A DNA stretch of 64,000 nucleotides, taken from NCBI RefSeq assembly GCF_000003815.2, contig NC_049990.1:1727819-1791818 (forward strand). Direction: 5' to 3'. The stretch comes from Branchiostoma floridae (lineage: Eukaryota > Chordata > Leptocardii > Amphioxiformes > Branchiostomatidae). The notes beneath the pieces are model-generated. The model had not been told where the DNA came from and ran no database searches. It saw nothing but the letters and a program-made list of their open reading frames with translations. A program made the translations under genes and the position numbers. This document shows positions 1 to 64,000 of the stretch, piece after piece; positions within the stretch are counted from its first letter, which is position 1, and the number at the start of each line of letters is the position of its first letter.

Positions 1-32
1 GAAGCTCTCTGTTTATGTAGTAATCATATTAG

Positions 33-182
33 TACAATGCTAAACTTTCTTCCAACACTGATGTACATGGATCATAATTTCTTTTTCAAATACATGTATC
101 ATTGATTGTCAAGAGGGTAACAGTGGTCATTGAAAATCTCATCTGTGTACACTTAAGTGTTGGAAGAAAGTTTAGCATTGTA
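33..182. repeat. Short foldback element (MITE-like)
   Basis: Two perfectly matching inverted arms of about 27 bp, at 33-59 and 156-182, begin with TACAATGCTAAAC and enclose about 96 bp of unrelated AT-rich sequence. TA occurs at both outer ends, which suits a TA-targeting Tc1/mariner-type non-autonomous element. No coding sequence is visible. The superfamily is inferred from the ends only. Confidence 0.6.
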
Positions 183-304
183 TATTGTGTAGCGTAAAGA
201 TATCAACAACAATATTTTTCATTTGTCGACAGTTAAAATGGTTCGACAAACAATAGTTAAAATAGATATACTGTGTTAAAGTAATAGGATAGGAAACTGG
301 TCAC

Positions 305-1242
305 CTTTTGCTGGACAACAGCTCTTGGGGAAGACCCAGTTCTGTAAGACGAGGCGTTTTTCTGCTGCACGATCTCTTGCTGCCTTGGAGGAGATGCGGG
401 GCTATTTGACAAAAGTTCCTTCCGTTGGACAATTGCTCTTGGGGATGACGCAGTTTTGTTTGACTGTCTTGGAGACGCCAAAGGACTATCTGACAAGTTT
501 TTCTGCTGCACAATTGCTTTCTGTCTCGGAGAGGAAGCAGGGCTATTTGACAAAACTTCCTTCTGTTGGACAATTGCTCTCGGGGAGGATGCTGTTCTGT
601 TCGACTGTCTTGGAGATGCTAACGGAGAGTCTGACAAGGCGTTTTTCTGTTGGGCGATGGTTTTCTGTCTTGGAGTAGAGAAAGGACTGTTTGACAGGCT
701 GTTTTTCCGTTCGACAATCTCTCGCTGTCTTGGGGAGGCCGAAGGACTGTTTGATACAACGTTTTTCCGCTGTGCAATCGCTCTCGGGGACGACGCAGCT
801 GCACTCTTCGAAAAGCTGTCTTTACGTGGCGAAGTCTCTTTTTGTCTCGGGGACGACACCGAACTGTTGGACGGAATCTCTTTTCTCTGCACAATCACTA
901 TCGGTACAGACTTTTTTCTGGTAGACGAGTTGTTTTCCACTGGCACGATATCTCGCAGTCTAGGAGATGACGACAACAGAGGACTGTTTGTTACAACCTT
1001 CTTTCGCTGGACGATCGTTATAGGAGGGAACGTAGTTCTTTTCGGCGAGGCGTTTTCCTGCGGCGTGTTATCTGACAAGCCGTTTTTCTGCTGCACAATA
1101 TCTTGTGGTTTTGAAGACAATGAGGCACTGTTCAATGAACTGTCTTGCTCCCACATGATTGTTTTTTGTTGCGGGCTTCGACTCATCAGCAAAACAGATC
1201 GGTTGTTCTCACGACTTTCCTCCGACGTCACGACCAACTGTG
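305..1242 (-). CDS. Ser/Pro/Gln-rich repeat exon of an unidentified gene (partial)
   Basis: I do not recognise this protein. The minus strand is open for over 900 bases and encodes degenerate repeats of about 20 residues built round 'SPRQ', 'IVQQKN' and 'LSNSP'. They are rich in Ser, Pro, Gln, Lys and Arg and contain no hydrophobic segment, so the product should be disordered and basic. The exon ends at a good donor (AAAAG|GTGAC after 305), so the gene continues off the left edge. Upstream there is either an acceptor (TGTCTTACAG|, exon start 1242) or a start methionine at 1186 (MSRSPQQ); I cannot choose. The plus strand is also open over 456-1292, a by-product of the repeat composition. The minus frame is preferred because it has splice sites and a plausible disordered composition. 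Confidence 0.45.
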
Positions 1243-2600
1243 CTGTAAGACACAATGGACAGTTTCTCACAGTATCCAGACGCTTTGTTTGATAAATAAT
1301 ACATGCATCATGAGCAAGTGAACGATATGTGATTGACCTTAACTTATTGTTAACTTTATTGTGTCTGAATGACAGCAATCTGTTCATGTGCCTCTCTGGC
1401 TGACAACCTGTGTATTTACCTTAAAGTTTGTAAAATGACATCAATTACAACAATTTGTACGAGTAGAATGTAATTAATTCCTAAAAAAATTAGGCTAAAG
1501 GTAATGGATTGATAAGTTCTTTGGCAGACAAAATTGATGAGGATTAATCAATCTTAGATAACTTAATTACTCAAAGGTAGCTATCGGTAGCTGTTGTTAT
1601 GTACAATTGTATAGTTCAGTTTGCACACGCATTTTTCTCATGGTCATTATTTTATAATGTTTCTCTACTGTGACAATGTATCTATATTTAAAGATTAAAA
1701 GTCACAAACCAGAGTTATCTGACCTCAAATGACAGTAACTCATGATTTCTTAACGACCTTCGCTCATGATTTCTTAACGACCTTGGCCTTTGATTTCTAA
1801 GCGCCCGTGTCAGCTTTGATTTCACCACACAATGGAGTGACATACTCCGGTGTGGAACATCACAGTGAGGGAGGTGATGCGATAATTTGTCACTGACAAA
1901 CTCTGAGTGGCAGATGTGGGTTTTTGCATGCTGGCACCAGAAATAACCCAGACCAGATTACATACAATCTAGAGTTTATGTTGGCTGCAGTACACTAGTC
2001 GATCAACAGAGAGCACTGCTGCTCAACCTAACAAGTTGATTGCCAAGGATCTGTATGATGTAGGTAAAGTTAAAGGTAAAGGTGAAGGTGAGAAAGTCTC
2101 ATGATAGCCTTTTTAAGGCGGTAGTGACACTGAGTCTAGGGCATGGTATTGGGAGTTGAAGCCTTGGCCGGGCTCCTTCCACCAATTTTTACCTCCCCCT
2201 CCCTTTTAAGTCAGGTACCCATTTTTACACCTGGGTGAAATGTCAGAAAAGTCGTGTAAGGTGTCAATCCCAAGGGCACAACATCAGTACTTAGAATGAC
2301 AGAATTTGAATGCAACCCCTACAATCTTCATGTAAAGCAGAAACACAGACTAACCCTAGGCCGAATCCTTGAAACTTAGAAGTTATGTGTAGGTACATAA
2401 AATTATACAATGTACCAATAACCCAAGGATTAATTAAATCCAGAAATGCTAATCCTCTCGGGTGCAAGATACAACTTGCTCATCCGTGATCTTTAATATC
2501 CAAAGCTTTAATGACCTGCATTAGTTCAGAGGTAGAAAATCATGACGCTGCTCAACCCAACAAAGTTTCCAACAAATTCCTCACCTGTGTCGTAGGTGAC
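1243..2600. other. Non-coding stretch with a SINE-like segment
   Basis: No coding exon seen. A short direct repeat ('gatttcttaacgacctt') occurs at about 1744-1785. The segment at about 2050-2300 (AGGTACCCATTTTTACACCTGGGTG, then a GTCGTGTAAGGTGTC-like stretch) resembles 52440-52720 and part of 45690-45900, so it is an interspersed repeat, probably a SINE or LINE tail. Confidence 0.4.
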
Positions 2601-2621
2601 ATTATCAAAGGTACTACTAGT

Positions 2622-2974
2622 CAGGGCTCTAGCCAGCTCGAAATTTTTTTCCGTCAGCCAATTCCCATTGTCGCGAAAACACTATTCCAGGAGTTAGAGA
2701 GACTGAACTAAGACCTTGAAAAACTGGTTTTAATGAGATTATCGAATGCGAAAGGGCACCGACACACATTGTCAACGATCATAACAATAGCAATACAAAC
2801 AGTGTATGGCTTTTACGGCCGTGGACGGCATCCCCAAGCCGCCTGTAGCTTCCACCAAGGAGCTTTTATCAGATTTTTGTCCGTCAAGGTTGACGGATTA
2901 GTTTTAAAATTTTTCCATCACATGCAGCATATTTCCGTCAATTGACGGAAAAACGGACGCTGGCTATAGCCCTG
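2622..2974. mobile_element. hAT-type MITE with perfect 8-bp target duplication
   Basis: The element starts CAGGGCTCTAGCCAG and ends CTGGCTATAGCCCTG: 15-bp terminal inverted repeats with one mismatch. It is flanked on both sides by CTACTAGT (2614-2621 and 2975-2982). An 8-bp duplication with CAGGG termini is the signature of the hAT superfamily. The 353-bp interior has several CCGTCA/TGACGG sub-terminal motifs and no transposase, so it is non-autonomous. The undamaged duplication suggests a fairly recent insertion. Confidence 0.85.
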
Positions 2975-2982
2975 CTACTAGT

Positions 2983-4845
2983 AGACAAACTATCTGACCT
3001 ACATACAGAACCTGCTGGGGGATGTCGAAGGCGGCCTGAGCCTTGCCGCTATTACTGCACTGGCTGCGGACAGACGACAGAAGTGGACAAGACTGCTCTG
3101 CAGAAGACCGATGATGATAATGAGATGTTACAGTGTATTCCAACACATCAAGATTGGACTACGTGCGATCTGACCAGTGCTCTTAAAACTTATCCTTGAG
3201 AGGAAATTAAATACCAGCATTGTAATTGTACAGCTGACACACCAACATGAACATGTAGCACCAATCATGTATTATAGCCCCTTCAACAGTGGCACAGGTG
3301 GAACTCCTCCTTAAGGAAAGGACCTGTCCAAACACTTCACCTTACAAGACTTCACCTGTATACCTGAACACACCTTTTGTGGCAGGTGAAACACCTGAAT
3401 ATTGAGGGAACTAAGGACACTGTGGAACTGAATCAATAGACAAATATTTGATCAATGATTGTACACAGTGGCAATATAGCCTGGCCTTAGCCAAACACTA
3501 TTAACTTTAACTTTAAGGTGATAGGTCTCAAGTTGTCTTCTCTTTTTTGTATTTCTGTATTTTGCAAATTTTTCATTGAAAGGAGTAAGATCATGCAAGG
3601 TATTTGATATCTAGTGACAACATTCACACGTGGTAATTCACAGATCTATTCCAAATTGTCTAAACACAAATTACCTACAATTACTTACAAGGTTTCCCAA
3701 ACTTTCAACATGATCTTCTCCTGTATGAGAATTTAAATGCTTTATTTCACTTAGTCTAATATCTACTTTAGTCTAGTATTCCTTGACACACACACAAAAA
3801 CTGGGATTAGTGGTCCATATATTTTTGTGTTGTGTTGAAAATTTAACTTAGCTTGAGAATGAGTTCTCCCAAAAGATGAACTTTCAAACTCTTCTTGCAT
3901 TTGTTTTCAGATATTTAAGGTTAAGATCATGCAGTAAACACAACATAATTTATGAAATAAATAAAGTACAATTTTACATCATTCTCCAGAGCATTCCCCT
4001 CACAATACATATTCAATTTGATATCTATTACTTTGACAACATTCACATATGGTAATTCACAGACTGAGCTATTAGACTTTATACCCATTTAACTAGGCTT
4101 CACAAACCTTCAACATGCCCTTCTCCTGTATTTTAAGCAGAGTGAGAATTTAAATGCTTTATTTCATTAGTATCTCATTCCTTGACAAACTCACAAAACT
4201 GGGCTTGCAATTGATGGTCAAAATATTTTTGTGCTTTTCAATTTTTGTGTTGGAAATTGCACTATAACTTTGCTTGATTGAGAACGATTTCTACCAACAC
4301 AGATGAACTTTCAAACTACTACTACAGCCTGGACCATGTAACCAAGTAACTGACTTGCTGTTGCCACTAAGCGAGTGTTTGGCAATGAAAGCCAAATTAC
4401 AATGTAGCCAGCCCTACCTCTGCGGCGGCTCTATTGAACTATAAACGCCACCAGCCCAGAACATACAATAATGGCTACACGCCAATTTAGCCCCTACAAT
4501 ACCCGCCGGCCAAGTCTGTTGTACTGGCTGACTTATTGGGCATCCATCAACTTATGTGGGTCCCGGAGGTCAGGCAAGGTCAAGCCAGTTACAGGGTTGC
4601 TGTCATGGCTTTTTGATAAAATAACCTTTTCTGAGGAATAAAAATGATTATACCTTTCACGGCACATCATTATAATCAGTGTTCATACCAGTGCTATCTC
4701 CAGATTAAAACTTTCTTCCACCCCACTCATTATTTCAGAGCCCATGTTGTTGATTTTCCTGGTTAAATATGTCATGTAAAGCTTATCAAAGTATATTTAT
4801 ACTTATCAACAGTTTCATGTCATTTTGGGAGAGATGGGGTAAAAT
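2983..4845. other. Intergenic DNA with a local tandem duplication
   Basis: No gene seen. Two diverged copies of a roughly 400-bp unit occur at about 3590-3910 and 3915-4325. They share 'gagaatttaaatgctttatttc', 'ggtaattcacag' and 'gatgaactttcaaact'. The rest is unremarkable AT-rich sequence. Confidence 0.45.
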
Positions 4846-4914
4846 CATTTTCCGTCGGACCCAACAAACAAATTTCCGTCCCTGGACGGAAGGACGGCTC
4901 CTAGAGATAGCCCT
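4846..4914. mobile_element. Truncated relative of the 2622-2974 hAT MITE
   Basis: The segment carries the same CCGTC/GACGG sub-terminal motifs and ends in GAGATAGCCCTG, matching the right end of the MITE at 2622-2974. I find no matching left terminus or 8-bp duplication, so it is probably a truncated or older copy. Confidence 0.5.
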
Positions 4915-7439
4915 GCTCCAAATACAAGTCTCAAAGTCCCTCTACAACAACAGCTGCTTTAAACGGCCTGCAAATATAAGACATTTCCTCTCTGACAAAT
5001 GTTTCCCCCTTCCCCAAATACAAACCAAATAGCCTTCAAAACCATTATGTTCACCACCAGCAACTTAGCTCAGTGCCCAGAAGTGGTGTCTTGCTCTTGT
5101 ATTGAGGAAACTTGTTAAAAAAAAAATTCTATTTGACTTTATGTACTACGAGAATCAACAGGTGGTTGCTAAGATGTTAGATTGTCTGCACACATTTTGC
5201 CTAGCACTGTGGTGTTCTGCAATGTAAACGCCACGGTAACTATATTTGTACCACTCTCCAAGGAGTCACTAAAATTACCTGATTTTCTGACGAAAATAAA
5301 GTCAAGGTTGTGTGGGAAGGAGGAGACAAGATGCTGACTCATGTACTAGTATTGACAATTGTGAAGACAGGCACTGGTGCAAAGGGACAGTACCACTAAA
5401 ATGATACTTTGGCTAAGTATTTACTAGTAAGGTCTTTTTGTGTGGTATGACTATGAGAACCTTTCCCTTCATAATAACAGTCTGCAAGAGGAAAAATTGG
5501 AAAATTTACAGAAAATCTTCATTTTGTTGTCCTCAATGAGGTTGTTTTTACACACAAGACCCACTCAAAGTACTGATTAAAAGGTTGTGTTCTCGCCTCT
5601 CAAACTCTTTTTGTTTTCTTGAAAATCATTAACAGTCTTGGACAAGCAAACACTGCTTGGCTGAGCAATCAAGGGCTTTCCAAAGAAAACTGGCTTAAGA
5701 TAAGACAATTACGAAACCTGATCCTCTTTAGCTGCAACTGTTATTCTAATGATTATGTGGCTTAAAAGCTGTTCCATGATTTGAACATTAGTTCAGTCTG
5801 TATTGTATATTAAGCTTCATTCTGACTTTACAACTTCTTATTCTTAATATATATATATATAAACAACAGTATTTCATTTTTACTGGGCTTAACCAATGGC
5901 TAGATGTAATGTCAGAAAGAGAAATCGCTGACTTTGTGCCAGCTGTGCCCCCCTTGTTCACTGTACCAGAACATTAACGTTACGCTGTTTCTTTGTGACT
6001 GAGTTACCTTAGGTAAGTGTTGTTAACAAAACTAAAAGAACATTTATCTCGCCATTATAATACCTTTCTCCTAAGTAGGATTGCTATTTATAGATCAATT
6101 GAATAACAGTCTCTAGGTGTTCTAACTAAGGAAGGAAAAACACTCTTAAACATAGAAGAGAACTACAAAATACATGTACATGTATAGCATTCACAGAACT
6201 TCATACACAAACATGCCCTACTTACAAAATACACATAACATACACACTTCGTGAACCTTGGGTTGACACTCTTACTACCTTAACAATTGACATCATAACA
6301 AAAACAACGTAACACAAGAACAGCAGTAAGTTGGGACAGAGAGAAAGAAAATACAAGCTTTTAGACATGACCAACACAGTTCAAGCACTCAGATTTGGTA
6401 AATTTCGTCTTAGAAAGTTACTAAAAGTTTGTAGCAAAATAGAAACAAGTCGAAAGTTTGAAGAACCTATATATAGACTTATAGTCCGCAACACAACGCT
6501 AGGACACCATGCTTTAACCTACCTGCACATTTCCACCTGTAAAACACCACTTGGCGGCTTCTTAATAAGCCAATTCACCTGAAGTACCACTTCTTATCTG
6601 GCCAAAATCTTCGCGAATTCCTTGCCATCTTGTCTAAGGAGTTTAAACTTTCTTGGCGCTCAAATTTGCCAATTAAAGACTCGCAAATTTCAGATGCCAG
6701 TGTGACCAAGCATTTTCGTGCCCTTGCCGCGGTTACCTGACCCGTCGCCAGGTGAACAAAAGACGCCGCCAGGTAAACTTTTACCTGTTCAGACTTCTTA
6801 CAAAGTTGTTACCTTATCGCTACATCACGTCAGCTGACTGTGAGGGACAGTCTATAATTTCTGAAGGAAGGGGGCATTATTACTTTTATAAAAGTTACTT
6901 AAATAGACATCAACATTGATTGTATTTTAAATGTGCATCTATAATTCTACTATTATTATTCTATCTATAGTTATGCTAGTAAAACTATATTGATGACGTT
7001 TTTAATGTCTCTTTTGAACCAAAGGCCTACCTTTATATCAGTGGTATAGTCTAATTACATCCCAGCATGCATCACGTCTGTAAAATCTGTCGTCTTCACT
7101 TCCGGTGTTGAAGTTGTTCAGTTTTGGATCACGTTTTGGCCTTAAACTTCCATTTCCTGTCACAATCGTCCCGCAAACAGCGTTTTCAGGCCGGAACGGT
7201 TGTCTTCTAGCCGGATCGGAAGGTAAGGATGTGTTTTCTGCGCTGTTGGCGGATGTTTTTGCTAGAAAACAGGGTTGGGCGGCGCGTGTTTTCGTTCCCT
7301 TCGGAGCAAACCCCGACCATCCCCCCGAGGGCGCGGGTTTCGCTGACGTGGTCGTCTGGAACTTGTTTACGTCAAGACAGCCGTCAACTTCGGCTCCTCG
7401 GAGGGCACAAGGTCCTTTAAGAAACTTGATTTAAGAACG
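4915..7439. other. Intergenic DNA upstream of PPM1L
   Basis: No convincing coding exon. It holds a short (TA)n run near 5848-5861 and AT-rich unique-looking sequence. From about 7080 the base composition becomes GC-richer toward the PPM1L promoter. An open frame at 7105-7434 lies in this GC-rich part but shows no splice or family support. Confidence 0.4.
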
Positions 7440-7935
7440 CATAAGTGGCAGTAAGTGAAATATATAGACCTGATCCGGGAGTAAATTTATCGATCGAACC
7501 TTAGGAAAAACTGCAAGGATCGCGACTTTGCAAATCACTCTTTTTAGCGCTTGCAATGTAGTCGTAGTCTTGATGTTGTTGTAGTCTTGAAGTCATGTTG
7601 TTTTTGTGATTTTAGAAGACGTTAATCTCTGCTTATTTCAGGCGCTGTAAGCTGACAATGTTGTGTTAAGGTGGGAAAGTTTCTTGGCAGGATTTTTCAG
7701 TCCGCATGGCTAGCTTGCCCCTCCCCCTCCTGTGCAACATACATCATTACGCTATGACAGGCCGCTGTCATCAGACCCGGTAACGTTATCCGTCTGACCC
7801 GGTGGCCACCCCGGTACCAGCACACCACCGAGCCGCTGCACCCAACCCGCTCGGTCCACCCTCACCACGGCCCGCCTGCGCTCCCACCCCGCCCCGCTCC
7901 ACCCTCCCGAGCACGGACACAACAACAACAACACC
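7440..7935 (+). promoter_or_regulatory. PPM1L promoter and 5' UTR
   Basis: CpG-bearing, C-rich sequence from about 7750 runs straight into the initiator context CACCATGG at 7932-7939, a near-ideal Kozak context. No in-frame ATG lies close upstream. The CpG-richer composition against AT-rich surroundings suggests a broad housekeeping-type promoter. The transcription start cannot be placed. Confidence 0.5.
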
Positions 7936-10900
7936 ATGGCCTTCTTCTGCTTACTCTGGAGGGTGGTGAAACATCTCTTATTCCGTCCCGAGACGTGGCT
8001 GATGACGCTGATCGGAGTCGCCATCTACAGCTATGTGCACCACTGGGGCGACATCAAGGCTATTTTTAACCAGGCCAAGCTCTCTCTCAGCTCTAGAACT
8101 TCCCAGCTCGCAGGGATTGCGACGGTGATTCAGGAAAACCATTCCGAATCGTCGAAGGAACCGCAGCTGGAGTTGAGCGAGGATGTGAGCGAGGAGGAAC
8201 TTGCGCAGATCTGGGAATTCCGGAAGGATAACGTTGCGGTGTACGCGATACAGGGACGACGGGAACACATGGAAGACAGGTACGTACGATAGAGAGATCG
8301 ACGTTAGTTTTTGTCTGAACCTTACAACAATACTGGTTTTGCACATGCGTCAAATTTACATTCCTCATACAATTAGACAAATGTATTTTAATCTCCATCT
8401 GCCATTACATTGACAACTGTCTTAAGAAGCAAGAAGAAGTTGAACCTGTGCATACTAGTATGCTTTAGACCTTGTAGTCAGTCATATGTCATATCCTTAC
8501 ACAAATTGTTACTTAGAATCACTAGGAACTGTATTCTATTTACCTTTACCTGTACTTAGTAGCTTGTTAGAGAGCATAAATATTGTTGTAGCTCAACCAA
8601 TGAGAGAGTGGCTAAACGTTTAGATTTGTACATTCCTTTATTTTTATACCATCATATGTTTTTACTTGGGAGGGTGTGGCAGTATAATTGGTCTATGTCA
8701 GGTAAAGGTAAACGTAGTTCCATGACCTTAATGTTCAGGCCATAGGGGCAGTGAGTTGTCATAACAGTTAGTATCCGTCTATATCCAGGTTGTGTTTATA
8801 CAAAATAGTTGTCATTTGTACCTGAAACTTTGAAAGGAAATCATTATGATACAGTGTATACCTGAAATCATAACGTTACAATGACATTCGCCATGATTGT
8901 TTTTTTTATGTAATTTTGGTATGAATGGATTCTGCAAAGTCCAACTGTGCAATAAAAGATATCAGGTTCATTCAATTCAAAATCAATTCCACATCATAAA
9001 GATTAGGTGCTCCATCATTGCCAGTTTATTATCATAGCTGTTCAACCAACTTTTTTCGAATCTTTATTCTGATGTTGTAAATTGGTATAGATTTTTTTAC
9101 ATTTTCAAACTGTTATGAGTGTTATCTGATTTAAATTGGTTAACTTTGCAAAAAAGCAATTGGGACCTTGCTACAAATTTTCATCTTCTCATTCATTCAT
9201 TCATTCAATCAATCTCTAATTTCTGCAGGTACAGTGTCATCACCAACATTGCAAAGAGCGGAGCGTCCGTCTTTGAAATCTTCGATGGGCACGGGGGAGA
9301 CGTAAGTGTTTCAAATTGAAATATAGTTCATTTTTACTCAATTGTTACCGCATGGCCAGTATTACACAGAGGGGTTGGTCATGTCTTCTTGCTTAACCTG
9401 TGAAAGGACTGTTAAAAGATTTGTTCAGATTTAGCCTGGATGCCAGACTGTTTCCAGGGTCTTCACAGTCCAACACCTCGGCTCTAGGGACAACGTGCCT
9501 TAATTTAAGGGAAATTCTACAGCAGGCACCCCTGAGTTAGATTGGGAACTGTTAAAGATTTGTTCAGGTAAAGCATGGATGCCAAACTGTTTCCAGTGTC
9601 TACACAGTCCAACTCCTTGGTTCGGCTTCTGCCCCAAACAAAATTCTACAGCAGGCACCCCTGAGTTACATTGGGCCGGGGTCTGGTATCCAGGCTAGGC
9701 CAGGTAATCTGTGGCACAAAGTCCTTTCAAAGGTATGTTGCAGATTATATGACTGATTAGGATTGTAGCAGCATTTCTTCTCCCAATGTCAGAAACATCG
9801 AAGCTGGTGTGTTACGCCGAACAGCGGTTATACCGGCTATATAGATACAGATACAGATACAGATCATGACTGAGACAAGCATGGCTCACTAAGAGTAAGA
9901 ATAAGGAGGTCTCTTTTCAACCTCCTTGCTAAGAGTTAACTTAAGACTACTGGTAACTGACCCAGTAGGAGAAGCAAATTGGTTTGTGCTCAATAACATT
10001 CCCTACTAGTCTGTGTAACGCAAACTCCGCTATCCGGAGCTTGTAGACTCCTCCCCGCGGCGCGGCAATGTACGAGTCGACGGGCCTGAGAAGCGCGATT
10101 AAATCAGGCTACATTCCCTACCATATAACAATCAATAATGAAACCATCTTAATTGTAAACATTCCCTTTAAAAACCTAGCTCAAAGAGGATACATGTATT
10201 GGCGTTCTCCCATGTGCATAACCATGTAATTTTTAGTTTTACCTGCCTGGTGGTTTCGACAGTCTGTCTGGTACCCACCTCAAGGCTATATTGACAGGTG
10301 TAAGTTAGATACTTGGTTGTGTAAAGGAAAATGCCAATATCCCCTGACCTACCAATCTGACACTGACAGAACTATTCACTGAATGTAACTACTCGTATAA
10401 CACTTGAGCAGATTTTTCTATGATGACGTCATTCTTATGGTCTAAAAAATTGCAATTGGCAAGACTTTGCCATAGACAATTAATATTCAGTACAGTCAAT
10501 CATATTTCTTCTCCCAAAGAAGTAGGTTTTAGATGAAGAAAACATACCACCGACATACCCAGGAAAATAAAACCTAAAACTGTAAAAGCTGAAATTATGA
10601 ACATTTTGGTACATTTTGTCAACTATTTCTTCACAGTTTTTCGTCTGCAATTATTGTTAATTGTACTGCCTATATATTAGTTGATGTACATTCACATGTA
10701 TTTATCATATCCAGACATAATAATAAATATTTAGTCCCTTAAACATGTACATTTTACATACCGATTTTATTTCGGAGTCCGTGAGAACATACAATATAGG
10801 ACTTATAGACAGATAAATTGAATATCCGGTACATGTGTACACACGCACAGAAAAATCTTGCAGAAAAACAGCTTATCTTATATTTTATTCATGAGTTCTG

Positions 10901-12582
10901 TCATAAGGTATTCAATAACATGGCTGGGATTCTGGGATATTTCTTTTATTTCATTCCCCTGGGAATGGGTTTAAGGCACGTTACATGTTGGGTGTGAAGC
11001 ATGTAACATACTGTAAATGCATTTACTTTCGCAGTAGTGGTAAAATGGAGTGTTTGCAGTAATTTTAAGTTCGTGGTAGCGCCATAGACTGCAGTCTCAT
11101 ACAATGATGGAAAAAATGTCCGTGGTGGTTTTAAGTTGGTGGTGAAGTGGTCACAGCGGAAACCACAAACATGAAACCACCGCGAACATTTCTGCATTAC
11201 AGTATTGGTTTGACAGTTGTGAAGTAGCCCCCACCAGGCCTTCCTACGGGGGTGCGGGGATCGTAGCCTCCACCAGGCCTTCCATGGGGGTGCGGGGATC
11301 GTAGCCTCCACCAGGCCTTCCTACGGGGGTGCAGGGATCGTAGCCTCCACCAGGCCTTCCTACGGGGGTGCGGGGATCGTAGCCTCCACCAGGCCTTCCT
11401 ACGGGGGTGCGGGGATCGTAGCCTCCACCAGGCCTTCCTATGGGGGTGCGGGGATCGTAGCCTCCACCAGGCCTTCCTACGGGGGTGCGGGGATCGTAGC
11501 CTCCACCAGGCCTTCCTACGGGGGTGCGGGGATCGTAGCCCTCCACCAGGCCTTCCTACGGGGGTGCGGGGATCGTAGCCTCCACCAGGCCTTCCTACGG
11601 GGGTGCGGGGATCGTAGCCTCCACCAGGCCTTCCTACGGGGGTGCGGGGATCGTAGCCTCCACCAGGCCTTCCTACGGGGGTGCAGGGATCGTAGCCTCC
11701 ACCAGGCCTTCCTACGGGGGTGCGGGGATCGTAGAACTCTGGAAAATTAGCCAGAGGAGTCAGTCCATGCTAATGTTTGTGTCTGCCCAGCCGACCAACA
11801 CCTCTGGTAGCAAAACTCCCCTGGCAAATTATTCTCCCTATAATAGCCAGCGTGATCAGTCTGGTGTAAAGCATTGGTTTCACAGCTGTGTGTATCCTTT
11901 AGTAATAGCAATGACCCATGTCATATATGCCATTTGTATTTTGATGGTATGTTATGAGGATAAGGGTCGTTGACATTATGATATGAACTTTCGATAGGTA
12001 TAATGGTATGTCATTATAGTGAATAAAATCTCTTATTAGCTCGAGTCTATAGTAGCTTTAAAATATGATATAAATGTATTTTTTTACAAACTTTAAAAAA
12101 TAGCCTCAATATAGAAAGCCTTTTTCAGTTTATAATCAAAGACGTGATGATTTTCTTGGTAACCACATGTATTTGAGATGGTACATTGTAGATTTTCTCT
12201 CTAACTCTGACTTCATGTCCATATTTCCTATTCTGAAAACCATGTGGCAAATTTTAAGTCAGGCCCAAAGTTACGTAATGATCACTCACCCCATGTGCTA
12301 TGTGTATTCAGCTTGGTTATAGGGTCAGTGGGCTTTCCTGAAACACAAACATTTTTTTTAATCCCTAGTCCTGTTCCAACACACACCCTGTGTGCTGTGT
12401 GTGTTCAGATTAGGGTCTGCAGGATTGGTCAGTTTCCTGAAACACACCATTTTTTTCTCAGGCCTAGCCCCTATTACATCACACCCCCATGTGCTATGTG
12501 TTCAGGTTAGGGTCTGCAAGATTTTGCTAGGGTCAGTAGTAGGCTTACCTAAACATAACATTTTCCCCCTAGGCCTGTTCCA

Positions 12583-12665
<83 letters not shown>

Positions 12666-15600
12666 ATGTGCTGTGTGTTCAAGTTAGGTTCTGCAGGGCC
12701 AGGATACTGAAACACACCATTTTTTTCTCAGGCCTAGCCCCTATTACATCACACCCGCATGTGCTATGGTTCAGCTGCCAGGCCCTGTACAGTACTGGGG
12801 AGCAGGTGCCAGACTTACACTGGATATATTTATAAATAGTTTAGCAAGTCCAGCAGACCACATCATAAACCACCGACCTTAACCCACAAGGGGCCCTGTA
12901 CTGTACTGAAGGAGATTTAAAAAAAAAAAATCACGGGTCTTAGTGGCAAGTGTGCAGATGTTGACACACTGGCAACACCAAATCTGTAGGTGTTTTTTGG
13001 CACCTGTAGACAGATTAGCCGTGAGGCTCGGTGGGCGTCACTCCATCGTCATGGGGGCAGGGGCATGGTGAGTATCAAACCCAGGACCTACTGATTCTGA
13101 TTCCAACGCTCTAACCGTTGCGCCACACAGACACCCACTGTAGAAGATAAAGGGCTCAAAATCAGTTGTTGATGCGGTCTAGTACTCTGACTAGTAGTTT
13201 ACAGAAATGCAATATGCCCATTCCATCAGCATCATTCGGTGTGTCTTATATGTAGAAGATTAGATCAATTAAAATCAATTGTGGAGGTGAACATGCCAAA
13301 AACCAAGAAATTAAATTATTATTGCCATATTTGTGATTTCACATTACAAATGATCACACCAGGCCAGCCCTCAGTACTACAGTGGAAGCCAGTTAATTGC
13401 ACGTCAGATAAACGCATACTTCGGTCAATTGCACGGAATCCCCGAATCCCGTGGCGGTGCGGTCCGACTGGGTAACTTCGCATTATCGCACACGCCGGAT
13501 AATTGCACGAAATTCGCTGGCAAATTGGGCGTGCAATTAAGCGGCTTCCACTGTAGTAGATACATCTGAAGATAAATGTTGTCCTCTTAAGAGATTTGCG
13601 CTCCTTGGGTCTCCCAAATCCCCTTGTCTGTCATACTGAACATCACCAGGTGCTTAATACCTGCACCGGGTGGGAGGACTTAATACCGGAGGTCAGGCTT
13701 TTTAGCTAGGATTTTATCATAGGGGGTCCAAATTTCTTGGTGAGTCACGCAAACTGCAGCAAAGTGATATCATCATCATCATCACTGGATTTTTGAGACC
13801 CTTATAATTAGTTTCCCATATCTCCCTTAGTCCATTCCTTTTCTTTCATTTCCTTTCTGGAATAACCACATCAACTTATAAAACAGGAACGCAGTCATGG
13901 AAAGTGTATATCAGTCATTTTATGAAAGTCTCCCCTACTCTACAACTTCTCAATTTTCCTTTCCTTTCTTCCCATTTTGCTTCCATATCCTTTGAAATAG
14001 CCAGATCAACTATAACAGAAAGAAGATTTTATGATCATAACTCCACAGTCTATAGCCACCCAGACGCAATGCAAAAGTGCACCTCAGTTGTTTCTGCAGC
14101 TGACAATATCCCCTACAATAATATAGTTCCCCAATGTCTCTTCCTTCCTTTCTTTTTTCTTCCATTTCCTTTCTGAAATAACTACAATTCATATCAACTT
14201 TTATTAAAAACAGAACAAAAAGCTATCTATCAAGTACAATTCCACAGGCATGCGGACACAGCCATAGAAAAGTGCTTGTCGTGATCAGTCCATTTCTTTA
14301 GCCGCCAGTGCCTCCTATATTACACTAAGTTGTAACAATGGTCCCCAAATTTCTCTCTCTTTATTGCCTCCTTTCTTTTCATCTTCCATTTCCTTTCTGA
14401 AATACCCACAATCCATATGAACTTTTAAAAACAGAACAAAAAGCTATCAAGTACAATTCCACCGGCATGTGGACACAGCCATAGAAAAGTGCTTGTCGTG
14501 ATCAGTCCATTTCTATAGCCACCGTTGCCCCTACAAGTTAATACTAGTAGTTTCATCAATACAGCCTGAGTTCCCTCTACACTAATAGTTTCATCAATAG
14601 AACGTCTCATGGTTTGACAAGAGTCATTATGTCTCCATCTCCAATGGGTCAGCCGAGCATCTCTCCCCTGAGGCAGGGATAACAGATAGACAGGATATGA
14701 TGTGTGTTTATAAATCATGTATGAGATGTAGTCTGGGCGGTGGGTGGGTTATACACGGCTCATTCTTCACAATTTAGACAATATTGGAGATGAACACCAT
14801 GCATTTCCTGATGATATCCTTGTTATGATGTAGAAAGGAAAAGATTACTAGTAATAAGAACAAAATAAAACATTAGATATCTACCTGAAACAAGCAGGGA
14901 AATATTAAACATACTTCTAACAGCGTGCAAAATACCCACTTGCACACTTGCACATTGCAACCACTTTTTGCTTGGTGCAACTTACTTCTAAACTCAGGTT
15001 GCACAGGGCGCAACTTTGATTTTGATTTTCGATTTTGTTGTCAATTTACTTGGAAGAAATAGATGGAACGAGGCAGCTACGTTTCATAGCAACCAAACAA
15101 GTGAATAATTGCAGATTTCTTGGCAGATGGACATTTTTGATAGTGAATTCTAGGTGGTGCAACTTGAAATTCAGTTGTGCAACCTAGCTTTTGTCCCAGG
15201 TTGCACACTGTGCAACCAGGCTCAGAAAAGTATTTTGTACTCTGCTGCTATCATGTCCTGACTCCATATCTGTCCACCAAGGCCAATAAAAATATGATGC
15301 TGTGCAAAAGAGAAGTCGTGCCATAACAATGTAAAATGCACTATGCCATCATAATTTTTATTAAGTAAATGATCATATTAGATTAGTTCACTAATGTGTA
15401 TAGCTTGCAGATGTTGGTGATACATTTTATTTGCCATGCATTGTACCTGATTCGTTGTGCAATAAACTTAACTGTAATTTATTAACTATAGATCTCTGAA
15501 GTATCTAGGACAGCCAGGAACTTACCAATTTTTTTTAACCCCGTGAACAGTTTCATCAGGTTGGTACGTCACTGAATAAAGAGACTCTTTTTACACAACC

Positions 15601-18600
15601 AATGCGTCGGTGAGAATAAAGCATTGGTTGTGTAAAAAGAGTCTCTTTATTCAATTTTTTTTAATGTCAGTCAATTGTTAAAGGCACAGCTTTTCATATG
15701 AAATGATATTAATCATGGCCAGATATTGGATGATTTAACGGTTATTTAAGGCTAGCTAGATTTTTACTGTTGTTCGATATCAGACAATGGAGCAAAAGTG
15801 GGTCAAATGAGCCATTTCATTAAATCGCTTTCAGGTGACACAATTTCAAATGAATTGTCCATTAAGTATTGATAAACTCTCTGCCCAATGGCAAAACCAA
15901 TTTTTTTAATACATTAAAAATGTTAGCCAACATAGAGGAAATGAAAAATTGTTCACAACAATTACAAAATGTAGGTCCAGGTTCAGGTCTAGACCTGATC
16001 CTCTGAATTCGAACCATACCTGTACGTATCTGCGCCTGAATTCTATGTTCCGGTACCTAAGTCTACATGCATGCTTGTGACAAACCATTCCGGCCAAAAT
16101 GGGGTAGGGAATTTCCCGAGCAGCCTCGTAATGCTTCGCCTATTGAGTCAGTGAAGTCAACCTTGCTTAAGCTTGATGTTTCTGACTTAGAGAGAAGAGA
16201 TGCTGCTACAGTTATCGCTATATATGGGCCGCTCTTCATCACCATGATGGTAACATCAGGCCCTACGAACCTGATTTAGAAAAAAAAAAAAAAAAAGGGA
16301 AACATTGTATATTGTGGTATAAAGTATTCTAGTTAAGGAACCACCAAAAGGTGGTCACATTGAACAGGTAGTCCTTATGTACAGGTATGATCGTAAATCT
16401 ATGAATGAATAAATGATGAATGAATTTATTGCTCAACAATCGCACAAGGTACAAAAGGTACAATCTATTGATATAGCCATTGATGTATGTTATATTGGAC
16501 TGCAGGTATGGGCAGTAATGCCTTAAGTAGAATTGAGAATCGATACCCACTCAGGCCTAGTAATAGAAGCACTTTAACACTTAACAGTTACGACTTCAGA
16601 CTCTGTGTTGCAAATAGGGCCAACTGACTGTGAAACTTCAATGCCAATTTTCCTTATAGTTTATCTAAATGGTTGTCAGTAATTTGCAAAATGTACATTC
16701 CAGAAAAAAAACGGATATCAACTCATGCCTTACTTCACTCAGCACTTGATAGGTACAAGGTGACAGAAATATTGTAAACTTTATGATATATTTATGTTTA
16801 TTGTTATTTTTCTCTGTATTTTTCTTGCTATATACTATCTAAATGTTGGTCAATTGTTAAGTATAGAAAAAAGAAATCAATATCCTCTCAATCCCAATAG
16901 GGGTAATGCTAGTTCACCTTTATCCACTATATCCATTCTTTTTAAAAATAAGGTATTTGGGGATATCAAGTAGAAGGACTGTCTTTTCAAACTGCAATAG
17001 TTTGAAAACAGTACAATTTGAAACCATTGTCTGGCGATTTGATATCCCTGGATACCCTGTTTATCAACACAACGGATATAGGCCACCCCACGGATAAAGG
17101 TGAACTAGCGTTACTTAAACATTACATTGACCATGTGACACAGTGTTACAAGTCAGGCCAACATAACTGTTTCACTGTCTAATTTTCTCTACATTTAGTT
17201 CAAATGTTGGTCAGTAATTCAGAAATAATCGATATCCACTCAAGCCCTTGTAATAGAAGTACTTTAACACTTTGCAGCCAGACTCGGGTGTTAATAGGAC
17301 TGACAATGCTTAAATGACAATGTTTTAGTACTAATTTTAACCTAAAAGTTACTGTTAGCTTGCTGGGCAGTTTTTCCTATCACAGTGTGACTGTGTGACT
17401 GTAGTTAATAGGGGAGGATCGATTTCCACCTAACTTCAGTCCAGTAATAGGGGTACTTTTAACACTTCACTCAAATGCATTCGTGTTAATACATGTAGCT
17501 ATATGGCCCAGGCATGTGACCACTAACTTGATTCACTTAGCTGTATTTCATGGGATTCGTAGTCTGGCATCAGTGGCCTTAGTGGTTAGAGAGAGGGAGG
17601 CCGAGGTTAGGCTTAAGCACACAGGGTCGAGAGGTCACTTAGTTTGATTTCCGCCAATGTTTGATTTGTTATTGCTCAGAAAATGTCTAACCATTTCCAA
17701 AAAGAGTTCCCATCTCATAAAAAAGGACAAAATGTGCAATAGTATTACTAGAAAAAAATGAATGTTGCAAAAACAGTCACTAAACTTTCAAAACGAATGA
17801 CCCAGATCCTAACATCTGCTTCGAGAATTAGAAATGTGTCTGCTCCAAATATCCTGAAACAGTACTATACTGATAATAGCATCATTTACTAAAACTGTCC
17901 AACCTTGCGATGGTGACGGAAATGAAAGTCGTGTGCTTCGGTGCGTTGCAATGCACTCTGGGGATCTTAATGCGCTTAATGTAGCAGTGGCTCCTTATGC
18001 CAATTTTCCGGTAAGGGTTTCATCTCCGATTCGGATGAGTGTAAATGTCACATGTGACACTCGGGGGGACCAAACCGTCAGTGTTAGAACATGTCGGTTA
18101 GGCCTAGGGAAAAAATGTTGTGTTTCCTGTTTCTTTCTAATGAAGAATAAATGTATCGACAGATTTGTAACCATTATGCACATAATTAAAGTTTGGCATT
18201 TCAATTTGAAAACATAACTTTATAAGTTTCCTTGTGCATTTCAGTTTTACTTTCAAATTGTTAAACTAAGAGTTTGGGCAAAAGTTAAAAGAATAAAGAT
18301 TTTGAAAAGAATATAATTCCTACCTATTGGCCCTAATTTTTTCAGGACTAAAACAGAAAACACACCTTTTTTCCCCTATGCCTGGCAAATTGACTTGTCA
18401 AGAATATATAACTTTATGCCTGCTCCAAGTAGATGTTGGGGTGGAGGATCATATTCAACTCCAATTGAAGCAAATAACGAGTGAAAGGAAAAATATGATT
18501 AACATTCAGTCATTTCTACTGGCAAACTTCAGAGTTTGCATGAAGACAGGATTTAAAATGCCATTGTTGGAGTCGGATACTCTGCCAAATAGATTCCCTT

Positions 18601-21600
18601 TTTTTTTTAATAAAAGTTTGTACTGTTGAAAATTGGACTTACTGTTTTGAGTATTGGCCAATTTTTGCAATTTTTCACCAACAATTATTTAGGTTCAGGT
18701 TCAGGCCTGGACCTGGGCTGTCCTCTGGACCTGAACCCTACCCATACCTGAATTCACACTTACTGTAAATGCATTTAATTTCGTTGAGATTTAATTTCGT
18801 GCTAGCGGGAAAACAAACTTTTCGTGGTGGTTTTAATTTCGCGGTAGCACCATGCACTGTAGTCTCTTACTGTTATGGAAAAATATTCGCGGTGGTTTTA
18901 AATTCGTGGTGAAGCGGCCGCTGCGAAAACCGCGAACATTAAACCACCGCGAAAGTTTCTGCATTTACAGTACAAGTGCATGAGTATACCCTCCCCTACA
19001 GTACATGTGTATACACAGTCCTCCCTTGGGGTCTGTAATGTTTGCTATTACAAGCAGACAGTGCACACTCCTGTATGTCAGACCCTGGTACTAATGATGC
19101 CCAATGGTGTGTGTTCTCCAACTGTGAGCTATTTCTGCAGAATGTCAGAATCTGGAAAGGGTCCAAGTTCAGGGAGTCTGTCATGATCAGCTGTTGGTAG
19201 AAGCTGGAAGTTTACCAAGAATGTTGAAGGGTTGTTAGAGGGCCATGGTTTACAGACAATTACACATCAGGGGAATTCTGTACCTGGGTCCAGTAGGTAT
19301 TTTTGTGTGAAGTTGAGTGACGGAATGATGATTTTTATGGTTTTTATTTATAAGAATTAGCTTAGACTTAGTCTGTGTAATGCAAACTCTGCTATCTGGA
19401 GCTGGTAGGCTCCTGGGTCCGGCAATGTAGGATGGGCCTAAGAAGCGCAATCAAATCAGGATAACTTAGACTTAGAGGAAAGTGTAAACATTTTGTGATT
19501 TGTCTTGAGCATTTTATTAAGATATATATCAGGTCTAATGTCTAGAGTCTGTCAGCTGTTTGTAGAGGATGGAAGTTTACCAAGAATGATGAAGGATTGT
19601 TAAAGGGCCATGGTTACTGACATTAGTGACAATCAGACAGAAGGGAATTCTGTAGTCTAGTAGTAGTAGGTATTTTTGTGTGAAGTTGAGGGAAGGAATG
19701 GTTTGTGAGTTTTATGGTTTAAGAAAAATGTGAACATTTTGTGATCTGTCAAGCATCATGATATATTAACATGTACACTTAGAAGCATTGAAGGGTTTTG
19801 ATCATATGGGTTTGTAGTCTAGTTGGGTTTGTAGTCTAGTTGAAGGGGTCCAAGTTCTGGGATTCTGTCAGCTGTTTTTAGAGGCTGGAAGTTTTCCAAG
19901 AATGGTGAGAGGTTGTCACTTTAAATGTTAGAGGGTCGTGGTTACAGACAATTACACATAGGGGAAATTCTGTACTTGCAGGTATTTTTGTGTGAAGTTG
20001 AGTGATGAAATGGTTCGTGATTTTTATGGTTTTCATTAAGGATTAGCCTTAAGAAAATGTGAACATTTTGTGATATGTCAAGCATCGTAATAATACAGCA
20101 GAAGCCGCTTAATTGCACGGCATATTTGCCAGTGAAATTCGTGCAATTGTCCGGCTGGTGCAATAATGCGAAGTTATCTAGCTGGACCGTATCGGTTTGG
20201 GATTTTGGGATTCCGTGCAGCTAACAGAAGTGTGCGTTAATCCGTTGTGCAATTTACTGGCTTCTACTGTACTTAGAAGCAGTAAGGTTGTCAATATGGG
20301 TTGACAGCTGAGGATAAAAGGCTGCTACATGGTCGTAGCTTTGTAGGTTAGTAGATTTGTAATTCTGGTCGGCTTGGAGGTTAGGCAATAGAATACATTT
20401 TACTTTCTGCATGTCATGAGTATGAGCTTGAATGAAAGTCATATTTCTATTATTATAGTGAAAGAAAGAGAAATACATGCCGTTGATGGGATTTTTTTTC
20501 TATGAAATTCTGTCACTTTTGATCTTGTTGCTTTGTACAATTTTATCTTTTTAAAATGTCCACTTTTATCAAAGATTGCCCATACTGTTGGGCAGTTGTA
20601 TATATCCGATGGTTTATGAAAAATGTAATTTGAAATTGTTGGAGATCTGGAATATAAAAAGTTGACTGTGACAAGACTCTAGAGTAGTGAAGACTGTTTA
20701 TTATTCTACTGTGGAACCACCAACATTCCTAGTGGGAACAGCTAACACAGTTAACATTGAACGCCTTTCCCAGTGACACCAGTGGTTACAACATTACCAT
20801 GCAGCTGGTGTAGCATCTGTCTGGGGCATGTCTGTATCAATATCAGCTGGGCACTAAGAGTAAGAAACTCGCATGGGTGGAAAGAGGGCTGTATAAAGTT
20901 GAATATGTGGATGAATGAAAGGCATTCATTTTGATTGTTACCCCTTCAAATTTTCAAAGAGGGAAGAAAAAGAAATAAAATCTAGTATGTATTTCCATGA
21001 ATGTGGCATTGCCTGTCTGTAACAATCTCAGCTGGTCCCTAAGATACCTGTGTAGGAAGAAGGCTGTATTAAGGTGATTATATGTATGTGTATGTGTCAC
21101 ACAGACAGTCTGAAAAGCATTTCATTTGGTAATACCTTTTTAAAAAAAAAAAGATGAAAAAATAGAATTTTATGTGGCACAGTATGGGTTGGGATTTTGT
21201 GCGCGTTAAAAATTTGCGCGTTAAAACTTGCGCGTTAAAAACCTGCGCGTTAAAACATGCAAATTAGCTGATTCCCTCGGGATTTGAAAACTTTTTTGCC
21301 ATTTTTAACTTAAAAGCTTGAAGATGATAACACAAAATGAAATTAAGTATCATATTGTTGCATTCTAGAGTACAATATCCCTTTCTGTAAATATTCCAGG
21401 AGTTTTATAGTGATTTTTAAATGTTAAGATTTAACGCGCAACAAAGGTTGACATTTGCATGTGAAACAATCTGCTTGAGAAAAGACGAAATGAAGCTTGT
21501 AGAATGTAAAAAAAAGCCTCAAGCAGTTATATTTTACAACACAAAGCCTCATATTAGTAATTTTTCCATGTATTTGTGTCAAATTCAAGTGATTTTGAAA

Positions 21601-24600
21601 TCTTCTGGATATGCAAATTAACCTATTCCCAAGGGACCAAAAAAATGAGGGGCTTTTCAAACCAAAAATTCAGGTAGCAGAGGGAAAATCATATAATGGG
21701 GTCACATTTTTCTGACTAAGAATTTATCAATGCACAACTTAATTTTTTAACGCGCAGATTTTTAACGCGCGCGCAGATTTTTAACGCGCAGAAAACCCGT
21801 TCCCCACAGAATAAGTCTTGGAAATGTCTGTACCAATCTCAGCTAGTCCCTAAGAGTAAGAAACCAGCTGCAGCACGGGTGGAAAGAGGGCTGTATAAAG
21901 TTGATTACATGTATGTGGGTGTCTCAAAAGCATGCTGACTTTCACCGTCTTCAAAAAGGCAAGAAAAAATGATATTTCTATGCATGTGGCATGGCATGCC
22001 TATACCAATATCAGCTGGGCCCTAAGAGTAAGATACCTGTGTCTAGTAAGAAGGCTGTATAAAGTTGAATATGTGGATGAATGAAAGGCATTCATTTTAC
22101 TGTCACCTCTTCAAAAAGGGAAGGAAAAATAAATAAAATCTAGAATCTGATGTATTTCCATGAATGTGGCATGATCTGTCTGTACCAATCCCAGCTGGTC
22201 CCTAAGATACCTGGGTAGAAAGAAGGCTGTTTTAAGTTGATATGTCGATGTGTCGCACAGACAGTCTGAAAAGCTAGGTAATACCTCTCAAAAAAAAAAA
22301 TTATCTTATTCACATGGCACAGCATAAGTCTTGGAAATGTCAGTAACGATCACAGTGCTTGCTTGTCGCTAAGAAAACTGTCTTGTAAAGCACATTTCCC
22401 AAAGACGCAACACGGATGTCAATGTCGTGATTCAAACCCAGGATCATACGTTATACCCTCTATATATAGGGGTCTGAGCCAAACACCACATATAGCTAAC
22501 CATTACACCAATTATACACATAATACTGTGTACACATAAATTATTTGCCGCTTGAAGTATGGTCGTAAACTCAAAATGATACAACAGCAAAGGGGGTCCT
22601 AGAAAAAGGGGCAGACATTAAGGTGAAAGTATTTAGTTTTAATGATTCAATTTCAATTCAGTTATACATTTATAGCATTTCCTCTCTGTGAACCACAAAA
22701 TAGAATTGCTGATGCCTGCTCATAATTATGCAAGACGTTATTCCAGATCAAAAGACACATTTGGTTTTGTCACGGTGCCTGTTCCAATTTATTGCTTTTC
22801 TTAGCAATAACATATTATATAAGACATTTTCCACTGACAGCTTTAGTGTAGTAGAAGACATTTAACTCAGGCCAAGGAAATAAAATGTTGTGTTTCCTGT
22901 TTCCCTACCCACCCTAGAAAAACCTTCCGACCTTAGCCTTTTTCGGGTTGGCAGTCGAGTTACATAGCTTCCAGTTAGAATTTTAATATCGCTTGCTTCC
23001 TATTGAAGTAAAAACACTGCTTGTCCCATCTAATGAAGGATAAGTGTATCTATTATGTAATAAATTAAAGTTTGACATTGAAAGACAGGTGTCCTCATGC
23101 ATTTCAGTTTCAATGTTCAACTATATAATAAATTTGTAGTGTGTCTCACTAGAGTTTTGATTAGCCTAAAAAAAACTACAAAAAAAATCTCTATCTGCCA
23201 ACCCTATTTTTTTTAGGACTGAAACAAGAAACACAATATTTTTTCAGAAGGCCTCACTTGTTGAGTTTGGAAAGTTCAGAAATTGATCGTCAAGTAGAAT
23301 TTATCTTCACGTATTTCATGCAATATAAACTATATTATAAGTCTAGATCTTCAATATGTAAGAGTAATGAGTCGGTACAAATTCAATTTGAGTCCAAATG
23401 TTACTAGAAATTAGTTTTCAAGTCTCAATTGGTGAAACAACTCCGAGTGATTCATCATCATAATAGTTAGATATATAAGGTTTCAGTTGAGATATATAAG
23501 GTATAAAGGAGAATTTATATTCAGATTCAAGTTTCTCTCACATCACTCTGTTTTCATTATTGTCCTCTGATCTTATATACTCCTACATTTTTGTTCAGAA
23601 AGTTTGACTGAGAAGAAAACATGATTATGCTGTTTTAGGGGAGACTCTAGCTTTCCTTACAGTACTCTTTTTTTCATCATTTCCCTCTCCCTACATTTTC
23701 TGGAAAAATGAACTGTAACTCCCAACACAAAAATTGGACTTGGCAAAATTTTGATGAACTTTCAAGTTACATTTTAGTTTAGTTTTAAAATTTTATTATA
23801 AGAACCACTAGGAAAGAAGACATCAGTAGCCTAAATCACTGTTGGAGGGAAGACTGAATGGCCTGTATCCTTGAGCTGATCTTCGTGTTAGCCGGGCGAG
23901 GTTGTAACGATGTCCGAGGCGTTGTCGTTTCTGACGATGTGCTTCCAGAAACCTGATCATGTTCCTCTGTCGTACTGGGGGGCGGTTGATGGGATGCCAG
24001 TACAGACGTTGTTGGTGTGGGATGGGGAATGTTAACGTTGCTTGGAGCTCCTCTTGTGCTAGGGTTGAGTCGTTGGTGCCCTGAAACATCCTGTTAGAGA
24101 ACAAAGTGGAAAACAGTTAGCTTTTTGCAATACAGTAGAAGCAAGTTAATTGCACATCGGATTAACGCACACTTCTTTTAACTGCACGGAATCCCCAAAT
24201 CCCAAACAGGTGCAATTCAGCAAGGTAACTTTGCATTATTGCACAATCCGGATAATTGCACGAAATTCACTGGCAAATAGGCTGTGCAATTAAGCGGCTT
24301 CTACTGTATTAGATTTTAATTATCATAAGTTATTTACAATAGAAAAGAAATCGTTAGAGGCAGATCAGAGATGCAAGTCCCAATGTCATCAACCTAGAAT
24401 AGAAACTCATGAATGTTCTCACTAAAATATAATAAAACTCAGTTGCATTACAGGATTCTTTTCATAACTATCCAACAAATCTTGGACTTTGATTTGACAT
24501 GTAGGGTTTAAAAATTTGACAAATGGTTTGATGTAACATAACCAGCTGCTGCATACCTACAGACACAAGTGAGATGCAATCATAGTTAACCAATACATGG

Positions 24601-27600
24601 ATGCAGAACTTGATACCTTTTGTGGCTGTTTGCTTGTCGTGCCTCTGCCCTCATTGTCAGTTTTGCACGTCTGTGGTTTCTGGAACGTTGGTCGTGGCAG
24701 CAGCATTGGCTTTGAACTTGGTTTTGGTCTTGTTATTGCTGGCCGGAGTGCATGTCTGGAATCTTTCCCTTGAGGGTTGAATTTATTACTCTGTTGGTCA
24801 ACTTTCTTTTGCTGATTGTCAGTCACTGTCGGTCCGCCCTTAAAGATGTTGCTTGGGACTGCTTGGTCGTCATCTTTCTTCCTACTTGCAGTTGAACTTG
24901 AAGGTGGTGGTGGAGGCGGCTGGGAGGGTGGTAGACACTTAGCCAAGCTGGTGTGGCGAGAAAGTTTGTGTCCGCTTGGAGTTGAACTGAAACGGTTTTG
25001 CTGTCCAGCTATGGTCCTTTGGGTCTGATCACTTCTTGTGGATTCCTTGCTAGGATTGCTTAGCCTGAAATTATCACTCCTCGCGCCTTGTTTTATTGCT
25101 GATGTTGGCGCAGCAACGGGTTTGTGTACATGTACGTGTCCAAAAGATGCTGCCTTAGAGCTCAGGTTGGTTTGAGGAATTCGATGTATCCCAGGACCAA
25201 CCGTTGGCCTTGGTGGTAGTGATGACTTACTTGCTTTTGCCCCCTTGTGTGTGTCAGTGTTGCTCTGAGTTGGTCCCTTGCTTTTGACAGACAGAGGTGG
25301 AGGTGGTCGCGAAGGCGGTTTTGTTGATGCCGCCCTGATTGGCAGGCCTTTACGAGGGTTGAACTGGTTGTGCTGTTGGACAAAAGTCCGGTTTAGACTA
25401 GCTCCTGCACCTCTATTTATGTTGCCTGCTTGTACAAGTACTGTCCTACCACTAGCTGCTCGTGGTGGGGGCGGTCTTGTTGGCGGTTTGGACATTCTGT
25501 ACACCCTCCCTGTTCCTTGCGCCGCCCCCCTCCCCCTTGCACCTGCTGCATTGGTCCTTGAGCTAAAAGCAGCTGCAGACCTTTGGGGTGAAGAAACGTT
25601 CTTCCTTGCCCTTCTCCTGCGTCTTACCACTAGAACGATGGCCAAGATGATGAGGATGACAAAAAAGATGCCCAGAACGGCCGAGGTGGCGTTGTCACAA
25701 GTCAGATCGTCAGGATCGATATCTATGAGATGTTTTCCGTAAAACTTACCAGGCGAGTCGCAGATTATTTGGTAGGAGAGGTAGTTATCAGGATATGTGA
25801 CGGACACGTTCATCTTTTGTCTAAAGGGAGCCATGTCGCAGTCACAATGCCAGGGGTTGTTGTCAATGAGCGACCCCCAGTGGACGGAAGAAAGGACCTT
25901 GTACGCTTCCGACGAGAGCGTAGTCATCTGGTTTTTTGTAATCCTCAGCTCGTATATTTCAACTTTCGAGAGAGCCTCGGTAGGAAACTCCCAGAGGTTG
26001 TTGTAATCCAGAAACAGGTATTGTATCTCGTCTATACCGCCGAACGTGTTAGGGTAAAGCTGAGAGATCTGGTTGTCTTGAAGGCGAATTGTTTGGAGGT
26101 TGCTTAGACCGAAGAAAACTGAGTCAGGCAGCTCTGTTATAAGGTTACCAAAAAGATGGAGCCTGTTTAGTTTATCGAGGCCTCTAAATGCCTTTGGAGC
26201 GATGTAGGAGATCTTGTTGGTGTCCAGAAAGAGGGCTACGAGATTGGGTTGGTTCCAGAACGCGTCGTCAGGAATCTGCCAGATGCTGTTGTTGTAGAGG
26301 AATAAGTTGGCGAGCGAGGGAAACTGCATGTCGACGGTCGGAATCTCAGTGAGCTTGTTGTTGCCTAGGAACAGGTAGTTGAGGCTGGGGAGGTTTACGA
26401 ACGCGTCCGGAGAAATCGAGTGGATGGCGTTGTTCCCCAGACTGAGGGATTCGAGTTTCGGGAGGTCGGTCACGGCGAACGACTGAACGTTTTCGATGCG
26501 GTTGTGGGAGAGGTAGAGCGACTGGAGTTCGTTCAACCCGTGGAAGAGGCCTTGTGGTACGGAGGACAGATGGTTGCTGCTCAGGTAAAGCACCAGCAGG
26601 TGAGGTACAGGTGTGAAGGTGCCCACCTGGATGGTGCGGATGATGTTGTCATACAGGTACAGCTCCTCCAGCTTTGTATACCTGATGAGGATGGAGATGA
26701 TTGTGGGTATTAGTATGTTATCAAGTGTATGATAAATCATCACACTTGTACAAGATCATAAATAGTACAGTAACTGTTAATAAAAGGCTGTGCTATCATA
26801 TTGAGAATGGGGGAGGGGGAGTTATTTACATTTTATTTGTGATAAAAAGTTGCTTTAGATTTTGTCGTAACAAAAAAATTTAACTTTCAGTGACTGTTAG
26901 TGTTACCAAAAAGGGAGAATCTAAAAGTCTCCCTCTGGCTCAAAAATCGAATTTTGTTTTCGTGAAGATAAAAGGGTCCAGGTCATAGTTGAGGGTGTGT
27001 TGCCAGTCAACAAGAAAGATGATTATTATGTTATCTGAAGACAATTCTTAAAGGAAAGCTACTGTGAGAAATCTCTCTGACCCAAGGCAGAGATGCAGTT
27101 TTCTTGTAGACGGAAGGTGGTCATGGTCGTGGGCATGTTGCGGGAAACGTTTCGGAGGTTCTTGCCGTAACAAGAAGAATTACTTTCTTGTAGGAATCTT
27201 TATCAATAAATGGACAATACGTAAAGGAGATGTACCTTGAGAAATCCCTCTGACCCAAGGCGGAGATGCTGTTTTCCTGAAGACGGAAGGTGGTCATGGT
27301 CTCGGGCATGTTGTGGGGCACGTTTCGGAGGTTCTTGCCGTAACAGGTGCAAGCTGAGGAGCAGTCACCTTCGCAGGGGGGAGCGGCACAAGCCTCCTTC
27401 AAGACAACCAGGAGGAGAAGCAGCGTCTTCAGCTTGGTGTCCATTATGTCTAAGAAACAAGGAAGAAAGACAGTACAATTTGGATACGATCCGTATGAGA
27501 TAGTGATTTGACAATTTGTTCAACTGGTTTTTTTTTCAATTACACATGTATAAGTATTTAATGTATTGAATCGTTTACAACGATTAAGAGTGATGGATGT

Positions 27601-30600
27601 CACTCAAAATGTCAGGAAGTAAATCTCCAATGAAATGGCAGACTGCATACAGCATTAAATTTCTGCATGTATTTCCTGCAAGTGCTACAGATCAATAAAC
27701 TACAAAGTACATTGGAAACATACCTTGTATCTTGCAGCTGCATGGGACTTCTGAAAGAGAGAGAGGCCTCCAGAGAAAAGCAATTCAAGTGACTGTGTAG
27801 ATCTATCTTAGAGAATAAAAAATGGATATCTTACTGTGCCTCCAAAACTTCCAAGTGGGCGTGATGTCTGTAAGTCGAGCCGGTATGAACTGGATGTGAG
27901 GTCAGGTCGGCATGACGACACTGTGGAAGGGGAAGTCATGGGGGCAGATGAGACCCACAGATAGCAGGGCAGATAACAGTAGCGTGCCCTTATATGTTCC
28001 CATGGGTGAAGACTGTACTAGGAGTCTATAGCTCAGGAAGTCCTTGTAACTGAGTGTAACTTCTCTCAGATCAGCTGAATTGTGAACTAATCATGGCTGT
28101 TCAGAAGAAGTAGTATGGGTGTGGTTGAGAGTCCGGCAGATAGCAGGGAGCTTTAAAGTACATGTACCTTTATTCGAATTGCAACAGGTACAATACAATG
28201 TGGACACTATACTAGTAGGCTGGTAGCAGGAGTGTGCCCTTATCTGTTCCCATGTGTGAAGACTGTACTAGGAGTCTATAGCTCAGGAAGTCCTTGTAAC
28301 TGAGTGTAACTAATCTCAGATCAGCTGGTGGATCGTAAACTGGCTATCATGGCCGTTCAGGAAAAGTCACTGTATAGTCATGGATGCTGCTGAGAGTCCG
28401 ACAGATAGCAATTTTGGAACATACCCTTTTTGTTAAGGTTTTGTTTTCTGACTTCAAGTTTCCGGGGATAAATGATACTTCATAACCTTAAACACTTTCG
28501 TTAATTAGTGATGTCAGTCTGCTGATAGTCTGTATGGATCAGGAGGTCATGGGTTCGAATCCTGGTCTAGTGAGTTTGTGTTCAGGTTCGAATCTTGACT
28601 CTGGATCTAGAGTTAGATGGCTTGAATCCTAGTCAATGCAGTGAAGAGGTCATGGTTACTTTGAATCCTAGTATAGCAGTAGCAGTCTGGATGATGATGT
28701 TATGAGTTCCAATCCCTGTTTGCATGGCTTCTGTGTTCAGATTGTCATGTTACTGTTAGGTCAGAATCCCGCAGTGGAACAGCTGGGATCTATAGGCAGT
28801 CCTGGGTTCGAATCTTGATCTAGCAGTCTGAATTAGGAGGTCCCGAGTTCCAATCCTTCAGTCTGGTAGTCAGGATTAGGAAGTCATGGGTTCAAATCCC
28901 AGTCAACAGCATGATCTAAATCTTGCATGGTGGAAGCTGCTGGTGACCCAGTTCTTCAGAGAGGAAGTTCTGTCCTGTGTTTTTGGCAACCTTGAGCTTG
29001 GAAATGAACCGGTCACACATGTGTTCAATTTGTGGAGAGTTATAAGGGTTAACGTTCAACTTGTTACCTACCCTTTAGTCACCAAGACTTCAAACATGCA
29101 GTCCTTTGGATTTGTTTGTTTGTTTGTTTGTTTGTTTGTTTGTTTGTTTTATTGGGATCATCTCAGTTAGTGTAACAGTTACATATCATTTCACTAGTCT
29201 ACATAGAGTCTGTTAAGATTGTGATTGTGAACATTGTATAATACTTCTAAGTACCATACAATCTTTACAATCACAATTTTCATACCAACTGTAGAAACTA
29301 TTTGCGCTGCACCAAATGTATACAGTGTCACTTAATGTTTATCTTTAGTTTGCATGAAACAATGCCCTTCTTTTCACCCCACAGTAATGCATGCAAACTG
29401 TGGCATAGGTCAGACTTCCGGACCTACTGGAATCCTGACTTGTGATGTAGTTGCAGTTAACTTCTAGGGATTTTTGGTCATCAGATATTGTGGGTTCTGA
29501 TCTATAAGTATAAGTTTATTCTGTATGTTTAACCAGACACAATAATAAGACAGGCTGTACAAGCTATGGGAAATAGCATGAAGACCATTCCAAGCACATC
29601 TGGTTTGTAGAATATAAGGATATTTTATTGATAGGAGAATTCTTTCACGCAACCAATTTATAATCACTTTGCTTATGTTACAATGTCTCTCAGACCTTCC
29701 TCAGAGCTTCTCAGACTGGATTTCAGAAGCAGAACTCTGAGGAAGGTGTCTGATAGACATTGAAGCGTACGCAAAGTGAGTACAAATTGGTAACGTGTAA
29801 AAGAATCCTGTATCATGCAGACCCTCTCCTATAAGAGACATAAAGCAGGACGCACCTTTTAAGACCTTGTTGCTGTGTGAAATCTAGTTTATAGCTAAGC
29901 CTGGGAAATTCTGCTACCCTCTGCCTGCTTCAAATCAGTCAGGAAGTTCCTTGCACAGCTTGTAACCAACTTGACTCCTGTTTGTATTATACATTTCCCT
30001 TAGAGCACAGACTGCAGATCTATAACATGTGATGAGTTAAGGGGCTGGTTATGGGATGTACGGTAGATCGTGAAATATCTGCTGTGGTTTTATTTTCCTG
30101 TTTTTGCGGTGCCTTTCTGTGTGTCTTGTGATATCGAAAATAGTTGCTTCTGTGTTGAAGTATTGTTTTGACGAAAGACGTAAAACAATTAGCATATTGA
30201 ACCTCCTTTTTACTCATACCATGAAACTGATTCCCCCCTAAAATAACTAATTTCACGGTATACAGATGTAGGTCTAGAATGTGACCTGGTGTACAAATTG
30301 TGTCGAAGGTCAGACGTCCTGGCCTGTGGTATGGGCTCGTGGTTAGGGGATGGATATAACCATAGATGGATCAGACAGTCGTGGGTTCCAATCCTGCAGT
30401 CTGCAATGTGAGATAATCATGGTTATCTCCATGAAAATTGGAGATATTGTTTTGGGTGGGAAAAGAAAGGAAAGTGCTCACAGAAGAGCAAGTTTTCCAC
30501 TGGTTGACTGGTTGTGACAGAGAAGACAGGATGCTATATACAGTATTTACAGGTTCAATGTACCGGGGAAATTCCCCTAGCTCTTTACGACAAGCGCAAT

Positions 30601-33600
30601 GAACAGTGGACCATGGCTTAACATTTTTTCCTAAGGACTGCAACCCTTTACAACTAGCTGGAAACAAACTCACGGCTACTATAGTTCCAGAGTCAGGGCC
30701 ACTAAACCATTGGACTATGCATGCTACGTATGCTAGAGAACCATACAACTGACTTGACTTGGCCCAGCAGTACTGCCATGGTATGTGGTACAAATGGATG
30801 CTACAAATAGTGTAACACAGGAGGGATTTCAATTAGTCTCAGCTCATTAAGGCAGGATTAATTACCCGGCACTAATTAGCTGGAACATCGGAATCACATC
30901 AGATACAGGCAACAGTTGATTAAAATGTCATTTGGTTTGTAGGAGCTGAAATATACACAGCATTCCGGAAGAAGTATTGTATAAAGGCTATTAGTTTCCA
31001 CATTTTGCATATACTTTTTATTAGTAAGGGTTCAGTCAGGGTTTGTGTGTCATGATAGAAGTGGAAGAGAGTGTCGCATTTATTGGATTTTAATCAATAA
31101 TTATTAATCAACCAATCAAAGACTCAATCAATCAATCAATCTATTAGTTTGTTGATAAGAAATTAGAAATGTGTGGAGGCCAAGAGTTCAAGCAAAAACT
31201 GAAATATTATCAGATACATGATAATGTTTTTAATCGTCTAACTTGAAAATAATTGAGTTGAAAATGACTGTATTCCCTCCAGAGTGCACCAAGACAAAAG
31301 CCAGGTCATTAGGGTTTATTTTCATTATTCAATTTAAAGGTTTTCCAATCAAGCATATTTTGTCAAGTTGGAGCGCAAACAAACCAAATTTATGTGCCCA
31401 GTAGATGCTTTGTATGTGCCGTGCCGTACTTACTCAGTTCTGTAGTCTGTATACTTGAACTTGACAAATATCAGGCAGTTTCAGAATTACGACAAAGCAG
31501 TGCGCCAGTTGTCATGCACCATGTCCCTCTGTTTGCCAAATTAAGAAATCACAAACTAATCACAAAATCTCTTTTTAAATTGCCACATTAATTCGTCAGA
31601 AGGTAATTTAATTAAGGGAAGCACTCAGGGGTATAAGACTAATTATGCTAGCTGTTAAATAGTAATGTGCAAACAATCGAGCTGAAACTTTGCAACATTT
31701 ATTTTGTGGTATTGATATATGTGCAGTTCCTATTGTACATTGTGTACATGAGTCTGTATTATGCTGTCATTTCTGGTGAGTGTGTATGATATGTATAAAA
31801 ATTTGAATAAAAATCCTGGCTTGTTTTTCTAGTGAACAGTGAACAGATAAGCATTACAGCTGAATTGTTGCAAGAGAAAACAGGAAAAAAACTGCAACGA
31901 CTACTTTCAAGTTATAACAATCGAATCTCTTACTTTAGTTATACATTGTACTCAATTTTGACATCTTTGTCCCCAGTTTGCAGCAGACTATCCAAAGAAG
32001 AAGCTGACAAAAATCATTGACACAAGAGAAGACATGGGAAACTACAGTGACTTCTTAAATATTTCCTTACCTTGCTGACATACCTTGTGTCTTATTTTCC
32101 CCAGTTTGCGGCAGAGTATGCAGAAAAGAAGCTGACAGAAGTCTTAGAACAGAGGTTGACGCGAGAAGACGCAGCAAAGAACCACGAGGACCATTTCACC
32201 ATCCTCACAGACGAGATTCTGTCGGTGGACAAGAAATTGGTCACAGCAGCAAAAACACAGAACGACGTAGCTGGTAAGGACATCAGGCCACACCGATTTA
32301 ATTTCTTGGTTCATGGATTTTTTGATAAAAAATATGGAGCGAGAGGGCGAAATAAAAATAAAAATAAAAATTGTAAAATGGTTGGGGTAAAGGTAACGGC
32401 TAATCCAAAACATAAAGAAAAAAAGTTTTCAGCTTGAAAAAAAAACAAAAACACTATTTCTGTACAGTAATAGCACCTGTACCCACACTTTAAGGAGCTT
32501 ATAATATAAAGGCCAATTTGCTACACCAGAAAGTTGGTGAATGGTTTCATTAATGGTGAAAATTTGCTGAGTGGTAATTTTTATCTTTATTTTTTTTCCC
32601 ATAAAATTGGAGCGAGCGAATCCGTGAACCAAGAAATTAAATCGGTGTGGCCTCAGATTCTGTTTTTGTAAGGGCCACACTCGATTGCATTTCCTAAGCT
32701 TGGCTCTCACGATTTCTCATACTTGCAGCAAGCATTAAAAGTCAGGGCTGGGAGAAAAACTTGAATCTGGGTGGCCAGTGGAGTCACATACAGTCATGTA
32801 GCTTTCAATTAGAATTTTTATTCAGCCTGCTTTCTATTGATTCAGAAGTAAAAACACTGCTTGTCATATCTAATGAAGGATAAATGAATCTATTATGCAC
32901 AAAATTAACGTTTGGCATAGAAAGACAAGACTTTAGTGTCCTTATGGATTTCACTTTACTTTGTTCAACTCTATTGTGATCTATCACTCGAGTTTGGGCT
33001 AGCCAAAAAAAAATTACAAAACTATGAAAAAAAGATAATCCCTACGTACCTACCGACCCTACTTTTTTCAGGACTGAAACAGGAAACACAATATTTTTTC
33101 CCCATATAGGCCTACATTCCGCACAATTCAGCCCCTGGCTGCAAAGAGAGAGTAGTTGGCCCACCCAATAAAACCAGATTCATTGGTTTTCCTCCCAGCC
33201 CTCTGTCTTTATCTTGACCTCTTGATAGATCATTTTACCATAAGTATCTGAGAACCATGTAAATGAACTGATAGAGCCTAAAACTGGAAATGAGTTTGCC
33301 AGACACAGTATTATGACATATGGGTAATGGCTCCGTGAGGGAAGTTCAGTGTACGGAAGTCATAATGGAAAGTTTAGCTGAGCCATCAATAATGTAACGT
33401 GGGTTAGCAAAGGAAGCACAGGAAATGAAAGGATTTGGTAAAGCTTACTTGCATGTAACTATTGTAAGCATTATGTATAGTCTGTGTATTTTTGATAGGG
33501 GTAGTATCAATTGCAGGCATACATGTACATGCACAGCAGAACACATTTGTTGATTTTATGAATTATACTTTAACATAGATTTTGAACATGGATTAATTTG

Positions 33601-34481
33601 CTCAGTAGGGGACCAAACAATGCTCTTCATATGTTGGTGCAGTAAGTATAGCACATCATGCACGTTATGTTGGTGTAGTTGTAAGTATAGCACAATGCTC
33701 AAATAAGTTTGAAGCTGCTACAAAAGAAGACTGTTAAACATGTTAATATATTATGTTTTATAATATTTCAAAATATGTCATGAAACTGCCTGCCCAATGC
33801 CCCAAAAGCATTGAAAAGTATTCTGTCAGATAGCTAGGGTGTAATCCCACATTAGATTGGGTTTTTCAGATTATCTTTAGGTAAAAATGTTCAAAACTTT
33901 ATAGTTTTTTCAGTTTAAAAGATTCTAAATGTTTGTAACTGTTTCCCTCTCCAGGCACGACAGCATTGGTGGCGTTGTTAGAAGACAACCAGCTGACCGT
34001 CGCGAACGTCGGGGACTCGCGAGGCGTCATCTGCGACGCGGAGGGTCGGGCGATCCCGCTCTCGTTCGACCACAAACCGCAGATCCTAAAGGAGCGCAAG
34101 AGGATAAAGAAGGCGGGGGGGTTCATTAGTTATAACGGGGTGTGGAGGGTGCAGGGAGTGCTGGCGACCTCGCGTGCCTTAGGGGACTATCCGTTGAAAG
34201 ACAGGAGTTACATCGTCGCAGACCCGGACATTCTGTCGTTCGACTTGAGGGACATCAGGCCGCAGTTCATGATCCTCGCCACTGATGGATTGTGGGATGC
34301 GTTTAGCAACGAGGAGGCGGTGGATTTTATTAAGGAGCGACTCGACGAGCCGCACTTTGGCGCGAAGAGTATCACGTTACAGGCGTTCTACCGAGGCTCG
34401 CTGGATAATATTACGGTTATGGTGGTGAACTTTCGCGCAAAGAGGGGGAACAAAAACGGTTTCAGGGAGACGTCGGTGTAG
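7936..34481 (+). CDS. PPM1L: PPM1L orthologue, membrane-anchored PP2C Ser/Thr phosphatase
   Basis: Four exons: 7936-8279, 9229-9301, 32105-32273 and 33955-34481. They join in frame with GT-AG sites (phases 2, 0, 1) to give 370 aa; human PPM1L has about 360. Residues about 18-34 form one hydrophobic helix after the 'LLFRPE' stretch, as in the vertebrate protein, which is anchored in the ER membrane. The catalytic domain carries the PP2C motifs in order: QGRREHMEDR (exon 1/2 junction), EIFDGHGG, VANVGDSRGV, DHKP, ATDGLWD and DNITVMVV, so both metal-binding aspartate sites are intact. In mammals PPM1L (PP2C-epsilon) dephosphorylates TAK1, ASK1 and the ceramide transporter CERT; this activity is inferred here from orthology. 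Exon 4 is much GC-richer than its flanks. Intron 2 (22.8 kb) contains an antisense LRR gene. A partial copy of exon 3 sits just upstream of it, and a MITE begins 13 bp after its donor. Confidence 0.95.
8280..9228 (+). other. PPM1L intron 1
   Basis: 949-bp intron with donor GTACGT and acceptor TTTCTGCAG. AT-rich, with a short CATT run before the acceptor. No other feature seen. Confidence 0.8.
9404..9680. repeat. Two-copy tandem duplication in PPM1L intron 2
   Basis: Two copies of about 138 bp share 'gatttgttcag', 'ctgtttccag', 'cacagtccaac' and 'cagcaggcacccctgagtta'. They are diverged by point changes and small indels. No coding content. Confidence 0.6.
9780..11008. other. Intronic sequence with a single copy of the 35.7-kb array unit
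   Basis: At about 9800-9866 lies one copy of the unit 'gctggtgtgttacgccgaa...cggttataccggc' followed by GATACA repeats; the same unit is tandemly arrayed at 35664-35985. The remainder (PPM1L intron 2) shows nothing else I can name. Confidence 0.5.
11009..11204. mobile_element. CGCGGTGG-type foldback MITE, copy 1
   Basis: Terminal inverted repeats TACTGTAAATGCA / TGCATTACAGTA frame a palindromic interior with paired GTGGTGGTTTTAA and ACCACCGCGAAC motifs. Related copies lie at 18761-18972 and 63233-63444, all about 200 bp. TA at the outer ends fits a TA-targeting superfamily. No coding sequence. Confidence 0.75.
11224..11734. repeat. 39-bp minisatellite, about 13 units
   Basis: A 39-bp unit (core CCACCAGGCCTTCCTACGGG plus GGTGCGGGGATCGTAGCCT) repeats about 13 times with very few differences. 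Because 39 is divisible by 3, the minus strand shows a 13-residue periodic frame (YDPRTPVGRPGGG). A 1-bp insertion near 11540 breaks that frame, and no splice sites flank it. The very low divergence implies recent expansion or homogenisation. Confidence 0.9.
12240..12785. repeat. Degenerate tandem repeats enclosing a (CA)n microsatellite
   Basis: Units containing 'tcaggcctagcccctattacatcacaccc', 'catgtgctatgtgttcag' and 'cctgaaacacaccattttttt' recur about four times. Between two of them lies a (CA)n run of about 80 bp at 12584-12664, interrupted once by GTAC. Open frames across it are repeat artefacts. Confidence 0.8.
13020..13135 (-). repeat. tRNA-derived SINE-like fragment
   Basis: Read on the minus strand, about 13135 to 13070 gives 'gtggcgcaacggttagagcg' followed by a 'cctgggtttgatac' B-box-like stretch, in the order and spacing of a tRNA-derived Pol III head. 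It does not fold as a complete tRNA by eye, so I call a SINE remnant rather than a tRNA gene. Confidence 0.45.
13380..13553. mobile_element. pogo/Tigger-like MITE, copy A
   Basis: 174-bp element bounded by TA on each side. Its inverted termini read CAGTGGAAGCC...TTAATTGCAC, with a mirrored GTGCAATTAAGCGGCTTCCACTG end. The CAGT start, TA duplication and TTAATTGCAC motif resemble pogo/Tigger-type termini (inference). Four more copies lie at 20096-20269, 24133-24306, 53398-53565 and 59754-59928. Confidence 0.8.
13790..14560. repeat. Three-copy tandem duplication
   Basis: Three diverged copies of a unit of about 250 bp share 'ttccatttcctttctgaaata', 'aaaaacagaacaaaaagctat', 'aagtacaattccac' and 'catagaaaagtgcttgtcgt'. 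Non-coding, in PPM1L intron 2. Confidence 0.65.
14921..15244. mobile_element. Interspersed element with CAG-NNN-CAAAATAC termini, copy 1
   Basis: Left end CAGCGTGCAAAATAC and right end GTATTTTGTACTCTG are inverted relatives. The interior is rich in 'gtgcaac' motifs in both orientations. A second copy at 43331-43590 shares the order of motifs. CAG ends hint at hAT, but I find no clean 8-bp duplication, so superfamily is uncertain. Confidence 0.6.
15574..15652. repeat. Perfect 32-bp hairpin
   Basis: Arms at 15574-15605 and 15621-15652 are exact reverse complements (GAATAAAGAGACTC... and mirror) around a 15-nt loop. The loop itself contains GAATAAA. No target duplication identified. Confidence 0.9.
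16067..16297 (+). pseudogene. Candidate exon or retro-fragment ending in poly(A)
   Basis: An open frame of 70 codons has protein-like composition in its second half (VKSTLLKLDVSDLERRD, then a hydrophobic VIAIYGPLFITMMV). It stops at 16279 and is followed directly by a run of 18 A. The A-run after a frame end suggests a retrocopied 3' fragment. It could also be a terminal exon of a gene in the PPM1L intron. I do not recognise the family. Confidence 0.3.
16904..17113. mobile_element. Foldback MITE with 22-bp terminal inverted repeats
   Basis: Ends TAATGCTAGTTCACCTTTAT and mirror ATAAAGGTGAACTAGCGTTA differ at one base. The interior is also roughly palindromic (GGGGATATCAAG against GATATCCCTGG; TTTCAAACTG against TTTGAAAC). 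TAA/TTA at the borders may be a 3-bp Harbinger-type target duplication. No coding sequence. Confidence 0.65.
17114..18100. other. Intronic sequence, PPM1L intron 2
   Basis: No gene, splice-competent exon or clear repeat structure recognised, apart from faint similarity of 17140-17290 to 16560-16740 (shared 'taatagaagtactttaacact'). Confidence 0.35.
18101..18383. mobile_element. AGGCC...TGTTTCCTGTTTC MITE family, copy 1
   Basis: Left end GGCCTAGGGAAAAAATGTTG and 'tgtttcctgtttc' are mirrored at the right by 'gaaaacacacctttttt' and ATGCCT. Interior landmarks 'tctaatgaa', 'ataaagtttggcatt' and 'catttcag' recur in the copies at 22869-23254 and 32740-33113 and the fragment at 60515-60670. Non-coding. 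Confidence 0.6.
18761..18972. mobile_element. CGCGGTGG-type foldback MITE, copy 2
   Basis: 212-bp element with inverted ends TACTGTAAATGCA / TGCATTTACAGTA and internal paired ATTTCGCGGTAG and CCACCGCGAAAG motifs. It is the best-preserved pair with 63233-63444. Confidence 0.8.
19190..20075. repeat. Three-copy tandem duplication
   Basis: Units of about 300 bp share 'ggaagtttaccaagaat', 'gagggccatggtt', 'ggtatttttgtgtgaagttgag' and 'aaaatgtgaacattttgtgat'. Copies begin near 19200, 19560 and 19865. Non-coding. Confidence 0.65.
20096..20269. mobile_element. pogo/Tigger-like MITE, copy B
   Basis: 174 bp, flanked by TA. The termini are CAGCAGAAGCCGCTTAATTG and its mirror ending CTTCTACTG. Orientation is opposite to copy A. 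Same length and interior as the other family members. Confidence 0.8.
20826..22380. repeat. Tandem satellite-like array interrupted by an insertion
   Basis: Units of roughly 150-200 bp repeat landmarks 'atctcagctggtccctaag', 'gaaagagggctgtataaag', 'gaatgaaaggcattcatttt' and 'catgaatgtggca'. About six diverged units are visible. Between two of them the element at 21180-21809 is inserted. Confidence 0.7.
21180..21809. mobile_element. Foldback element with TGCGCGTTAAAA terminal repeats
   Basis: The left end carries four tandem units of TGCGCGTTAAAA (about 21197-21257). The right end carries inverted TTTTTAACGCGCAGA units (about 21740-21790). Terminal blocks CAGTATGGGTTGGGATTTTG and the mirror of CAAAACCCGTTCCCCACAG-like sequence are similar. 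Comparison with a later satellite unit ('ggcacagcataagtcttgg') locates the insertion and suggests a TA target. No transposase; superfamily unknown. Confidence 0.6.
22869..23254. mobile_element. AGGCC...TGTTTCCTGTTTC MITE family, copy 2
   Basis: The left end AGGCCAAGGAAAT with 'gttgtgtttcctgtttc' mirrors the right end 'gaaacaagaaacacaatatttt' plus AAGGCCT. This 386-bp copy is the longest of the four family members in the window. Non-coding. Confidence 0.65.
23792..23797 (-). terminator. Poly(A) signal of the LRR gene
   Basis: TTTATT on the plus strand reads AATAAA on the minus strand, 39 nt beyond the LRR gene's stop codon. This implies a very short 3' UTR. Confidence 0.55.
23836..27444 (-). 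CDS. Leucine-rich-repeat type I transmembrane protein, nested in PPM1L intron 2
   Basis: Coding exons 27236-27444, 24617-26681 and 23836-24090 join in frame (phases 2 and 0) to give 842 aa. The first about 21 residues are a signal peptide (LLLLLVVLKEACA). A cysteine LRRNT cap (CEGDCSSACTC) is followed by about 11 LRRs of the LxxLxLxxNxI type and an LRRCT cap (NPWHCDCDMAPF). A single transmembrane helix follows (VLGIFFVILIILAIVLVV), with a basic stop-transfer RRRRRAR. The cytoplasmic tail of about 400 residues is Pro/Ser/Arg-rich with many PPPP and RPPPP motifs, likely SH3 or EVH1 ligands. The last exon is read in the frame giving Pro/Ser/Thr-rich sequence, which continues the tail's composition; the alternative frame (23823-24104) requires a phase the upstream donor does not supply. 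Ligand and role are unknown; amphioxus has many LRR receptors. An extra 5' UTR exon is likely at 27724-27750. Confidence 0.85.
24133..24306. mobile_element. pogo/Tigger-like MITE, copy C
   Basis: 174 bp, TA-flanked, with ends CAGTAGAAGCAAGTTAATTG and CTTCTACTG. It lies in the last intron of the LRR gene (24091-24616), hence also inside PPM1L intron 2. Same orientation as copy A. Confidence 0.8.
27066..27172 (-). pseudogene. Partial copy of LRR gene exon 1 in its own intron 1
   Basis: Minus-strand reading gives a close variant of the 3' half of exon 1, from CYGKNLRN through TMTTFRLQEN to GQRDFS. The donor is destroyed: AAG|GTAC in the real exon corresponds to CACAGTAGC here, giving an in-frame stop. 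A local duplication of an exon edge, not a functional exon. Confidence 0.8.
27449..27750 (-). promoter_or_regulatory. 5' UTR intron and candidate non-coding exon of the LRR gene
   Basis: An acceptor (TTTCTTAG|ACATAATGG) lies five bases before the start codon. Upstream, 27724-27750 is bounded by TCTCTTTCAG| and |GTATGT, a plausible 27-nt non-coding exon. The promoter must lie further upstream and is not resolved. Confidence 0.45.
27970..28410. repeat. Two-copy tandem duplication upstream of the LRR gene
   Basis: Two copies of about 200 bp, starting near 27970 and 28215, share 'gaagactgtactaggagtct', 'atagctcaggaagtccttgt' and 'gagtccg-cagatagca'. They lie just upstream of the LRR gene, so they could carry its promoter, but no motif proves that. 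Confidence 0.6.
28540..28910. repeat. Cluster of tRNA T-arm-like motifs
   Basis: Units around 'aggaggtcatgggttcgaatcc' recur at about 28545, 28583, 28800, 28835 and 28880. GGTTCGAATCC is the Pol III B-box/T-loop core. No matching acceptor stems are seen, so this is a degraded SINE-type cluster rather than tRNA genes. Confidence 0.5.
29111..29150. repeat. (GTTT)n microsatellite
   Basis: About ten consecutive TTTG units, in PPM1L intron 2. Confidence 0.9.
29151..31970. other. Intronic sequence, PPM1L intron 2
   Basis: No coding exon recognised. A tRNA-like/SINE tail ('tcgtgggttccaatcctgcag') lies near 30380, and an inverted pair 'agattgtgattgtga' / 'caatcacaatttt' at about 29216 and 29266 forms a loose hairpin. 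The remainder is AT-rich. Confidence 0.4.
31977..32078 (+). pseudogene. Partial copy of PPM1L exon 3 with its own acceptor
   Basis: After a good acceptor (TTGTCCCCAG|) the frame begins FAADYPKKKLTKI, a diverged version of the true exon 3 start FAAEYAEKKLTEV 128 bp downstream. It then runs into a TGA at about 32076 with no donor. Use of this acceptor would truncate the phosphatase before its catalytic core is complete. Most likely inert, but it competes with the true site. Confidence 0.75.
32286..32652. mobile_element. PIF/Harbinger-like MITE, copy 1
   Basis: Inverted termini of about 35 bp begin GGCCACACCGATTTAATTTC, and the element is flanked by TCA on both sides (32283-32285, 32653-32655). 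A 3-bp duplication with long inverted ends suggests PIF/Harbinger. The element starts 13 bp after the PPM1L exon 3 boundary. Copy 2 lies at 37204-37652, in the opposite orientation. Confidence 0.8.
32740..33113. mobile_element. AGGCC...TGTTTCCTGTTTC MITE family, copy 3
   Basis: Shares 'gtaaaaacactgcttgtc', 'tctaatgaaggataaatg' and 'gaaacaggaaacacaatatt' with the copy at 22869-23254 and ends ATAGGCCT. The left edge differs ('gctgggagaaaaacttgaatc', also at 58300) and may belong to a neighbouring repeat. Confidence 0.55.
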
Positions 34482-35660
34482 GGGAGGGGGTTACTATGTC
34501 TGTAAATAACTTCATAATCATAGCATCATTCATTAGCTGTGGTACACTGTTGGCTCAATATTTTTGTTTGCATGTAGTTGGCCCTGCTTGAATCCATTTT
34601 GTCTCAAAATTTATTGTTTTCATAGATTTTGAACGAGCTCGCTGATTGGCCCAATTTGCCAAAGCCCTCTTTCGGAAGGGCATTCTGTCATCATCAACAT
34701 GGCCGACGCGAAAGCGGATGCTCGGACCCACTCGTAGTTAGCAAGCAAAAAATTGAGCTAGCAGTGACTGTGGAGGATGGTACCAGGGCTATAGCATCAT
34801 TGGAGAATGAAATTCTTCATACAAAACCAAACCCTACATGTAAGTTTCATCTAGTCAGTCATTTTATCTACCACAATGATCATGAGCACCTAAAGACAAG
34901 CCTTAGGGTTATATCTAAAATTTCTTTCTCTTAAAGGGTTGTCTCCCAACTCTAAAACTTGAGGAGACTGGAGACAAAACTGTTTTCCAACATTACTTGC
35001 GTTTCGGAACTTTGGAATCTTTTTCCAAACTGTTTAAATCAAAGGAAACTTTTACTTCTTGTGTCCCATTTTGTTCTGTTCTTTTTTGCGAAGAATAGAC
35101 TTTTTTTAGATCACAATTAACTTGGCATTTAATGATTGAATGAGATCATTGAATGAGTAATTTTGTAATATTAATCTGGTTATTGTAATCAGTGCCTGTC
35201 ATATTGCAATCTCGACTGAAAGAGTTAAAAAGGGTGATTCAGGTCATCGTTGCACATAAACTATTATGTAAAGTTGATGTGAATAATATTTCATGTCATT
35301 GTATAACCTGTACATTACAGCTAAATCTAACTACCACATCTGCAGTATAGTCTACTGCTCGTTATGTTAAAGTTTTATTATAATTTAGTAGTAAAGTCAC
35401 TATTTATGTGGAAAGTAATCTCGTCTAAAAGGGCTGTCATATTAAAAAGGAGATATGGTACCGTTGGTGAATGTTGGAAGAAGTGAAAATATTGTGAAGG
35501 AATATTGTGATAGGTTGCAAAAGGAATGTATCTTATAGGTGAGACGTATGGAAAGACTGTGCTACGATCTTGGTGACTGGAGTAGGGATACTGGGTAGTG
35601 TGATATTGGTTTAGGTGTGACGGGTTGTTCAGTGTAACATAGCCAGCTGCTGCCGCGCCA
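34482..35660. other. Intergenic; candidate orphan first exon at 34640-34845
   Basis: A short GC-richer patch carries inverted CCAAT (GATTGG, 34644) and AACATGGCCGACGCG, a strong start context, at 34698. That frame closes after 12 codons. The stretch ends in a good donor (CTACAT|GTAAGT at about 34840). It could be a non-coding first exon of an unseen plus-strand transcript. PPM1L 3' UTR must lie at the left of this interval. Confidence 0.3.
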
Positions 35661-35663
35661 TGT

Positions 35664-35985
35664 GCCTGCGGAAGCTGGTTTGTTACGCCGAAGAGCGGTT
35701 ATACCGGCTATACAGATACAGAAGCTGGTGTGTTAAGCCGAAGGGCGGTTATACAGGCTGCATAGATACAGATACAGAAGCTGGTGTGTTACGCCGAAAG
35801 GCGGTTATACCGGCTATATAGATACAGATACAGAAGCTGGTGTGTTACGCCGAAAGGCGGTTATACCGGCTATATAGATACAGATACAGAAGCTGGTGTG
35901 TTACGCCGAAAGGCGGTTATACCGGCTATGTACTAGATACAAAAGCTGGTGTGTTACACTGAAGAGCCATTATACGGGCTGAACA
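35664..35985. repeat. Tandem array, about six units of ~55 bp
   Basis: Units read 'gaagctggtgtgttacgccg' then AAAGGCGGTTATACCGGC and a GATACA spacer. Internal dyads (GCCGAAAGGCGG; ATACCGGCTATA) are conserved. The first and last units are the most diverged, the usual pattern for an array expanding by unequal crossover. A lone unit is at 9800-9866. Confidence 0.85.
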
Positions 35986-37203
35986 TTTAGAGTCGGAATA
36001 GGTTTAAAGAGGATGGACTATTAGAGAAACGATATTTCCATGTTGGTCATAAGGGAGACGTGAAACTTTGATTTGAAGACTGAGTTCTGTAGAGTTAATA
36101 ATGATCTCAATGTTACAACATTTTCTGTTTGATGTAATATTTGATTTCTTCTGACATAAAGAATATTACATCATAAATTTTGTTTTCCCACTAGTATTGG
36201 ATTATGTTCGACAAATCTCATAAAGAGACTCAATGGTGGCAGAATTTATTGGGAATGATCGGGTAGTCCTGTTGTTCGGCAATCATGTTACAAATGAAAT
36301 TCGACCTTGAAACTGCAAGGTCAAGACGAGGAGAGAAATTGAGTGAGAGACAATCCTGGGATGAAGACAGACAGAAGGTGTTTGTGATCTTATTAGATAT
36401 AAGGTGTTTCAGTCAATGGTTTTGGTTGGAATTAGGAGTCAAATCAACAGTAAGAGCAATTAAATTTTGACCTGTATTTTTTGTTTAAATTCTATGATTG
36501 CAAAAAGTGTAGTCAATAGCTCAATAGAGCAAATTTGGTAAATATTGAAAGGTCTTCGTGTGCAATTAAGTGAATTTTTAGTCATAACAGGTTTTAGAAC
36601 AATGAACTTTGCTTGTTACTTGAAGCCATAAACTAATTGTCTCTGGTCATTGAAGACTCAAATCATTTAGTATGCCTTTTCTTAAATATTAGCAAGTTAA
36701 GTTTGAGAACTGGAGTTGATGTATTGAAGGAATGTAAGAAGTGTAATGTTTACCAGTGCTAGACCCAGAAAAACAACATAAATTAATCTGATACAGGAGT
36801 GAGAATTTTGTGATGGTCCCATGTAAATAGTGTTATATCCAGTCAAAGAATGTTACTATGATTTCTAACTCAAAACTCCAAAGTTGCATTTTACAGCTAG
36901 TTTAGAACATGTATAAGAGACAAGTGCAAGCAGGTTGAAAGGTCACAAAAATTGCTGATCCCAAAATCTTAAGAAGTTGAAGTGTGATGTTTAAGAATTT
37001 GATGTTACAAGTTTATTCATTATATGTACAGGTCTAAATAATTTGATGGATTTATCTCTTACTATCTTGCATGTTCACAACTATAGACATTATTGCAGTA
37101 GTTTGACAGACAGAGTCAAGATTTGGGTGTAAATTTCTTTCACATAGACTTTGTGAAAATATGGTTCAGTCTAGTGAGACTTATACTTCCTGATGCTTCT
37201 TTA
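35986..37203. other. Intergenic, no feature recognised
   Basis: AT-rich sequence. The frame at 36285-36470 has no splice or family support. Nothing else seen. Confidence 0.4.
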
Positions 37204-37652
37204 GGCCACACCAATTTAATTTCTTGGTTCACGGATTCGCTCGCTCCTATTTTTTGGGAAAAAAAATAAAAATAAAAATTACCACTCAGCAAATTTTCAC
37301 CATCAATGAAACCATTCACCAACTTTCTGGTGTAACAAATTGGCCTTCATATTATATAAGCTTCTTAAAATGTGGGTATTATTATTGCAGTCATATTTTT
37401 CATTTATGAAGAATGGGACAAACATAAAAACTGACACTACTTTTGTAATTTTAAACAAACTGGTGCTGTAACTGTACAGTAATAATGTTTTTGTACTTTT
37501 TTCAAACTGAAAACCTTTTATTCTTTGTTTTGGATTAGCCCTTACCTTTACCCCAACCATTTTACAATTTTTATTTTCATTTTTATTTCGCCCTCTCGCT
37601 CCATATTTCTTATGAAAAAATCCGTGAACCAAGAAATTAAATTGGTGTGGCC
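37204..37652. mobile_element. PIF/Harbinger-like MITE, copy 2
   Basis: Termini GGCCACACCAATTTAATTTC and mirror, flanked by TTA on both sides (37201-37203, 37653-37655). This 449-bp copy is inverted relative to 32286-32652 and shares 'aaaaataaaaattaccactc' and 'caactttctggtgtaac'. TTA is the classic Harbinger target. Confidence 0.85.
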
Positions 37653-37655
37653 TTA

Positions 37656-39507
37656 GAAACCTGGGATTGTGAAATATAATATTTGGAGCACTATACTGAA
37701 TCATAAATTAATGTGCTGTCCAAGTTTCAGCCCTTACCAAAAATTTCCTGAGCAATGGCATATATAGGTCAGTTCACCATGCTTCCCAAATCTTTCCATC
37801 CAAACTACGATCATGTTATTTAGTTGAAATTGAACAGAAATATTTGATTGGGTGCATCAAAGAAGTTACTGACTTGGCTGTACCTGTTCGCTTAATTTAT
37901 GAGCAAACCTTTGGAGTGTATGAGGTGACATGCATTGGTGCAACTGTCAATGAAAAATCTGTAGGGGGAGGGGGTAGAAGAATGAATATTAATTCTTTCT
38001 AGAAATATTGGGAAATAAGTCAACATGAATTTCATGTTTTATATAAAACTTCTCCAAAGAAATCCTTTGACCAATGCAGAATTTATGATGGTTGCAGATT
38101 TTACGTTCCATTTTTGTTTTGAAACAAATCTGTTAATACTGTTACAGTAGGTTCTGTTTAGAAAGAAAGACATGCAAGAATACCATTTGTAATATCCTTT
38201 ACTAAAAGTAAGTGGAGATTAAACTGTACAAAATCTTCAAAGTTAACCACAAATATTGTACAAACTGTCAATAATTGCACCAAAAATATTTCCCACATGT
38301 CAGCAGCTATACTATAGATTCAACTCCATACTCCATGGCACAACACTGAATGTACAAATTAGCAAGTATACCACACCTGGGTTCTAGCAAGCGTCTGTAC
38401 TCCCATCCTTCGATGGAATAATGCAGCTGGGGATGGACATAAATTTTGCCCATTCTGTCTTCTTTGATGGACAAAAAATCGGCATGTAAAAGTATGTAAA
38501 ACAGATGCCAATGAACCAAGCAGAGTGTACTACAAGCAAAATTTGCCCCTCAAGATGCAGGAAATGGCATTCAGAGGATCTAGATTTCAAACTTTACCCG
38601 GGGAATATGCCCCCGAACCCCCCAAGCATCGTCGCACCACAGGATTTTAAACTTCGAAATCCATGGGATGGCTGGCTAGAACACTGCTGTATACAATATA
38701 TAGTAGGGTATACGTATCCTGGTGCCAGAAATTCCTCTCAGCAAAGCTAAGGCAACTTACGGTATGCATATCACGTTACGCCACGCTGTGTGGGCCTAGA
38801 GCAACGTTACGGTGACTTACAGTAGCTGTTGTTTTTCCACTTGTGTCCGCTGGCTCGATGAACTATATTTATACAGATCTCTCTATTTACAAAATAAACT
38901 CCGCTTCACCAAAATGTGTCTAAATGGATTCGTTCTTTGACAATGGAGCCCATGTGTATTTGAAATGGGAAAAATGTCATGATGGTAGCTTTATCAATGG
39001 GATATTTCTCTTTTGACCTACTTACTAACCTGCTATAGTAGCCATTTGGAAACATATTAGGTTAAAATTGACTTTGCAGATTACAATTAACGTACTAGTA
39101 CATCCATGGCATATTTTTATGAGTATTAAGTAAACTCCTTTTGATACACTCAAAAATATACTGTGTCATATTATCTATCACCCTATATACAGATGTTAGC
39201 GCTTCCTGCAAGATTCTGCTAAAAAAATGTTAACTTGTCCATAAATATCTCCAATTGTGCTTCCTTTGGTTTAAAGCTTTAAATTGGCCTAAAATTCTAG
39301 AAATTTGGCAGACTTACTGGCTTTACTCCAGACCTATATTATGGCACCACTACATCCCAATTTGGCTATATTCTGAATCTCCAGGAAGTCCACTTTGCAA
39401 AGCTGCAGAAATAAGTGCCCTTGCCAATGGCAATTTGCCTTTACCAGACTTTACAGTACTTTGCATTTTGGCTACATTGTGGCAATAGTCACTATGCTCT
39501 ATCTTTG
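37656..39507. other. Intergenic, with a shared repeat fragment at 38530-38690
   Basis: The segment around 38545-38690 ('atgcaggaaatggcattcag', 'agatttcaaactttacccgg', 'gaatatgcccccgaaccccc') matches 61195-61330, an interspersed repeat tail. No gene seen otherwise. The 3' UTR of the minus-strand gene presumably extends left from 39508. Confidence 0.45.
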
Positions 39508-42500
39508 CTACAACTCATATCTGGGTGTTGCGGCCAGGTCGTCAAAGTTGAGCTCCTGAGTCCACTCGTACAGTTTGTCAGCCTCCTGCTCCCAGTCTTC
39601 CTGGTCCTCCCCAGTCATTCCCAGATACTCCTCTCTCACCATGTCTTTCAGGGGGGTGCTGCCAGGTACTGTCTCAAGACCCTGCAGGAAAGAAACAGAA
39701 GGATCAGACACTAAACATACACGAAATTTGCGTTAACAAGATTTCAAATCTCTCTGTAAAAGGAAATCCGTAATATGTTGAAGTATATAAGGCATGTAAT
39801 AGAATAGAGTCTACCCTTGAAATTTAAGAAAGTAAGTACTAATCAAAAGTAGAGTGCAGGGTAAAATTTAGTAAAGCAAAAAGAAGTAGATTCAAAACAA
39901 TGTTGGACTCCTGTCATCACTAAGTAACCATGGAAACCAAAAGAACAAATAAAAACAAACACTGCCCACCTCCTTCCCCTCCTGCTGGTAGAGTTTCCTC
40001 ATCTGTTGCGCTCGTTTCTTGGCCTGCTTCGAGCCGCGCTGCGACCTCCCCCCGCTGCTAAGTGGTCTGGGCCGGTTACGGGACTGTGCAGTAGTGCAGG
40101 GAGCAGGGGGAGGGGTTCTGGAGGGGACAGTACATTATATATGTCAGCAACATACTGTGTAGATTGGTACAGTGTTTAACAATCCTGCATTTAGACCTGC
40201 AGGTTAAAACTATTTCAGCAAACCTATTTGCCACTAGAGAACTACTACATGTAAGTAGTAATACATGTAGTAATAATGCAGGCATGTTTCATGAGCCAGT
40301 ATCTGCATCAACACCATCTCTAAATTGCAGTTACAGGCTTCAACAGAGGTCATGGTAGACCAAAGACTTCTTGGTTGAATGAATGAATGAAGTATGACAT
40401 TAAGGTGTGCTACACTTAACCAGCATAATCTATCAATGATTGTACATGGTCCCGGTGGACAGAACTGTTCAGAAACGCGGTGAGAAGACAAGCCGAATTC
40501 TAAGACCTGTGTTAGGGAATCCCAAAGCTGTATAATCAACAACTGGATACTGCTACTAACTTGTCTTATGCCAGTGTGAATCTGCTGAACAGAGCCCCTA
40601 GCAGCAGTATATTAATCAACTATGCTACCTCTCCTATGCAGTGGTAATTAATATTGTTACCTTAGTTGTGAGATGGCCTGGATGTGTTGGAGCTGGATCT
40701 CCTGTGTGATTGGTCGGGACATGAGGATGGGCAGGTCCTCCTGTAACCGTGACGACGGCGTGCCCGTGTGGTACAGGTACTCCACTATGTCGTACATGAT
40801 GCTCTGCCTGGGCAACGCTGGGGGGGGGGAAAAAGTAGCATCATTAATTGAGTGGTAAAAGTTTAATTTTAAAATGTTCTCCATAATGCAGCTATTACAT
40901 TCTCAAGATCCATGTTGCTTTCAATTACTAGTGTTGCTAGGCGACCTACTGTTGCTAGGCAACCACCTCTTAGCTTCTAAGCAACAGTTTTCTCCAGAGG
41001 TTCTCCTTGCTTCCCATGTACATTGGCGTCTTGTCAGTGTTGCTAAGATACAGCAACAGCATGTCATAGAATACTGTTGCTAGGCAACCTTATCTACTGT
41101 TGCCAGGCAACCCCATCTCACCTTCCAGTGACAGTTTCCTCCACAGGTTCTCCTTGCCCCCCATGTACGCGGGAGTTTCGTCCATGTTGCTAAGATACTG
41201 CATGTAATCCTTCATGGTGATGATGTCAATCTCATCCGTAACCCGATCCTTCTCGTGCTGGCAGGCGTCGCGGATCATCTGGTCGTAGAACTTCCGGTGG
41301 CCCATCAGACGACAGGAGTCCGCCGCGGCCTGGGGGGTTGTGGTAATGTTACATGGATTATTTCAGAATTCTGCTTATATTTTTAAAAGACATTAGACAG
41401 TGCACCATCTAAGATACATGTGCTAGTAAAAAGTTGCCACAGATAGAAATCTTTGTACAACTACCAACAAATTGACCAACAAACGTCAATGTTGCAGTTC
41501 CTATGAAACTGTTCAAAAGTATGCACCTTAAGGGACCAAGAGAGCGTGATCCATATATTCAAATTTTCTCAAACAAAACAACAAAAATAAAACACTACTG
41601 CAGTGGGTAGAATGAGACATTTCCAATACATTTCTAAGAAGCCTTAGTCAGTGTTTAAGTCCAGTAAGCTCCTTACGTTTGTGGCGGGTTTTATGACCCT
41701 CTTCCCGCTGACGTAGTTGACCCCCTGACCTCCGGTGTGGATGAAGACTTTAAAAACGATCTCAGGCGGGAAGTCACTGCCGGCAAATCTGGGGGGAGAC
41801 AGAGAATGTTTAGCAAAATATTAGAAAGAAAGGTTTCAAATGTGATTATGGCGTAGTGAGGCATGATAGCAAGGTTTGGCAGAGAAACCAAAGGTGGATT
41901 TGACTCCTCTGACAAGGCTCAAAGTTATGTTCTATAGGAAAGGCAATTTGCAGCAATTCCCTCACTTCACTCGGGTGGAGTTAAGTAGCTTTGGTATGTC
42001 CCTCGGGTAGGAGGTTAAATGGAGGTCCTGCGTTTGAGTAGAGCCTACATAGTGCACAAAACATAAAATAACCCACCACACTGAGAGACACCGAAACATA
42101 AGCCAAGAAAGGAAAACTCCCATACTACCCTATTATTCTACCAACCTGATGAAACTATTTTTGGAACCCACCAGACATATTGAAACAGTACGTAGGGGTC
42201 CTCCTCTTTGTGAGCATGACAGAAATGAACCTGACTGGTATGACCTGACCAGAGGTTACTGCAGGGTACTGACCTGAACCTGACCCTGACCTGGAAGCTG
42301 GGGTCCTTCAGAAGGTTGGCCTCCATGGGACTGACTTTCCGCAATATCTCAAATGACAGACAGTGCTCCTGTGAGGGGGTAGGGAACAGTTAAAGTTAAT
42401 TTAACTTTTAAGTAGCATGTACATCTGTATTTGATCATGCTTAGGAGTGGTGCCCATCTCCATTTCTGTAGCCCTTGGGCCACACATTTGTGCAAGCCAC

Positions 42501-44976
42501 TACAGCAGGGGGCTAGTGAGCTGGTAGTGATGTGTGTTTAAGTCCCATACTCTTCCTCATTAGTGCTGAGTGCTAAGCAGAGAAATCAGCATGTGCCATT
42601 TTTGAAAGTTTTGGGTGACTTACAGAGGGGACAGTGAGCATCACAAATTACATTTGGAATGGTACTAGAAGCTATAATGGCTCAATATATTTTCATGGTG
42701 TCCAGACCAATTTGCAGCAGAACACAGTGGTCTACTATCCATGTAAACTCCAAGCTAACCCTATGGTAGCATAGGAATTAAGATAGCATCAAAAATTAAC
42801 AGAGGAGTGAAGCCGGCCTAGGAATGTGTATGCTACCGGTGCATACACACTCCTAAGCCAGCTTCACCCTCCAATCAAGCAAAAAGCAAGCCATTGGTCA
42901 CGAAAGAGGATGGTACCCTGGCTAACTAAAAACTGGAATTTTTTAACAAATATCTTTTTAAAAGCATTACACTATGACAGAAATGAAGACACCATACATA
43001 AAGTTGTGGTTGGAAGTAAAATATAAGTACACACACACACATAATAATCCGTGACATCACACTAACTTATTTAAAACGAAAAGTTTGGAAAATGCCTTCA
43101 AACATATTGGTACACAGCTAAGAAATAGAACACAATAAATACTGACGGCTGCACAGACGGCGTGCTTGAGGAGTTTGAACATCTGTTTGTCCCGGTACGA
43201 CAGCCAGGCCCGCTCGATCACTCGTGTTGCTGTCATCCTAATGATCCTGGAGAAAATAGAAAACTGGCTTAAGAAAGTTTCTATACTTTATTACTAGTAG
43301 TAAGTTTATTACTAGTGAATTAAGACCTAACAGTGTGCAAAATACCCACTTGCACACACATTGCCTCAGAATTCAATTTTGTTCTCAATTTACTTGGAAG
43401 AAATAAATGGACTTGAGGCAGCTCCGTTTCATATCAGCCAAACATGTATGTATTGTACTTTTTTTTCAGAAATTAGTGACTTGTAGGTGGTGCAACTTGA
43501 AATTCAGTTGTGCAACCTAGTTTTTGCCCCAGGTTGCACACTGTGCAACTGCACTGTGCAACCTGGCTCAGAAAAGTATCTTGTACTCTGACCTACCATT
43601 GAAAAAAGACCATCCACAGCCAGTTTACTTTAACACTGCCATTTTTATGGATTGCCTTGCATGTGAGTAATTCTGAAGCTATTTCCAACAGGGTAGTAGT
43701 TAAGGTGTCATGATCATAGAATACATTGTTTGAAAACAGCAGCAGCATGTCTGCTGATACTGATAGGCTTGATATTGTTTTCGAGGATCATTTACAGACA
43801 AACACTTACTCATCCTCTCCCACCGATCCAGGCCTTGGTCTCTGTTTGCTGGTACGCATGTTTGCTATGATCATTCACACCCAAACAAATAAACAAACAA
43901 ATAAACAAACAAACACGTACTCATCCTCCCCCACCGATCCCGGCCTGGGACCCATGAGAAATTCGTCCGTTTGTGTTTCCGTTTGCTGGTACGCATGCTC
44001 GCTGGGGATCTTGATACTGATCTTACTCCCCCTGGGACCAGGGCTGATGCTGTGGACTGTTTCATTCTGCGGACTCCCTCCCTCCGCTCTGTTCTGCTCT
44101 TTGGCACTCTGGAATTAAAAAAGGAAATACAAACATTAACTCATAATGATAATAACAATATACAGCCTTTTTTAAATTTTTCACAGTGGTCTTATTTTCC
44201 AAGTTTCCGCTGTGGACTCGTAGTGTAAAATCATAACGTTGCAACTATGTGTTTAGCAATTCTATTGTACTGTTTCAAGCACAAGAGTTAGACACCGCAA
44301 AAGTTTGTTTTTTCTCCTACATCGAAATAAGACCACTGTGAAAGTGAATACATTTTTACCTAGTATAATACTCAACTATAATACATGACGTCACACTTTC
44401 ACAACCACCTGTAAAGTANNNNNNNNNNNNNNNNNNNNNNNNNNNNNNNNNNNNNNNNNNNNNNNNNNNNNNNNNNNNNNNNNNNNNNNNNNNNNNNNNN
44501 NNNNNNNNNNNNNNNNNNCAAATGTAAAATCGGATCAAATTTTCAATTACCACTGTTATACAATGTTCCCTGAACCGGACAACGCGCTTTCTACCATAAT
44601 TTACTATAATACACACCCTTTTTGTTGATTTGTCAGTTTCCACCCCCCACCCCCATTTTTGGTCTCTTTCTGTCCTGGCATACGTTACTTTAGGAGCAAG
44701 CAAGGCGCATGGCTTGGTTCATACAACGCTTAAAGTCACCAGAAGAATTAACACATGATATTCTAACATCGAAAAAAAAAAGGAAATGCAACCATTGGAA
44801 GGTACACAGTACCAAGAAATTACAACAAATTATTTTTGGACGCCATGACACTTTTTAGCCCAACCATCTTTTCCTTAGCAACGCGGTTTTGTGGCCTTTG
44901 TGAGACAAACAGCACCACATTTAACACCCAAACAGTCACCATTCCATCCCAAGATACCTACCATTCCTCTGGTCAT
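39508..44976 (-). CDS. CXorf58-like: CXorf58-like protein (uncharacterised, likely cilia/sperm-associated)
   Basis: Nine exons: 44962-44976, 43921-44108, 43147-43246, 42274-42368, 41677-41788, 41122-41329, 40661-40817, 39970-40117, 39508-39681. Phases 0,2,0,2,0,1,2,0 are all consistent, giving 398 aa; human CXorf58 is about 330. Recognition rests on remembered conserved blocks in the right order: RVIERAWLSYRDKQMFKLL (an IQ-like helix), EILRKVSPMEANLLKDP, FPPEIVFKVFIHT, DSCRLMGHRKFY, MKDYMQYLSNMDETPAY, GGKENLWRKL, LPRQSIMYDIVEYL and RSQRGSKQAKK. The first exon (MTRGM|GTAGGT) is the weakest part, chosen because its phase fits. The C-terminal tail is acidic (EDQEDWEQEADKLYEWTQ). The family has no established biochemical role. 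Expression in ciliated and testicular cells is typical of such genes, and the head-to-head position with IFT80 supports a ciliary guess. Confidence 0.8.
40933..41111. promoter_or_regulatory. Cluster of four RFX X-box-like palindromes
   Basis: GTTGCTAGGCGAC (40933-40945), GTTGCTAGGCAAC (40951-40963 and 41076-41088) and GTTGCCAGGCAAC (41099-41111). The last fits the X-box consensus GTNRCC-N-RGYAAC exactly with a 1-nt spacer; the others differ at one or two positions. RFX factors drive ciliary genes in animals. The cluster lies in a CXorf58-like intron about 4.3 kb from the IFT80 start. Confidence 0.5.
40986..41050 (-). pseudogene. Partial copy of CXorf58-like exon 6
   Basis: Plus-strand 'aggttctccttgc-tcccatgtac' and 'cagtgttgctaagata' copy the interior of the exon at 41122-41329 (about 41139-41200) with roughly 15 percent change. 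It keeps neither splice site. It is embedded in the X-box repeats, showing that both were duplicated together. Confidence 0.7.
43331..43590. mobile_element. Interspersed element with CAG-NNN-CAAAATAC termini, copy 2
   Basis: Starts CAGTGTGCAAAATACCC and ends GTATCTTGTACTCTG. It shares 'tttacttggaagaaat', 'gcaacttgaaattcagttgt' and 'ccaggttgcacactgtgcaa' with 14921-15244. Left and right flanks both show ACCTA, a possible partial target duplication. Confidence 0.6.
43808..43862 (-). pseudogene. Partial copy of CXorf58-like exon 2 (3' edge plus donor)
   Basis: The minus strand repeats the last about 55 nt of exon 43921-44108, including GGATCGGTGGGAGAGGATGA and a donor GTAAGT stronger than the true GTACGT. 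It lacks about 25 nt of the exon and has no evident acceptor. If an upstream acceptor existed it would be an alternative exon end; more likely inert. Confidence 0.7.
44181..44342. mobile_element. Small foldback element
   Basis: CACAGTGGTCTTATTTT at 44181-44197 is mirrored by AAATAAGACCACTGTG at about 44325-44340. The interior is not coding. It lies in intron 1 of the CXorf58-like gene beside the sequencing gap. Confidence 0.55.
44419..44518. other. Assembly gap (100 N)
   Basis: Exactly 100 undetermined bases, a conventional size for a gap of unknown length. It lies in the modelled intron 1 of the CXorf58-like gene, about 900 bp from the IFT80 start, so exons or regulatory sites there could be missing. 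Confidence 0.99.
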
Positions 44977-45403
44977 CCCGGGAAAACGACAAAAGTGTGG
45001 AAATCTGTCGTGTTTTTGTGAAAAGTGATCAGTCGGTCAGGAAAGCCATTGTTTATAAGCTACGACCTTCGACCTTTTAGAGATTCAGGTCACGTGACTA
45101 AGCAAGAACGTAAAACCTGTTTTATTCATGTTTCCTTGGTTCCTTGCCAAACAGACTGAATTTGTATAATAGCAATAATACTGTTATTGACTTTTAGGTA
45201 AAGGAAGATTTGTGTTCAGTCAGAAAAGAAGCAAAATCGTCAATTCTCGTTTAAGGCTACACGAGAGTTGGCGAGACTGTGCGAGACTTTGGGTACATTC
45301 CAGGCCCGTTCTCAGAGCGCGGTTCTTTCAGTGTTTTCTATCCGGACATCGGGAAGTTTCTGCGACTTTTCACACATCTGCGCTGTCCCTGGAACCTGCA
45401 AAC
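44869..45403. promoter_or_regulatory. Divergent IFT80 / CXorf58-like promoter
   Basis: The two start codons (44976 minus, 45404 plus) are about 430 bp apart. The interval contains the palindrome GTCACGTGAC at 45089-45098, a USF/MITF/TFEB-type E-box. A right X-box half (AGCAAC, 44877-44882, preceded by TTTTCC with a 2-nt gap) lies just inside the minus gene. No TATA box stands out. Shared regulation by ciliogenic factors is inference. Confidence 0.55.
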
Positions 45404-48400
45404 ATGAGGCTGAAGATATCTCTCGCCAAGGAACCAAAACATATCCTTTTGCGTGTTGATAAGTGTACGGGTAGACTTTGCGAAAGTTCAAGATATAGTG
45501 GGGAGGGGGGCGTAAGTTACTAGCTACATCTTTGGATTTCATAATAATTTGGACATGATTATTTGCACGGAAACTTGTATTTCTGTTGTCTGTTTAAGCG
45601 ACATTTTATGTCCTTGACAAGATGATTGATGCTTTGTGCTTAATGCCAAAAATGATCAGAGTCAAGTATTATAAAACCATAAATGTGTGTGGGATATGAC
45701 TCTCCCAGACACGGGACCTCCATTAAACATCTTTTCCTAGGTACAGCCCTTAAATGAAAATCAGGTGTATTTGCAGCCAGTAGGTACCCAATTTTTTTTA
45801 GTAATGAGGCTGATTTACTTGATCGAGGCACCTCCTTGAGGCTTGAACACAGGACCCCCATTTTACGTCCCTCCCGAAAGACATGTCCAGGAATTCTTGG
45901 TCAGGTTACAGCATCTGGTCGTCTTTTTTGGTGGGCTCCCATCCAGGTACCAACTGGACTGCATGGTCAATAATTTGCTTAATTTCCAAGATCGAGGGGA
46001 TTTGGTGTAGTAAGCAAAAGCGAGGTTTTTATTTCGACCTGAGTGAAGCGAGGAAAGCCGTACATGTGTAACAGTGGGGTCAAGGAGTACTAAACATTAA
46101 ACTGACCATGCCAAGCGGCTTTAAGCCTTTTTTTAGTGTAATGGTTTAGCGTCTGGGTTTGTGGTCTGGCGGCCCGGGATCGGCACGGGTTCGAATCCTG
46201 GAAGCCAGGATATTGTTTCTGTTTGTTTCTGCTCGCCCTTGTAGTTGTTTCACTTGTATTCCCCTTGACCCCGCTGCACATACGGAGCTGGTAAGCAGTG
46301 TTGGCTGGACTCGTAACATTGATCATTTGATTTTGATGTCTAACCTTTAATGTCTAACTTTCAGTGATCATCACGGTCAAACCTTAAGTACATTAATTGT
46401 AACAAACACTATGAGCATACATTTCCCCTTGACCCCGCTGCACATACGGAGCTGGTAAGCAGTGTCGGCTGGACCACAGCAGACGAGCTGTACTCCTGCA
46501 GCGACGATCACGCCATCCTCAAGTGGAGCCTGCTCACCAACGAGACATCTCAGCTCGCCAAACTTCCCGCGGAAGTCTACGCCACCGACATCCACTGGTT
46601 CCCCAAGGTGGTGGGGGGAGGGAAGGGGAAAAAGGGGGAATCTGACGTGTTTGTGTTGACGAGCACTGATGGTAAGTTTTGTTTACTTGTTTGTTTGTTT
46701 GTAATGTTTGTGTGATTGGGAAGTCTACGCCACGGACATCCACTGGTTCCCCAAGGTGGTGGAAGGAGGGAAGGGGAAACAGGTGCAGTCCGATGTTTTT
46801 GTGTTGACAAGCACTGATGCCAGTGATGGTAAAGTTTCTCATACTATTTTTGTATTTCTTTATTTTCATATTTCTCTTTTTATTTCTTCAGAATTCTGAA
46901 CAGGATATGGGACCAGTGTTTACTGAACACTAGATAACTAAAATAGTTTGTGGAAAGACTTCTATGATCTTTATTTACTTCTTTTGAATTTGGCTAGTTG
47001 GGCATAAGACATGACTATTCTCGGTTTGTAGAAATATTTTTACGGAGTGGAGTATTTTTCTCTTTCATAGCACTTTGGTGACTTATTCATAATTACCAGA
47101 GTTTTGTGAGTAGTAGAATTCGAGTTGAAACTGCTAACTCAAATGGTAGTTGCCTAGATTTTTAAATATTATTGTAACAGTTATTCAAAGTGAAACATTT
47201 TATTTCTTCTTTATCACAGGGAAGTTCCATTTGATCTCCCGACTGGGGAGGGTGGAGAAGAGTGTTGAGGCTCACAAGGGAGCCGTGCTCTCAGGGAGGT
47301 GGTCATATGATGGAACAGCCATGGCTACAGGTCTGTATGGGCTGGTGGAGGGGGGTGGCCACATAATGGAACAGCACTTGAGTATGACAAAATCTTTTCA
47401 CTGTGTTGACAGTATTACTTAAACCCTCTCCATGTTGCCTAACCTTGTATCCAATACAAAAATTAATGTAGTGCAAAATGACTGCCTAACAGGCTAGTGG
47501 TTAAAAACTCACGGTCACTACTTGGTTCATCATCTGTTGTCCCCATCTTTTGAGAGTGCTTGGACATATAGACATGACATTTCGATGGCAGACTGCCTGG
47601 TGCTAATTCCTTTCTCCCACAAGTTAAATATAAACAAAGGTAGTGTTTTCCTTACCATTTTATGCTACTGTGTTTTTAAATGTTTACTGGTTGGTCATTT
47701 AGATGAACACTAGAGATGGTGTGTTCAGAATTGCTAAGAAATACATAGACTACGTGCATGAATTGGAAACAAACATTTTTACTTTCAATTGCTCTCCCAG
47801 CCGGAGAGGACGGCCAGGTGCGTATCTGGTCCCGTAGTGGGATGTTACGCTCCACCATGGTTCAGCAGGGAACGCCGGTCTACTCGCTGGCCTGGGGACC
47901 TGATTCTGACCAGATCCTGTACACCAGCGGCCGGCAGCTTATCGTTAAACCTCTGCAGGCTAACGCTAAACCTATACAGGTGGGGCTTCATTCATTCATT
48001 CATTCATTCACTCACTCACTCACTCAGTCACTCATTCACCGGACTCTGACCATTCACTCACTCACTTACTCACACACTCACTCAATCACTCACTCACTCA
48101 CTCACTCATTCACCAGACTCTGACCATTCACTCACTTACTCACACACTCACTCACTCACTCACTCATTCACCGGACTCTGACCATTCACTCACTCACTTA
48201 CTCACACACTCACTCACTCACTCACTCCTGACCAACTCGGACCAGATCCTGTACACCAGCGGCCGGCAGCTTATTGTTACACCTCTGCAGGCTAACGCTA
48301 AACCTATACAGGTGGGCTTCATTCATTCACTCATCTTCTTCTTCTTCTTTCATTCATACACTCTCTCACTCACTCACTCACTCACTCACTCACTCACTCA

Positions 48401-51400
48401 TTCACTCACTCGCTAACTCACTCATGACCCAACTCAGACCAGATCATCTACACCAGCGGCAGGCAGCTTATCGTTAAATCCTTGCAGGCTAATGCTAAAC
48501 CTATACTCTCACCTCTCAAATAAACGTACCGGTACGTTTATTTTTTTCCGCCTCAAAATCCACCCGGTACGTCCTTATTTTAGACGGTACGTTTATTTTT
48601 TTTTTCAAATTGGGGCTTTCTTTACTAACCAGGGACCCCAAAAATATTGAAAGTTTGGTATTTTCTGCCCATATTTCCGCGGTATTTTTGCTTAAAATTC
48701 ACTATTTTCGGACGAGGCAGCGCGGATTTCCCTGCCGCTAGCGCTATGACCCAAACATAACTAGGGATGCGTACCGGTACGCAGGACCGGTTCTGGACTT
48801 GCAAAAACGTTTCGGTTCAGGTCCAAAAATACCGGAACACAAGTGATTCGGTACTAGACTCGTAAAAAAATATATCCTTTTCGTTTTAGACCATCTTTAA
48901 CCTTCCAAAAATCTTGAAATTTGGGCTGAACAAAGACGAAAACATCGAGGTCACATGCTACACACACAGTCACTTACTTCCGTAAATTCTCTATCAAAAC
49001 ACAGAAATTAACCACCAACCAAACAAATTAAAAAGTTACCAATACTTTTCCACTATTTTTCATCCGTAGTCAACTTGTTTTAATGTTCCAGCAACGAAAA
49101 AATCCTTCCAAAACAAAGCACAGCGTTCAATCGGCTCGAAAACATCCGCCATGTTGGATTCATCAACTCACGCCGAATCTCGCGGTAATGCGCGAGAGAA
49201 TTATATATTTTCTGCAGTACCGTTATATCTCGATAGGGGGCAGTGTCTATGACCTCGTTGGTTTCTGCAACATTGAAAATAGCAAAAAAGTGGTGAATAA
49301 GGTATTCTAAGTTGGAATGTTTCTTCAAAATGTTATTATATTTCAGCCATACCATAGGTATGGTGAAATATATTGTATTCGTAATGTTTCTTTCTTTCTT
49401 TCTTTCTTTCTTTCTCCTGTCAAATCTTCAGAACACGGTATCTCCCTTGTTCCTCAACCGAATGACTTGAAATTTGGCAGAAGGGTAGAGTGGGCCAATA
49501 CCCTCGGACGTTTTTTTCATTTTTTCCATATCTGTCTCTTAAATGATTTTATTAAGGTTTTTTTGTCATCTTAAGACCAAAACTGTATATTTGGGCCCCC
49601 TGTACCCTGGTATTACAACCGAATGAGCTGAAATTTGGTACAGATGTGCCTTGATACGTCCCCCATATAGATTCAATATCAGTTTTGGTGTACAGTATAA
49701 CGAAATACTTATTTTTGCGATTTTTTGGTCATTTTTTTACCAAAAAAGGACACTTTTGGCTCCTGTACCTTGGTTTTAGAACCGGATGACCTGAAATTTA
49801 GTATAGGAGTGCCCTAGACATATGCGCACATGGATTCAATAACACTTGAGGCATACGGTACAATAACATGCTCAATTTTGCGATTATTTGGCCATTTTAT
49901 GACCAAAAAGTACACTTTTGGCTCTTGTGCTCTGGTTTTTAAACCAAATGACCTAAATTTTGGTAAAAGGGTGCACTAGATATTTATTCAAATGACACAT
50001 GTATAATTTTTGTCATAGACTACGTCAAAATGATATATTTTGGGATTTTTTTGTCATTTTCCAATAGCCAGAGGGGTCAATGACCTTAAGGTCGTTGACC
50101 CCCAGCTGCAGATTGGGCCTACCGGCATATATGTCTATTTAATCTAATTAGATAGGTAACCAATCACTTAGCCTGAATCTATATCCTAAAGAGGGGGGGT
50201 GGCAGCCAATCAGCGAGCCCGGTGTTATCTGGAAGAGTCCATTCTTACACGGAGGGGTTCATTTTTTTTTTTAAATTCATCATTGGACTGGTGACTTTGC
50301 AATTTTACAGAATGTGTGCTGGAAGAGTCTATTCTCGCACGGAGGGGGGATTTTTCAAAATTCATATTTTGGACATTGGTGACTTCTAGTTTGTCAAAGT
50401 CTTTCAGTAGGGTTATTTTTGGACTGGTCTAATTTGCAATTTTACATGGGTGTTCTGGAAGAGTCCATTCTTGCATAGAGGGGGCTTTTTTTTTAAATCC
50501 ATTTTTTGGACTTCAGTGATTATGTCAAAGTCCTATTTTAGCGGATGTATTTTTGGACTGCTCTACTTTACATGGAAGAGTCCATTTTTTGCACACGGAA
50601 GGTTTTTTTTTCAAATTCAGTTTTGAACGGGTGATTATTCAAAATTCAATTTTAGTGGAAGTGTTTTTAGACTGGTCTATTATACCTTTCTATGCACTGG
50701 GACCTTTTTTGCTAAATTCAATTTTGGATTTGGTTTCTTATTCAAAAGGCCAAGGTTTCAGTGGGAGTATTTCTGGACTGGTCTATTGTGCAAATTCACA
50801 TAGGGTGCACTGGAGTCCATTCTTGAACGGGGGAATTTTGTAAGACTCATTTTTGGGTTAAACCGTCATTAGTAAAAGTGATTTTTCAAATGGGTGATTT
50901 TGAAATAGCCTATTGTTGCATGGGAGATGGCTGAAATATGCTGTATTTGCTCTCAAGCAAATGTCGGCCTTTCTAGTTTTGTAACAATGATTATGAAATT
51001 AACTTCTTTTTCTATTTCTTCAATTTTTATTTTCATTCATTTTTTACTTTTATTTTAATCTTTGTTGATGGTGTGACACTCAGATAAAGAAAATATGTGC
51101 AATAACATAGGAATTATTCTGTTCATTATTCATACAATTAACTGATATGGTACTGAGGCATAAATGAATAAAAAGAGCCTACCTGCTGATCATCTTCTCT
51201 TGGACTGAAGTAGCATGGGCACAGTCTACATGTCAATTTGGTATTTTTCCGGGGGGGTACTTTTATTCCAGGGGGTACTTTTATTAGATTTTGAAGATTT
51301 GTCCGGGGGGTACTTTTATTCCAGGGGGTACTTCTATTTGAGAGGTGAGAGTACAGGTGGGGCTTCATTCGTTCATTCATTCAAATACTGTCTCTCTCAC

Positions 51401-54400
51401 TCACTCACTCGCTCACACTCACTCACATACTTATTTTGATTGATTCATTCATTTTTGCACTATTCCATTCTTCAATGTCTTCCTTTTTTCATTCATTTGG
51501 TCGTTCATTTGGTCATTCACTCATTCATTCATCTTTTGCCTTACTCATTTGCTTATGTTTACATGTGTAGGACAGTATAGCACAAGACAATGTTAAGTGT
51601 CCTTCTGTTCCGTAATTTGTATGGTCTAGTGGTTTGTTATCTTCACTTACTCTAGTCAGTGTTTTGAGCTGGACACAGCGACAATATTTCCATATTGGAG
51701 GTAGTGATTGACAAATATTATTTATTCCAGTGGAAAGGTCACGAGGGAGTGATCCTGAAGGTCGACTGGAACGCTGTTAACAACCTGATCCTGTCTGGAG
51801 GGGAGGACTGCAGGTACAAGGTAAGGACGGCAGGGAATGGGGTACAATAGATTCCACCTGAGTTCATGATGGTCTCTATTTAAGATTTCAGCAAAGGTAA
51901 TGCTATAAGCAGTTACTCAAGCAACTGGACAGGATTTTGGAAACAGACGTTTCAGACAACCATCCGTTGTCTTTCGTCAGTGACAGTAAAGATGTTTATA
52001 TTTAACATAATTGCATGATGGCAAAAATTGCTTGACATCATAATTACATTGTTGTGAGAAGCAGAAAGATTTTTTGAGCTCCATGTAGTTATGAAGCACT
52101 TTTTTTGTGACGTATGCACTTTTAAAGACCTTGAAGAGAAGTACATGTATTCTGAATGGAGAGCATGACAGCTTTGATCATGTCTATTTAGGACAGCTTT
52201 ATTTATTTGTAACATCCAGTTAAAGATAGATTTTAAGGATAAACTAACAGGCACTTGTTTTCCAGGTGTGGGACAGCTATGGGCGTCTCCTGTTCACCAG
52301 CCAGGTGCATGATTACCCCATCACCTCTGTCAGCTGGGCCCCTGACGGGGAACTTTTCGCTGTCGGCTCCTTCAACACGCTCAGACTCTGTGACAAAACT
52401 GGGGTAAGCTTCGGATTTTTTTAAGTTTCCCGTTCTTCTATGGGGTAAAGGAAAAGTGAGTTCCCCATAGTCTTTTTAAGGTAATAGAGGACTGTTGTAA
52501 TCTGCTGTGTCCAGGGCACAGTATTGTGAGGCGGAGTCCAACCCTCACCTCCCACCACCTTGTACCTCCCCAACCAAAATTACATAACAATTTTTACCCA
52601 GCCAAAGGCAGGTACCCATTTTTTTTTTTTTTTTTTGCTCCCAGGTGGAGTGAGGAAAGTCATGTAAAGTGTCTTTCCTAAGGCAGTAAGGGGACATATT
52701 TGATAGCCTTGGTCAGTAATGGTACCACCTGACGTAATAAATCTATAGTCACCTCTTTTACTACTTTTTAACACTGGAAACGCATCCAACATTGCCTGAT
52801 CTAGCCATGGCATCACCTAATTTTTGCTATCTGCAGTAACCAACTATACTACTTCTTTCCACCGCAGTGGTCCTGTGCACTGGATAAACCCAACACAGGC
52901 AGTATATTCACCTGATCTAGCAATGGCACCACCTGATTTTGGTTATCTATAGTGACCCATTATACTAATTTTTTCCACCACAGTGGTCCTATGCCCTGGA
53001 GAAACCCAACACAGGCAGCGTTTTCAACATCGCATGGTCTAGCGACGGCACTCAGATCGCTGGGGCTTGTGGGAATGGTCACGTGATCTTTGGTCACGTG
53101 ATTGAGCGGCGGCTGGAGTGGAAGAACTACGAAGCCACAGTGACCGATCGTAAGTCGATCCAAGTTCGAAACGTTATGGACGACGCACGAGAGAAGCTCG
53201 ACTTTCGCGATCGGATCATCAAGACTTCGCTGGCGTTCGGCCATCTTGTGGTGGCCACAACATCACAATGTTACGTCTACAGGTGAGTTGGTGTGCATTT
53301 TGTTGCCTGCTTGATGATTTTGTGTTCCTTTCATGTTTTTTTACATAATGATAGGTTTCTGTAGCTATTATAATCATCAGTATTATAGTTCATTTTACAG
53401 TAGAAGTCAGTTAATTGCACAATGGATTAACGTACACTTCTGTTAACTGCACGGAATCTTCAAATCGCAAACCGGTGTGGTCCAGCTTGATAACTTCGCA
53501 TTATTGCACCAGCCGGATAATGGCATGAAATTCACTGGCAAATAGGCCGTGCAAGGCTTCTACTGTATATGTGGTTACTGGTACATTTTTTGTAGGTTCA
53601 TCAAATTCAGTTGCCAGTAATTTTGTCAATCTTGAAAAGAGAACATGCTAATGATATATAATATATCACATCGAATGATATTTGTACTATGCTTTGCCTC
53701 CCCTCTTAGCACCAAGAATTGGAACACTCCAATGATCTTTGACCTGAAGGAAGGAACAGTCACCCTCATAGTGCAGACTGAGAAGTAAGAGTCCTTTTCT
53801 TGAAAATTAAGATATGACACTTTATGTTTTTGTTGTAATATGTGTCAATGGTACTTATTGTTTTGAGAACTTGATTTTGAGATCTTACTTCTTAGACCTT
53901 ACAGTGCCTTAGAAATAATATCAAAGCTGGCAAGGGACTTGGTATAGTGGCACCAGGGTCTGCCTCCAAGGTGCTCGTTTGACTCCCTTTGGCTGGCTAT
54001 ACTCCTTGGCAGCTTTGATACTACATTATGTATCTCTAAGGGTCTGCTTGGAGACTAAATAATCACAGCAAAGTGAAACTTTGTCTTTCCCCAGGCACTT
54101 TGCTCTGGTAGACAGCAGTGGGATACAGGTGTACTCCTATGAGGTAAGTTTGAAAAGAGGGGTGACTAGAATTAGTAGAAAAGTTTTGACTTTGCATACC
54201 TGACTCAAAGCAACATTGTTCAAGACATTTATTGTTAGTAGTAACAAGACTACTAACAATTCCTCATCATAAAATGTAAAAACCTTAATATGAATATTGT
54301 TTAGGACAGAATGTACATTGTACATCAAAGCATTACTTACTCAAAACTACACATTGTCCATCTGTGGTAAGTATAACACTATTAGGCTGAATTGATGCTT

Positions 54401-55688
54401 GAAAATTCAATTTAAAAGAATCATAATAGTATATACTAGAGCAAAGAAGTTTTAGGTTTAGAGTTGAAATAGTATCTATTAAATGTAACCTATACAGTTG
54501 ACTTAAAGTCTATCTTACTATATCTATCAACATTAGAATCATTGCTAGAGAATGCTAAAAACACTTATGATGGATTTTTCTAAACTCTACACATCTATCC
54601 CCAGGGCCGGATGCAGGCATCCCCCAAAGTCCCAGGCCTGCGCCCGGACGTGCTGAACGTACAAACTCTCTCCATCAGTAACGATGCTGTGGCCATCCGG
54701 GACAAGAAGGACGAAAAAGGTTTGTACAAAACTTACACAACTTTCAGTTCTGTCTCTCTTATTGTTAGTACTAAGTGTTTCCAAGGATCTTAGCATTTAA
54801 TTCTTTTTCTATACATGCCTGGTTTGGAAACTGTCAGATATACAAGGCCTAAATGTTATAAAGTGTCCAGACGTTCAGTGTATCTCTTTAAACCAGGCAC
54901 ATTTGAAAGCTGGTGTGTTTTTCAGAACAATATTTTGACTAGTTGATTTATACACGTGAAGATTGACTCATCCATAGTTTCGAAGTTCACATTGTAGGGA
55001 TAGCTGCAGAAATATTCAAGTTTTTCTACGACCCAAAGTTGTAAGACTTCTTTACTTGACTAACTCAGTAGAATCTCAAACCCTTTAATACCAGTTGTTC
55101 CAGAAAACTTGGAATACATGGTGAGAATAGCTACAATTTTAGGGAACAGAAATATTTCTGAATCAGTTTTACTACAAGAAGTAAGACTTTCCCTGTACTT
55201 GGTCCAACCCAATGATTTTGTACATTCTTTAGAAATACACAATGTCATATACAAGGCCTAAACATTATGGTGACAAAACATTAAGTGTATCACTTTCAAC
55301 CAGGCACATTTGAAAGCTGGTGACAGTGTGTTTTTCAGAAAAATAGTTTGACCAGTTTATTTATTTTTCTATTGACTAGTTAACTAGCACACATAAAGTT
55401 TGACTCATCAATCATTGTGTGTATGTGTTCAAAAGTTCACACTGTTGTAATAGCAGCAGAAAAATTCCAGTTTCTCCACCACACAAAGTTGTAAGACTTC
55501 TTTTATTAACTGTACTTAACCCTACTGTCCTAAAGGGAGTGCAGGGTCTTGGTACGAGGAACTTGAAGGTTTGGGCCTGACCGACCCACCACCGCCTGCT
55601 ACAACACAGCAGTGTATTACCCTCCTAAACCCTGACACTCGCAAACAACTGGAACAGCCTGCCACGGCAATAGATCATCTCACTTGAA

Positions 55689-55719
<31 letters not shown>

Positions 55720-58700
55720 TCTCTCTCTCCAGTTTAACCTCTGTTGTTCCCCATCCTGTGGGGGTTATAATACAGATATACAAGGCCTAAACTTTAAATG
55801 TTCAGTGTATCACCTTCACTAACTTTCAGTCAAGCACAGTTGAAAACTGGCATGTTTGTCAGAAGAACAGTTTGACTAGTCGACTAATACAAGTGAAGAC
55901 TGTCTCATTGATAGTTTCGGAGTTCACCCTGTAGTAGTAGCTGCAGAAATATTTTTGTAACGCACAAAGTTGTAAGACTTCTTTCTTTACCTGTACTTGA
56001 CCTGACTGTCCTGAAGGGAGTGCAGGGTCTTGGTACGAGGAACTTGAAGGTTTGGGGCTGACTGACCCACCACCTCATGCTACCACCCAGCAGTGTATTA
56101 CACTCCTAAACCCTGACACTCGTAAACAACTGGAACAGCCTGCTACAGCCATAGACATGGCTACAACCCTAGAAATGGACATGACCATCGACCAATCACG
56201 CTGGGAAACTCTCCAACACACCCTCATTGGTCGCTTTCTCAGGGGTAAGGCAGATGGGTGGTGGGGTCTGTTGGACCGTTCCATGTTCTAGGGGTGGTCA
56301 GGCCCTTTGGACTGTTCCATGTTTATAGGGTTGGTCCAGTTCTGTTAGACCGTTCCATGTTCTAGGGGTGGTCAGGCCCTTTGGACTGTTCCATGTTCCC
56401 TGGTGGTCAAATTTTGTTGGAGTGTTCAATGTTGTAGGAGGAGTCCACTAATGTTGGACTGTTCCATGTTGGAGGAGGGGTTTGATTCTGTCCATGTTGT
56501 AGGGGTGGTCAGGTCCTTTGGACTGCTCCATGTTCTAGGAGGAGCCCAGTTATGTTGGACTGTTCCATGTTGGAGGAGGGGTTAAATTCTGTCCATGTTG
56601 TAGGGGTGGTCAGGTCCTTTGGACTGTTCCATGTTGAAGGAGGGGTTGGATTATGTTGGACTGTTTCATGTTGAAGGAGGGGTTGGATTATGTTGGACTG
56701 TTTCATGTTGTAGAGGTGGTCAGGCCCTTTGGACTGTTCCGTGTTCTAGGGGTGGTCAGGGCCTTTGGACTGTTCCATGTTTTAGGGGTGGTCCAGTTTT
56801 GTTGGACTGTTCCATGTTGGAGGAGGGGTTGGATCCCATTGGACTGTTCCATGTTGGAGAAGGGGTCGAGTTTTGTTGGACTTTTCCATGTTTTGGGGAG
56901 GGAGGGTCTGTTGGACTGTTCCATGTTGGAGGAGACGTTGGATTCCATTGGACTGTTCCATATTGGAGGAGGGGTTGAGTTTTGTTGGACTGTTCCATGT
57001 TTAAGAGGGTAGCAGACTGTTGAACTGTTCCATGTTTTAGGGGATAGAAGGGTCTGTTGGACTGTTCCATGTTGAAGTAGGGGTCAGAAATTTCAACAGA
57101 CACCAGGATATCAAAGACCTATTTCTGCTCATTTCAATGTGATACCTTCATTTCTACAATTTTGTTTTCAGGCTTAAAACTGGAATATATTATACAGTAC
57201 TGCACATTGATGGTGTTTTTGTTTGCCCACAGTTGTCCACCTGTTTGATGCAACATCAGGAAAACCACTCGGTGATGGCAAACCCTTTGTTCACAAGGTA
57301 ACTTATTTTGGCATGTTACAGAATTGTAATTATTGACTAATTACAAGAAATAGTCGATAGTTTCTTGTACAATCCTAGATACTCTCTCTATCCGGTTTAG
57401 CGTCTGTTGCTCCCTGTCTTAAGATATATGTACTTAGCAATCCTCAGTTAGTAATGTACTGAAATTAAGGTTAGATGGCTATACGTGAATGTATATAAAT
57501 GTGTATGGTTTAAGTTTCAAAGAATTCTGTGACAGTTTTTAAAAGAAGATTTTTTCTCACATTATTGATTAATTACATCTATTGACCGATCGATTGAATA
57601 ACTGATCAAACAAAAATGTTGATTGATTGGTTGGTCATCAATTCATCAACCAATAAATTATCAATTGATTGATTGTCCAGCTAGAAGTGATGGAGGTTGC
57701 ATTGGACCAGTGCCATGATTGCTTGATAGATGGATTGATGTATTATCTGACTGATTATTTGATTGATTATTTGATTGATTGATTGATTGATTGATTGATC
57801 GACAGCTGGAGGTGGCAGAGGTAACGTTGGACCAGTGCGGCCCGGCAGCAGAGCGCCGCCTCGCTATCGTGGACAAGAACCGTGACCTGTACCTGGCGCA
57901 GGTGCGCGCCGTGGGAGGGGCCAGGAAGGTCATCAAACTAGGTACGACAAACAAACAAACAAACAAACAGACATTTCCTGGGCAAGACAAACATTCCACA
58001 GGCTAAGTAAACAGCCAAACATACACAAGTTAGTACCAAACTAGGTATGACAAAACAAACAAGGGAGGACAACTTGTAAAGGTGTTGATACACCTGTTTT
58101 GTCCTCCCTTCCACTTGTTTTTGCATGTGGTAAATTCAAATAAAGAAATAAAGAAACAAACAAATAGATATTTCCTTTCAATGAACCTTACAATGAACCT
58201 TTCAAAGATGCAATGTGAGTGGTCATGAAGATTTTGACACAGCCACTCTTTGATTTGTTCAATTAGTTTTGCCAAGTTTAAGATGAAAACAAAGTACTGG
58301 GAGAAAAACTTGAATCTGACTATTTATTTCACTCTGAAATATTTTTGTACCAACTCAAAGGTACAGTCCTCCCCCTTAAGCTCTGTTTTCTTGTTGATCT
58401 TTTGAAGTCTTGGAAGATACTAATCAAAATTTTGCAGTCTTAGAATTCCTTAGATTTTTTTCTTAATAGGCACCAACAGGCCTTTACAATCACAATATGG
58501 TAAACTTCATGACGAGATCTATTCTTTGTAGGGTTTTACAGACTACGAATTCAGCACTAAGGAGAGAGCCGTTCTTTATAGTGTTTTACAGACTATAATT
58601 TAGCACCAATGCATGAGAGATCAGTCTTTACTCTCATTCTCCTTACTACACCCCTCCTTTTGCAGGTACGATGGTCCACTCGATGTCGTGGAACGATGAA

Positions 58701-61700
58701 ACCAACATGCTCGCGGCTCTGCAGGACACCAAGCTGGTGGTTTACTACTTTCCCAACGCTGTGTACGTCGACAAGGACATCCTGCCCAAAACTCTCATGG
58801 AGAAAGATGCAACGTGAGTAGTACACAACATACGTAAAGTTTTAAGACTGAAATAGGGGTGGGTACAGGATATTGAGGTCTAGATCCAGTTTTTCCAGAC
58901 AGGTCCAATAAGAAAAAACTTTTTACTGGTACACCGTGCCAGTACCCACCCCTGGTGATACATTTTTTAAGCATCCTTGCCACTGTGTGACGTAGACTAG
59001 ACGTTAACTGAAGAACGTTTACTTAAGAATTAAAGAAGGAAACGTTTACTGATCATGAAGAATTAAAGAAGTATATGTAACGAAGAAGACTTTGTTCAAT
59101 TGGTCTACTAACCTGATGAAACAATAAAGGTGTCTACTGTTTTTTTAATAATATGCTTTTTCTGCATAGTGAAGAACCCTCAGATTGTGATTAGGAGATG
59201 CCCACTTTCCTGGTATCAGAATACATCTGGTATTAAACAGTTTTCTCCACAATTTTTCTTCCGCAGTGAGTTTGGAAAGAACCACCAGATTGTGATTAGG
59301 AGGTATGCATTTCTTTTGTATCAAGAACACTTCTGGTATTTAACAGTTTTTCAACGACTTCTCTACCGCAGTGAGTTTGGGAAGAACCCTCAGATCGTAA
59401 ACTTCTTGGGGAATCATGTGATCATCCGGCGCGCCGACGGCTCATTGGTCAGCACGGGGGTGTCGCCCTATCCCAGCATGCTCCACTCCTACGTGTCCAA
59501 CTCCCGCTGGGACGATGCCGTCAGGCTCTGCAGATTTGTTAAGGTTTGGACACTTTGGGCTTTTTTACCCTAAAGGAATGAAGTGAATTTAGTAAATTAA
59601 AATATTGTTTTCAGCTAGTCTGCCTATCAGTGTGTGCCTCTGCAATGCTATTTTCATTAAACACAATGCAGTAAGCCTTTTTTGTCAGTGGGACTGGAAA
59701 GGTTGCAAGTCAAATCTGCCATCTCTGATTTCTAGAGTACTGTTGTTCTAGCACAGTGGAAGCCGGATAATTGCACGGCCTATTTGCCAGCGTATTTCAT
59801 GCAATTATCCGGCTGGTACAATAATGCAAAGTTATCTAGCTGGACAGCACGGGTTTGGGATTTTGGGACTCAGTTGCAGTAAACAGAAATGTGCATTAAT
59901 CCATTGTGCAATTAACTGGCTTCTTCTGTACAAGTACTTTCTTCTCTTCTTCTTTCCTCCATCTGGTGTACTCCATTGAGGTTGCATAAAGTTTTCCTTC
60001 CTATCAGACACCAAGGCAATTCCTGTGTTAAAGTGGCTGTCAATTTTACTGTTTACAGTATCTCAATCCAATTTCCAAAGAAAGCCTAGCTCCAACTACT
60101 GACACTACCTGTACGGGCATTACTCAATTTTCATTCTAAATAGTCTACAATGAAACAGTTAATGATAACTACAGTGACACTCTTCACTCCATCTGTCCCC
60201 GCAGGATGAGGCTCTGTGGGCATGTCTGGCTGCCATGGCTGCCTACGCAAAGGACCTGAACACAGCAGAGGTGGCGTACGCTGCAATAGATGAGGTAAGA
60301 CCTCTTGTTGGCATCCATCTGTCTCGGAAGACAATGGTAGGCAGACAGTTACTACTCATGCACTGTCTGCCTGGCCTGCATGTGACTTTTTAAGGTGAAG
60401 GAGGGATGTGCACTTCCTTCTCCACCCTCTCGTCTACTGGCGCACTAAGTCCTACAGGGACAAGAACTGTATTCCATGTATATGTTTATATATATATCCT
60501 TCATTAAATAGAACAAGCAGTTTTTTTACTTCAAAAGGAAGCAGGCTGAATAAAAATTCTCTAACTGGAAGCTATGTGACTCAACTGCCCACTTATAAAA
60601 GTCTAGGATTTGCAGTATTTTTTTCTAGGGGAAACGGGAAACAGGAAACACAACATTTTTTCCTAGGCCTCATGTAATAAGTTTTGGCCAGCCCCATTCA
60701 ACTTTAAATTGGCAAGTCTTTCAAAAACAGTATATCATAGAATATGAGATCATGACATGTAATAGTTAGAAAATGTTCACAAGTTTGTGACAAACTTTTC
60801 CCCCTCGCAGGTGGACAAGGTGCAGTACATCCTCCACATTAAGGAGATTCCTTCCAAGGAGGCGAGAAACGCTGAGATGGCGCTTTTCTGCGGGAGTCCT
60901 CAAGACGCGGAGGGGATCCTCCTCCAGTCTGGACTCGTCTTCCGAGCCATACAGATGAACATTAACCTCTACAACTGGGACAGGTACGTCTTATATGAAT
61001 GTGAAATCCGAGATGTTTTTAAATTATCATTTTTGTTTTCCCAAAGGTATGTTTTCCCGAAGAAGAAAACATATTGTTTTTGCTGGTGTGTTCTTTTTCT
61101 TGCTACCTGAATGTAAATGAAATTTTTCAAAGATCTCCATAATTTCAGCACAGGTGCCAATTAAACAGAGTCTACTTCACCAGCAGAATTGACCCTCAAA
61201 ATGCAGGAAATAGTGTTTCAGAGGGTCTTAGATTTCAAAATTTTCCCGTAACCCCTTTGTACCATCACGTGGAAGCCCCTAGCACTTTGTTCAAAATCCA
61301 GGGGATGAAAAAAATTCAGGCTGTCTAGATCACTGATCAGAGCATTTCATTTCATACTTTTACTTTAGTTTCTATATAAATATGTGAAGAAAATTCTTCA
61401 TGAGCTGAACTTGCCCTTGTCCTTCAGAGCCCTTGAGCTGGCTGTGAAGCACAAGACGCACGTGGACACGGTTCTGGCCTTCAGACAGAAGTACCTGGAG
61501 AAGTTCGGCAGGAACGAGAAGAGCAAACGCTTCCTGCAGTACGCAGAGGGGGTGAGAAAATCTTCTATTCTTTCTTAACATTCGCTTTCTTTGTTAGCCA
61601 TGCCATACACTCAGTGTTAACCCATAGGCAGGGAAGTTTGGGGGCTGGAGACAAACCCTCTACACACACAGAAAAAACAAAAGGAATGATCAATGAATCG

Positions 61701-62188
61701 AACCCTCTCTTGACAATGCTGTTATTGGCCGTATCTGTTTTCTTTTTCTTTTGAAACCTAGTCTCACAGCTGATGTAGGAATTGTCATTTCTGATGGTTG
61801 AAGTTTCAAAAGTAACCAAAAGCTCACACCTTTGGCGCTCCTTAGTCAAAACAATCGAACCATTTTTTTAAAAATCTGTATTCAGATGGGACTAGGTAAG
61901 GTAAGGTAATGCAGCGAAACCTACAGCTCCAGTACAATGTGAAGCAGTCAGAATTGCCCTGAGGAAGGTGTCAGACAGTCACCAAATTGACCAAAATGTC
62001 ATGGGAAATAAAACAACAGTTCTGAAAACAAAGTCTCTTTATTCTGGATGTTTATCAGTTGCGCTTTAAGAGTAAACAAACTGTTTACCTGTTGTTCTCA
62101 GGTGGAGGTGGACTGGCAGAAGATCGAGGCAAAGATCGAGATGGAACAGCAGAAAGAGCGGGAAAAGGCCGCCACAGTCAGGCGGTAA
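45404..62188 (+). CDS. IFT80: IFT80, intraflagellar transport complex B WD-repeat subunit
   Basis: Eighteen exons: 45404-45440, 46444-46671, 47220-47330, 47801-47979, 51731-51820, 52266-52403, 52984-53282, 53710-53784, 54095-54143, 54605-54719, 57233-57297, 57806-57941, 58666-58813, 59372-59543, 60205-60294, 60811-60983, 61428-61551, 62102-62188. All phases agree, giving 771 aa; human IFT80 is 777. Strongly conserved blocks run from [13 protein letters not shown] at the start through [54 protein letters not shown] and [21 protein letters not shown] to the charged C-terminus. N-terminal WD repeats form propellers and the C-terminal third is helical. IFT80 belongs to the IFT-B complex, which moves cargo toward ciliary tips; human mutations cause Jeune thoracic dystrophy. 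Intron 1 is U12-type. Several introns contain partial copies of neighbouring exons, and three of these could be extra in-frame exons. Confidence 0.97.
45690..46200. repeat. Repeat-derived sequence in the U12 intron, including a SINE head
   Basis: About 45690-45900 shows the 'taggtacccaat' type repeat also seen at 2200 and 52610. At 46136-46200, 'gtaatggtttagcgtctgg' (A-box-like) and 'cacgggttcgaatcctgg' (B-box) are spaced as in a tRNA-derived SINE head. Confidence 0.5.
46259..46310 (+). repeat. Duplicate of the U12 branch site, 3' splice site and exon 2 start
   Basis: TTCCCCTTGACCCCGCTGCAC plus the first 31 nt of exon 2 is copied 164 bp upstream of the real site with one mismatch. The branch site and AC acceptor of the copy are intact. 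After the copy the frame runs on for a dozen codons to a stop unless a donor such as ACTC|GTAACA is used. Either a decoy or an alternative acceptor for the minor spliceosome. Confidence 0.85.
46724..46828 (+). CDS. Candidate in-frame duplicate of IFT80 exon 2 (3' half)
   Basis: 105 nt encoding [36 protein letters not shown]; the real exon 2 ends with nearly the same peptide plus a small deletion. Phase 1 at both ends and 35 codons, so inclusion would keep IFT80 in frame and repeat a WD strand. The donor G|GTAAAG is good; the acceptor TGGGAAG| has a poor pyrimidine tract, so inclusion may be rare. An extra 'ASD' at the end separates it from the parent. Confidence 0.45.
47351..47379 (+). pseudogene. 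Short partial copy of IFT80 exon 3 3' edge
   Basis: 'ggtggccacataatggaaca' repeats 'ggtggtcatatgatggaaca' of exon 3, about 50 bp downstream within intron 3. No splice sites are retained. Confidence 0.6.
47980..48505 (+). repeat. CTCA/CATT arrays with two partial copies of IFT80 exon 4
   Basis: The last about 75 nt of exon 4 with its donor recurs at about 48236-48311 (ending ATACAG|GTGGGC) and 48430-48505. Each copy is followed by a long (CTCA)n or (CATT)n run, as is the real exon. So a unit of exon tail plus microsatellite has been tandemly triplicated. The copies have no acceptor. The third copy is interrupted by the element at 48506-51351. Confidence 0.85.
48506..51351. mobile_element. 2.85-kb non-autonomous transposon with TA duplication
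   Basis: Termini CTCTCACCTCTCAAATA and its exact mirror TATTTGAGAGGTGAGAG are flanked by TA (48504-48505 and 51352-51353). Removing the element and one TA restores the third exon 4 copy (...CCTATACAGGTGGGG), which proves the insertion boundaries. Sub-terminal GGTACGTTTATTT / GGTACTTTTATT repeats line both ends. The interior holds two tandem repeat families (about 49430-50040: 'ctgaaatttggta' units; about 50220-50850: 'gaagagtccattctt' units) and a (TTTC)n run near 49388. No transposase frame is present. Confidence 0.9.
51354..51730 (+). repeat. Remainder of IFT80 intron 4, CATT/CTCA repeats
   Basis: Begins with the tail of the split exon 4 copy (CAGGTGGGGCTTC) and continues through imperfect CATT and CTCA repeats to about 51540, then unique sequence to the exon 5 acceptor. 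Confidence 0.75.
51821..52265 (+). other. IFT80 intron 5
   Basis: 445-bp GT-AG intron. AT-rich, no repeats or exon copies recognised. Confidence 0.8.
52440..52720. repeat. SINE-like fragment in IFT80 intron 6
   Basis: 'ggcaggtaccca-ttttt', 'ccaggtggagtgaggaaagt' and 'catgtaaagtgtctttccta' match the arrangement at 2160-2280. A T-run of 19 lies inside. Confidence 0.5.
52868..52927 (+). pseudogene. Partial copy of IFT80 exon 7 5' edge with acceptor
   Basis: CCACCGCAG|TGGTCCTGTGCACTGG copies the true acceptor and exon start 116 bp downstream. The frame reads [15 protein letters not shown] then TGA. An upstream duplicate acceptor; using it would truncate the protein. Confidence 0.8.
53398..53565. 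mobile_element. pogo/Tigger-like MITE, copy D
   Basis: 168 bp in IFT80 intron 7, TA-flanked, ends CAGTAGAAGTCAGTTAATTG and GGCTTCTACTG. It lacks about 6 bp of the right terminal region present in other copies. Confidence 0.8.
54834..56010 (+). repeat. Three-copy tandem duplication inside IFT80 intron 10
   Basis: Units beginning 'agatatacaaggcctaaa' (about 54834, 55247, 55773) share 'cacatttgaaagctggtg', 'gaagttcac', 'tagctgcagaaatatt' and 'caaagttgtaagacttcttt'. The second and third units each end in a candidate exon (55536 and 56017). The first unit ends without one. A (CT)n run at 55687-55731 separates units two and three. Confidence 0.8.
55536..55689 (+). pseudogene. Broken first copy of the 76-codon cassette exon
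   Basis: Starts after CTAAAG| with the same sequence as 56017-56244. It reads [17 protein letters not shown] onward for about 50 codons, then diverges and hits TGA at 55687 where a (CT)n run replaces the rest. The donor is lost. Confidence 0.75.
56017..56244 (+). CDS. Candidate 76-codon cassette exon in IFT80 intron 10
   Basis: Bounded by TGTCCTGAAG| and G|GTAAGG, 228 nt, phase 1 at both ends, no stop in the phase that matches both IFT80 neighbours (exon 10 ends G|, exon 11 starts TT). It would encode [20 protein letters not shown], a Thr/Gln/Leu-rich middle with [12 protein letters not shown], and a helical [14 protein letters not shown] end. It has no counterpart in human IFT80, where the adjoining segments abut. 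Codon-level conservation with 55536-55689 favours third-position and synonymous change, which hints at past coding selection. It could also be an exon of an unrelated inserted gene. Confidence 0.5.
56276..57075. repeat. GGACTGTTCCATGTT minisatellite
   Basis: More than twenty occurrences of 'ttggactgttccatgtt' separated by variable GGAGGAGGGGTT, AGGGGTGGTC or similar linkers, giving units of about 34-60 bp. Both strands show long frames with repetitive Cys/Phe/Met or Asn/Ser/Thr composition, which are artefacts. It starts right after the cassette exon donor. Confidence 0.9.
57681..57802 (+). pseudogene. Partial copy of IFT80 exon 12 start, then (GATT)n
   Basis: TTGTCCAG|CTAGAAGTGATGGAGGTT reads [14 protein letters not shown] against the true [14 protein letters not shown] 125 bp downstream, then stops. 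Between copy and exon lies a GATT microsatellite (about 57740-57802). The same arrangement, exon edge plus GATT, occurs on both, so exon edge and microsatellite duplicated together. Confidence 0.75.
59170..59302 (+). repeat. Two partial copies of IFT80 exon 14 start; one a possible 36-nt microexon
   Basis: 59267-59302 lies between CTTCCGCAG| and |GTATGC. It encodes [11 protein letters not shown] and is phase 2 at both ends, so inclusion would add 12 residues in frame before EFGKNPQIV of the real exon. A more degraded copy starts at 59170 (GCATAG|TGAAGAACC), where the matching donor has become AGATGC. The acceptor tract of the first is as good as that of exon 14. Confidence 0.6.
59754..59928. 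mobile_element. pogo/Tigger-like MITE, copy E
   Basis: 175 bp in IFT80 intron 14, ends CAGTGGAAGCCGGATAATTG and mirror CTTCTTCTG. The left TA has mutated to CA. Opposite orientation to copies A, C and D. Confidence 0.75.
60515..60670. mobile_element. AGGCC...TGTTTCCTGTTTC MITE family, fragment
   Basis: Contains 'gaaacaggaaacacaacatt' and ends CCTAGGCCT, with 'acttcaaaaggaagcaggct' and 'ggaagctatgtgac' matching the mid-region of the family. The left end is missing. Confidence 0.5.
61180..61335. repeat. Interspersed repeat fragment in IFT80 intron 16
   Basis: 'aaatgcaggaaatagtgttt', 'cttagatttcaaaattttcc' and 'aaatccaggggatg' match 38545-38690. Family unknown. Confidence 0.5.
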
Positions 62189-62700
62189 CATGGAGGGTGG
62201 GGATCGGGTTACAGATAGAGTTTCTTAGGCTGCTTCAACATGGGTGAAGACTTAATCCAATTTCTGGTATGAAACCAGCAAACCTGGTTTTGCCTTGATC
62301 AGGACACCTTCAGTGTACAAACTGCACCTTGGCATCAATTGCAAAGCATTGTAAAGAAAAAAGAGCATGTAAGGATTTGTTTGTTAGTACACTATTAGTG
62401 AGAATAGTTAGTGCATTTTATGAAGTTATATTCCACGGAGTTAATGATGTGTATATTGTGTGAAAAGCCGTTTCTGTACAGAAAAGTATTTGTCGCTTGC
62501 TACATTCCTAAATAATTGTGAAGATACATGTATCAGGAATGAATGTTGTAAAGTCTTTAAGTAGAGTTTCCTATTCAGATAGATAATCTATTAAAATTGA
62601 AAACTTGTATCCATGAAAGCTTGGAGTTTGGTTGTTATTTAACACAGTATATTTTGTCCTAAGCCTTAACGGATCCATTCAACGATGACAGTGTTGTTCA
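62189..62700 (+). terminator. IFT80 3' UTR with ATTAAA signal
   Basis: After the stop at 62188 the sequence is non-coding. The best poly(A) signal is ATTAAA at 62590-62595, giving a 3' UTR of about 420 nt. Confidence 0.45.
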
Positions 62701-62714
62701 ACAAGTTCAACAAC

Positions 62715-62720
62715 TTTATT
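62715..62720 (-). terminator. Poly(A) signal for the minus-strand gene at the right edge
   Basis: TTTATT on the plus strand reads AATAAA on the minus strand, about 950 nt beyond the stop at 63666. If used, the 3' ends of this gene and IFT80 lie only about 100 bp apart, tail-to-tail. Confidence 0.4.
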
Positions 62721-63232
62721 TTCATACACACAGATTCTACAATATGACACAGAACATATATGTACATGACATGCACGGACAGCACACAAAATATACTTCA
62801 ATCTGTAACACAAAGGTACCTATCTGACTAAGTGCTGTGTCCCTTAAATGCAGAACTGGAACTGGACTTTTAAAAATGTTAAGGCCAAAACAAACCTAAA
62901 CACCAGGAACCTGTTCCGGACTTGCAAAACGCTATCTTTCACTTATATTCTCCTTTTTGTTCAAAATCATCTATAACTTGCATAGGTAGTGAAATTTGCA
63001 CAAGAAAAAGACAAAAACATAACAAGATAGTTTTTGTGTTGTTACTGACATTTTGTGTTCATTACTGACTGAGTGTGTATAATTTAGCATAATATTTACA
63101 TTGCATGTCAAATTCATGTATGAATTCAATGCCTGAACCTGAATCTGGGCCTGAACCTGAATGAGAGTTAAGGTATGCAGTACTAAATGATACACCCTTT
63201 TTTTTTAAGGTACAAGCTCCAATGTATTACTA

Positions 63233-63444
63233 TACTGTAAATGCAGAAATGTTCGCGGTGGATTAATGTTCGCGGTTTTCGCGGTGACCACTTCACCGCG
63301 AATTTAAAACCACCGCGAACATTTTTCTATAATGATGTTAGATTGCAGTCTATGGTGTTACCGCGAACTTAAATCCACCGCGAAAAGTCCTTTTTCCCGC
63401 TACCGCGAAATTAAATCCCCGCGAACTTAAAAACATTTACAGTA
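63233..63444. mobile_element. CGCGGTGG-type foldback MITE, copy 3
   Basis: 212 bp with ends TACTGTAAATGCAGAAA and ACATTTACAGTA. The interior contains 'gttcgcggtggattaatg', 'ccaccgcgaacatt' and 'taccgcgaaattaaat'. TA borders. It would lie in the 3' UTR of the right-edge minus gene, inverted relative to 18761-18972. Confidence 0.8.
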
Positions 63445-63665
63445 ATTCACTTTGTCTTCTCGGTACCAAACTTTCACGGTATGAGAAAATGAATGTTCAC
63501 GGAAATGAATGTTCACGATGGTGGCATGTGTGCATAAAAAAAGAGAGCAATTTACTAGTATTTGTTATCGGAAATAATAAGTACATGTTACAGTATGTTG
63601 TAAACTTGAAAACCGTGAAATCAAAAGAACTCAAAATCAGGAATTACAGTTCGTTGTAAACGTTT

Positions 63666-63739
63666 CTAACTCTCTGCCAGACCGAGTTCTTTCTGTAGGC
63701 ATTGCAGTGTGCTCTCCAACTGTCTCCCCACCATCCGCA
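63666..63739 (-). CDS. Last coding exon of an unidentified minus-strand gene (partial)
   Basis: Acceptor CCTTGCAG| at 63740 is followed by a frame that reads RMVGRQLESTLQCLQKELGL and ends AES-stop, a short amphipathic helical C-terminus. No family recognised from 24 residues. Only about 260 bp of upstream intron is in the window. Confidence rests on the clean acceptor, frame and downstream AATAAA. Confidence 0.5.
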
Positions 63740-64000
63740 CTGCAAGGAACAAATAAACAAACAAATTAACACAACAATAAAACATTTCAACATGCATGAT
63801 CACAAGAAAATAGCGTGTTAGGCCATGTTGACTTGATTATATAGATACCATCTTTGGAAAATAACTTCTAAAGTTAATGAAGGAAAATGGTAAAGAGCAA
63901 AAATGAAGATACTTGTTTAGTCATTTGTTCAACCTTCCTGACCACTTTGATTTCAAATACTGAAGGAAACTTTTTTTTATTCGCACGCTCGCATCAGTTT
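63740..64000 (-). other. Intron of the right-edge gene
   Basis: AT-rich with an ACAAA run (63746-63775 region). No exon seen. Confidence 0.4.

Follow-up and report, generated by a model that had tools for sequence, protein, structure and literature searches.

How the transcript of the IFT80 gene is carried across the break in its conserved N-terminus, and by which class of intron, is the question raised by a 64,000-nucleotide stretch of the Branchiostoma floridae genome (hereafter the window), in which the reading frame of this gene is interrupted between the first and second bases of codon 13. Our analysis points to a U12-type AT-AC intron at this position, with an acceptor that is present twice, and we consider below what identifies the gene, what marks the intron, which acceptor would be used, and how the alternative readings of the junction fare.

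Identity and Structure of the Gene

The exons were located by tblastn with a human IFT80 protein query, over a span of 45.4–62.2 kb on the plus strand, and the junctions were picked by fit, with the exception of intron 16, which was set by eye. The resulting model (Table 1) is a single open frame of 771 residues without a stop, and the gene is IFT80, as the original prediction had named it. Specifically, the solved IFT80 chains 8bd7_I and 5n4a_A, which we take to be from Chlamydomonas, cover query residues 1–767 of 771 (E about 6e-267), and Pfam recognizes both the second beta-propeller of IFT80 (PF23335, E 6.9e-138) and the IFT80/172 TPR domain (PF23387, E 2.4e-74). In addition, 521 of the 763 residues aligned with the human query are identical. 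Intron 1 alone is AT-AC, the 16 other modelled introns all being GT-AG.

Elsewhere in the window, we note a PP2C phosphatase exon at 33939–34481 (Pfam PF00481), which is presumably PPM1L-like, with a possible first exon at 7840–8292 for which no Pfam match was obtained; the same holds for four minus-strand ORFs between PPM1L and IFT80. A 732-codon open frame on the minus strand (24557–26755), leucine-rich-repeat-like by eye, is perhaps nested in the phosphatase gene. An assembly gap of 100 N (44419–44518) precedes the first IFT80 exon by ~0.9 kb.

Table 1. Positions in the window of the IFT80 coding region, of the proposed intron 1 with its splicing signals, and of the repeated elements in and around this intron
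Feature	Position	Strand	Basis or remark
Complete IFT80 coding region	45404..62188	+	18 coding exons, 17 introns (16 GT-AG, 1 AT-AC), 771 aa
IFT80 coding exon 1	45404..45440	+	M1 to first base of codon 13; gap-free N-terminal match to 8bd7_I/5n4a_A
Intron 1, very probably U12-type AT-AC	45441..46443	+	1003 nt, phase 1, splits codon 13; signals and frame
Putative U12 5′ splice site ATATCCTTTT	45441..45450	+	fits published consensus; U6atac complementarity
Dispersed repeat in intron 1	45750..46009	+	most of 42 genome matches (query 451–710)
Second dispersed repeat in intron 1	46069..46257	+	two genome matches (query 770–958, 800–934)
Upstream acceptor-module copy (branch motif and AC end, with nt 1–31 of exon 2)	46259..46310	+	98% identity
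Decoy AC acceptor	46278..46279	+	use would give 35-aa product ending in stop
Downstream acceptor-module copy, the frame-keeping one	46423..46474	+	98% identical to 46259–46310
Putative U12 branch-site motif CCCTTGAC	46426..46433	+	A at 46432, 11 nt from intron end
AC 3′ splice site	46442..46443	+	junction fit, branch spacing
IFT80 coding exon 2	46444..46671	+	tblastn E = 8e-26 vs human IFT80 query; gene model

Splicing Signals of Intron 1

The exon 1/intron 1 boundary reads AAAC/ATATCCTTTT at 45441, and the intron 1/exon 2 boundary reads TTCCCCTTGACCCCGCTGCAC/ATACGG, with 46443 as the last intron base. The TTTCCCCTTGACCCCGCTGCAC stretch before the acceptor is C-rich, with 17 of its 22 positions being pyrimidines (by hand count), interrupted by G and A. 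In U12-type introns, a distinct pyrimidine tract is usually missing ahead of the acceptor; the stretch seen here does not plainly conform to this, and we weigh it against the U12 reading. The donor, which had been described as perfect, fits both published forms of the U12 consensus, given as (A/G)UAUCCUUU in PMC8199999 and as /RTATCCTTT in PMC2846911. A gap of 8 nt separates the branch motif from the AC, and the distance of 11 nt between the A at 46432 and the intron end at 46443, in agreement with the original prediction, is inside the published optimum of 11–13 nt (PMC3584512; the range is given as 10–20 nt in PMC8199999 and PMC3584512). Compared to the published branch consensus UCCUUAAC, CCCTTGAC is off at two positions (C for U and G for A), which we also count as a point against a U12 reading; the CCTT and the final AC are kept, and the same G is found in the U12 intron TTGTCCTTGACC (PMC7367187, Table 1).

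The genome from which the window is taken also carries snRNA genes of the minor spliceosome. Searches for U12 and U6atac over its 513,431,437 bases (431 contigs) each returned a single full-length gene above threshold, U12 with 132.1 bits against a cut-off of 53 and U6atac with 133.6 bits against a cut-off of 33. The AAAGGA of this U6atac is complementary to the UCCUUU of the donor (intron positions 4–9), and the U12 has GUAAGGA, of which the AAGG is complementary to the CCUU of the branch motif.

The reading frame leads to the same boundary. When exons 1 and 2 are joined at 45441/46443, the translation aligns gap-free to 8bd7_I and 5n4a_A (MRLKVKQSSANVHSELTAAVGW) and His13 is kept. Taking the signals and the frame together, we hold intron 1 to be, with little doubt, a U12-type AT-AC intron, and we infer from the sequence that the transcript is spliced at this junction. 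In such a case, and following the established pathway, the U11/U12 di-snRNP would recognize ATATCCTTTT and CCCTTGAC together, U4atac/U6atac.U5 would join next, and intron 1 would be excised with codon 13 rebuilt (C/AT, His).

Intron 1 resembles U12-type AT-AC introns not only in its donor, its AC end, and the branch motif with its spacing, but also in its standing as a lone minor intron among GT-AG introns, in phase 1 and near the 5′ end of the gene. In human, 26% of U12-type introns are of the AT-AC kind (PMC7367187, section 17), and minor introns are described as biased away from phase 0 (PMC10639083) and as concentrated in the 5′ portions of genes (PMC2426677). Where intron 1 differs from U12-type AT-AC introns is in its tandem, doubled acceptor module.

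Duplication of the Acceptor

A feature that escaped the original prediction is the doubling of the acceptor region, which takes in the branch site and the AC acceptor as well as the start of exon 2. The module of 52 nt is present twice at an offset of 164 nt, with a single mismatch between the copies (Table 1), and this raises some doubt as to which copy the spliceosome uses. Meaningful use of the upstream acceptor (46279), be it by mistake or as a poison splice, is a possibility that we consider unlikely, even though the two copies, one base apart over their whole length, are identical in branch motif, spacing, and AC end, and U12 introns are known to use alternative 3′ sites in some cases, with 3′ site choice by this machinery being error-prone (both in PMC3584512). 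Set against this, use of 46279 leads to a stop after 35 residues, local duplications occur across the whole window and are not enriched at the exons of IFT80, and the duplication might be an assembly error. In addition, the GTAAGT donor of exon 2 would, by exon definition, probably favor the downstream acceptor. Also considered was a route through the decoy in which an 11-nt microexon (46280–46290) is followed by a GT-AG intron to 46451. The frame would stay intact with one Leu gained, but we judge this route unlikely because the exon is so tiny.

While use of the upstream acceptor stops the frame after 35 residues, retention of intron 1 does so after 39. A transcript of either kind would probably be degraded, and thus IFT80 output should depend on the activity of the minor spliceosome. 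One could go further and propose that the tandem acceptors form a switch, in which the upstream AC would give a short, decay-prone message and the ratio between the two would tune IFT80, and with it cilium building, to minor-spliceosome activity. A regulatory role of the twin acceptor is possible, though unsupported, and we regard this specific form of it as very unlikely.

The duplication is also not an isolated one. Across the window (1–64000), we find 49 aligned pairs within 1.5 kb of each other, which were grouped by hand into ~24 clusters. Those within IFT80 are neither enriched over exons (5 of the 10 hand-defined IFT80 clusters overlap an exon, against a permutation mean of 5.0) nor tied to exon edges (a boundary lies inside 4 of the 10, against a permutation mean of 4.8). 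With so many local duplications in the window, that of the acceptor is probably neutral, and, since they are window-wide and not exon-enriched, no selection need be invoked to account for it. The most fitting view of the twin acceptor is thus that it exemplifies a general tendency to local duplication, either in this genome or in its assembly.

Among the other duplications in IFT80, the last 101 nt of exon 2 (46571–46671) recur in intron 2 (46719–46819) with 89% identity, the end of exon 4 has two extra copies in intron 4 (47897–48506), beside TCAC/TTCA simple repeats, and the starts of exons 7 and 14 are found, together with upstream intron, in tandem copies (52795–53051 and 59172–59398, respectively). 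Minisatellites are present near 11224–11734, 35671–35957, and 56256–57087.

Intron 1 itself contains two dispersed repeats (Table 1). The first shows 74–81% identity among the genome matches listed, except for one short match at 82%. The second leaves a single base between itself and the upstream acceptor copy, and holds a weak, degenerate tRNA-like stretch (46124–46208), which ARAGORN reports at a relaxed threshold only, with none at the default. Folding of 46120–46260 is no better than that of shuffled sequences (z 0.58), no structured RNA was matched by Rfam at the gathering threshold anywhere in the window, and over 45400–46700 there was one Rfam match (E 0.24), far under its cut-off. When 45300–46700 was compared with the genome and the best 40 candidates were scored, no second copy of the locus, be it the other haplotype or a spliced retrocopy, was found. 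Among the 42 genome matches, exon 1 or the intron 1 junctions are covered by the locus itself only, and the one other exon match is the neighboring duplicate of exon 2.

Alternative Readings of the Junction

The join between exons 1 and 2 can be shifted through six registers that yield an identical mRNA, with the end pairs AC-GC, CA-CA, AT-AC, TA-CA, AT-AT, and TC-TA. The other five end pairs being noncanonical, AT-AC is the sole canonical register. We also enumerated the junctions between donors at 45410–45529 and acceptors at 46000–46519 with GT-AG, GC-AG, AT-AC, or AT-AG ends, and scored them against the N-terminus of the human IFT80 query. Of 92 in-frame, stop-free junctions, the AT-AC junction at 45441/46443 gives the best fit (315), and the next (301) is 45443/46433, which also has AT-AC ends, with no U12 donor and three residues inserted. 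The alignment to the PDB chains backs the preferred AT-AC junction independently of the human query. The GT-AG and GC-AG alternatives to intron 1 were rejected on fit, and no GT-AG junction that was tested keeps the conserved N-terminus intact. The earlier observation at codon 13 is confirmed, and its reading as an AT-AC U12-type intron is supported, the AT-AC junction scoring 315 as opposed to 297 for the best GT-AG junction.

It is highly improbable that a U2-type GT-AG intron links the two exons at slightly shifted positions. Frame-keeping pairs of this kind do exist, the best of them being 45455/46451 (the junction with the score of 297); however, in this junction the TE of the conserved N-terminus becomes ILLR, the donor is GTTGAT, the purine-rich CACATACGGAG stands immediately before the acceptor, and the U12 donor and branch motif are left as a coincidence. 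The size of this coincidence can be gauged from 400 kb of sequence generated by a first-order Markov model of the window. The per-site probability of ATATCCTT is 2.5e-5 in this sequence, and a YCCTTRAC whose A is 8–20 nt ahead of an AC end has a probability of 9.2e-4, giving a rough joint chance of donor and branch/acceptor at the intron 1 junction near 1e-8.

We note that ATATCCTT is over-represented in the window, with 8 copies on both strands compared to 2.4 expected, which is a further point counted against the U12 reading, and that ATATCCTTTT is present in 2 copies compared to 0.35 expected. As both words exceed their expected counts, little can be concluded from a donor-like word by itself. 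For YCCTTRAC, the two strands of the window together have 8 occurrences, two of these being the twin acceptor copies. The strength of the case is rather that both signals are located where the conserved reading frame must break.

Finally, excision of the AT-AC intron by the major (U2) spliceosome deserves almost no credence, since, while AT-AC ends also occur outside U12 introns (PMC3584512), the donor and the branch site that define U12 introns are both present here at the correct spacing, and in none of the 24 genomes listed in PMC7367187, Table 2, does AT-AC exceed 0.07% of the U2-type introns.

Implications for IFT80 and Ciliary Genes

The original prediction gave considerable weight to the dependence of a ciliary gene on the minor spliceosome, and the significance is smaller than it assumed. 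In human, the gene has already been counted among those with a minor intron: a 2026 paper (PMC13216214) names it, in its accessible text, among the minor intron-containing IFT-B genes that are down-regulated in ZCRB1-heterozygous human cells, such that a minor intron in human IFT80 is already in print. The likeness to the B. floridae gene is at the level of the gene, with codon and subtype unstated in that text, and the codon position of the human minor intron was not found in a limited search of the open-access literature. The type of intron is thus already known and the gene already listed in human, and the added twist of the present locus is its tandem acceptor signal. Two near-identical U12 acceptors within one intron provide a natural test of 3′ site choice by the minor spliceosome. 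In turn, with the intron described here a non-human orthologue of IFT80 joins the ciliary genes that rely on minor splicing, which helps to date this dependence.
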